From NCBI GenBank assembly GCA_902614225.1, contig CACMKJ010000004.1, positions 1-46,310 on the forward strand: 46,310 nt of DNA, given 5' to 3'. Of this stretch, positions 1 to 46,310 are shown piece by piece. The position numbers and the translations under genes were made by a program. The stretch comes from Rhodospirillaceae bacterium. GTDB lineage: Bacteria > Pseudomonadota > Alphaproteobacteria > TMED109. Each line of letters opens with the position of its first letter. The stretch's first letter is position 1. Under the pieces are notes generated by a model. The model made no database searches, was not told the origin of the DNA, and saw only the letters and a program-made list of their open reading frames with translations.

Positions 1-1083
1 AGCTTTTGATAGGGGCTCTTCCAATACATTTCTATATGGAGAAAATTCACAGGTAGGATCAGTAGCATCTGCATTACCTGTTAAGGCAAATGCCTGACAC
101 CTGCAGCCACCCCAATCAATTTCTCTTCTATCACAGGATTGACAAGGTTCAGGCATCCAATCAGTTCCTCTAAATCTATTAAATGATTCAGAATGTTCCC
201 ATATCCATGCTAATGATTTTTCTTTCAAATTATCAAAATTTAAAAAATTTAATGATTCAGCAGCGTGGCAAGGTAAAACTTTTCCTGCAGGGGTAATATT
301 TAAGAATTGACGACCCCATCCACCCATGCAAGATTTAGGTTTTTTTGCGTAATAGTCAGGAACAACATAATCAATTGCCAATATACCTTTATACTTTATT
401 CTTGCTTCTTCAACTATAATTGTTGCTTTATCTAATTGTTCTCTTGTTGGCAGGAATGCAGTTTGATTCTTAAGGGCCCACCCATAATATTGCACTTGTG
501 CAACTTCAAGTCTTTCAGCATCCAATTCAACTGCTAGTTCAATCATATTTTTTAAATTATGAAGATTCTGACGGTGCATTACAGCATTTACCGTTAAAGG
601 CAATCCAACTTTTCTAATTAGACCACAAGTTTCTATTTTTTTTTGATGCCCTTTAAAACCAGCAATTTTTTCAGAATTATTAGGATCAGTATCTTGTATA
701 GAAACTTGAACATGATCCAAGCCTGCATCATAAAGCTTTTTTAACCTATCTTCATTAATAAGAACACCGGAGGTAATTAGGTTGGTATATAGTCCTATTT
801 TAGAAGCATGATTTACTAGTTCTTCTAAATCTTTTCTAGCAGTCGGTTCTCCTCCTGAAAAGTGTGCCTGTAAAATACCTATTTTGGCTCCATCAGACAA
901 AGCTGTTTTCCATAAATCAGTACTAATTTCATTACTTTTCAACTCTAATTCTACTGGGTTTGAACAGTAAGGACATGAAAGAGGACATCTATGTGTTAAC
1001 TCGCAAAGCATTGCATATGGTATAAGCGTTTTACTTTTTTTTTCTGGAGTACTAAAGCTCTTATCTTTATTTAAATCATTCAT
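1..1083 (-). CDS. pqqE: PQQ biosynthesis radical SAM protein PqqE (3' end truncated by window start)
   Basis: Manual translation from ATG at 1083: MNDLNKDKSFSTPEKKSKTLIPYAMLCELTHRCPLSCPYCSNPVELE..., with the radical SAM CxxxCxxC motif; C-terminal Cys-rich region near the window start; directly follows pqqD. Absent from the ORF track because it is partial. Confidence 0.95.
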   Translation of the reverse strand, partial: MNDLNKDKSFSTPEKKSKTLIPYAMLCELTHRCPLSCPYCSNPVELELKSNEISTDLWKTALSDGAKIGILQAHFSGGEPTARKDLEELVNHASKIGLYTNLITSGVLINEDRLKKLYDAGLDHVQVSIQDTDPNNSEKIAGFKGHQKKIETCGLIRKVGLPLTVNAVMHRQNLHNLKNMIELAVELDAERLEVAQVQYYGWALKNQTAFLPTREQLDKATIIVEEARIKYKGILAIDYVVPDYYAKKPKSCMGGWGRQFLNITPAGKVLPCHAAESLNFLNFDNLKEKSLAWIWEHSESFNRFRGTDWMPEPCQSCDRREIDWGGCRCQAFALTGNADATDPTCEFSPYRNVLEEPLSKA

Positions 1084-1369
1084 TTGTTAAAAACCCTTTA
1101 TCTGCTAAAGATTGCAACATAGTTACCACGTCATTAGTTACTTGCTCCTTAGGAGCATCTTCATATTTAACTAAAAGCTTATCAATAATTTGTTTTAAAG
1201 TATCTTTTCCATTTATTAATTGCATTACCTCTCCAGCAATATCATCTAACTCAAATACTCTTTCAGGAGCATTAATAATCCATTTTTTTCTTGCATTGTC
1301 AAACCTAAGTTTTGCGTGCCTAGGTAATGAAGGAACATCTTCAATTTTTAATTGTATCAATTTACTCAT
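1076..1369 (-). CDS. pqqD: PQQ biosynthesis peptide chaperone PqqD
   Basis: 97 aa with PqqD-like pattern (RHAKLRFDNARKKWIINAPERVFELDDIAGEVMQLINGKDTLKQIID); between pqqC and pqqE. Confidence 0.95.
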   Translation of the reverse strand: MSKLIQLKIEDVPSLPRHAKLRFDNARKKWIINAPERVFELDDIAGEVMQLINGKDTLKQIIDKLLVKYEDAPKEQVTNDVVTMLQSLADKGFLTNE

Positions 1370-2163
1370 GAATTATTTTTACTCAACCCTTCTGGAACAA
1401 ATGCTCCTGGAGGTATATTACCTGGATCAACATATGAATGATAAAGAGCATCAAGTTGTGCCCATAAAACTTCAGTTTTAAATTTTACAGCATTCAAAAC
1501 GGCCTCTTGATCACTTCTAGAAATAGCATTATTAATTACCCATTCCCTACCAAATTCAACATCTCTTCTGGCTTGATTAATTCTTTTTTTAAAATACGCT
1601 AAAGCATAATCATCTGCCCACTCATAATGTTTAGATAGGCCTGTAATCCTTTCTTGATGTATGGCAGGTGCATATATTTCTGTTAGTGAAGAGGCAATTC
1701 CTTCTAATAATGATTTGTTTTCAACAAAATTAACATAGGCATCTACTGCAAATCTAGTTGCAGGAAGCAAACCTTTACATGATTTGACATATTCTAAATC
1801 AAGGTTAAGTTTTTCACATAATTGTAAATATCTAGCAATACCTCCACTACCATCTATGTCACCCTCATGATCTATAACTCTGGAACGCCATTCTAGTCTA
1901 AGTTTAACATCATTTATTCTAGCCATTAGTGTTAGGTCTTTTCTTGGAATAGACCATTGATAATAAAATCTGTTTAAGGCCCAGGCTTGTATTTGTGGAA
2001 GGCTTAGCTTTCCATTGTGTAATAATTTATGAAAAGGATGTAAGCTATGGTATCTTTGGTTCCCTAATTCTACCAGTGCATCAATAAATTCTTGTCTTTT
2101 AAGAGGCTTATCATTTTCATACTCTTTAGATGGGCCAGGAAAAAATGGAGCTGGCATTATCAT
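1366..2163 (-). CDS. pqqC: Pyrroloquinoline-quinone synthase PqqC
   Basis: 265 aa; YHSLHPFHKLLHNGKLS, NRFYYQWSIPRKD, RSRVIDHEGD are PqqC-typical; 4-nt overlaps with pqqD and pqqB. Confidence 0.96.
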   Translation of the reverse strand: MIMPAPFFPGPSKEYENDKPLKRQEFIDALVELGNQRYHSLHPFHKLLHNGKLSLPQIQAWALNRFYYQWSIPRKDLTLMARINDVKLRLEWRSRVIDHEGDIDGSGGIARYLQLCEKLNLDLEYVKSCKGLLPATRFAVDAYVNFVENKSLLEGIASSLTEIYAPAIHQERITGLSKHYEWADDYALAYFKKRINQARRDVEFGREWVINNAISRSDQEAVLNAVKFKTEVLWAQLDALYHSYVDPGNIPPGAFVPEGLSKNNS

Positions 2164-3095
2164 ATCTCAATCTCCATAGTATCATATGCAACTTCCCAAC
2201 CTGCATTTTCTAAAACTTTTCTTTCCGATGAATTATTTAACAAGGCTGGATTTGTAGTATTAATGTGTATAAATATTTTTCTATTTATTTTTACGTTTTT
2301 AAAAATATTCAGTGAACCTTCTTCTCCTGACATACTAATGTGCCCCATTCTTTTACCTGTTTTAATTCCAACTTTTTGTTTAATCATTTCATCATCTGTC
2401 CAAAGAGTTCCATCAAAAAATAGCAAATTTGTATTGTTAAGCTTATCTTTTAGCCAATCTGGTACATATGCACAAGCAGGAATATAAAAGAAACTTGCTC
2501 CAGTTTCTTCGTTACAAATTTCTAGTGCAATTGTATCTTCATCAACAGATCCAAAATTAGGCCCCTTATTTGCGTCTTCTAACCATAAAGCAACTTTTCC
2601 TGGGACTGCGAAAGCTTTTACTTTAATACCACTTGCAGTTTTATCAGCATTTAATAATTCTAAGTAGCTATCAAGCTTAATCGGAATTTTGTTAACAAAT
2701 TTAGGGTTTAATACGTTAAAAATACTATTACTATTAAGCACATTGATTACTCTTTCTGTAGCATACAAATTAAAAGCTTGTGATTCTCTTAAATTTATAA
2801 GACCAGCAGTATGATCTACATCAGCATTAGTGAGAAACACACCCATTATCGGACTATATCTTAGAGGATCGTTTTCTGCGGGCATTAGTTCCGGGTTTTC
2901 CCAAAGCTGTTGTCTTAAATCAGGAGAAGCATTTAATATAAACCACTTCTTTTTATCTAAGCTTACAGCTATAGAAGACTGTGTTCTTTTAATTGCGTTA
3001 GAATTTTTATTTCTAGCTAACCTGCTATTTGGATGGTTACAGTTCCATTGGGGATATCCTCCACCTGCTGCTGCTCCTAAGACTCTAATAAACAT
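2160..3095 (-). CDS. pqqB: PQQ biosynthesis protein PqqB (MBL fold)
   Basis: 311 aa; VLGAAAGGGYPQWNCNHPNS and LTNADVDHTAGLINLRE motifs. Confidence 0.96.
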   Translation of the reverse strand: MFIRVLGAAAGGGYPQWNCNHPNSRLARNKNSNAIKRTQSSIAVSLDKKKWFILNASPDLRQQLWENPELMPAENDPLRYSPIMGVFLTNADVDHTAGLINLRESQAFNLYATERVINVLNSNSIFNVLNPKFVNKIPIKLDSYLELLNADKTASGIKVKAFAVPGKVALWLEDANKGPNFGSVDEDTIALEICNEETGASFFYIPACAYVPDWLKDKLNNTNLLFFDGTLWTDDEMIKQKVGIKTGKRMGHISMSGEEGSLNIFKNVKINRKIFIHINTTNPALLNNSSERKVLENAGWEVAYDTMEIEI

Positions 3096-3153
3096 TTAAG
3101 TTTGATTAAAATATATAGGAGACAACAAACATGGTGTATTATTTACTCAAAGC

Positions 3154-3228
3154 TTAAAGCTCTGCGCATGCATAACAATTGATTTCTAAACCAACAGCTA
3201 CTTCGCGAATTTCAGGTTTTTTCCACAT
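3154..3228 (-). CDS. pqqA: PQQ precursor peptide PqqA, 24 aa
   Basis: Manual reverse-strand translation: MWKKPEIREVAVGLEINCYACAEL*, containing the ExxxY pair (EINCY); RBS-like AAAGGGAG upstream; immediately upstream of pqqB. Below the ORF-track size cutoff. Confidence 0.95.
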   Translation of the reverse strand: MWKKPEIREVAVGLEINCYACAEL

Positions 3229-3372
3229 AATGTTCTCCCTTTAATAGTTAATAATATAAATTATAATAATTTCATTGAGAATAATTACTATCTATAATTA
3301 TTATAATAAAAACTTATAAATACTAACTTTATAAATATTTATAGTATTTGATTATAAAATTAGTACTATATA

Positions 3373-4272
3373 TTGATGAAGTTTCTGTTTTATATAATTA
3401 TTTTATTTTTTATTATACCTTTAAAAGCATCTCCCATAGTAAGTGCTACTTGGTTATCTCAAAACTTATGTAAAGAAAATATTAAATTAATAGAAGTAGG
3501 TTCATCATATAACTCTTACCTAGTAGAACATATACAGTGTTCTCAATACACTAATTTTTATAAAGATGGATGGAGAGATAATATAAAAAAAGTTCCTATG
3601 TATTTGCCAGAACCTGAATTTTTAATAAATATTTTAAAAAAATTGGGTATTGGTAATGCCGATCATCTTATTTTATATCCAAAAAAAAATACTGATATTT
3701 ATTCTATGGCAGAAACTACAGCGATTTATTTCACCCTTAAATATTTAGGGCATAAGAAAATATCAATATTAGATGGAGGTTATCCATATTTTAAAAAAAA
3801 ATTTGATTTATTTATAGAAGAAGGAGAATTTAAAGTTAAGCCTAATAATATAAGCTACAAAGCAAATATAGATAAAAGTATTTTAGCTGACAGCAATGAT
3901 ATAATTGAAGGAAAGAAAAATAATTATTTATTAGTAGATTCTAGAGAAAATGATTTTTATTTAGGTATTAATAAATTAAAAGGGTTTAGTAAGTATGGAA
4001 CTATAGAATCCTCAATAAATATTCCTTCTAAATGGTTTCTTGAAGGAAGAGGGTTAAGATTTAATAATTTAAACTTATTTAAAAAAATTTATGATTATTC
4101 AGAAATAGATTTGGATAAAAATCTTATATTCTTTTGTTATTCAGGTCTAGAAAGTTCAATAAATTGGTTTGTATCATATGAATTAATGAAAAACAGGAAT
4201 TCAAAACTTTATGAAGGTTCTTTATTTGATTGGATATCAAAAAATAAACCACTTTATAAAAAAAAACTTTAA
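3373..4272 (+). CDS. Two-domain rhodanese-like sulfurtransferase, probably exported
   Basis: 299 aa with hydrophobic N-terminus; two rhodanese-like halves; C-terminal active-site-like CYSGLESS loop. Confidence 0.8.
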   Translation: MMKFLFYIIILFFIIPLKASPIVSATWLSQNLCKENIKLIEVGSSYNSYLVEHIQCSQYTNFYKDGWRDNIKKVPMYLPEPEFLINILKKLGIGNADHLILYPKKNTDIYSMAETTAIYFTLKYLGHKKISILDGGYPYFKKKFDLFIEEGEFKVKPNNISYKANIDKSILADSNDIIEGKKNNYLLVDSRENDFYLGINKLKGFSKYGTIESSINIPSKWFLEGRGLRFNNLNLFKKIYDYSEIDLDKNLIFFCYSGLESSINWFVSYELMKNRNSKLYEGSLFDWISKNKPLYKKKL

Positions 4273-4316
4273 AAAAGCGTAGACAATAAAAGTAATTTTA
4301 TTATTCTAATATTTGT

Positions 4317-4389
4317 GCCTAGGTAGCTCAGTTGGTAGAGCATGCGACTGAAAATCGCAGTGTCGGTGGTTCAATCCCACCCCTGGGCA
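4317..4389 (+). tRNA. tRNA-Phe (GAA)
   Basis: GCCTAGG/CCTGGGC acceptor stem, D-arm GCTCAGTTGGTAGAGC, anticodon loop CTGAAAA (GAA), T-arm GGTGG-TTCAATC-CCACC; CCA not encoded. Confidence 0.96.
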
Positions 4390-4573
4390 CCTCCAGTACT
4401 CTAAGCAAAGAGCTAATGTGAATTTATCAGATTGTTTCATTTTAAGAAAATAATTTTATACACCAAAGGTATACAATCTTTTTATTTTTAATTGATATAT
4501 TTAAATAAATTAATAAACCTTTATTGCAATAGGACCTCACGAACAGATAATTAATAGGTTAAACTAATTTATC

Positions 4574-6040
4574 TTAGTGTTTGCATTGAGTATTTCTATT
4601 TTTTTGTAAAAAAGCAATTTTTAAAGTTAATAAAGGAAGCAAGGTAGCAATAAAAAAAGAACAAAAAAGCAATGATTTAGATATAAATTCAGGAAAAATA
4701 TTAGTTGGTAATAAAATACCAATTAATAATGATTTAGAAAAATCTGGTGTTGGAAAAAACATAAGCCCTCCAATTAATCCTAAAACAATAGAAAAATAAA
4801 TATCTCTGTCTTTTATTGGTTTTTTATAAAAACTAAAAAATACGCTTATTACTGCAGCACAACAAAATAAGTCAGCTAACAGAAAAAGATATAAAATGCT
4901 TATACCTTGTGAAGAGATCAAAAAAGTAACTATTGATAATAAAACTATAAAAAATCTAGATGCTTTTTTAGTATTAAATCTTTTATTAAAAGTTTTTTCC
5001 CCATCAACTATTATTAAACTGGAAACAGCATTTAATATAGTATCAATGCTACTTACAGTTAAGGAAATCGCTAAAAAAACTATTATAACAACAATAAAAA
5101 TATTTTGCCTATCTAGTAACAATGAAAAAAATGCAAGATCAGGGTTTATACTTAAGTTTAAAGATACTGATATTAATCCGCAGAAACCAATAAAAAATAC
5201 TATAATAATACTAAATACAAAAGATATTATTAGACTAGTTTTTAGTACTTTATAGTTTTTTGCAGCATAAACTCTTTGCCAATTACCTTGATGAAATAAG
5301 TTAGTTGCAGCTACAGCAATAAAAAAAGTTATTCCAGATGTATAATTGGTGTAATAATTGGCACTTAATAGTAAAGGTTTATTTTCTCTAATAATGTTAA
5401 TATTGAAGTTTGAATCCTGTATAAAGATTATAGTAAAAAAAGTTATAATTAATAAAAATAATAATAATATAAATTGTACATTATCAGTAAATATTGAAGC
5501 TCGTAAACCACCATAAAGTGTATAAATCATAGAAAAAGTAATAATAATAAATGATGTAACCCATAAACTTGTATCAGATAAATATCTAATTAAAATTGAA
5601 ACAGCTGTGACTTCTGCTATCAAAAATACTGTCATATAAAAAAATGATAAAAGTAAAATAAGTTTAAATAGATTATTCCCAAATTTTAACCTTATAACTT
5701 CTATCAATGATTTTCCATTTGGAAACTGAGATCTAAATATTTTCCCCAAATAAATTAATAGAAAAAATGGAAAAGCGGTCCCTAATGCGTATCCAATTAC
5801 AGCTCCAATCCCTCCCCAGCTAGCTGCTGATGCTGGGCCAAATAAAATCCAAGAACCAAGTGCTGAAGCGATAAAACTGGTTGTTAATGGAAATATGCCT
5901 ATTGATCTATTGGCTACGAGGTAATTGTTAAGATCTAAAAATTTTCTTGAATAAAATATTCCAATTATCGCGAATAATACACTAGTGATTAAAATTATAA
6001 TAATTGATGAAAATTGACTTATTACATTTATATTTTGCAT
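4574..6040 (-). CDS. thiV: Sodium:solute symporter family protein, putative thiamine/pyrimidine-precursor transporter (ThiV-like)
   Basis: 488 aa polytopic SSS-family protein (AVSSLIIVDGEKTFNKRF, SLTVSSIDTILNAVSS); immediately downstream of a TPP riboswitch on the same strand. Confidence 0.8.
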   Translation of the reverse strand: MQNINVISQFSSIIIILITSVLFAIIGIFYSRKFLDLNNYLVANRSIGIFPLTTSFIASALGSWILFGPASAASWGGIGAVIGYALGTAFPFFLLIYLGKIFRSQFPNGKSLIEVIRLKFGNNLFKLILLLSFFYMTVFLIAEVTAVSILIRYLSDTSLWVTSFIIITFSMIYTLYGGLRASIFTDNVQFILLLFLLIITFFTIIFIQDSNFNINIIRENKPLLLSANYYTNYTSGITFFIAVAATNLFHQGNWQRVYAAKNYKVLKTSLIISFVFSIIIVFFIGFCGLISVSLNLSINPDLAFFSLLLDRQNIFIVVIIVFLAISLTVSSIDTILNAVSSLIIVDGEKTFNKRFNTKKASRFFIVLLSIVTFLISSQGISILYLFLLADLFCCAAVISVFFSFYKKPIKDRDIYFSIVLGLIGGLMFFPTPDFSKSLLIGILLPTNIFPEFISKSLLFCSFFIATLLPLLTLKIAFLQKNRNTQCKH

Positions 6041-6043
6041 ATG

Positions 6044-6108
6044 TTTCCCTTTCTGAATTACCGGACAGGTTCAATGGGTTTATTCTCAGCTAAACTAGCA
6101 CCCCTATG
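6044..6108 (-). promoter_or_regulatory. TPP riboswitch (THI element)
   Basis: Reverse strand reads ACATAGGGGTGCTAGTTTAGCTGAGAATAAACCCATTGAACCTGTCCGGTAATTCAGAAAGGGAAACATATG, matching conserved THI blocks GGGGTGC, GCTGAGA, ACCC-TTGAACCTG, CCGGTAAT; directly upstream of the SSS transporter ATG. Confidence 0.94.
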
Positions 6109-6170
6109 TATTAAAATTTAATTTAATACAATATTATATCAAAATTTAAAAAAAAACTGTTGAATAAAAT

Positions 6171-6743
6171 TCATAAATTGGGTCTTTTGTTTGAATTAAC
6201 CCAATTTTTTTTTAAAATTTCATATAAAATAGAATCTACAAAAGTGCCATTGTGATAATGACTTTGTTTTTTTTCTCCTACTTTTCTCCAACCTAAAAAT
6301 TTATTTAGTAAATAACTCTGAGGATTAATTTTAAGTGCGCTAGCATCACATCTATTTAAATTCATATGCATAAAAGCAAATTCAGTTAACAAAGACATTG
6401 TTTCCAATGCTATTTTAAAATTTCTATATTTTTTTTCTCCAATCAAAAGACCAGTTTGAGCACTCTGATGATATCTGTTTATATTACTTAAACTAACAAC
6501 ACCAATAGGTTTACTGCTAGATTTTGTACAAACTACAAAAATAACTCTTTTAGAGTCATCTTGATTTTCAATCATGTAGGCAATTTGCTGTTCAGGAGTA
6601 TTTGGTAATGGTACTCTTCCCAACATAATTAAATTTTCTAAATTATTAAACCACTCACTCCAAATTCCTTTTGCATCTTCTTTGGAAGGGCTTCTAAACT
6701 TTACTAATTTGCCTTCAATTAAAAATTTTTTTTTATTTTTCAT
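6171..6743 (-). CDS. GNAT family N-acetyltransferase (RimJ/RimL-like)
   Basis: 190 aa; PIGVVSLSNINRYHQSAQTGLLIGEKKYRNFKIALETMSLLTEFAF...; overlaps ACP gene end. Confidence 0.85.
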   Translation of the reverse strand: MKNKKKFLIEGKLVKFRSPSKEDAKGIWSEWFNNLENLIMLGRVPLPNTPEQQIAYMIENQDDSKRVIFVVCTKSSSKPIGVVSLSNINRYHQSAQTGLLIGEKKYRNFKIALETMSLLTEFAFMHMNLNRCDASALKINPQSYLLNKFLGWRKVGEKKQSHYHNGTFVDSILYEILKKNWVNSNKRPNL

Positions 6744-6984
6744 TTATTTGTCGATTCAATATTTTTTTTATATTCTTATAAGAGTTAAAGTTTTGCAGGT
6801 CACTAGTAGAAATTTTCACAGAAAAAGTTTTTTCTATTTCTAAAAGTAGATTTACTCCTTTTAAGCTATCCCAAATTTTTTCTTCTTTTTCTGAAAAATT
6901 ACTATAATTTTCAGTTTTTCCTTTAAATATTTTTTTAAAAACTTTTTTTAAATTTTTTTCAATAGCTATATTTTTTTTACTCAA
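6733..6984 (-). CDS. Acyl/peptidyl carrier protein
   Basis: 83 aa; phosphopantetheine-type site WDSLKGVNLLLEIEKTFSVKIS; 1 nt after the upstream gene. Confidence 0.85.
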   Translation of the reverse strand: MSKKNIAIEKNLKKVFKKIFKGKTENYSNFSEKEEKIWDSLKGVNLLLEIEKTFSVKISTSDLQNFNSYKNIKKILNRQINEK

Positions 6985-6985
6985 A

Positions 6986-9697
6986 TTAAAAAGCCCAAAC
7001 TTTAATTTTCTTTTCTAAATCTATGCGATTAATTTTTTTTATATTTATTACGGTTTTTATTTTATCTAAAGCATTTTTTATAGAATTTACACTTTCTGTT
7101 CCAAAAGAAACTCTAATGTATCTATTAGTGCTTACACCGTAAGCAGAGCCAGGAACCACTGAAACTTTATGGTTATATAGCAAATAGTTTGAAAAGTCTA
7201 CATCAGTTCCAATAAATCCTTCTATTGAAATAAAAAAATAGAAAGTAGAATCGCCACTCAAAAATTTTAAGTTTATTTTTTCTAAATATTTTTGAATGAT
7301 TATTCTTTTTTTTAATAAACTCATTATTTGTTTACTAGTATTTTTATATATTTTTTCATAATACTTATCTACATACATGCTTAAAATTGTTGGAGCACAG
7401 GTTATAATATGCTGGTTTAATTTAAGAATTTGTTTATTAATTTCAGGAGAAGAGATAATAAACCCTATTCGCCAACCAGATATTCCTAGATTTTTTGAAA
7501 GAGAATTTACTATTATTATACCCTTTTTATCAGGCGCAATGTTAGCCATTGATTTAAAACTTTTATATACAAAGTCTGAGTAAGCTTCATCTATTAGAAT
7601 AAAAATATTTTTATTTATTGCTATTTCATATATTTCTCTAAGTTCTTCCTCAGTATATACTTTGCCTCTAGGGTTATTTGGATTATTAATAATTAATAAT
7701 TTAGTATTTTTGGTTATAAATCTTTTATAATTTTTAACTTCAATGTTGAAAGGAATAAATTTAATTTTTGCTCCACAAAGTTTAGCATGTTCTTCATAGC
7801 TAAGCCAAGCAGGCTCTGGAATTAATACTTCTGATCCTTTATTAAGGATTGTTATCATAGCCATGAAAACTAAAGGTTTAGATCCAGCAGATATTATGAT
7901 TTCGTTTTCAAATACTGGAGCCTGATAATTCTTTTGATAATGGTTTGCAATCTTTTTTCTTAATTCAGGAATACCAGCAGTATCGCTATAATGATACCCT
8001 TTCTTAAAATCTAACCTTGTAAAATCATATTGAGGAATTTTAAAGAATGCTTCTCCTAAAGATAGAGCAGTTACACTTTCTCCAGCTCTTTTCATATTAT
8101 AAACAATTTGATTTATTTCTATTGAAGATGCAGGTTTAATTTTAGAAACTTTATCTGAAATATTAAAATTAAAATTTTTATTTTTTATATTATTTTTCAT
8201 GTAGTAAGGGACAAATTTTGCAAGTTCGACTTTCTTTGTCTTTCCGCTTTTGGTTTTAGGCAAAGAGGCTATAGAAAAGATTTCTTTTGGATGTTTTCGT
8301 TGATTAAAATTAATCATTATATAATTATTTAATTTATTTTTTGTAATATCAACAGAATTACTGCAAAAAAATAAAACGTAATCTTCTCCATAAAAATCAT
8401 CCTGAATAGGAACAGCAGCAATATCTTCTATTCCATCAACTATTTTACATCTTTCTTCTACTTCTCGAAGTTGAATTAAAAAGCCACCCTTTTTTATGAT
8501 ATCTCGAACTCTTCCATTTAATTTTATGATTTCATTTTTTATATTACAAATATCACCTGTTTTGAAATATCCTTCTTTATCTAGTGGTAAAGAAGTTTCT
8601 CCTTTTTCGTTTAAATATCCTAAAAACAAAAAAGGAGATTTTATTTTTAGTTCATTTTGAACTTTAGAGTTCTTTTTGAAATTTGTTTCAACATATGGTA
8701 AAAGTTTTCCTACTGTTCTGTCAGCCCTACTTTTATGGTCATTACTTTTCTCGGCAGAAATAAAGGTAGTTTCAGAGAGACCATAGTTTTCATATAGTGG
8801 AAAACCAAAAGTTTTTTCAAAGAGTTTTTTTTCTTTTAAAGAAATAGGAGCAGTCCCTAAAAAGCTAAATTTAATTGATGAGGCTACTTTTTTATTTTCT
8901 TGGATATTCGATCTTTTTGAAAGCTTTTGTAGCAATTTTAATAAACTAGGAACCAACCATAAAACATTTATTTTATAAAGTGCAACTGTTTTCCAAAAGT
9001 TTAATGCCATCAGGCTATCAAAAGACTTAGATACAATAATTTTACTACCCCTACTTAAAGGAATAAAGCATAGGTTATAGAGACCTCCTAAATAAGACAT
9101 AGGCAAGTAATTCCATATGCATGAATTTGAATTAAGTTCTTTGTAATGTTCTCCAAAAGCTAAAGCACTAGACCATAATCTATCAAGACAAATAATTATA
9201 GCTTTAGGTTTTCCAGTAGTGCCGCTTGTCATAATATATAATTTACCATTTTCATTATTTAATAAGCTATAGTTTTTTGGTAGCCAGGTAAAACCACATT
9301 GCAAACTAATTTTTTTTATTTTATTTCTTTTATGGAAGATTTTATCTATTTTATTTTTTTTTTCTGTTATTACTAATTTGCAATTAATTATATTATTAGA
9401 AAGATTAAGCTCTGAGTCAGTAGACTCATAAGAGCAAGGCATAATATTGAATCCACCTTTACCAGCAGCTAAAAATAATATTAAAAGCTCTAGACAATTA
9501 GGTAAAATAACCTGAAAGGCATCATTTTTTTTTAATCCACTTTCTTGTAAAAAACTAAGACATCTTTTTGTTAAAATATTAATTTCATTGTAAGTAAAAT
9601 TTTTCTTAGTTTCAAAATCTATAAATGCTATTTTGTTATTATAAGTATTTACAATTTGATTAAAACCTTTGCCAAAAGGAACTAAATTAGTCTTCAT
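6986..9697 (-). CDS. Fused AMP-dependent synthetase/ligase and class I/II PLP aminotransferase
   Basis: 903 aa; ligase motifs TSGTTGKPKAI, YENYGLSETTF, GYFKTGDI, GRVRDIIKKGGFLIQLREVEE, PKTKSGKTKK; aminotransferase motifs NNPNNPRGKVY, LIDEAYSDF, SLSKNLGISGWRIGF. Confidence 0.93.
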   Translation of the reverse strand: MKTNLVPFGKGFNQIVNTYNNKIAFIDFETKKNFTYNEINILTKRCLSFLQESGLKKNDAFQVILPNCLELLILFLAAGKGGFNIMPCSYESTDSELNLSNNIINCKLVITEKKNKIDKIFHKRNKIKKISLQCGFTWLPKNYSLLNNENGKLYIMTSGTTGKPKAIIICLDRLWSSALAFGEHYKELNSNSCIWNYLPMSYLGGLYNLCFIPLSRGSKIIVSKSFDSLMALNFWKTVALYKINVLWLVPSLLKLLQKLSKRSNIQENKKVASSIKFSFLGTAPISLKEKKLFEKTFGFPLYENYGLSETTFISAEKSNDHKSRADRTVGKLLPYVETNFKKNSKVQNELKIKSPFLFLGYLNEKGETSLPLDKEGYFKTGDICNIKNEIIKLNGRVRDIIKKGGFLIQLREVEERCKIVDGIEDIAAVPIQDDFYGEDYVLFFCSNSVDITKNKLNNYIMINFNQRKHPKEIFSIASLPKTKSGKTKKVELAKFVPYYMKNNIKNKNFNFNISDKVSKIKPASSIEINQIVYNMKRAGESVTALSLGEAFFKIPQYDFTRLDFKKGYHYSDTAGIPELRKKIANHYQKNYQAPVFENEIIISAGSKPLVFMAMITILNKGSEVLIPEPAWLSYEEHAKLCGAKIKFIPFNIEVKNYKRFITKNTKLLIINNPNNPRGKVYTEEELREIYEIAINKNIFILIDEAYSDFVYKSFKSMANIAPDKKGIIIVNSLSKNLGISGWRIGFIISSPEINKQILKLNQHIITCAPTILSMYVDKYYEKIYKNTSKQIMSLLKKRIIIQKYLEKINLKFLSGDSTFYFFISIEGFIGTDVDFSNYLLYNHKVSVVPGSAYGVSTNRYIRVSFGTESVNSIKNALDKIKTVINIKKINRIDLEKKIKVWAF

Positions 9698-10680
9698 ATT
9701 AAAGGTTTTCCTTCTTTAATTATTAATTCGTTATCAACAAATAAGTTGGCATTTTTAACAATAAAATCCAAATGAAAAGAAACTTCATTTTTACCACCTA
9801 CTGTAGAGTTTGAACCAAAACCAAAATGTATACAATTTGCTGCTCCTTCGTCTATGAGCATATTGCCACACAGTTTTGCTTTATCATTGAAACCAATTCC
9901 TAATTCAGCTAAAACTTTGGTTTTAGGATTGTTAAGTTCGTTAAATATTTTTTTTAATTCTTTAGATTCCTGCATTCCAGATATTTTACTTATCTTGCCT
10001 TTAAAAATATCCAAAGAAATAGGGTTTTTAAGAAGGCCTAATCTTGGGTGTGTTATTGACCCATCTACAATCAGCTTTCCAAAACTATAATCTTCGATAG
10101 GACTTATATTAACTTCCATATCTGGAGGTGATCCTAATTCACCAGGCTTTTGAACAAACCCAGGACAATTATTAGCAATTCTTTTATCAATATTTAACTC
10201 TAGGTTTGTGCCTAGGTTAGTTTTTACTTTTACTATTTTGCCTTCATTTAATATAGTTTCCATCTTCTTTAGCAGACTTAACTTATTTTTTTTTACTCCA
10301 AAAATTGCCTCATTTTCTAAAACATCTAAAGAATATTCAGCTAAACTTAAATATCTAGCACCTTTATTACAGGCATTACTTCTAGCTTTAGTGTGAGCAA
10401 GAGATTTATGTGTTAAAGCTAAGATTAAATTTGATTCTAACATTTTTTTCGATACGTTTAAGGGTGGCTCTAATCCGTGTTGACTGAGTATTTCTATTTT
10501 GGTTTTTTCTATAAATGTAGTGACGCTAGCAGCCGCGTTTTCTAATAATGGAATTAAATTTTCTGTAGTTTCATCATATATTAAAAGAAGTTTTTCATTT
10601 TGATTAAGGCTACCACAGTAATTTAATAGATAATCGGAAGCTTTTTTTCTTATTTCATTCTTGGAAAGACTTTTTCTCAT
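9694..10680 (-). CDS. M29 aminopeptidase / 2,5-dihydroxypyridine dioxygenase (NicX)-like metalloprotein
   Basis: 328 aa; C-terminal AELGIGFNDKAKLCGNMLIDEGAANCIHFGFGSNSTVGGKNEVSFHLDF resembles the M29-like metal-binding pattern; 4-nt overlap with next gene. Confidence 0.7.
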   Translation of the reverse strand: MRKSLSKNEIRKKASDYLLNYCGSLNQNEKLLLIYDETTENLIPLLENAAASVTTFIEKTKIEILSQHGLEPPLNVSKKMLESNLILALTHKSLAHTKARSNACNKGARYLSLAEYSLDVLENEAIFGVKKNKLSLLKKMETILNEGKIVKVKTNLGTNLELNIDKRIANNCPGFVQKPGELGSPPDMEVNISPIEDYSFGKLIVDGSITHPRLGLLKNPISLDIFKGKISKISGMQESKELKKIFNELNNPKTKVLAELGIGFNDKAKLCGNMLIDEGAANCIHFGFGSNSTVGGKNEVSFHLDFIVKNANLFVDNELIIKEGKPLI

Positions 10681-10699
10681 TTCTTCTGAAATACTTTAT

Positions 10700-11860
10700 T
10701 TAGCTTTTATTGAGTTTTTCTTCAGCTAAACTAGCAAGGTAACTAGAACCAGTAGTCAAAATACTATCATTGAAATCATACTTTGGATTATGCAGTGGAG
10801 CAGAATTACCATTTCCAATCCAAGCGAAAGCTCCCGGAACCTTTTCTAAAAAATATGAAAAATCTTCTGACCCCATCATTGGAATTTGTGTAGAACTAGC
10901 TTTCATACCTACTACTTTTTTAGCTACTTCATAAGCGAATTTACTATTCGCTTGGTGATTAACTGTGGGAGGATAACCTGATTTAATTTTTATTTTGGAA
11001 TTTGCACCAAATAATTTGCATGTATTTTTTACTATATTACTGAATCTATCTTTTGCATAGGTACCTACTGCTTTATCATAATATCTAATAGTGCCTGTAA
11101 GTTCTGCTTCATCGGGAATAACATTATTAGCTTCTCCTGAGTTAATTGAAGCAACTGTAACCACTAGTGTTTCTTTAGGGTTCACGTTTCTCGATACTAT
11201 AGATTGTAAGTTCTGTATCAAAGACGAAGCACACAATATTGGATCAATAGAGTTAGCGGGCATAGCGGCATGGGCACCTTTACCTAAAATTTTTACTATA
11301 AAATTATCTGCGGCGGCTAACTTAGGTCCTTCGTCAACAGCAATTATACCTTTCCCTAAACCTGGAATATTGTGCATTCCGTAAATTTCATCAATCGGAT
11401 ATTTTTTAAATAGGCCATCATCTATCATAGCTTTTGCACCTGCATAGCCCTCTTCAGCAGGTTGAAATATTAAAACAACTCTACCCTTAAAGTTTCTTGT
11501 TTCAGATAAATACTTTGCCGCTCCTAATAACATAGCAGTATGTCCGTCGTGTCCACAGGCATGCATTTTTCCTTTAATTTTTGAGCAATATTTAGTATTG
11601 GTATTTTCCTCTGTTATTGGTAAAGCATCCATATCTCCTCTAAGTCCAATACTTTTACCAGATCCACTTTCAATTGTAGCAACTACACCAGTTTTACCAA
11701 AACCGGTTTCAATTTTATCAACTTTAAAGCTTTTTAAAAGTTGTACAACTTTTTTAGCAGTATTTTTTTCCTTATATGCTAGTTCAGGGTTTTCATGAAA
11801 ATAGTGACGCCACTGTGTAATTTCATTTTCAAACTTTGATATTCTATTTTTAATAGGCAT
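10700..11860 (-). CDS. M20 family amidohydrolase / carboxypeptidase (hippurate hydrolase-like)
   Basis: 386 aa; GLRGDMDALPITEENT, MHACGHDGHTAMLLGAA, FQPAEEGYAGAKAMIDDGLF, GSEDFSYFLEKVPGAF. Confidence 0.95.
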   Translation of the reverse strand: MPIKNRISKFENEITQWRHYFHENPELAYKEKNTAKKVVQLLKSFKVDKIETGFGKTGVVATIESGSGKSIGLRGDMDALPITEENTNTKYCSKIKGKMHACGHDGHTAMLLGAAKYLSETRNFKGRVVLIFQPAEEGYAGAKAMIDDGLFKKYPIDEIYGMHNIPGLGKGIIAVDEGPKLAAADNFIVKILGKGAHAAMPANSIDPILCASSLIQNLQSIVSRNVNPKETLVVTVASINSGEANNVIPDEAELTGTIRYYDKAVGTYAKDRFSNIVKNTCKLFGANSKIKIKSGYPPTVNHQANSKFAYEVAKKVVGMKASSTQIPMMGSEDFSYFLEKVPGAFAWIGNGNSAPLHNPKYDFNDSILTTGSSYLASLAEEKLNKS

Positions 11861-11861
11861 G

Positions 11862-12416
11862 TTATTTTATATTATTTTTTAAAGGTTTCCATAGTACTTC
11901 TGTTTTATTATTCTGTCTTGCTAAAACAAACAAATAATCCGACAATCTATTTATATATCTTAATATTTCTATATTTATTTTATGCGTTTCATTAAGTTTT
12001 ACAATACTTATCTCACATCTTCTGTTAATAGTTCTAGCCAGATGTATAAGTGAAGATACTTTATTCCCACCTGGAAGAATAAATGATTTTAGAGGTTTTA
12101 AATTTTTATTTATTTTGTCTATCTCTTTTTCAATATACAAAGTTTGTTCAGCTTTGATTCTAATAGTATTTTTTTTTCTATTAATAGGAGTTGCTAGGTC
12201 AGCACCAAGGTCAAATAAATCATTTTGAATATTTCTTAAAACTTTTTTATTACTTACTTTTAGGTTTTCTATGACGACACCTAATGTCGCATTAAGTTCA
12301 TCAACATTCCCTATAGCTTCAATTATTTTAGAAGATTTTTTTATTCTTTTGCCTCCCACCAAAGAAGTAAATCCTTTATCTCCACCTTTAGTATAAATTT
12401 TATCTATTTTGACCAT
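11862..12416 (-). CDS. Cob(I)yrinic acid a,c-diamide adenosyltransferase, PduO type
   Basis: 184 aa; IYTKGGDKGFTSLVGGKRIKKSS, GNVDELNATLG, FILPGGNKVSSLIHLARTINRRCE. Confidence 0.95.
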   Translation of the reverse strand: MVKIDKIYTKGGDKGFTSLVGGKRIKKSSKIIEAIGNVDELNATLGVVIENLKVSNKKVLRNIQNDLFDLGADLATPINRKKNTIRIKAEQTLYIEKEIDKINKNLKPLKSFILPGGNKVSSLIHLARTINRRCEISIVKLNETHKINIEILRYINRLSDYLFVLARQNNKTEVLWKPLKNNIK

Positions 12417-12550
12417 ACAATGTTAATATATATAACATGGTATTTTTTTTAAAAATAGTTAATGTTTTATTAAAAACAGTTTGATTTTGTTCTATATATG
12501 TTCTAAAGTGATATTTATTAATTTTTCTGTATTGACTATATCTAACTTAT

Positions 12551-12596
12551 ACGCAATATTTAGTTAATAATAAAAATAAAACACAACATATAGTAA
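12551..12596 (+). promoter_or_regulatory. Pair of putative NrdR boxes upstream of nrdA
   Basis: ACGCAATATTTAGTTA (12551-12566) and ACACAACATATAGTAA (12581-12596) match about 12/16 and 13/16 positions of acaCwAtATaTwGtgt, with starts 30 bp apart. Confidence 0.7.
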
Positions 12597-12597
12597 T

Positions 12598-12631
12598 ATA
12601 TCCACAAAGTATTATTAACAGTTGTGGATAA
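12598..12631 (+). promoter_or_regulatory. Inverted pair of DnaA-box-like sequences upstream of nrdA
   Basis: ATATCCACA (12598-12606, 8/9 to TTATCCACA) and TGTGGATAA (12623-12631, perfect inverse); TATCCACAA-14 nt-TTGTGGATA is a perfect 9-bp inverted repeat. Confidence 0.6.
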
Positions 12632-12637
12632 AGAAAA

Positions 12638-14536
12638 GTGAGAAATATGCTAAAAAACTTTGCACACAGTGAGAATCAAAATAAAAAGAACTCTGATATT
12701 TTAAATATTGTTCAAATTAAACCAGGAATTAAGGTTCAAAAAGATAAATCTAAAGATATTTTACTTACAGACTTTGGTAAGGCCACTTTAAAAGATAGGT
12801 ATTTACTTCCTAATGAGGATTATCAGGGTATGTTTGCAAGAGTGGCCAGCTATTTTTCTGATAATGCTGAACATGCTCAGAGACTATACGATTATATGTC
12901 AAAGCATTGGTTTATGCCTTCTACCCCTATTCTATCAAATGGAGGTACAAATAGAGGTCTTCCTATTTCGTGTTTTTTAAATGAAGCAGGAGATAGTCTT
13001 CATAGTATAGTAGATTTATGGAATGAAAATGTATGGTTAGCCTCTAAAGGTGGAGGTATTGGATCTTATTGGGGTAACTTAAGGGGAATAGGAGAAAAAG
13101 TTGGTCAAGCTGGGAAAACCTCAGGTGTAGTTCCTTTTATTAGAGTTATGGATTCTTTAACATTAGCAATCAGCCAAGGTAGTCTTCGAAGAGGTTCTGC
13201 GGCATGCTATTTACCCATATGGCATCCTGAAGTTGAAGAGTTTATTGATTTGAGAAGGCCTACAGGAGGAGATCCTAACAGAAAAGCTTTAAACCTTCAC
13301 CATGGAATTGTTATTACAGATGAATTTATGAGGGCTGTTGAAGAAGATATGGAGTGGTCTCTTAAAAGTCCTAAAGATGGATCTGTCCAAAAAACAATTA
13401 AAGCAAGGTCTCTTTGGATTAAACTTCTTACAGCAAGAATTGAGACAGGTGAGCCATATTTATTGTTCATAGATAAGGTTAATGAAGCCATTCCTAACCA
13501 TCAAAAACTTGCAGGGTTACAGGTTAAAATGTCAAATTTATGTAGTGAAATTACTCTTCCAACGGGAATTGACAAGGATGGAAATAGAAGAACAGCTGTT
13601 TGTTGTCTTTCATCATTAAATATAGAAAAATATGGTGAATGGCATAATGAAGATGGTTTTATTGAGGATGTAATGAGATTCTTAGATAATGTAATGGAAG
13701 ATTTTATTACTAGAGCTCCAGATACAATGGAGTCTGCAAGGTACTCGGCGATGAGAGAAAGAAGTGTGGGTTTAGGTGTAATGGGATTTCATTCATTTTT
13801 GCAGAAAAAAAGAATAGCCTTTGATTCAGTTATGGCAAAAGTATGGAATAAGAGAATATTCTCTAAAATTAAAGAAGAAGCAGATAAAGCATCTACGGTT
13901 TTAGCTTTTGAAAAAGGAGCATGTCCAGATGCAAAAGATTATGGAGTAAATGAGAGATTTTCAAATAAGATTGCAATTGCACCTACAGCCTCTATTTCAA
14001 TAATTTGTGGAGGAGCTTCGCCAGGAATTGAACCAATAGCAGCTAACAGCTTTACTCAAAAAACCTTATCAGGTTCCTTCAATGTCAGGAATCCTCATTT
14101 AAAAAGCTTATTAGTTGAAAAAGGAAAAGATAATGAAGAAATTTGGTCTTCAATAACCATTAATAAAGGCTCTGTACAACATCTTGAATTTTTAGATGAT
14201 TCAGAAAAAGCAGTTTTTAAAACAGCATTTGAACTTGATCAAAGAAGAGTAGTAGAGTTGGCAGGGGATAGAACTCCTTATGTTTGTCAGGCTCAATCAC
14301 TAAATATATTTTTAAAACCAGATGTTAGTAAAAGAGACCTTCATATGATACATTTTTCAGCATGGAAAAGAGGAGTAAAAAGCTTGTATTATTTAAGGTC
14401 TTTATCTATTCAAAGAGCTGAAGTGGTTTCGCATAATCAAAAAACTACTGAAGTTCCTATAAAAGGTAAAATAAATGAAGGCGAGGAACCTTATGGTAGT
14501 CAATTAGATTACGATGAATGTTTATCTTGCCAATAA
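12638..14536 (+). CDS. nrdA: Ribonucleoside-diphosphate reductase alpha subunit (start GTG 12638 or ATG 12647)
   Basis: 632 aa; MPSTPILSNGGTNRGLPISCFLNEAGDS, GGGIGSYWGNLRGIGEKVG, C-terminal DECLSCQ; followed by nrdB. Confidence 0.96.
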   Translation: MRNMLKNFAHSENQNKKNSDILNIVQIKPGIKVQKDKSKDILLTDFGKATLKDRYLLPNEDYQGMFARVASYFSDNAEHAQRLYDYMSKHWFMPSTPILSNGGTNRGLPISCFLNEAGDSLHSIVDLWNENVWLASKGGGIGSYWGNLRGIGEKVGQAGKTSGVVPFIRVMDSLTLAISQGSLRRGSAACYLPIWHPEVEEFIDLRRPTGGDPNRKALNLHHGIVITDEFMRAVEEDMEWSLKSPKDGSVQKTIKARSLWIKLLTARIETGEPYLLFIDKVNEAIPNHQKLAGLQVKMSNLCSEITLPTGIDKDGNRRTAVCCLSSLNIEKYGEWHNEDGFIEDVMRFLDNVMEDFITRAPDTMESARYSAMRERSVGLGVMGFHSFLQKKRIAFDSVMAKVWNKRIFSKIKEEADKASTVLAFEKGACPDAKDYGVNERFSNKIAIAPTASISIICGGASPGIEPIAANSFTQKTLSGSFNVRNPHLKSLLVEKGKDNEEIWSSITINKGSVQHLEFLDDSEKAVFKTAFELDQRRVVELAGDRTPYVCQAQSLNIFLKPDVSKRDLHMIHFSAWKRGVKSLYYLRSLSIQRAEVVSHNQKTTEVPIKGKINEGEEPYGSQLDYDECLSCQ

Positions 14537-14550
14537 AGTAGAGAGGAAAA

Positions 14551-15510
14551 ATGTCATTATTAGATACAAAAAGAATTTATAAACCATTTAAATATCCATG
14601 GGCTTATGATGCTTGGCTACAGCAACAGAGAATTCACTGGATACCTGAAGAGGTTCCTTTAGCTGATGATGTTTCAGATTGGAATAGAAAATTAACAAAG
14701 CCTGAGAGAAATTTACTTTCCCAAATTTTTAGATTTTTTACTCAATCTGATATTGAGGTAAATAATTGTTATATGAGTCATTATTCTAGAGTATTTAAAC
14801 CTACAGAAGTGTGCATGATGTTGTCAGCTTTCTCTAACATGGAGACTATTCATATTGCTGCTTATTCTCATTTGTTAGACACAATAGGTATGCCAGAAGT
14901 AGAATATTCAGCATTTCTCGAGATAAAAGAAATGAGAGATAAATACGATTATATGCAAAAATTTAACACTAAAACAAAAATAAATATTGCAAAAACCTTA
15001 GCAATATTTGGAGGTTTTACAGAAGGCTTACAGTTATTTGCCACTTTTGCAATTCTTTTAAATTTTCCAAGATTTAATAAAATGAAGGGAATGGGACAAA
15101 TAGTGACCTGGTCAGCAAGAGACGAAAGCCTGCATACAGAATCAATTATTAAACTTTATAATACTTTCGTTAGTGAAAACCCAGAAATAAACAAAGAAGA
15201 ATTAGAGAGAGATCTTTATATAGCTTGTAATACTATGATAGAACATGAAGACGCTTTTATTGATAGAGCATTTGAATTAGGAAAAGTGGAAGGGCTCAGA
15301 CCTGAAGAAGTAAAACGATATATGAGATATATGGCAGATATTCGTTTAAACCAATTAAAATTACAGCCTATTTATAAAATAAATACAAATCCATTACCAT
15401 GGATGGATGAAATGTTAAATGCAGTAGAACACACGAATTTTTTTGAAAATAGAGCAACAGAATATTCAAAGGCTGCTACTACGGGTACATGGGAAGAAGC
15501 GTTTGCTTAA
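14551..15510 (+). CDS. nrdB: Ribonucleoside-diphosphate reductase beta subunit
   Basis: 319 aa; NMETIHIAAYSHLLDTIG (ligands plus radical Tyr position), TEGLQLF, WSARDESLHTESI. Confidence 0.97.
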   Translation: MSLLDTKRIYKPFKYPWAYDAWLQQQRIHWIPEEVPLADDVSDWNRKLTKPERNLLSQIFRFFTQSDIEVNNCYMSHYSRVFKPTEVCMMLSAFSNMETIHIAAYSHLLDTIGMPEVEYSAFLEIKEMRDKYDYMQKFNTKTKINIAKTLAIFGGFTEGLQLFATFAILLNFPRFNKMKGMGQIVTWSARDESLHTESIIKLYNTFVSENPEINKEELERDLYIACNTMIEHEDAFIDRAFELGKVEGLRPEEVKRYMRYMADIRLNQLKLQPIYKINTNPLPWMDEMLNAVEHTNFFENRATEYSKAATTGTWEEAFA

Positions 15511-15524
15511 TTAGTTTTAGATTT

Positions 15525-17834
15525 CTAAGTTGAAGATAAACCTTTTTTGGATAAAATATTCCATATTCTCTGGGGCCTTGCTGGCATATCTATATGATCT
15601 ATATCCAAAGCATTACAAATCGCATTTATGACAGCAGGAGGAGCACCAATTGCTCCAGCTTCTCCTGCTCCTTTAATTCCTAAAGGATTTGTATTACAAA
15701 GAACTTCATTATAAGAAAATTTTATTAAAGGCATATCACTTGCTCTAGGAATTGCGTAATCCATAAAAGAACCTGTTAAAAGCTGTCCAGTATCATTTTC
15801 ATAAATAGTTTCCTCAAGTATGGCTTGTCCTATTCCTTGGGCTATTCCTCCATGTACCTGGCCTTCTAATAGTAATGGATTAATAACTTTTCCAAAGTCA
15901 TCTACAACTGTATAGTCTAAGATTTTAACTATGCCTGAATATTTATCTATCTCTAATTCACAAATATGAGTGCCGTTAGGATAGGTAAAAGTTCCTTCAT
16001 AAGGAGACCATTCTGCGTCAACATTTAAAATTTTGTTTGCATCAAATAGTTGGGTGAGATCAGAAAATGATATTTTTTTATTATTAAATTCAAAAAAGCC
16101 TTTACTGTAATTAATCAAATTAGATTCTGTGTTTAAATGTTTTACTAAAGCTTTTTTAGAGTTTTCTAAAAATTTTTTTGAGGCTATGTACAACGCATTT
16201 CCTCCAACAGGCATTGATCTAGAACCTCCTGTTCCAGAACCTTTTGGGATTTCAATGCTATTTCCTTGCATAACATTGATTTGTTCTATACCAATATCTA
16301 AAACCTGCGAGACTATTTGAGCATAAGATGTTGCATGGCCTTGTCCATTAGATTGAGTACCTATTTTTACTTCTATTTGGCCGTTGCCTCCAATTTTTAA
16401 AGAGCAATATTCTGGGCCACCACCTCCACAGGCTTCTATGTATGTAGAAATACCAATACCTCTGTACATATTTTTTTCTAATGATGCATTTTTTCTTTCA
16501 TGAAAAGATTTATAATTAGAAATATTTATACAATCCTTGAGGTTTTTTTTAAAGTCTCCACTATCATAGGTATGACCTAATGCTGTTTTATATGGCATGT
16601 CTTCTTTGTCAATTAGATTAATTTCTCGAAGTTTTAAAGGACTAATGTTAAGTTCCTTAGCTGACTTATCAATTAACCTTTCTATTAAGTAAGCTGCCTC
16701 AGGCCTACCTGCGCCTCTATACGCATCGACAGGGTTGGTATTAGTAAATACACCTTTAACATTAGCATAAGCTTTAGCAATTTTATAACATCCTGTTAAC
16801 ATAGCTGTACCGGCATAAGTAGGAATAAAAACTCCAAAATCTGAAATATATGCCCCCATATTTGCAAAAGTTTCAACTTTTAAAGCAGTAATATTATAGT
16901 TTTTATCAAACCCTAATTTAGCCCTACTTACATGGTCTCTTCCATGAATATCAGATAAAAAACTTTCAGATCTTTTTGCACTCCATTTAATAGTTCTACT
17001 AGTTAACTTCGAAGCAGCAAGAGTAAGAACATATTCTGGGTAATTAAAAATTTTCATACCAAAACCACCACCAACATCTGGAGTAAAAACATTAACTTTT
17101 TTTTCTTCTACATTTAATATACTTGATAATTTTCTTTTAAGACTGTGTACTCCTTGACTAGAGCAAAAGAGATTAAAAGAGTCAGATTTTGCATCATATT
17201 GACCTATAGTACTTCTGCATTCCATAGGGTTTGGTATTAACCTATTGTTTATTAATTCAATTTGTATAACATGATTTGATTTTTTTAGAGCCCGCTTGGT
17301 TTCTTCTATGTCACCTAATTCCCAATCAAAACATATATTTGTAGATAATTCATCTCTAACTATAGGTGCATGATTTTCAATAGCATTTTTTATATTTGTA
17401 GTACTTTTAAATTCTTCATATTCTATATCAACAAGATCTACTGCTTCTTCAGCAATTTCAATGGTTTCAGCAATAATAGCAAGAACAGGCTCACCTACAT
17501 ATCTAACTTTCTTTTCAGCAAGAATAGGTCTGTACGTTTCTATCATTTCAGAACCATCTTTATTTTTAACTTTGAATCCAGGATACATAGGATTTATTTT
17601 CATGTCTTTTATGCTATCATTGGTAAGAATTTTTAAAACACCTTTAAGTTCTTTTGCTTTTTTAAAATTTATATTGGTGATTTTTGCAAAAGAGAAAGGT
17701 GATCTAAGTATATGCATATAAGCTTGATCTTTAAAACTTATATCATCATTGTATAAACCGTTTCCTATTAGAAACTTATTATCCTCCAATCTTTTTAAAG
17801 GTTGCCCTATTCCAAATTTCAATAATATCTCCAC
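15525..17834 (-). CDS. Xanthine dehydrogenase family molybdopterin-binding subunit, form II CoxL-like
   Basis: 769 aa; AYRGAGRPEAAYLIERLID (form II signature), GGGFGMKI, QSNGQGHATSYAQIVSQVL, GIKGAGEAGAIGAPPAVINAICNAL. Confidence 0.93.
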   Translation of the reverse strand: MEILLKFGIGQPLKRLEDNKFLIGNGLYNDDISFKDQAYMHILRSPFSFAKITNINFKKAKELKGVLKILTNDSIKDMKINPMYPGFKVKNKDGSEMIETYRPILAEKKVRYVGEPVLAIIAETIEIAEEAVDLVDIEYEEFKSTTNIKNAIENHAPIVRDELSTNICFDWELGDIEETKRALKKSNHVIQIELINNRLIPNPMECRSTIGQYDAKSDSFNLFCSSQGVHSLKRKLSSILNVEEKKVNVFTPDVGGGFGMKIFNYPEYVLTLAASKLTSRTIKWSAKRSESFLSDIHGRDHVSRAKLGFDKNYNITALKVETFANMGAYISDFGVFIPTYAGTAMLTGCYKIAKAYANVKGVFTNTNPVDAYRGAGRPEAAYLIERLIDKSAKELNISPLKLREINLIDKEDMPYKTALGHTYDSGDFKKNLKDCINISNYKSFHERKNASLEKNMYRGIGISTYIEACGGGGPEYCSLKIGGNGQIEVKIGTQSNGQGHATSYAQIVSQVLDIGIEQINVMQGNSIEIPKGSGTGGSRSMPVGGNALYIASKKFLENSKKALVKHLNTESNLINYSKGFFEFNNKKISFSDLTQLFDANKILNVDAEWSPYEGTFTYPNGTHICELEIDKYSGIVKILDYTVVDDFGKVINPLLLEGQVHGGIAQGIGQAILEETIYENDTGQLLTGSFMDYAIPRASDMPLIKFSYNEVLCNTNPLGIKGAGEAGAIGAPPAVINAICNALDIDHIDMPARPQRIWNILSKKGLSST

Positions 17835-17905
17835 TTAAATTAAATATTTAATATAATATATAATTAGAATATTGAAAATTATAAATTTATAATTATAATT
17901 TCTAA

Positions 17906-18250
17906 ATGATTATTGAAAAAAAAAAATTAGATAGTCCTAAGTTTACCATTGGAGAATTAGTTAAGCATAGATATTATCCTTTTAGAGGTGTAATATTTGA
18001 TGTTGATCCAGAGTTTATGAATAGTGAAGAATGGTATGACTCAATTCCAAAAGATATAAGGCCTAAGAGAAATCAGCCTTTTTACCACTTATTTGCTGAA
18101 AACGATGATGGTCCCTATATTGCCTACGTTTCACAACAGAACTTATTACATGATGAAAACCTTGATCCATGTTCTCATCCACAAATTAGTTCAGTTTTTG
18201 AAGGTTTAAAAGATGGCAAATATGTTTTAAAAGATTCAAATTTACAATAA
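17906..18250 (+). CDS. hspQ: Heat shock protein HspQ
   Basis: 114 aa; FTIGELVKHRYYPFRGVIFDVDPEF, QPFYHLFAENDDGPYIAYVSQQNLLHD. Confidence 0.95.
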   Translation: MIIEKKKLDSPKFTIGELVKHRYYPFRGVIFDVDPEFMNSEEWYDSIPKDIRPKRNQPFYHLFAENDDGPYIAYVSQQNLLHDENLDPCSHPQISSVFEGLKDGKYVLKDSNLQ

Positions 18251-18787
18251 TTAATTACAATTTTGAATATACTTTCCAGACCAGCCATTTACTTCGTTAG
18301 CTAACTGGCTTGTTAATAACCTTCTAAAACTTGCATGACATGTACCACAAGCCTTTCCTAAGTTACACATGGCAAGAGCGGTTTTATCGATATCATCACT
18401 TTTAATAGCTTGTTTAAGCTCTGTAGCAGAAAGCTCTGCGTCGGAGTACAATTTACTAAAATATTCGGGTAAAGCCCATACTGCAGGTGTTGCATTAGTG
18501 AAACCTTTACCAGATAGATTACTATTATCAGGCCATAGATCTTTAGTTTTATCTAACAATCTTAGTATTTCATCAGCATCATTGGATGCTAATTCTTTAT
18601 TGTATTCTACGTTCTCTTTTAGTTCAACGTAGGGGGAAATTCTTTTGATTCTCATCCATAAACCTTGCATTGCTATTTTTCTAATATCTATAGTTTTTTT
18701 CGTATCACTAAATTCATTAGCTTTTAAACTAAATAATGGCACTAGTATTGAAACAACTAGAAGGCATTTAATTACGAATTTAGACAT
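18251..18787 (-). CDS. Cytochrome c' / c556-like protein
   Basis: 178 aa with signal peptide; C-terminal CGTCH haem motif in CNLGKACGTCHASFRR. Confidence 0.88.
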   Translation of the reverse strand: MSKFVIKCLLVVSILVPLFSLKANEFSDTKKTIDIRKIAMQGLWMRIKRISPYVELKENVEYNKELASNDADEILRLLDKTKDLWPDNSNLSGKGFTNATPAVWALPEYFSKLYSDAELSATELKQAIKSDDIDKTALAMCNLGKACGTCHASFRRLLTSQLANEVNGWSGKYIQNCN

Positions 18788-18862
18788 ACCTTATATATTA
18801 GTTTTTTTTATAGTAAAATCAATGTTTTAATATTTCAGAATTTCAATTGATATCTACTGTTA

Positions 18863-19048
18863 TTATTTATTATCTAGCCAGGGAGCATCTGGAGAGGTAA
18901 TTTCGCCTTTAGGAAGATTAACTTTTATTTGGTGGTTAAGCTTTGATACTTTATCTTGTTTTTTCTTAATATAATATTTACCTAATTTAAATGAAATTAC
19001 CACCGCTATTAAAAATATAAGGATACCTATTAAAGGATGATAATGCAT
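18863..19048 (-). CDS. Small single-TM hypothetical protein
   Basis: 61 aa ORF with one N-terminal TM helix filling the gap between map and the cytochrome gene. Confidence 0.5.
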   Translation of the reverse strand: MHYHPLIGILIFLIAVVISFKLGKYYIKKKQDKVSKLNHQIKVNLPKGEITSPDAPWLDNK

Positions 19049-19073
19049 TATTTATAGTACAAAAAATTACAAA

Positions 19074-19892
19074 TTAAGACAACTTATTAATATTATTTTT
19101 TTCTTCTTCAGATAAAGTAAAAATTTCGTATCCTTCATCTGTTACGCCCAAGGTATGCTCAAACTGTGCCGATAATTTTTTATCTCTAGTTACAGCTGTC
19201 CAACCATCATCGAGTATTTTAATATCCTTTTTGCCTAAATTAATCATAGGTTCAATTGTGAATATCATACCTTTTTCTAACTTCATTCCTTTACCAGCAT
19301 CTCCATAATGTAGAATATTAGGAGCAGTATGAAATAACTTTCCTATTCCATGCCCACAAAAGTCTCTAACTACAGAGTATCCAAATTTTTCAGCATACTT
19401 TTGAATAGCATTACCTATATCTCCTAGTGTATTTCCAGGCTTTACTCTTTTTATACCTTCCCACATAGATTTATAAGTAACTTCTACTAACTTCTGTGCT
19501 TTTACATTTTTTTTTCCAATAAAAAACATTCTGCTAGTATCTCCGTGCCATTCATCTAAAATAACAGTCACATCAATATTAATTATATCCCCACTTTTTA
19601 GTATTTTTGGACCGGGAATACCATGACATACTACGTGATTTACAGATGTGCAAATTGATTTTGGAAAGCCTTTATAATTTAATGGTGCAGGTATTGCTCC
19701 TTTAGATATTATAAAATCATGACATAAATTGTCTAATTCTAATGTGCTGGCCTGTTCTTTAACAAATGGTGTAATAAAATCTAAAACTTTTGAGGCTAGG
19801 TTGCCTGCATCTCTCATTTTTTTGAAATCTTGATCGTTATGTATAGTAACTTTATTATTATACTCATCTAGTATTACATTATCATTAATCAT
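19074..19892 (-). CDS. map: Type I methionyl aminopeptidase
   Basis: 272 aa; CTSVNHVVCHGIPGPKILKSGDIINIDVTVI, RDFCGHGIGKLFHTAPNI, GMIFTIEPMIN, QFEHTLGVTDEGYEI. Confidence 0.97.
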   Translation of the reverse strand: MINDNVILDEYNNKVTIHNDQDFKKMRDAGNLASKVLDFITPFVKEQASTLELDNLCHDFIISKGAIPAPLNYKGFPKSICTSVNHVVCHGIPGPKILKSGDIINIDVTVILDEWHGDTSRMFFIGKKNVKAQKLVEVTYKSMWEGIKRVKPGNTLGDIGNAIQKYAEKFGYSVVRDFCGHGIGKLFHTAPNILHYGDAGKGMKLEKGMIFTIEPMINLGKKDIKILDDGWTAVTRDKKLSAQFEHTLGVTDEGYEIFTLSEEEKNNINKLS

Positions 19893-20008
19893 TCACTTAA
19901 ATATATTATAATTAATTTAAAATCTCAATCTTTCTATTTTTAGGTTAAAATATATTAAAATAAAAAACATTTTTTGATTATTTTTTTTTATTCTATATCC
20001 TCTTAATT

Positions 20009-20725
20009 ATGAGTGAAGCTGCTATAATTGTAATAGGTAATGAAATTTTATCAGGTCGGACATTAGATCAAAACTCAAATTTTATTGCTAAACGCTGTTT
20101 TGAAATTGGAATCAAAGTTTCTAAAATAATAGTTATAGCAGATATTAAAAAAGAAATTCAGAAAACAGTAATTAATATATGTAAACTATATGACCATGTT
20201 TTTATAACAGGGGGTATAGGTCCAACTCATGATGATGTAACAACGGAAGCAATCGCAAGTGCATTTAAACGAAAACTAATACTTAATAAAAAAGCAAAGG
20301 AAATTCTAGAACAATATTATAATAAAAGAAACATTGAACTCAATGAAAGTCGAATGAAAATGGCATATCTTCCATCAAAGTCTAAGTTAATTTATAACCC
20401 AGTTAGTGCAGCACCAGGATTTAAAATAGAAAATGTATGGGTTATGGCAGGAGTTCCAAGTATTATGCAAGAAATGTTTATTAATTTTATAGAACCTAAA
20501 ATAAAAAAAGGAAAAAAAATATATACAAAAAATATAGATATTTTTAAACCGGAAGGTGATATTGCAAAAAAATTAGAGTTATTACAAAAAAAATTTTCAA
20601 AAGCAGAATTAGGAAGTTATCCTTTTATTAGGGGTGAAACTGTAGGTACTAATATAGTAATAAAGTCCAGACAAAAGGTTCTAGTTGATAAAATTTATTT
20701 TAAAATAAAATTAACGTTTCAATGA
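20009..20725 (+). CDS. CinA-like molybdopterin-binding domain protein
   Basis: 238 aa; IVIGNEILSGRTLDQNSNFIAKRCFEIGI, VFITGGIGPTHDDVTTEAIASAF, GVPSIMQEMF. Confidence 0.92.
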   Translation: MSEAAIIVIGNEILSGRTLDQNSNFIAKRCFEIGIKVSKIIVIADIKKEIQKTVINICKLYDHVFITGGIGPTHDDVTTEAIASAFKRKLILNKKAKEILEQYYNKRNIELNESRMKMAYLPSKSKLIYNPVSAAPGFKIENVWVMAGVPSIMQEMFINFIEPKIKKGKKIYTKNIDIFKPEGDIAKKLELLQKKFSKAELGSYPFIRGETVGTNIVIKSRQKVLVDKIYFKIKLTFQ

Positions 20726-20729
20726 AATT

Positions 20730-22574
20730 TTAATCGTATGCATTTAAGTTTTGAAAACTTGATATTTTTTTATTTATTTCTTCATAAATGTTTACTTCAT
20801 TATTTAATTCAGAAATAAAATTATTAATAAAAAAATCTCTTTTCTTTTTTCTTAATCGCCATTCATGTTTAATATCATTTATGTTAGAATTTAAAAAATT
20901 AATTATTTTTTTATTGAAGTTTGAAGAGTCAAAATCAAATAAAAATATACTATCCTTAAGACAACTATAGGCATCTTTTTTTAATGAGGCATGGTTTGTA
21001 TAATTTATAAATACTAATGGTTTTTCACTCATTAACGCCCATGATAAGGTGCTTGTTGCTGATCCACACATAATAATTTCAAAGTTACTAAGTAGGTATC
21101 GAGCATCAATATTATTAGTTATTAATTTTATTTTATTTTGCTTTTTCAATAATTTTATAACAGGGTCTAAGTCAAAGTATCTATGATTAATCTCTGGATA
21201 TGGTTTATAAAAAATATTTTTATCTAATTTTTTAAAAACTGAATTTACAATACTCATTTCATTATTCGCCATATCTTCATCTGTGGTCCAAGTACCTAAG
21301 CTTCCAAAATATCCTTTATATAGATTATTTGATAAATATATCACTGAGTTTTTTTCTGTTTTATTAAACATAAATTTTTTGACTCTATTGAATCTCCTAG
21401 ATCCTCTATATGTTATAGTGAAAGCTTTAGAAAATGGATTTTTATTTGCTATTTGTGAAGCATTTTTATTAAAAGAAATAAAAATATCTGATGCTGTGGT
21501 GTCATGAAAAATTCTATTATAATCATGAGAGTTACTAATTTCTGCTGATACTCCGTGTTGAAATGCTATCAAAGGAATATTTATTTTATTTATTACATTT
21601 TTAATAGCCAGGCACTTAGGGTTAGAAGGAGCATTGCAAAATAAGACAGTATTACTAAAGTTTAAAAATTTATTTTTGCTAAAGAAATTTTTAAAAGCAT
21701 AATTCCATTCCCAAAAGCTATAAAGATGCTCTGTTAAAATACTTTTAAAAATTTTTAAAGCTATTTTATGCTGATACTTATTTGTCCATGCCTTAAGTCT
21801 TTTTTTTACAAATGGCTCACATAATTTATATATTACATCTAAATTTTTATGATTATTATCTAATTTTATTTTTTTAATATTGGAAACATCTAAAATTTTA
21901 TATCTTTTTTTTATGAATTTACTTGCTATTTCTAATAATAATTCATTTTCATTAATACAGATGAGGTATTTCTTTTTTTTAAAAAATAAAAACGTATAGA
22001 TTATTTTGCTAAAAAATCTAAATATAACAGTTTCTATACCAGCAAAGAAAATTCTTTTAACGATATTAATATTTTCAGAAAACTCATTATATGTTTTTGG
22101 CGGCTTATCTAAATTGTCTTTATATTCTAAAATTTTAAAGTTTTTCCTTTGACCAAATATTTTATCCCATGGTGTCTGAGCAAACTTAAATGAGGGGTTA
22201 CTACTATTATGACTTATAAATAGACAAGTATCTTTTTCTTTAATATTAGAAATACAGGCCATTTTAAAAATGATTTTTTGAAGTTCATGAATTGCAAAAT
22301 TCGCAACGATCCTTTCCTCCTCACTAATATTTTTATTGAGCCTTAATTTATAATAAATTTCTTTGTTATGCTCATTAATTGATTTTTGAAACTTTTTAAA
22401 TGATCTTCTTTTCCAAAATTTATATATACTATCTGATCTAACATGTTTACTAATAATTATGGCAGGAGATGATGATAAAAACTTAGAATAATTAATTTTT
22501 TTTCTAAAAAAATTATAAGCTTTTAAAGAATCACATATCAAGTATTTATATTTAATAGTATTATATAATTTCAT
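20730..22574 (-). CDS. Large putative surface-glycan transferase (GT-B-like, LIC12162-like)
   Basis: 614 aa; FQHGVSAEISNSHDYNRIFHDTTASDIFISFN, YKPYPEINHRYF, MCGSATSTLSWALMSEKPLVFINYT. Confidence 0.6.
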   Translation of the reverse strand: MKLYNTIKYKYLICDSLKAYNFFRKKINYSKFLSSSPAIIISKHVRSDSIYKFWKRRSFKKFQKSINEHNKEIYYKLRLNKNISEEERIVANFAIHELQKIIFKMACISNIKEKDTCLFISHNSSNPSFKFAQTPWDKIFGQRKNFKILEYKDNLDKPPKTYNEFSENINIVKRIFFAGIETVIFRFFSKIIYTFLFFKKKKYLICINENELLLEIASKFIKKRYKILDVSNIKKIKLDNNHKNLDVIYKLCEPFVKKRLKAWTNKYQHKIALKIFKSILTEHLYSFWEWNYAFKNFFSKNKFLNFSNTVLFCNAPSNPKCLAIKNVINKINIPLIAFQHGVSAEISNSHDYNRIFHDTTASDIFISFNKNASQIANKNPFSKAFTITYRGSRRFNRVKKFMFNKTEKNSVIYLSNNLYKGYFGSLGTWTTDEDMANNEMSIVNSVFKKLDKNIFYKPYPEINHRYFDLDPVIKLLKKQNKIKLITNNIDARYLLSNFEIIMCGSATSTLSWALMSEKPLVFINYTNHASLKKDAYSCLKDSIFLFDFDSSNFNKKIINFLNSNINDIKHEWRLRKKKRDFFINNFISELNNEVNIYEEINKKISSFQNLNAYD

Positions 22575-22646
22575 ATAGAGTTTTGATTTAATTTAAGATA
22601 TATTGATCGAAATTGTAAGTTAAATAAAAATTTAAATAAATCTATA

Positions 22647-22733
22647 GCCCACTTGGCGGAATAGGTAGACGCAAGGGACTTAAAATCCCTTGTCCGAAAG
22701 GACGTCCCGGTTCGAGTCCGGGAGTGGGCACCA
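22647..22733 (+). tRNA. tRNA-Leu (TAA)
   Basis: Acceptor GCCCACT/AGTGGGC, encoded CCA, anticodon loop CTTAAAA (TAA), long variable arm TGTCCGAAAGGACG, T-arm CCCGGTTCGAGTCCGGG. Confidence 0.96.
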
Positions 22734-22743
22734 ATAAAAGCTT

Positions 22744-23622
22744 ATGAAAATTTTAGATTATAAAAATAGTAAACTCGTCTTGGGAACAGCTCAATATGAA
22801 AGTAGTTACGGGGTAACTAGTAAAAACAGTTTGTCCTCTGTAGAAATGAAAAAAATTTTAAGATCTTCTTTTTTACATAAAATAGAGATGTTAGATACAG
22901 CAGCTGATTATGATAAAGTTGAAGAAAGTTTAGGTAATTTACAAATTAAAAATATGAAGATTATTTCGAAGGCTTCTATAGAAAAAAATAAAACTATTAT
23001 TAAAAAAAATGATTTAGAAAAAACTATTCATAAAACCTTACAGAATTTACAAGTGAAAAGCCTATATGCTTTTTTACTGAGAAGACCCTGTTTATTAATA
23101 AAAAATAAAGGTATTTGGAAAACCTTATTAAAACTTAAAGAAAAAGGTTTTATTAGCAAAATAGGGTTTTCTTTATATTCTCCTGATGAATTAGAAAAAA
23201 TATATAAAATTTTTAAACCAGATATAGTACAGATTCCAATTAATATAATAGATAACAGATTTGAAAGTGCTGGATGGTTAGATATTTTGCAAAAAGATAA
23301 AGTTGAAATACATGTAAGATCTATTTTTTTGCAAGGGTTGCTCTTGGAAAAGTCCAAGAGTTTACCTCTGAATTTCCAAAAATATAAATCGTTTTTTTTA
23401 AAATTAGAACGATGGTTTAAAGAAAATAAAATTTCTAAATTAGAGGCTTGTTTAAGTAAAGTGTATTTAGATGAAAGGATATCTAAAGTTGTTATTGGAA
23501 TAAATAATAAAGCACATTTAGATGAAATCGTAAAAACTAATATTAGAACTTTTATAACTCCAAAATGGTTTCATATAAAAGAAGAAAAATTAATTAATCC
23601 AAAATTATGGAATTTGATATAA
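22744..23622 (+). CDS. Aldo/keto reductase family protein
   Basis: 292 aa; LVLGTAQYESSYGVTSKN, LDTAADYDKVEESLG, IISKAS, KEKGFISKIGFSLYSPDEL. Confidence 0.85.
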   Translation: MKILDYKNSKLVLGTAQYESSYGVTSKNSLSSVEMKKILRSSFLHKIEMLDTAADYDKVEESLGNLQIKNMKIISKASIEKNKTIIKKNDLEKTIHKTLQNLQVKSLYAFLLRRPCLLIKNKGIWKTLLKLKEKGFISKIGFSLYSPDELEKIYKIFKPDIVQIPINIIDNRFESAGWLDILQKDKVEIHVRSIFLQGLLLEKSKSLPLNFQKYKSFFLKLERWFKENKISKLEACLSKVYLDERISKVVIGINNKAHLDEIVKTNIRTFITPKWFHIKEEKLINPKLWNLI

Positions 23623-23644
23623 TTATTTTAAGTTAATTAATATT

Positions 23645-24079
23645 TTGAAAATTAGAAAAATGCAATATAAAGTTAGAAAACTAAAAAAAACTGATATGAA
23701 AATAGTAGTGGCCCTCTTGCAACAAATTTCAAACTTTAAACCTAGGGTAGAATTATATGATAGTATTTGGAAAATCTTTATATCTCAAAAATACTCCTAT
23801 GCTTTAGTTATAGAAATTAATGATGCTGTAGTAGGTTATGGATGTTTATCATTTAGTATGAATTTAAGAGGTGGAAAAATTGCATATGTAGAAGATATAG
23901 TTTGTGCTAAGAGTTTAAAAAATAGGGGTATCGGAAAAGCAATAATGCAAGAACTTTATGATTACGCTAAAAAAAAGGATTGCTACAAATTAGTTTTACA
24001 ATGCAATGAAGAAAATAAGAAATTTTATAAAAAGTGTGGTTATAAAGAAAATGGCTTTTGTATGCAGAAATTGATATGA
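23645..24079 (+). CDS. GNAT acetyltransferase, GNA1-like (glucosamine-6-phosphate N-acetyltransferase-like)
   Basis: 144 aa; AYVEDIVCAKSLKNRGIGKAIMQEL and CYKLVLQCNEENKKFYKKCGYKENGFCMQ parallel GNA1 motifs. Annotated start is TTG; ATG at 23660 is also possible. Confidence 0.8.
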   Translation: MKIRKMQYKVRKLKKTDMKIVVALLQQISNFKPRVELYDSIWKIFISQKYSYALVIEINDAVVGYGCLSFSMNLRGGKIAYVEDIVCAKSLKNRGIGKAIMQELYDYAKKKDCYKLVLQCNEENKKFYKKCGYKENGFCMQKLI

Positions 24080-24432
24080 TATATATTTTATATCAACTAT
24101 GAAAAAACTTTTTTTTATGTATTAACGTGTCCTGCTAACAAAGAACTTGGTGCTGATAGAAATATTATTAAATATGTTTATTATGAAGATAGTAATGCTG
24201 TAGCTATTTTATTAGAAGTTTAGAAGGTAATTTACTTTAAAAAAACTTTCTACAAGGTCTTTAATATCTATTAAGCATTTAACTAAAAAATAGATTCTTA
24301 ACAAATATAAGCATCAAGATAAGCCTTACAGATAATTAGAAAATAGAAAAATAAATTAATATTATAAGAAAATTTTTTGCTTGATATGGTAGGGCAAAAC
24401 ATTTATTAATAAGGATTGTATTCTTTAATTTA

Positions 24433-25491
24433 ATGAATTTTTTAGAAAAAATAGCTAAGCAAAAATATCCCTATGTAATAGCTGAGATAGGAATTAATCA
24501 TAATGGTTCAGTTGAATTGGCCAAAGAAATGATTGATGCAGCAAAATCTAGTTTAGCTAATTGTGTTAAATTTCAATTATTTATTACTGATGATTATATA
24601 TCTAATTTTGCTGGAAAAGCTGATTATCAAAATACTGATACATTTAAGAATGAAAGTCAGAAGGAAATTATTAAAAAAGCAGAATTAAGTATTGATCAAA
24701 TTGTAGAACTAAAAGATTATTGTAAATCAAAAAATATTGATTTTTTATGTACACCTTTTGAGATTAATAGTTTAAAAAAATTAATAAAATTAGAACCTGA
24801 AGCTATTAAAATTAGCTCATGTAATTTAACCAATTACCCATTTTTAAAAAAAGCTGCTTTATCTAAAATTCCAATTTTATTGTCTACCGGTATGGGTACT
24901 ATGAAGGAAGTAGAGAAAGCAGTAGCTATTTTTAGAAATGAAAATTGTCCTCTTTTATTATTTCAATGTACATCTAATTACCCTTCAAAAGAAGAAAATG
25001 CTAATTTGAATGTTTTAAAAACATTTAAAAAGAAATTTGATGTTCCTTTAGGTTTTTCAGATCATACTAAGGGTAATATGTGTGCTATTATCTCGGTAGC
25101 TTTAGGAGCTTTGATTATAGAAAAGCACTTTACAACATCTAAAGATTTGCCAGGTATAGATCAGAAGGCATCAATCACTCCTCAAGAATTAAAAAGTTTA
25201 GTTACTGAATTAAGAAACTCAAAATTAATTTTGGGAAGTTATAAAAAAGATAGAAGTGAAGAAGAAAAAAGTACATTCAAAGCTTTAAGGAGAAGTTTAG
25301 TTGCTAGTCGCAATATCAATAAGGGTGAAGTTTTAACAATTGATATGATTAATATTATGAGACCCGGGAATGGATTATCCACAGAATTTATTGATATGAT
25401 CATTGGAAATTCATGTAATAAGAACATTTTAAAACATAGTTTACTGAGATTATCTGATATAGATATAAAAGGAGAAAATAATGGAAAATAA
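24433..25491 (+). CDS. NeuB-family nonulosonic acid synthase with SAF domain
   Basis: 352 aa; YVIAEIGINHNGSVELAKEMIDAAK, STGMGTMKEVEKAV, LGFSDHTKGN, EKHFTTSKDLPGIDQKAS, C-terminal SAF-like region. Confidence 0.94.
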   Translation: MNFLEKIAKQKYPYVIAEIGINHNGSVELAKEMIDAAKSSLANCVKFQLFITDDYISNFAGKADYQNTDTFKNESQKEIIKKAELSIDQIVELKDYCKSKNIDFLCTPFEINSLKKLIKLEPEAIKISSCNLTNYPFLKKAALSKIPILLSTGMGTMKEVEKAVAIFRNENCPLLLFQCTSNYPSKEENANLNVLKTFKKKFDVPLGFSDHTKGNMCAIISVALGALIIEKHFTTSKDLPGIDQKASITPQELKSLVTELRNSKLILGSYKKDRSEEEKSTFKALRRSLVASRNINKGEVLTIDMINIMRPGNGLSTEFIDMIIGNSCNKNILKHSLLRLSDIDIKGENNGK

Positions 25492-26482
25492 AGTTTTAGT
25501 TGTAGGTGGAGGTTCAATAGGAAAAAGACATATTAGAAATCTATTACATATAAATTTTAATAGCGATGATATCCACTGTGTAGAACCTAGAGAAGATAGA
25601 GTAGAAGAGTTAAATAAATTAGGGATTAAAGATACCTATGAGAGTTTAAATGAAGCATTGAAAAAAAATAATTATACATTTAGTATATTATGTTCTCCAA
25701 CAATTTTTCACATTGATCAGGCAATTAGCCTAGCAAGAGAAAAGATCAATATATTCATAGAGAAGCCCCTGTCAGCAGACCTTAATAAAATTGATGAACT
25801 TCTTGCACAAGTAGAGAAAAATAAAATTAGAGTAGGAATAGCTTATGTATTTAGATTTTCCCCTTTAGTTGGTAAAGTTAAAGAAATTTTGAACACAAAT
25901 CTATTGGGAAAACTCTTATACTTTAGAGGTGAATTTTCTGAGTATCTACCAGACTTTCATCCTTATGAAGATTATAGAACTTTTTACATGGCAAAGAAAG
26001 AGCTCGGCGGAGGTTCTATATTAGATCAAAGCCATATTATTGATTTAGCATACTACCTATTAGGGGATTTTAAATCAGTTTTTGCTTTTAACTCTAAGGT
26101 ATCTAATTTAGAGATTAATACTGATGATATTGCAGAAATGTTAATAGAAACAAAAAATGGCGTAGTAGGTACAATACATACTGATATAATTGGAAGAAAC
26201 CATAAAAAAGAATTAGAAATAAAAGGTGAATTAGGTAATATAACAATCAATTTTTATGAAAATTCAGTAAACTTCTACTCAGCATCTGATAAGAATACAA
26301 TCATTTATAATAAATTCGAAAAAGATTTTAATCAAAACTATATTCTTGAATTAAAAAACTTTATCATGTACTGTCAAGGTAAAGAAGAGATTAAAACTTC
26401 TTTAAGCGACTCTATTAAAATTATGAAATTGATTTTTGCGGCACAAAAGTCATATAAAACAGGTCAAAGAGAGGGTTTATAG
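25481..26482 (+). CDS. Gfo/Idh/MocA family oxidoreductase
   Basis: 333 aa; VVGGGSIGKRHIRNL, FIEKPLSADLNKID, GGGSILDQSHIIDLAYYLLGD. Confidence 0.93.
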   Translation: MENKVLVVGGGSIGKRHIRNLLHINFNSDDIHCVEPREDRVEELNKLGIKDTYESLNEALKKNNYTFSILCSPTIFHIDQAISLAREKINIFIEKPLSADLNKIDELLAQVEKNKIRVGIAYVFRFSPLVGKVKEILNTNLLGKLLYFRGEFSEYLPDFHPYEDYRTFYMAKKELGGGSILDQSHIIDLAYYLLGDFKSVFAFNSKVSNLEINTDDIAEMLIETKNGVVGTIHTDIIGRNHKKELEIKGELGNITINFYENSVNFYSASDKNTIIYNKFEKDFNQNYILELKNFIMYCQGKEEIKTSLSDSIKIMKLIFAAQKSYKTGQREGL

Positions 26483-26486
26483 TTTT

Positions 26487-27359
26487 ATGACAGTTTATTT
26501 ATCTACGAGTTGCTACGGTAGAACAAGTGTTTCAGAAGCAATAGCAGCATGCCAAAAAGTTGCTGGTAATTTTATTGAGATATCAGCACCACATGATTAT
26601 CAAAGTGTAGAAGAACTTAAAGTTGTTTTAAGTAAATATAAAAATAAAGGCATTAATTTTTCTTTACATAATTATTTTCCTGCACCAAAAAAATCTTTTG
26701 TATTAAATATGGCTGCTTCAGACAGCTATACATATAATATGACTAAAGAGTTAGTTAAGAATGCCTTTTTGTTAGCTGATTATGCGGGATCTCCTATTTA
26801 TGGAATTCATGCTGGATATTTGGCTAAAGCTAAAGCAGGAAGTGACGGCCATTTTATTTTTTCTGACGAAGCAGAAAGCTATAAAGTTGCACTGGAGAAT
26901 ACCATAAAATTTGTTGACCATATTTTAGAATATAAGCCTAATAACGTGGTATTTGCGATTGAAAATTTGTTTCCCTCGCCAAAAAAAAGGCATTCTTTAA
27001 ATTGTACGTATGAAGAAATTAAAGAATTAATGAATTCATTGCCTGAAGAAGTAGGTATATTGCTTGATTTAGGCCATCTTAATATTTCGAGTAATATTCT
27101 AGGATTTAATAGAAATAATGCTATTGATAAACTTTTAGCAAATTTTTTTAATAGAATTAAAGAAATTCATATATCTGAAAATAATGGAATAAAGGATGAA
27201 CACCTCGCAGTAAATGAAAACAGCTGGCAATTGGAAGTACTTAAGTCTATTGCAAGTCAAGATAAACAGAAACAGATTATCTATTGTATTGAAGCAAGAA
27301 GAGCCTCAGAGAAAGAAATTTTAAATAGTGTAAATTTAGTAAACTTAATATTAAATTAA
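26487..27359 (+). CDS. Sugar phosphate isomerase/epimerase (xylose isomerase-like TIM barrel)
   Basis: FSLHNYFPAPKKSF, YGIHAGYL, VVFAIENLFP, GILLDLGHLNIS, EIHISENNGIKDEH. Start moved to ATG 26487 because ORF start 26436 lies inside the upstream gene. Confidence 0.85.
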   Translation: MTVYLSTSCYGRTSVSEAIAACQKVAGNFIEISAPHDYQSVEELKVVLSKYKNKGINFSLHNYFPAPKKSFVLNMAASDSYTYNMTKELVKNAFLLADYAGSPIYGIHAGYLAKAKAGSDGHFIFSDEAESYKVALENTIKFVDHILEYKPNNVVFAIENLFPSPKKRHSLNCTYEEIKELMNSLPEEVGILLDLGHLNISSNILGFNRNNAIDKLLANFFNRIKEIHISENNGIKDEHLAVNENSWQLEVLKSIASQDKQKQIIYCIEARRASEKEILNSVNLVNLILN

Positions 27360-27360
27360 A

Positions 27361-28467
27361 ATGAAATTTATACCAATAGCAAACCCTAAAATGTCAGAAG
27401 ATGAAGCAGAAGCTGCCTATAATGTAATAAAATCAGGATGGATTAGTATGGGAAAAAAAGTAGAAGAATTTGAAAATAATATAGCAGAATATTTAAATGT
27501 TAACCATGCAATAGTAATGAATAATGGAACTTCTACTCTAAATGCATCTTTGCTAGCATTAGACATTAAACCAGAAGATGAAATCATTGTTCCAAGTCTA
27601 ACATATATATCATCTGCAAATGTAGTCGAATATTTGGGAGCAAAATTAATACTATGTGATAACTCTTTTAATACTTTCAATGTAGAAGTTGAACATATAA
27701 AGTCAAAAATTACAAAAAAAACTAAAGCTTTTATGACCGTAGATTTAAAAGGTTTGCCTATTGACTATGATAGATTTGTAGAATTAAGTAATGCAACAGG
27801 AATTCCTTTTATAGCAGATAGTGCGGAATCTTTTGGTTCTATTTACAGAGGAAAAAAAGTTGGAGGCCAAGCATTGATTCATTCTTTTAGTTTTTTTGCA
27901 AATAAAAATATGACTACGGGCGAAGGAGGAGTATGTGTCACCAACAGTGAAGAATTAGCTAATAAGTTGAGAATAATTAGAAATCAAGGACAAGAAGGTA
28001 GATATAATCATACGCATTTAGGCAATAATTTTCGTATGACAGACATTTTAGCTGCTATAGGCATAGAGCAATTAAAAAAAATTGACAATATACTAGATGA
28101 AAAAGTTAAAATAGCAGAGTTTTATAGAAAAAATTTTGAACAAAGCAAATTTGTAAAAACTCCTTTTGTACCTGAATATGTAAATAGACCAAGTTGGTAT
28201 ATGTATGGAATTAAGGTAGATGAGCTACAAAGAGATGAGTTACTAAGACATCTAGAAAAAAAGAATATAGAATGTCGTTTATCTTTTCCTCCGGTACACA
28301 TACAACCTTATTTTAAAAATAAATATAATTATTTAAATGATGATTACCCCATAGCTTATAAGTCGTTTAGAAGTTTTTTAGATATTCCAATTTGGGCAGG
28401 AATAGGAGATGAAAAATTAATTTACATAATAAATGAAATCAATGGATTTTTAAGTAAAAAAATGTAA
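27361..28467 (+). CDS. DegT/DnrJ/EryC1/StrS family sugar aminotransferase
   Basis: 368 aa; NNGTSTLNASLLALDIKPEDEIIVPSLTY, IADSAESFGS, FSFFANKNMTTGEGGVC. Confidence 0.95.
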   Translation: MKFIPIANPKMSEDEAEAAYNVIKSGWISMGKKVEEFENNIAEYLNVNHAIVMNNGTSTLNASLLALDIKPEDEIIVPSLTYISSANVVEYLGAKLILCDNSFNTFNVEVEHIKSKITKKTKAFMTVDLKGLPIDYDRFVELSNATGIPFIADSAESFGSIYRGKKVGGQALIHSFSFFANKNMTTGEGGVCVTNSEELANKLRIIRNQGQEGRYNHTHLGNNFRMTDILAAIGIEQLKKIDNILDEKVKIAEFYRKNFEQSKFVKTPFVPEYVNRPSWYMYGIKVDELQRDELLRHLEKKNIECRLSFPPVHIQPYFKNKYNYLNDDYPIAYKSFRSFLDIPIWAGIGDEKLIYIINEINGFLSKKM

Positions 28468-28472
28468 GAAGT

Positions 28473-30161
28473 ATGAACAAAAGTTTTTCATATATTGAAC
28501 CTGACCCGTATTTAGTTCAAAAAGATGCTAGTATTTATGAGGCTATGCTTATAATAGAAAAAGGTGAAGAAAGAATTTGCTTTATTGTAGAAAAAAATAA
28601 AAAACTAATAAAAGTAATTTCAGATGGAGATATAAGAAGAGCTTTGCTAAATAAAATGAATTTAAATGAAAGAGTAATTAATATTCATAATAATTCGCCA
28701 AAATTAATACAAGAGGAACAAATATTTGAAGAAGCAGAAAAAGTTCTAAGTAAAAGAATTTTAGTTGCTCCAGTAATAAATAAGAATGGTATAATAGTAG
28801 GGGTATTAAGGCATAAAGACATTATTCCACAAATAGATATTAGATCTTATAAAGTCACTATAATAGGACTAGGGTATGTTGGACTTACGTTAGGTTTAGT
28901 TATGGCAGATCAAGGTTTTTCAATTTATGGATTGGATAAAGATCAAAAACTAATTGAGCAATTAAAAAATAAAATAGCACCTTTTCATGAGAGGGGTATA
29001 GAACACTTTATAAATAAACATATTAATAACAATTTAAAGATAGGTAATGATCAAAACGCCATAAACTCTGATATTTATATTATTACAGTTGGAACCCCAA
29101 TAAATAAATTAACAAAAAAACCAGAAGTTCAAAATATCTTAGAAGCAACAAGCATTATAGCAAAAAAGTTGAAAAAAAATGATTTAGTAGTTCTTAGATC
29201 AACTGTTCCAATTGGTTGTACTAGAAATGTAGTTATACCTAACTTGGAAGAGATATCTAGTTTAAAAGCAGGTAGAGATTTTAGTGTAGCATTTTGTCCT
29301 GAAAGAACAGCAGAGGGAAGAGCTTTAGAAGAATTAAAAAATCTTCCACAAATAGTAGGCGGGTTAGATAAAAAAAGTAGAGAACTGGGATTAAGATTAT
29401 TTGGCGAAAATACTCATACTGTTATTGATATAGGATCTTTAGAGGCGGCAGAAATGTGTAAATTAATGGATAACTCATATAGAGATACTCGTTTTGCTTT
29501 TGCAAATCAAATGGCTGAACTAAGTGAGAAATACGGTTTAAACATAAATTATCTAATACAAAAAGTTAATCTTTCATATGAGAGAAATACTATACCTTTT
29601 CCATCTCCTGGTGTAGGGGGAGCATGCCTTAGCAAAGACCCTTATATTTTAATAAATAACTTTGAAGCAAACAATCTTGATTGTCCTTTGACTAAAGCTT
29701 CTAGGAAAATTAATGAAGAAGCGCCAAATAATATATTTTATAAAACTACTAAATTTATGAAATCAGTAGGCAAGGACATAACAAAAGCAAAAATATTTGT
29801 TGTAGGTTTTGCATTTAAAGGAGAACCAGAAACATCTGATTTAAGAGATTCTACCACTATTTGGTTTATTAATAAGCTTAAGAAGCACAAAGTTAAAAAT
29901 TTATGGGGATATGATCCTATAGTTAAAAAAGAAGATATCTCTAACTTAGGGGTAAAGCCATGCTCTCTAGAACAGGGGTTTAAGAATGCAGATGCTGTTT
30001 TTTTTATGAATAATCATAAATCATATTTATCGCTCAATTTATCATTGCTTTTAGAGTTTATGAATGATCCTAGTTATTTTTTTGATGGCTGGAATATTTT
30101 TAATTCTAATGATGTAATTTCCTTTCCTGGAGTAACTTATTCAGGAATAGGTTTAAAATAA
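28473..30161 (+). CDS. CBS-domain pair fused to UDP-GlcNAc/ManNAc-type nucleotide sugar dehydrogenase
   Basis: 562 aa; N-terminal CBS-like ISDGDIRRALLNKM and VGVLRHKDIIPQ; then VTIIGLGYVGLTLGLVMADQGFSIYGLD, GVGGACLSKDPYIL catalytic Cys, VGFAFKGEPETSDLRDS. Confidence 0.93.
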   Translation: MNKSFSYIEPDPYLVQKDASIYEAMLIIEKGEERICFIVEKNKKLIKVISDGDIRRALLNKMNLNERVINIHNNSPKLIQEEQIFEEAEKVLSKRILVAPVINKNGIIVGVLRHKDIIPQIDIRSYKVTIIGLGYVGLTLGLVMADQGFSIYGLDKDQKLIEQLKNKIAPFHERGIEHFINKHINNNLKIGNDQNAINSDIYIITVGTPINKLTKKPEVQNILEATSIIAKKLKKNDLVVLRSTVPIGCTRNVVIPNLEEISSLKAGRDFSVAFCPERTAEGRALEELKNLPQIVGGLDKKSRELGLRLFGENTHTVIDIGSLEAAEMCKLMDNSYRDTRFAFANQMAELSEKYGLNINYLIQKVNLSYERNTIPFPSPGVGGACLSKDPYILINNFEANNLDCPLTKASRKINEEAPNNIFYKTTKFMKSVGKDITKAKIFVVGFAFKGEPETSDLRDSTTIWFINKLKKHKVKNLWGYDPIVKKEDISNLGVKPCSLEQGFKNADAVFFMNNHKSYLSLNLSLLLEFMNDPSYFFDGWNIFNSNDVISFPGVTYSGIGLK

Positions 30162-30170
30162 GGATATAAT

Positions 30171-31148
30171 ATGAGTAATAAAGTACTTATTACTGGGGGT
30201 ACAGGTTTTTTAGGAAGTGCACTTGCGATTAGGTTAGTAAAGTTAGGTTATAAAGTTTCGATTTTTGATAATAACCTTAGGGGCTCTTTAAATAAAATCA
30301 AAAATATTTTAGATCAAATTGAATTTGTAGAAGGAGATATACGAGATCCTGAGAAAGTTAAGAAAGTTACTCATGGCATTGATATCGTTTTCCATTTAGC
30401 ATTTATAAATGGAACTAAGTTTTTTTATGAAAAACCTGAATTAGTTTTAGACGTAGGTGTTAGAGGGGCTCTAAATATTTTAGATAGTTCTTTAGATTCT
30501 AAGGTAAAAACATTTATTATGGCATCTTCGTCAGAAATATATAATAAACCTACAAATGTGCCTACTAATGAGCATGAAAGAGCAATGATACCAGATATAA
30601 AAAACCCTAGATTCTCTTATGCTGGAGGTAAACTAATAAGTGAAATCTTAACTTTAAACTATCTAAGACGAACTAAAATAAGGGACCTTATATTTAGACC
30701 ACATAATATATTTGGACCAGATATGGGGAATGAACATGTTATTCCTGAGTTAATTAGAAAGATTTTTTTAGCAAGCAATCATCTAAAAAATAAAAAATGT
30801 TCTATTGAAATTCAAGGAACGGGAAAAGAGACTAGAGCTTTTTGTTATGTTGATGACGCAGTAGAACAACTAGTTTGTATGTTAAAAAATGGAATGAAAG
30901 GAGAGCTTTATAATATAGGTATGCAAAAAGAGATAAATATTAATAAACTCATAGAAGATATTTCTAATTTATTGGAAATTAATGTCGAAGTATTATCTTC
31001 AAATTTATTAAGGGGTAGCACTACAAGAAGGTGTCCTGATACTACTAAAATAAAATCTATTGGTTATAAAGAGTGTGATAACTATTATCTAGGGCTAGGT
31101 AAAACAATAAACTGGTATGTAAGTAATTTAAGAAAACAATACACATAA
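30171..31148 (+). CDS. NAD-dependent epimerase/dehydratase (extended SDR)
   Basis: 325 aa; ITGGTGFLGSALAIRLV, SSSEIY, YAGGKLISE (YxxxK), FRPHNIFGPDMG. Confidence 0.94.
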   Translation: MSNKVLITGGTGFLGSALAIRLVKLGYKVSIFDNNLRGSLNKIKNILDQIEFVEGDIRDPEKVKKVTHGIDIVFHLAFINGTKFFYEKPELVLDVGVRGALNILDSSLDSKVKTFIMASSSEIYNKPTNVPTNEHERAMIPDIKNPRFSYAGGKLISEILTLNYLRRTKIRDLIFRPHNIFGPDMGNEHVIPELIRKIFLASNHLKNKKCSIEIQGTGKETRAFCYVDDAVEQLVCMLKNGMKGELYNIGMQKEININKLIEDISNLLEINVEVLSSNLLRGSTTRRCPDTTKIKSIGYKECDNYYLGLGKTINWYVSNLRKQYT

Positions 31149-31153
31149 TATTA

Positions 31154-31852
31154 ATGTACAGAAATAAAAATATATTAGCTGTAGTTCCTGCTAGGGGCGG
31201 AAGTAAAGGTGTTCCGTTTAAGAATGTTCACATTTTAGCTGGTAAGCCCTTGATATATTGGACATTAGAACTGCTCCAAGAATTAGATGAACTTATTAAA
31301 ACATTTGTATCTACGGATAGTAAAAAAATTAAAGAAATAGTTGAAAAAATAGGTTTTAAACCTGAGGTTATGAGACCAGACAATATATCCGGAGATTATG
31401 CTAAAGATTTTGAAGTGATAGAGCATGCATTAAATGAAATGGAAAAAATAGATAATAAAAAGTATGATATTATATTAATGCTTCAGCCTACTTCACCCTT
31501 AAGAAAAAGAGAACAAATAATAGAAATATTAGATTTAATAATAGATAATAATTATGATAGTGTGTGGACAGTATCACCTACAGATTTAAAATTTCATCCA
31601 GTAAAACAACTAAAAATTGAAAAAGGGTTACTGAAGTATGTTATGAATGAAGGTTATAGATTACCAACTAGGCAATCTTTATATAATACTTATTATGTGA
31701 ATGGCTTAGCTTACGCTTTTTCTAGAGATTGTATTATTAAACAGAAATCAAGAATAGGAAAAAAAACAGCCCCATTTATTATTAAAGAAAAAGTTATAAA
31801 TATTGATACTTTAGAGGATTTTAAGAAAGCTGAAGAATATATTAAGAGTTAA
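31154..31852 (+). CDS. neuA: Acylneuraminate cytidylyltransferase (NeuA-like)
   Basis: 232 aa; AVVPARGGSKGVPFKNVHILAGKPLIYWTLE, VSTDSKKI, LQPTSPLRKREQI. Confidence 0.93.
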   Translation: MYRNKNILAVVPARGGSKGVPFKNVHILAGKPLIYWTLELLQELDELIKTFVSTDSKKIKEIVEKIGFKPEVMRPDNISGDYAKDFEVIEHALNEMEKIDNKKYDIILMLQPTSPLRKREQIIEILDLIIDNNYDSVWTVSPTDLKFHPVKQLKIEKGLLKYVMNEGYRLPTRQSLYNTYYVNGLAYAFSRDCIIKQKSRIGKKTAPFIIKEKVINIDTLEDFKKAEEYIKS

Positions 31853-32148
31853 ATGTCTTAATTGTAATCTTTTTATAAAATATAGAATAAGAATAAAAAT
31901 AAAGATTAACTCTTATTAAAGAATATAGTATAAAATTTTGATAGAAATTTTCTGTGAATGAAAAGTACAAAAATAAAAATATTTTATATGATATTTTATG
32001 AAGATAATAATTTATCGTTTAATAAACTTAGCATTTTAAAAAACTCAAAGGATAGTTATAATTTTACATTTTTAAAAAAAATGCTAACAATACTAATTAA
32101 TTGAGTCTTTATTGGTTGAAAACTTTATAACTCTAAATATTATAAATT

Positions 32149-33456
32149 ATGCTTAATTATATTAAAGATAAAACTATAGTTACATTTGTATCACATGCAT
32201 CATTATTAATAAACTTTAATGGTCAATATATATTGACTGATCCATGGTATAAAACGAAAGCTTTTGACTCTTGGACACCAAATCCACCAGCTGCATTTAG
32301 TCAAGAAATTTTGTTAGGGCTTATAAAAAATAAATCGGTAAAAATAGTAGTATCTCATGCTCATCCTGATCATATCGATCAAAATTTTTTTAAAAATTTA
32401 CCAAATGATACTCCGATATTTATTCCAAAGTACAAAGATGGACATTTTTTAGATTTATTAGAAACTTTAGATTTACAGAATGTTACAGAAATAGGTACTG
32501 ATAATAAAATATTGGATGATTTTAAATTATCTAGTTATCAGCACATCAGCAGTGATTATGACTCTGCTTTATTAATTGAAACACCTGATATATTTATTTT
32601 TCACGGAAACGATAGTTGGACTTTAAGCAATATTGAAAAAAATAATTTAAAAAAAAAAATAAATAACACTAAAAAAGCTACTCTGTTTATGGGGCAAGGA
32701 GGTTCAGCATCAGGCTTCCCATTAAATTACTATAAATTAAGTGAAAATCAAAAGGACGAATTACTTATTGATAAAAATGCAAAAATGATTAACTCCTTAT
32801 ATAATACATCCTTAGAATGTAAATTTGATTACGTTTTAGCCTATGCCTGCTTCTCCTCTATAGATATAGAAGGAAAAAACTATAATAATAGAGCACCAGT
32901 TGCTACCGCTGATTATTGTAATGAAATTTGTAAAACAGATAGGTTTTTAGACTTTTCTCCAGGAGACTGTTTTTTTGTAAACAATAAAGACCTTGTAGTG
33001 TTACCAACCTTTAGATCACTTTACATTGAAAAAGAAAAATTTTATCATAATAATAAAAATTTTAAGTGGCCAGAAATATGTGAGAATAAAACCAAAGAAA
33101 TAACTGAAAAAGGAAAAGACTTTTTATTCTCATTAGAGGAATACTTAGAAAAAAAAGTATCAGCAAATATAATAGATATTAATGATGTATCAATAAATTT
33201 TAAATTTATTATCACTGACAATAATAGTAAAATTATTTCAGAAATTAATCACAATATTCTAAACAATATATCCTTTAGAAAAAAAATATGTAAAATAAGA
33301 GCATCTGTTTTGTATAAAGTTTTAGAAGGGGAAATCGCATTTGAGAATTTATCAATAGGTTATTTAGCTGAATGGGATAGAGATCCCTTTGAAGTTTATA
33401 ATAAAATATTTATGACAGAAATTAAAACTTTTTGGAATATTTATGTTGAAAAATAG
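32149..33456 (+). CDS. MBL-fold protein resembling the CMP-Neu5Ac hydroxylase (CMAH) MBL region, no Rieske domain
   Basis: 435 aa; ILTDPWYKTKAFDSWTPNPP, VVSHAHPDHIDQNFF, MGQGGSASGFPLNYYKLSENQKDELL resemble the CMAH MBL part. Confidence 0.75.
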   Translation: MLNYIKDKTIVTFVSHASLLINFNGQYILTDPWYKTKAFDSWTPNPPAAFSQEILLGLIKNKSVKIVVSHAHPDHIDQNFFKNLPNDTPIFIPKYKDGHFLDLLETLDLQNVTEIGTDNKILDDFKLSSYQHISSDYDSALLIETPDIFIFHGNDSWTLSNIEKNNLKKKINNTKKATLFMGQGGSASGFPLNYYKLSENQKDELLIDKNAKMINSLYNTSLECKFDYVLAYACFSSIDIEGKNYNNRAPVATADYCNEICKTDRFLDFSPGDCFFVNNKDLVVLPTFRSLYIEKEKFYHNNKNFKWPEICENKTKEITEKGKDFLFSLEEYLEKKVSANIIDINDVSINFKFIITDNNSKIISEINHNILNNISFRKKICKIRASVLYKVLEGEIAFENLSIGYLAEWDRDPFEVYNKIFMTEIKTFWNIYVEK

Positions 33457-33559
33457 CTACACTATTTATGTAATATTTATTATAAAATTTAAAAAGTTTT
33501 AAACCAAAACTTATGAAACTTTTAAAAGAAAAAAATAATATATATTTAATTATGTAAAT

Positions 33560-33982
33560 GTGATGAATTTATTAAAGATAAATAAACTAATAGATAGAAG
33601 AAACCTTTTGATTAGTATTTTTTCAGTAGCATGTGGTTTTTATTACTTTTATAAAAGTTCTAGATTTTTAAATATTGATGACAATTTATATCAAATACAT
33701 TTCAGAAAGTTTATAAAAAAAATAGCATCTTCGAAAAAGTCTTATAATTATGAGTTATCACAATATGCAACTAAAAAAAATATAGAAAAGTTATTTTTAA
33801 CTTTTAAAAATTGCTTAGATATGCAGATTACATGTGGTAATTTAAATTATAAAAAAATTATGCATTTAATGGCTAAGCGTGATTTTAATAATAATAATAT
33901 AGTAAAACTTGATGGTTGGTTGCTTTCAGAAAGTGAAATTATTTTAATGTCATTAACAGATTATTATGATAATAGACTCTAA
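33560..33982 (+). CDS. Small protein paired with GMC oxidoreductase
   Basis: 140 aa; RRNLLISIFSVACG N-terminal hydrophobic stretch and LDGWLLSESEIILMSLTDYY C-terminus; overlaps the GMC start. Confidence 0.6.
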   Translation: MMNLLKINKLIDRRNLLISIFSVACGFYYFYKSSRFLNIDDNLYQIHFRKFIKKIASSKKSYNYELSQYATKKNIEKLFLTFKNCLDMQITCGNLNYKKIMHLMAKRDFNNNNIVKLDGWLLSESEIILMSLTDYYDNRL

Positions 33983-35549
33983 GGAAATAGATGAGACCAA
34001 TGATTTAGAGGCTGATATCTGTATAATAGGATCAGGACCAGCTGGTATTACTATAGCTAATGATCTTTTATCTAGTGGGCTAAGAATCATTCTTTTAGAA
34101 AGTGGCGGTTTAAACGGTAATACTTACACACAAGATTTATATTCAGGTTTTATGCAAGGACAAAAACTAGAATATACTCTAGATGATAGTAGGTTAAGGT
34201 TATTTGGAGGCACGAGTAATCACTGGGTTGGGTCTAATCAAAAACTAGATAATATTGATTTTATAAAAAGAGATTGGATTCCTTATAGTGGTTGGCCTAT
34301 TAATGCAAAAGATCTAGAAGAATTTTATTTGGAAGCTATTGATGTTAATGATGTACCTGATCTATTTAATGAAAGTAAAAATTATAATAAAAGTGATGAG
34401 GTTGTTAAATTTCTCAGTATTTTCAAAAAAAAATTTGACAAGGATATTGATATTGTAACAAACATAATTAATCCCGTTAGATTTGGAGACAAGTTCTACA
34501 AGAACTTAAATGAGAGTAAGCAAATTAAAGTCCTACTTCATTTTACAGCATTAAAGATGCAGTTAGATGACTATAATAACATAAAAAGTATATTTGGTAT
34601 TTCTTCAAGTAATAAAAAATTAAAAGTTAAGTCTAAAGTTTTTATATTAGCAATGGGGGGTATTGAAAATGCTAGATTTTTACTGCTTCACTTAGATGCT
34701 ATTCCGTATGAAACATTAAATAAAAAACCAATAATTGGTGCTTTTTTTCAAGAGCATTATACTTTTAATGCTGGAACAGTAATGTTAAATGAGAGCATTA
34801 CTAAGTCTATTGGATATTTAAATTCTCTAAAGATGAATAATTTATTGGAAACTGAAACATATTTTCTTCCATCTCAAAAAATTCAAAAGCAAGAGCGTAT
34901 GTTAAACTCGAGACTCACTTTATTTCCAAAAGATTGGAATTCTTTATTAAGTGCACATGAAATAAGCAGAAATGATTTAAGTAAAGGAGTTTTTCACTTT
35001 CTTAGAGATTTTTTAAGTAGTTTGGAAGGTCCTTATGAATGGACCTCTAAAATAAGAAATAGTAGCTTTTCAAACAAACCTCAGAGAGTAATAATCGGTA
35101 TGGAGCAAGCTCCTAATGAAAGAAGCAGAGTTTCACTTTCATCAAAAACTGACAGATTAAACCAAAGGAAGGCTATATTAGACTGGAGGATAAATAGTTT
35201 AGATGAAAGCTCTATAAGAAAACTAGTAAATTGGTTTGGAAGTTCGTTAGGAAAATATGATTTAGGAAGAATAAAAGTAAGTACCGACTCAGAAATTATA
35301 AGTAAAGATAATTTGAAGTCTCCCATAGGAGGAGGATACCATCATATGGGAACAACTAGAATGGGAGAAAATAAGAGAACCAGTGTTGTCGATGCTAATT
35401 GTAAATATCATCAACTAAATAATTTATTTTTAGCTGGAAGCTCTATATTTCCTACTAGTGGCTCAACTAATCCAACATTGACTATAGTTGCGACTGCTAA
35501 AAGATTAGCAAAATATATAAACGAAAAGTTTAAAAAAAATTTTTCTTAA
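33966..35549 (+). CDS. GMC family oxidoreductase
   Basis: 527 aa; DICIIGSGPAGITIANDLLSSGLRIILLESGG, GGYHHMGTTRMGENKRTSVVDANCKYHQLNNLFLAGSSIFPTSGSTNPTLTIVA. Confidence 0.95.
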   Translation: MIIDSKEIDETNDLEADICIIGSGPAGITIANDLLSSGLRIILLESGGLNGNTYTQDLYSGFMQGQKLEYTLDDSRLRLFGGTSNHWVGSNQKLDNIDFIKRDWIPYSGWPINAKDLEEFYLEAIDVNDVPDLFNESKNYNKSDEVVKFLSIFKKKFDKDIDIVTNIINPVRFGDKFYKNLNESKQIKVLLHFTALKMQLDDYNNIKSIFGISSSNKKLKVKSKVFILAMGGIENARFLLLHLDAIPYETLNKKPIIGAFFQEHYTFNAGTVMLNESITKSIGYLNSLKMNNLLETETYFLPSQKIQKQERMLNSRLTLFPKDWNSLLSAHEISRNDLSKGVFHFLRDFLSSLEGPYEWTSKIRNSSFSNKPQRVIIGMEQAPNERSRVSLSSKTDRLNQRKAILDWRINSLDESSIRKLVNWFGSSLGKYDLGRIKVSTDSEIISKDNLKSPIGGGYHHMGTTRMGENKRTSVVDANCKYHQLNNLFLAGSSIFPTSGSTNPTLTIVATAKRLAKYINEKFKKNFS

Positions 35550-35940
35550 AAAAATAAATAAGAATGCTTAAGCATAAAGAAAATATTTGAACTATACAAA
35601 AATTATAAAATATAGGGTTGAATATATTAATATTTAAAATAAAAAAAACTAGTACAGGTAAAAATAAAATTATTGTATTATTAATAAAGATATACTCTCT
35701 AAAAGATAAAAGTTTTTTCTTTCTATTTAAAATTAATATAATATTAGGAAGAAAAATAATGGGTATTAAAATTAAAAAGATGAAACTTAAAGAAGGCGCA
35801 TATTTATAATAATGCAATAGTTCTGTTATTGATTTAGGAAGTATATTATATTTAATGCTATTAAAATAAATAAATATAAAAACTATATAATAAATAATAA
35901 AAGTCATTAAAAATTTTAAAATGTAAGGAATAATTTTCAT
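35530..35940 (-). CDS. Hypothetical polytopic membrane protein
   Basis: 136 aa with about four hydrophobic segments; fills an otherwise empty gap on the opposite strand; slight overlap with GMC 3' end. Confidence 0.45.
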   Translation of the reverse strand: MKIIPYILKFLMTFIIYYIVFIFIYFNSIKYNILPKSITELLHYYKYAPSLSFIFLILIPIIFLPNIILILNRKKKLLSFREYIFINNTIILFLPVLVFFILNINIFNPIFYNFCIVQIFSLCLSILIYFFKKNFF

Positions 35941-35983
35941 AAATTTATATAATATTGTTGTAGAGTAATGTAGGGTAATTTAA

Positions 35984-36988
35984 ATGCAAGAATTTAAAAA
36001 TAAAAGTATTTTGATTTCAGGAGGAACTGGATCTTTTGGGAAAGAGTGTGTAAAGAACATTTTGAAACAAGATAAAGCTAAAAAAGTGGTTGTATTTAGT
36101 AGAGATGAACAAAAACAATATGAAATGGCAAAGCAATTTCCTGAAAATAAATATCCTAAAATACGATATTTTTTAGGAGATATAAGGGATTATAAAAGGT
36201 TAGAATTGGCCTGCTCTGGCATTGATATTATTATACATGCTGCTGCAATTAAAATTGTCTCTTCTGCGGAGTATAACCCAACTGAGTGTATAGTAACTAA
36301 TATCATAGGTGCCCAAAATATTATTCAAGCCAGTATTAAAAATAATGTGAAAAAGGTTATAGCGTTATCTACCGATAAAGCTGCAAACCCAATAAATTTA
36401 TATGGTGCTACGAAATTATGTTCTGATAAGTTGTTTGTAGCGGCTAACAACCTTTCTGGTGAGGTTAAAACTAAGTTTTCTGTTGTAAGATATGGAAATG
36501 TAGTTGCTTCTAGAGGAAGTGTAATACCATATTTCAAACAATTACTTTTAGATGGTAAAAAAAAATTACCTTTAACAAATATAGAAATGACAAGATTTCT
36601 AATTACTTTAGAGCAGGGAGTAAAGTTTGTTATAAATTGTGTAAATAATATGTCTGGTGGAGAAATTTTTGTACCGAAACTTTTTAGCATTAAAATTTTA
36701 GATTTAATAGAAGCTATGGCAGGAAAAGGAAATTATAATATAATAGGTCTTAGACCAGGAGAAAAAATACATGAAGTTATGATACCTAAAGAAGAGTCTT
36801 TAAATTGTATAGACATGAAAGACTATTACATAATTCAACCTATGTTTTCATGGTGGAATACGAAGCAGTTAAAGAAAAATCTGAAGAGCAAAGGAAAGCT
36901 TATAAATAAATCCTTTGAATATGCTAGTAATACTAATAAAGATTGGTTTACAAAAAAAGAAATTATGAAATTATTAAAAAGTATATAA
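35984..36988 (+). CDS. pseB: UDP-GlcNAc 4,6-dehydratase (inverting), PseB-like
   Basis: 334 aa; ISGGTGSFGKECVKNIL, VVFSRDEQKQYEMAKQF, GDIRDYKRL, HAAAIKIVSSAEYNP, LSTDKAANPINLYGATKLCSDKLFV. Confidence 0.94.
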   Translation: MQEFKNKSILISGGTGSFGKECVKNILKQDKAKKVVVFSRDEQKQYEMAKQFPENKYPKIRYFLGDIRDYKRLELACSGIDIIIHAAAIKIVSSAEYNPTECIVTNIIGAQNIIQASIKNNVKKVIALSTDKAANPINLYGATKLCSDKLFVAANNLSGEVKTKFSVVRYGNVVASRGSVIPYFKQLLLDGKKKLPLTNIEMTRFLITLEQGVKFVINCVNNMSGGEIFVPKLFSIKILDLIEAMAGKGNYNIIGLRPGEKIHEVMIPKEESLNCIDMKDYYIIQPMFSWWNTKQLKKNLKSKGKLINKSFEYASNTNKDWFTKKEIMKLLKSI

Positions 36989-37001
36989 GAATTAAGAACA
37001 C

Positions 37002-37991
37002 ATGGCTAATATTGCATTTATTGTCTCTACTAATAAAAAAAGAGGTCAAGGGCACTTAGCTAGATGTTTAAATATTAGAACTTTTATAAAAAAAAAAGTA
37101 GTTTGGTTTATTGATTATGATATAGCTGGCTTGTTTCCTAAAAATGACCTAGTAATTAAAAGTAAAAAAATATCATTAGAAAAAATACTTAATATTATTT
37201 CTAATCATTCTATAAGCTTTATAGTAATAGATAGTTATGACATTAATAATAAATTAAAAACAGAAATATCAAATAAAGTAAAAGTTATCACTATTGAAGA
37301 TAGGCTTTTTAAAATATATGGGTGCAAGGTCATTTATCCACATCCAGTAAGTATAAATAAAAAAAAATTAGATAATGTATATGCTGGTATAAGATATGCT
37401 CCAATAAATATTATTAAAAAAAAAAAAATAGAAAAATATTTATTTAAAAAAAAAGAAATAAATATTTTAATAAGTATGGGTTTTTACGACTCAAAAGGAT
37501 ATTCAGTTATAGCTATGAAGGCTGTTCTCAATCTCATTAAAATAGTTAAAATTAAAATTAATTGTGAAGTTTTTATAGGTAATTCTTGTCCTCAATTAAA
37601 AAATATTAAAAAATTAATAAAAGAAAATAGTTGTTTTAAACTACATTTAGATAATAGAAATATTAAAGATTATTATCCAAATTTTGATTTAGCTTTGGGG
37701 GCAATAGGAGTAAGTTTTTTAGAAAGAATTTATGTTGGAGTTCCATCTATAATAATACCACAAAATAAAATACAAAGAGAGCTAATAAGGTACTGGAAAG
37801 AAAAAGATGTGGCATTCTTAAGCGATAATAATATTTATTCAATGCTTAATAGTATGATAAATTTAATAGTATGTGATAATATTAGACTCAAGAAAGTAAA
37901 AAATGGTCAAGCTCTATTAGATGGACTTGGTGCCAAAAGAATAGTAAAAATAATTAAAGAACACAATGAAGATAAAATACCCATATTCTAA
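37002..37991 (+). CDS. PseG-like UDP-sugar hydrolase (copy 1)
   Basis: 329 aa; RGQGHLARCLNIRTF, IVIDSYDI, ALGAIGVSFLERIYVGVPSIIIPQN. Confidence 0.82.
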   Translation: MANIAFIVSTNKKRGQGHLARCLNIRTFIKKKVVWFIDYDIAGLFPKNDLVIKSKKISLEKILNIISNHSISFIVIDSYDINNKLKTEISNKVKVITIEDRLFKIYGCKVIYPHPVSINKKKLDNVYAGIRYAPINIIKKKKIEKYLFKKKEINILISMGFYDSKGYSVIAMKAVLNLIKIVKIKINCEVFIGNSCPQLKNIKKLIKENSCFKLHLDNRNIKDYYPNFDLALGAIGVSFLERIYVGVPSIIIPQNKIQRELIRYWKEKDVAFLSDNNIYSMLNSMINLIVCDNIRLKKVKNGQALLDGLGAKRIVKIIKEHNEDKIPIF

Positions 37992-39147
37992 GCCTGAGAT
38001 ACTGAACAGAGACATTCAAGAAGTAACAAAAGTACTCAGAAATGGTTATCTCACGCAAGGAAAAAAGATATATGAATTTGAAAAAGAAATATCTAAATCT
38101 TTTAATTCTAGGTATGTAAGCGTTTGTAATTCAGGAACAGCAGCCTTGCACATGATATATAAGGCTATAGGTTTGAATGAAAAAAATGGACTAATGACCA
38201 CTCCTATTACTTTTTTAGCTACAGCTAATGCAGCTAGAATGTGTAATGCACCTGTAGAGTTTTGTGATGTTGACCCTGAAACTGGGTTAATGACGGCAGA
38301 GCTATTAGAGGATGCTCTGAAAAATAGCCAGTTTAAGATTAAAGCAGTAACGATAGTTCATTTAGGGGGAAGACTTTGTGAATTAGAGGCAATAAGCTTA
38401 ATTTGTAAAAAATATAAATGTATTTTAATTGAAGATGCTTGTCATGCACCTGGAGCAGAGTACTTAGCAAGTGATAAAAATACTCATATTACAGGTAGTT
38501 GTAAATATAGTGATGCTTCGAGTTTTAGTTTTCATGCTATTAAACATATTACTATGGGAGAAGGAGGCTGTATTACCACTAATAATGAAAAAATATTTAA
38601 CTACGCTAACTTAATGAGAAATCACTGCATGCAAAGAGGAATTAATAATATAAAAAAAAGTAAAAATCTTTCATTGCCATGGTATTATGAAATGGAAAAA
38701 TTAGGTTGGAATTACAGAGCAGATGAAGTTAGTTGTGCATTAGGACTAAGTCAACTAAAGAGGTTGAAAAGTAATTTAAAAAAAAGAAGATTTATAGCTG
38801 AATATTACTATAAAAATATTAATATAAATAATTATTTCAGATTACCTCATAGAAATAAAAACCAATTATCAAATGCATGGCACTTATTTCCTTTATCTAT
38901 AGACTTTATTAAATTAGGCAAGAAAAGAGAAACTGTTATTAAAGAGCTTAATCAATATGGAATAGGAACACAAGTGCATTACATACCTCTTTTTATGCAA
39001 CCTTATTATAAAAAAAACCTTAAGAGAAAACTCAAAAATGCTCTTAATTATTATTATAAAACTTTAAGTATTCCAATGTATGTACAATTAAAAAAGACAG
39101 ATCTTGATTATATTATTTCAGTTTTGAATAAAGTGTTATCAAATTGA
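37966..39147 (+). CDS. pseC: UDP-4-amino-4,6-dideoxy-N-acetyl-altrosamine transaminase, PseC-like
   Basis: 393 aa; YPYSKPEILNRDIQEVTKVLRNGYLTQGKKIYEFE, VCNSGTAALHMIYKAIGL, SSFSFHAIKHITMGEGGCI. Confidence 0.93.
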   Translation: MKIKYPYSKPEILNRDIQEVTKVLRNGYLTQGKKIYEFEKEISKSFNSRYVSVCNSGTAALHMIYKAIGLNEKNGLMTTPITFLATANAARMCNAPVEFCDVDPETGLMTAELLEDALKNSQFKIKAVTIVHLGGRLCELEAISLICKKYKCILIEDACHAPGAEYLASDKNTHITGSCKYSDASSFSFHAIKHITMGEGGCITTNNEKIFNYANLMRNHCMQRGINNIKKSKNLSLPWYYEMEKLGWNYRADEVSCALGLSQLKRLKSNLKKRRFIAEYYYKNININNYFRLPHRNKNQLSNAWHLFPLSIDFIKLGKKRETVIKELNQYGIGTQVHYIPLFMQPYYKKNLKRKLKNALNYYYKTLSIPMYVQLKKTDLDYIISVLNKVLSN

Positions 39148-39162
39148 GAGGAATATTTATTT

Positions 39163-40209
39163 ATGCAATTTGAATATAGGGTTCTTATTACATCTGCTGG
39201 AGGTTATTTGGGACCAAAAAATGTACAATATCTTAAAGACGCTATTAAAGATAAGGTGTGGGTGCTTGCTGTTGACATAAATGAAAATGAAAATGCGAAA
39301 TTTTATGCTGATAAGTTTCATATAGTCCCAAAAGGTACAAGTAAAGAATATATTAAAACTATAATTAAGCTTTCTAAAAAATATAATATTAATTATATTT
39401 TACCTTGTTCCGATGAAGAAGCGTTTAATTTATCAAAAAATAATTTAGTCTTTCAAGATATGGGCATAACTGTATTTTGTCAGAATTTTTTTACAACTAA
39501 AATAATTTCAAATAAAATTAAAACGTATCAAACATTAGAAAAAAATAATATTCCAGTTCCTTATTATAAGATAGCAAATAACAAAAAAGATTTATTAATG
39601 TTATCAAAAAAAATTTTCAAAAAAAATCTTTCATTTGTAATTAAAGATCCTACTTCAAGAGGTAATAGAGGAGTATATGTAGTTTCTAAGGAACAAAGAG
39701 GAAAAAAAAATTATAAGAGATCAAGAGAAATTCATATGAGCTTTTCATATTTTATTAAATATTTTAATAGCTACTTTAAAGATGGATATCCTAAATTAAT
39801 ATCAGAGAAACTTTATACTCCGTGCTATGATATTGATGCTTTGTCTGTTGATGGAAAACTTTTAGCATGTGTGTCGAGAAAGAGAATTAATCCTGCTGGT
39901 GTTCCATATCAAGGAAATATAATTAATAAAAATAAAAAAATTATTAAAATTGCCAAAGAAGTTGTAAGAATATTAAATATTTCTTGGTTAGTAGATATTG
40001 ATATAATGTCAAAAAAAGATGGTTCTTTGGCGATATTGGAAGTAAATCCAAGGCCTAGTGGAAGCTGTGTAGCATCAATCATGAGTGGAGTCCAACTATA
40101 TGAAGGGCTTCTAAAAATTAAAAGTAAAAAGCAACTACCTAAATTTAAAGATATAAAAAAAAGCTTAAAGATAATACCTAGTACTTCTTGTAATATAATT
40201 GAAAACTAA
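39163..40209 (+). CDS. ATP-grasp domain protein (carbamoyl-phosphate synthase large-chain-like)
   Basis: 348 aa; LITSAGGYLGPKNVQYLKDA, VIKDPTSRGNRGVYVV, LAILEVNPRPSGSCV. Confidence 0.88.
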   Translation: MQFEYRVLITSAGGYLGPKNVQYLKDAIKDKVWVLAVDINENENAKFYADKFHIVPKGTSKEYIKTIIKLSKKYNINYILPCSDEEAFNLSKNNLVFQDMGITVFCQNFFTTKIISNKIKTYQTLEKNNIPVPYYKIANNKKDLLMLSKKIFKKNLSFVIKDPTSRGNRGVYVVSKEQRGKKNYKRSREIHMSFSYFIKYFNSYFKDGYPKLISEKLYTPCYDIDALSVDGKLLACVSRKRINPAGVPYQGNIINKNKKIIKIAKEVVRILNISWLVDIDIMSKKDGSLAILEVNPRPSGSCVASIMSGVQLYEGLLKIKSKKQLPKFKDIKKSLKIIPSTSCNIIEN

Positions 40210-40212
40210 ACT

Positions 40213-40995
40213 ATGGAAGAAAATAAAATTATATGTATAGTGCAGGCTAGAATGAGTTCTAAAAGATTGCCGGGTAAGATATTAAAGGAGATTAATGGTA
40301 AAACCTGTATAGAAAGAGTTTTAGAACGAATAAGTAAAAGTAAAAATATTGATGAAATTTGGGTAGCTACAAGCCTTGATAAGAATGACAATGAATTATT
40401 TAATTTTTTAAAAAATACTAAATTTAATATTTACAGAGGATCATTAAATGATGTTTTCTCTAGATATATTGAAATTGCGAAAAAAGTATCCCCAAAATAT
40501 ATTGTAAGAATTACAGGGGATTGCCCGCTAATAGATCCATGTATAATAGATAATGTGATTAAAAGGGGCTTAGATACAAAGGCTGATTATGTATCTAATA
40601 CTATAGAAAGAACCTATCCAGACGGCTTAGATGTTGAATTTTTTAAAACAGAAAGTCTTCTAAAAGCTGAACTCTATTCAAATAATCCAGTAATGAGAGA
40701 ACATGTTACTCCATATTTATCAGGTAATTTATCTAAAATTTATGGAAGTGGCAATTTTCTTAGAAATAATGTTACTAATAATAAAAATTATAGCCATTAT
40801 AGATGGACATTAGATGTTCCTGAAGATTTAAGACTATTAAATTTAATTTATCAAGAATTAGATGATTTTTGTAGTTGGAAACAGGTAATTAATTTATTAG
40901 AAAAAAATCCTGAATTGCATAATATTAATAAACACATTCAGCACAATGAAGGAACTAAAATATCTATTCAAAAATATAACCAATCTTTGAAATGA
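40213..40995 (+). CDS. SpsF/PseF-like cytidylyltransferase (copy 1)
   Basis: 260 aa; CIVQARMSSKRLPGKILKEINGKTCIERVLERI, FNIYRGSLNDVFSRYIEIA, IVRITGDCPLIDP. Confidence 0.92.
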   Translation: MEENKIICIVQARMSSKRLPGKILKEINGKTCIERVLERISKSKNIDEIWVATSLDKNDNELFNFLKNTKFNIYRGSLNDVFSRYIEIAKKVSPKYIVRITGDCPLIDPCIIDNVIKRGLDTKADYVSNTIERTYPDGLDVEFFKTESLLKAELYSNNPVMREHVTPYLSGNLSKIYGSGNFLRNNVTNNKNYSHYRWTLDVPEDLRLLNLIYQELDDFCSWKQVINLLEKNPELHNINKHIQHNEGTKISIQKYNQSLK

Positions 40996-42155
40996 TATTT
41001 CAAAAAAAAATATATATTTTTCTAAATAATAAAATTATATCATGTGATACTATAGTACCAATAGCACAGGAGATTAAAAATAAGAATAATAGCATTAAAA
41101 TATTTTTTTATGTTTTTAATAAAAGTACTTATGATACCTTAAAACAAAATAAAAATTTATATTCAATTTTATCTTCGGTTGGGTCATTACATTTATTTGG
41201 ATGGAAAGCTAGAAAAAATAATAAAATTGCAAATGTTTTATATAAAATTATAGACTTATCAAAAATATTATTAAATTCTTTTTTATGCAAATCTATTAAT
41301 ATACATTTTAAAGCACTCGAAAAGTTTCCTCTAAATTTAGTTTATTATTTTAATATTAAAAATACATTTTTTTTTGACAGCAATAGTTGGGGAACAGAGA
41401 AACTTACTTATAAAACAGACGCCCTATTTTATAAGGAAAGAAAAATAGAAGATAGTTATATAAAAAATTATAATAATTTGGTAGCTTTTAATCATCATTG
41501 GCATCAAATAGAATATGCAAAAAATAAAAAAAAAAATATATTTATAATAAATTCCACCAGAATACTACCTAAATGGAATAGATACATAGAAAAACTTGCT
41601 TATGCAGAAGAAAAACTCAAACCTAAATGGTTACAAAATAAAAAGAAAAATATTATATATATACTAGGAAGTCTAGACAATGTACCCACACTTCACAAAA
41701 ATAGCACAGGAGCAACCTTACTTATAGAAACTATTGATATAATTATCAAAAATTCAGACTTTAATATTCTACTTAAACCTCACGCAATAACAGATATAAA
41801 AAAACTAGAAAAAATTTTATCAAATAAAAATAAAAAAAGAATTTTCATTGTTTATAACCATGTAGCAGTTTTATCTAAATTCTCTACCTTTTGTATTGCT
41901 AATTATTTTAGTTATGCAATGCCTGATGCATGGGTAAACAATGTTTTTGTAATAGAGTACTCTCATTACAGTAGAGAAGTTTTAAAAATTAGTAAAAATA
42001 ATTCAGTGGTAAGTAAGTATGTAGATCAATTTATTAATAAAAATCCGAAAGAGTTAAATGAAACTTTAAATAGAAGAATATCTAATATTAATAGAAATAT
42101 AATATCTAAAAATAACCAAATAACAGAATTGTTAATAGACAAATTAAGTTCATAG
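40992..42155 (+). CDS. Hypothetical protein, possible GT-B-like glycan transferase
   Basis: 387 aa; ILLKPHAITDIKKLEKIL, C-terminal architecture; embedded in the pse gene set. Confidence 0.5.
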   Translation: MIFQKKIYIFLNNKIISCDTIVPIAQEIKNKNNSIKIFFYVFNKSTYDTLKQNKNLYSILSSVGSLHLFGWKARKNNKIANVLYKIIDLSKILLNSFLCKSINIHFKALEKFPLNLVYYFNIKNTFFFDSNSWGTEKLTYKTDALFYKERKIEDSYIKNYNNLVAFNHHWHQIEYAKNKKKNIFIINSTRILPKWNRYIEKLAYAEEKLKPKWLQNKKKNIIYILGSLDNVPTLHKNSTGATLLIETIDIIIKNSDFNILLKPHAITDIKKLEKILSNKNKKRIFIVYNHVAVLSKFSTFCIANYFSYAMPDAWVNNVFVIEYSHYSREVLKISKNNSVVSKYVDQFINKNPKELNETLNRRISNINRNIISKNNQITELLIDKLSS

Positions 42156-42208
42156 TTTATTCTAAGGTAAGAAGTTAGATAAAAATTTAATTTAATAAAA
42201 AATAAGAT

Positions 42209-43171
42209 ATGAAAAAGGTTGTATTTTTTACTAATTCAGGAGAAAAAGTAGGTTTTGGTCATTTGTCCAGATGTCTGCAAATCAGTAAAATTTTAAATTC
42301 TTATAAAAATAAAAATTTTAAGATCTATTTTAATGGAGATATAGATTATTCGATTAAGAGTTGGATAAGAAAGACTCAAAACATAAGCTTTAATACAATA
42401 ATTAAACCAGATATAGCAATTTACGATAGAATGGATGATCCTAAAGATCCAGAAAAAATAAATATTAATTATTTTAGAGATGTAAAAAAAAGGTCAAGAA
42501 AGGTTATTTTTTTTGCTAATGGAAAAAAAATAGTTAACCCGAAGCTTTTAGAAAATGTTACGGTAATAGGCTATAAAATTACAAGCAAGGTAAAGCTATC
42601 GAAAAATGTTCTATGGGATTTAAAATATGCCCCTGTAAATATTAAAAAATCAAAAACTAGTCTTAAAAATAATATCTTAATAGCTTTAGGTGGTAATAAA
42701 GGAATTACAAATATTAATAAAATATTAAGGGCTATATCATACTTACACTCTATAAAAACTATAGACTTCCTTCAATCACCAGTTAATATTGTTGATCTGA
42801 AAAAGGATATATTATTAGAAAGTCAAAAACTAAGAGTTTATAAAAATATTAAAAATACTAATAATTTAATTAGAAATGCAGGATTGATAATAACCAGCTA
42901 TGGACACCTTGCCTATGAAGCTATAGCATGTGAAAAACTTATATGTTTATTTAACCAAAAAATTTTCCAAAATAATTATGCTAATGACCTTAGTAAGGAA
43001 AAACTATGTGTAAATGCAGGATTAATTAAAAAATTAAGCATAAAGCAAATAGTATTTTTTTTAAAAGAAACAATTAGTCAAAGAAAAATAATTAAAACAA
43101 AAATAAGAAACAAAATAGACGGAGAAGGTTTAATTAGAATTTCAAAAATAATATTGAACCAAATAGCATGA
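42209..43171 (+). CDS. PseG-like UDP-sugar hydrolase (copy 2)
   Basis: 320 aa; NSGEKVGFGHLSRCLQISKIL, NILIALGGNKGITN, LIITSYGHLAYEAIACEKLICLFNQ. Confidence 0.85.
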   Translation: MKKVVFFTNSGEKVGFGHLSRCLQISKILNSYKNKNFKIYFNGDIDYSIKSWIRKTQNISFNTIIKPDIAIYDRMDDPKDPEKININYFRDVKKRSRKVIFFANGKKIVNPKLLENVTVIGYKITSKVKLSKNVLWDLKYAPVNIKKSKTSLKNNILIALGGNKGITNINKILRAISYLHSIKTIDFLQSPVNIVDLKKDILLESQKLRVYKNIKNTNNLIRNAGLIITSYGHLAYEAIACEKLICLFNQKIFQNNYANDLSKEKLCVNAGLIKKLSIKQIVFFLKETISQRKIIKTKIRNKIDGEGLIRISKIILNQIA

Positions 43172-43866
43172 TAAAAAAAAATAATACTATAACATGTGTT
43201 ATTCAAGCAAGGGTTGGATCTAAAAGACTCCCAGGAAAAGTAATGAAATTAATGTTAGGTAAACCTATGTTAGAGAATTTAATAAATAATGTAATAAAAT
43301 CTAAATATATTTCAAACCTCGTAGTGGCTACTTCTAATCTTAAAGAAAATAATAGTATTGAAGAATTATGCAAGAAATTAAAGATATTTTGTTTTCGAGG
43401 AAGTGAAGAAGATGTTTTGTCTAGATTTGAAAAGGTTAGTACAATCTATAAATCTGAATTTATAATAAGATTAACTGCAGATAATCCTTTTGTAGATTTT
43501 AACTTAATAGACTTTTTAATAGAAGAAACATTCAATAAATACAAAAACTTTGATTATATTAACAATATAGAAAATTCAGGATTTCCTCATGGCTTATATG
43601 TTGAAATAATTAGGGCAAAACAAATAAAAAAAATAAGGCTCTTAAAGCTAAAAGAAGATTTAGAACATGTTACGACTTCATTAAGAAATAATAAAAAATT
43701 ATTTAAGATAGCTAATATTAGAACTAGCCTTAAATTTAAATATTCTAATCTTACTGTCGATAACTTAGAAGAATTTAAAAAGGCAGAAAAAATTTTATTG
43801 GCTTTAAAAAGAAAGCATTCAGTGTATAATTATATAGATTTAATTGAAAAGACCAATATTTTGTAG
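43168..43866 (+). CDS. SpsF/PseF-like cytidylyltransferase (copy 2)
   Basis: 232 aa; CVIQARVGSKRLPGKVMKLMLGKPMLENLI, FCFRGSEEDVLSRFE, IIRLTADNPFVDF. Confidence 0.92.
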   Translation: MIKKNNTITCVIQARVGSKRLPGKVMKLMLGKPMLENLINNVIKSKYISNLVVATSNLKENNSIEELCKKLKIFCFRGSEEDVLSRFEKVSTIYKSEFIIRLTADNPFVDFNLIDFLIEETFNKYKNFDYINNIENSGFPHGLYVEIIRAKQIKKIRLLKLKEDLEHVTTSLRNNKKLFKIANIRTSLKFKYSNLTVDNLEEFKKAEKILLALKRKHSVYNYIDLIEKTNIL

Positions 43867-43872
43867 GTTGCT

Positions 43873-44868
43873 TTGAAGATAGGAAATTATTTAATAGAAG
43901 ATAATAACAAACCCTTTGTTATTGCAGAGATAGGCATAAATCATAATGGAGATAAAAATCTAGCAAAAAAAATGATTTTTTCTGCAAAAGAAAGTGGGGC
44001 AGATGCAGTTAAGATTCAAAGTTTTAAAGTTGATACTTTCTGCCTTAAAAAAAGTAAGTATTATTCATTGTTCGAAAAATGTCAGCTTGATGAGTTTGAA
44101 CTATCTGAGCTTTATGATTATGCAGAAAACCTAGGTATTCTTTTTTTTTCATCTGTTTTTGACGAATGGTCAGTTAATATAAATTATGAACTAAATACTA
44201 AATGTTATAAAATTGCGTCTGGAGATATAAACAATCTCCCACTTTTAAATATGGTAGCTAAAAAATCTTTGCCTATGATTATATCAACAGGCGCAAGTAA
44301 TTTAGATGAAATAAGAGTAGCTCTTGATACCATTTATTCAGTTAATAAAAAAATAAATGTTGCTATTTTACATTGTATTTCTAATTATCCTGCCAACTAT
44401 AAGGATATTCATCTAAGACATCTAGAAGAGTTAAATAGGTTATTCAATGTTCCTATTGGTTTTTCTGATCATACTATTGGTAATGACATTGCTCTAGCAG
44501 CAGTATCAATCGGTGTTAATTTGCTTGAAAAACATTTCACTATAGATAATTCTTTAGAAGGACCTGATCAAAAACATTCATGTAATCCCTCGGATTTCAA
44601 GAAACTTACTAAGAGTATTTCAAATATTTTTAATGCAAGGGGTTCTCTACATAAGCCATTAGTAGAAGGAAAAGAAATGGTTACGCAAATTAGGAGAGGA
44701 GTATATGCTACTAGAGACATTGAAGTAGGAGAAATTATTAACCAAAATATGTTAAAGTTATGTAGACCAGAGAGTAAATTAAAGCCTCAAGACATTAATA
44801 TGCTAATTGGGAAAAAGGTTACAAAAAAAATTTTAGATGAGCAGGAAATTAGTTTAGAAGATTTATGA
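43873..44868 (+). CDS. pseI: Pseudaminic acid synthase PseI / NeuB family (copy 2; TTG start)
   Basis: 331 aa; FVIAEIGINHNGDKNLAKKMIFSAKESGADAVKIQSF, STGASNLDEIRVAL, GFSDHTIGND, EKHFTIDNSLEGPDQKHSC. Confidence 0.92.
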   Translation: MKIGNYLIEDNNKPFVIAEIGINHNGDKNLAKKMIFSAKESGADAVKIQSFKVDTFCLKKSKYYSLFEKCQLDEFELSELYDYAENLGILFFSSVFDEWSVNINYELNTKCYKIASGDINNLPLLNMVAKKSLPMIISTGASNLDEIRVALDTIYSVNKKINVAILHCISNYPANYKDIHLRHLEELNRLFNVPIGFSDHTIGNDIALAAVSIGVNLLEKHFTIDNSLEGPDQKHSCNPSDFKKLTKSISNIFNARGSLHKPLVEGKEMVTQIRRGVYATRDIEVGEIINQNMLKLCRPESKLKPQDINMLIGKKVTKKILDEQEISLEDL

Positions 44869-44926
44869 AATATTAATATTATCTAATAAAGCATTATTAC
44901 AAAAGTATAATTTTTATTACTTTTTT

Positions 44927-45603
44927 GTGATGATGATAATAAATATAGGCATAACGGGTAAAAAATTAGTATTAATCAATATGGGAATAGGAAATATTTA
45001 TTCGGTATTAAATACTTCAATCAGACTAAAATTTGACCCTCATATAGTGGAGGATGGAAATTCCTTATTAAAATACAGTTCCACTCAGATTGTTTTATCA
45101 TTAGTAGGTGCTGTAGGAGAAGCCTTAAAGAGTTTAGAAGAAAAAAATTTTTATAAGTGCTTTAAATATTCTGATAATAAATAATAATGTTTTTTTCTAG
45201 GTATATCTTTAGGTATGCAAATTTTGGCCACAACTTTTGAAGAACTTAAAGTTTATAATGCTTTAGGTTGGATAAAAGGAAATATTAAAAAATTATCAAC
45301 TTATAGTTTTAGTTTGCCTCATATGGGTTGGAATACTATAAAAATTAATATTAGTTAAAGTTTCTTAAAAATATAAATAATGAAGATATGAATTTTACTT
45401 ATTCTAATATCATGGAATGTGAAAAAAAATTTGTTGTAGTAAACACTAATTTGGGTTCAAACTTTACATCAATAACAAAAAATAATAATATACTAGATAT
45501 TCAAGCTCATCCAGAAAAAAGTGGTAAGGTAGGAAAATTTTTTGCAAAGCTTTTATGGTTAACTAATAAAATCAATTATGTATATCAAGATATTAGATAT
45601 TAA
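44927..45603 (+). pseudogene. Decayed hisH-like glutamine amidotransferase (IGP synthase subunit)
   Basis: Consecutive HisH-like pieces: LVLINMGIGNIYSVLNTS, then two tandem in-frame TAA codons (45182-45187), FFLGISLGMQILATTFEEL..ALGWIKG..LPHMGWN, stop at 45356, then another frame with QAHPEKSGKVGKFFAKLL. Nucleophile motif GICLGMQ reads GISLGMQ. Confidence 0.85.
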
Positions 45604-46310
45604 AAATTATATAGTACTTGAAGGTACTTTAATTATTAAAGTACTTAAGAAGCTTACAAAAAAAAATAGGGATTATCCCTTTTTAATAGTTGTTAATAAA
45701 AAAAAAAAGTTGCTAGGTACTATAACTGATGGTGATATAAGGAGATCTTTAATAATTGGTAAAAGTTTAGAGGGTACAGCAGATGATTTCATGCAAAAAA
45801 AACCGATTAAAGGATATGAAAATAATCCAAATAATTTTGAAATATTGCTTTCCAAAATAGATACACATTTCCCATTTTTACCAGTAGTTAATAAAAATAA
45901 TAATTTGGTTAAAATAGCTATAAATGAATCAGGTGAACAGGATATTCCTTTAAATGTTTTAATTATGGCTGGAGGTTATGGTAAAAGACTAGGTAAAAGA
46001 ACCAAAAATAAACCAAAGCCATTAGTAAAGATCAAAGGTAAGCCAATTTTAGAACACGTATTTAAAAAAATTGAAAAGCTTAAAGTACAAAATACTTTTA
46101 TATCTGTACATTATTTGAAAGAGCAAATTAATGATTTTTTAGTACAAACAAAACGAAGAAATAAAGTAAAAATTCTTGCAGAAAAAAGCCCACTAGGAAC
46201 TGCAGGTTCACTTAAATTACTTCCTGCTTTAAAGTCTTCTAACATACTAATCGTTAATGGTGATATATTAACAACATTAGATTTTGATGCTTTAATAAAC
46301 TTTCATTCTA
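45578..46310 (+). CDS. CBS-domain-fused sugar nucleotidyltransferase, PtmE-like (3' truncated by window end)
   Basis: Manual translation from ATG 45578: MYIKILDIKNYIVLEGTLIIKVLKKLTKKNRDYPFLIVVNKKKKLLGTITDGDIRRSLIIGKS...PLNVLIMAGGYGKRLGKRTKNKPKPLVKIKGKPILEHVFKK...SPLGTAGSLKLLPAL...ILIVNGDIL. Absent from the ORF track because it is partial. Confidence 0.93.
   Translation, partial: MYIKILDIKNYIVLEGTLIIKVLKKLTKKNRDYPFLIVVNKKKKLLGTITDGDIRRSLIIGKSLEGTADDFMQKKPIKGYENNPNNFEILLSKIDTHFPFLPVVNKNNNLVKIAINESGEQDIPLNVLIMAGGYGKRLGKRTKNKPKPLVKIKGKPILEHVFKKIEKLKVQNTFISVHYLKEQINDFLVQTKRRNKVKILAEKSPLGTAGSLKLLPALKSSNILIVNGDILTTLDFDALINFHS

Follow-up and report, generated by a model that had tools for sequence, protein, structure and literature searches.

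Acyl-decorated nonulosonic acids (NulOs) on flagella and the cell surface are already known as a kind of bacterial glycan. Campylobacter jejuni forms a Cj1295-dependent di-O-methylglyceroyl-Pse (PMC3068675), and the flagellin glycan of C. botulinum is Leg with N-methyl-Glu (PMC2674064; PMC13317340). The flagellin glycosylation islands of group II Aeromonas and of enterobacteria, as described in excerpts of the two reports, include an ACP, an AMP-synthetase, a reductase and LuxC/LuxE (PMC7874193, PMC4875605). The biosynthesis of the odd acyl groups on flagellar NulOs (di-O-methylglyceroyl and N-methyl-glutamyl) is not fully explained. In this study we characterized in silico a four-gene cassette in a stretch of 46,310 nt (hereafter the window). 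We propose, with a probability of roughly two in three, that this cassette is horizontally spread and that its products form an unusual acyl group, probably amino-acid-like, and attach it to a NulO, or to the nucleotide-sugar precursor of one, destined for flagellin or cell-surface glycans.

The cassette occupies positions 6171-10680 on the minus strand. Its first gene encodes an M29/NicX-fold metalloenzyme (9694..10680, 328 aa) and is followed by genes for an AMP-ligase/aminotransferase fusion (6986..9697, 903 aa), a free-standing ACP (6733..6984, 83 aa, TTG start) and a GNAT acyltransferase that is distantly PseH-like (6171..6743, 190 aa). The M29-like and fusion genes overlap by 4 nt, the fusion and ACP genes are separated by 1 nt, and the ACP and GNAT genes overlap by 11 nt. 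Gene calls bore out this gene set, the coordinates and the three junctions as the initial annotation had given them. Its remark that no common named pathway has exactly this set also held, as a search of the open-access literature (outside which most subscription journals lie) found no description of an M29-like, AMP-ligase, aminotransferase and ACP gene set. The same four genes recur in the same order in another genus with different flanks, at 71-74% identity (53% for the ACP), and the arrangement is thus not due to chance.

The fusion had been annotated as a ligase and an aminotransferase without an internal carrier, the carrier being encoded next door. Pfam profiles recovered the two expected domains, AMP-binding (PF00501, residues 15-362, E 7.6e-44) and Aminotran_1_2 (PF00155, residues 562-880, E 1.5e-60), together with AMP-binding_C at residues 412-486 slightly under its cut-off; the profile search found no carrier domain between the halves, and the neighboring ACP was confirmed, although its PF00550 score lies only at the cut-off (20.9 vs 20.8). 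The ligase half (residues ~1-500; DNA ~8200-9697, minus strand) contains TSGTTG, ENYGLSET, TGD, GRVRD (GRxRD) and SGK, the last with the C-terminal catalytic Lys, and these core adenylation motifs place it in the AMP-ligase (adenylate-forming) superfamily. The PLP half (residues ~510-900; DNA ~6986-8180, minus strand) contains the PLP Lys in SLSKN, NNPNNP, DEAYSDF and a C-terminal Arg in YIRVSFG; the PLP Lys, Asn, Asp and alpha-carboxylate Arg are invariant in nine homologues, as is characteristic of class I PLP aminotransferases. The initial annotation had allowed that one half might lack catalytic residues; by these motifs both are intact, and both look catalytically complete as judged from sequence.

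Among solved structures, the ligase is closest to malonyl-, oxalyl- and coumaroyl-CoA ligases. Alpha-amino-acid NRPS adenylation domains use an Asp235-type pocket residue; the pocket segment of the present ligase, a position mapped roughly via acyl-CoA ligases, is LPMSYLGGLYNL (LPxSYLGG) and contains no Asp. The PLP half is closest to aspartate aminotransferases, the nearest of which we take to be archaeal and Thermotoga enzymes. The two halves are fused in the window, in L014 and in L021, and are encoded by separate adjacent genes at other loci. The L021 fusion (3361-6177, 938 aa), from a Parcubacteria bacterium, has another gene order and may be a separate, perhaps independent, fusion because its ligase half is very divergent. 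The AMP-ligase and PLP trees were concordant on four pairs, which is consistent with transfer of the two as a unit.

The M29-like protein scored below the gathering score of Pfam M29 (PF02073, 22.2 vs 27) and is smaller than the M29 peptidases. Its AF2 model (pLDDT 94.6) matched NicX with a TM of 0.84 in Foldseek, the M29 peptidases PepS, AmpT and AmpS with TMs of 0.61-0.70 (E <= 8e-16) and, more weakly, the crocagin proteins CgnE/CgnB; the fold is thus common to NicX, these peptidases and the cassette protein. No variation occurs at E189, E259, H285, H303 or D305 across 10 homologues, and in the alignment these residues coincide with PepS positions that we take to be the M29 metal ligands (two Glu, His, His-x-Asp). 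The protein therefore combines an M29/NicX-type fold with the M29 metal-ligand pattern. NicX presumably binds iron through H265, H318 and D320; the position of H265 is E259 in the cassette protein, whereas the other two match H303 and D305. This replacement disfavors a NicX-like dioxygenase role, and, taken with the invariant M29 ligand set, makes a hydrolase-type role more likely than ring cleavage.

More distant M29 proteins are also encoded by members of the family to which G772 belongs (E 1e-63 to 1e-75). Their neighbors have no similarity to cassette or NulO reference proteins, and they were therefore treated as another branch and rejected as cassette members; in the sampled class of G772, the cassette was found only in G772 itself. 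A separate M29-like branch (L044-L048) shares ~28-36% identity with cassette members, and two recurrent neighbor genes precede the M29-like gene in L046-L048. Plasmids contained only distant M29/NicX relatives (<= 32% identity), no viral contig was confirmed to carry the M29-like protein or the cassette, and PHROGs gave only generic matches.

The position of the cassette in the genome was compared with that in related genomes. On one side it borders an M20 amidohydrolase gene (10700..11860, minus strand), a flank conserved in 23 of the 28 family genomes and possibly co-transcribed with the cassette; on the other it borders an SSF transporter gene (4574..6040, minus strand). A TPP-riboswitch-like element (6028-6115, minus strand; 44.5 bits vs the Rfam cut-off of 54.3) lies directly before the SSF gene, suggesting a transporter of thiamine or a thiamine precursor; with this leader of its own, the SSF gene stands outside the cassette operon. 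In three sister genomes (G017, G018 and G020) the SSF gene lies directly beside the M20 and PduO genes and the cassette is absent; G018 has extra genes between the SSF and rhodanese genes. Both flanks were accordingly rejected as operon members, being conserved and present without the cassette. In the fourth sister, G019, the SSF gene is absent and the same site, between the rhodanese and M20 genes, holds NeuB, a CMP-transferase/class III aminotransferase fusion, an ATP-grasp and an HMGL-like gene. Because the site is empty in three sisters and holds NulO genes in the fourth, we regard the cassette as an insertion at a variable site, next to tRNA-Phe (4317..4391, plus strand), that also takes NulO genes. 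The G019 set (L074 3644-9228), with its HMGL/homocitrate-synthase-like gene, is another possible NulO-substituent set. Genes resembling pqqE, pqqD, pqqC and pqqB of PQQ synthesis, strongly conserved in the sister genomes, lie at 1-3095 of the window (TENA/PqqC match by profile).

The initial annotation was right about the cassette but missed its NulO setting in the same window. A large NulO (pseudaminic/legionaminic-acid-like) cluster lies at 24.4-44.9 kb on the plus strand, with 14 kb of unrelated genes between it and the cassette. Its first part (24433..31852) encodes a NeuB-type synthase (24433-25491), a Gfo/Idh-like oxidoreductase (25481-26482), a PseC/LegC-like aminotransferase (27361-28467), a CBS/nucleotide-sugar dehydrogenase (28473-30161), a LegB-like dehydratase (30171-31148) and a PseF-like CMP transferase (31154-31852). 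The second part (35984..44868) encodes PseB (35984-36988, over the NCBIfam cut-off), PseG-like (37002-37991) and PseC-like (37966-39147) proteins, an ATP-grasp protein (39163-40209), a CMP transferase (40213-40995), a second PseG-like protein (42209-43171), another CMP transferase (43168-43866) and a NeuB/PseI-type synthase (43873-44868). In total, the cluster has two NeuB-type, two PseC/LegC-like and two PseG-like genes, three CMP transferase genes, PseB and a LegB-like gene; no PseH-like gene is among its annotated genes. By profile, the flagellins of this genome are encoded on another contig (C22).

We then consider how far the gene set and its NulO setting extend to other genomes. The fusion is present in 2 of the 28 genomes of the order (counting the window's own), and among 385 genomes searched in the class one more carrier was found, G233, in which the halves are split. 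Motifs from the M29 alignment, scanned against 84,980 species genomes, yielded nine loci, from Pseudomonadota, Bacillota, Cyanobacteriota (a Prochlorococcus single cell), Lentisphaerota and a Parcubacteria bacterium, and a profile search added G412 (L035), giving ten loci besides the window. The AMP-ligase gene adjoins the M29-like gene in nine of the ten and the aminotransferase gene does so as well in eight; the exceptions are L019, with the M29-like gene alone, and L022, with M29-like and AMP-ligase genes and no aminotransferase. Neighborhood conservation as initially expected thus holds for the linkage of ligase, PLP enzyme and carrier, and the objection that the fusion might be unlinked elsewhere fails; the GNAT did not prove to be a constant member, an AAC(3)-like protein being found in six loci. 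In G450, a cassette-type aminotransferase gene lies beside a truncated AMP-ligase gene without an M29-like gene (L083 1135-2822), as a decayed or alternative cassette.

A NulO synthase gene lies within ~11 kb in seven of the eight loci that have M29-like, ligase and aminotransferase genes, two of them directly at flagellin genes. NeuB was found within ~11 kb in L014/L049, L015, L017, L018, L020 and L021 and at ~8 kb in G233 (L013/L016); it was not found near the cassette in G412 (L035), and the stretch of L022 has neither an aminotransferase gene nor NeuB. All eleven cassette genomes have NeuB, yet 9 of 14 control genomes also have a PF03102 match, and therefore only the local linkage counts. 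DUF4910-type proteins, which we take to be relatives of the aminopeptidase-like protein Cj1295, are encoded with the cassette in L016, L018, L020 and L022; in the window, the cassette was not seen to have a DUF4910 neighbor. WbuX/PseA-type N-acetyl sugar amidotransferases are encoded at L022 684-1802 and L050 11971-13095, with a HisH-like gene near each, suggesting acetamidino decoration there as well.

The local linkage bears on the proposal of the initial annotation that the operon makes a free small molecule N-acetylated by the GNAT, which is not supported, given the occurrence of the cassette in or near NulO sugar clusters, including that of the window. A broader version, in which an amino-acid-derived small molecule or signal is built on the ACP and released and the NulO proximity reflects a shared variable island, is in keeping with the resemblance to minimal thiotemplate systems and the lack of a NulO gene near L035, and variable islands do gather unrelated genes. 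However, the NulO synthase link recurs in seven other loci of four phyla in addition to the window, and the cassette showed no recurring thioesterase, exporter or condensation gene (neighbors without a reference match are annotated in part); we consider this version very improbable.

The glycan concerned was also evaluated. On one side of the G233 cassette lie genes for flagellins, FlgL and FlgK, and on its other side are DUF4910, FlmG-like and Maf genes; NulO genes, a flagellin-specific glycosyltransferase and flagellins thus occur together in G233 as in a flagellin glycosylation island. In L017, a flagellin gene lies ~0.4 kb after the terminal ACP gene of the cassette, and the same genome has a flagellin profile match. 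The profile search detected no flagellin in Prochlorococcus G770 or Parcubacteria G773, which ties the cassette to NulOs rather than to flagella alone; the Prochlorococcus single-cell locus L018, where no flagellin was detected, combines the cassette with genes for NeuB, a CMP transferase and DUF4910. The cassettes in these two genomes, together with that of G007, which lies within a large region resembling surface-polysaccharide genes, could instead decorate another surface glycan (O-antigen, capsule or S-layer) with amino acids or acyl groups. Given that the recurrent neighbor is NeuB and that in G233 and L017 flagellin genes directly adjoin the cassette, we regard such a target as unlikely.

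The acyltransferase is the variable member of the cassette. The ACP has its phosphopantetheine serine in a DSL motif, this serine being kept in all eight aligned cassette ACPs, and it weakly matches DltC (NCBIfam). The GNAT matches PF13302 (E 8e-13) and falls far short of PseH (TIGR03585, 39.1 bits vs the cut-off of 93.1), and is therefore not assigned to that family; its AlphaFold model (pLDDT 35) was left out of the analysis. A GNAT fills the acyltransferase slot in the window lineage and in L014, and a non-homologous aminoglycoside-3-N-acetyltransferase-like (AAC(3)-like) protein is encoded near the ACP in L015, L016, L018, L020, L021 and L035. The GNAT is thus not universal, and its earlier assignment as the step that N-acetylates a free product is not supported. 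In the window it might still be an ordinary replacement of PseH/LegH that uses acetyl-CoA to N-acetylate the 4-amino sugar, the genes for the ACP, AMP-ligase and PLP enzyme then belonging to a separate nearby surface-lipid or glycan step. It is indeed the best PseH match in the window's genome G000 (38.9 bits) and in G007 (41.1 bits), though under the cut-off, and neither an annotated PseH in the window cluster nor another good match in G000 (55% complete) was found. On the other hand, the GNAT gene overlaps the ACP gene by 11 nt in the window lineage, its pyrophosphate loop is atypical (RNFKIA vs canonical R/QxxGxG/A, without the usual Gly), an unrelated AAC(3)-like enzyme lies near the ACP elsewhere, and L015 encodes a true PseH in addition to its AAC(3)-like protein; an ordinary replacement thus appears clearly unlikely. 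Non-homologous replacement of the acyltransferase beside a carrier fits transfer of a carrier-bound acyl group to an amine. Since the cassette lies in or near NulO clusters, including that of the window, transfer of the ACP-bound group to a sugar amine is the most likely role of this enzyme.

Under the NulO-acylation model, the AMP-ligase would adenylate a carboxylic acid and load it onto the serine-linked arm of the ACP; the PLP domain, of aspartate-aminotransferase type, would place an amino group on a keto acid, either before it is loaded or afterwards. A hydrolytic trimming or deacylation step may fall to the M29-fold metalloenzyme, and the GNAT, or elsewhere the AAC(3)-like protein, would move the acyl group from the ACP to the sugar amine; in the marine lineage, the GNAT perhaps acts at the point of the PseH step. 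We hold each of these steps with less confidence than the general model. In our judgment, the odds are even that the cassette represents a previously undescribed pathway, present in four phyla or more, whose AMP-ligase/PLP pair, helped by a new M29-fold enzyme, builds an amino-acid-like acyl group on its own carrier protein for transfer to NulOs. If so, the resulting aminoacylated sialic-acid-like sugars of flagella and cell surfaces would form a class that is as yet uncharacterized. The cassette provides concrete, testable genes for the carrier, loader, PLP and acyltransferase slots, common to marine Alphaproteobacteria, Prochlorococcus, Firmicutes and a candidate-phylum bacterium; it places a functionally uncharacterized branch of the M29/NicX fold in a likely context and points to a possible way in which abundant marine cells diversify their surface sugars.

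Compared with known systems, the cassette resembles the D-alanyl ligase and carrier pair DltA/DltC in having a free-standing AMP-ligase and a small ACP for surface modification, with the weak DltC match noted above, but its ligase is nearer to malonyl-, oxalyl- and coumaroyl-CoA ligases, it has a PLP partner, and no DltB/DltD-type gene was seen. Leg with N-methyl-Glu in C. botulinum shows that a flagellar NulO can bear an amino-acid acyl group, although the genes assigned to it are putative and no cassette homologue was shown among them. The Aeromonas and enterobacterial islands likewise place an ACP and an AMP-ligase inside NulO or flagellin glycosylation islands, but their other genes are of fatty-acid type (ketoreductase, LuxE and LuxC), and the excerpts of the two reports mention neither an M29-like gene nor a class I PLP partner. 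The Pse decoration locus of C. jejuni shares with the cassette the acyl decoration of an amino group on a flagellar NulO (PMC3068675); the cassette differs from it in adding an AMP-ligase, an aspartate-aminotransferase-like PLP enzyme and an M29-like protein, and in occurring in several phyla.
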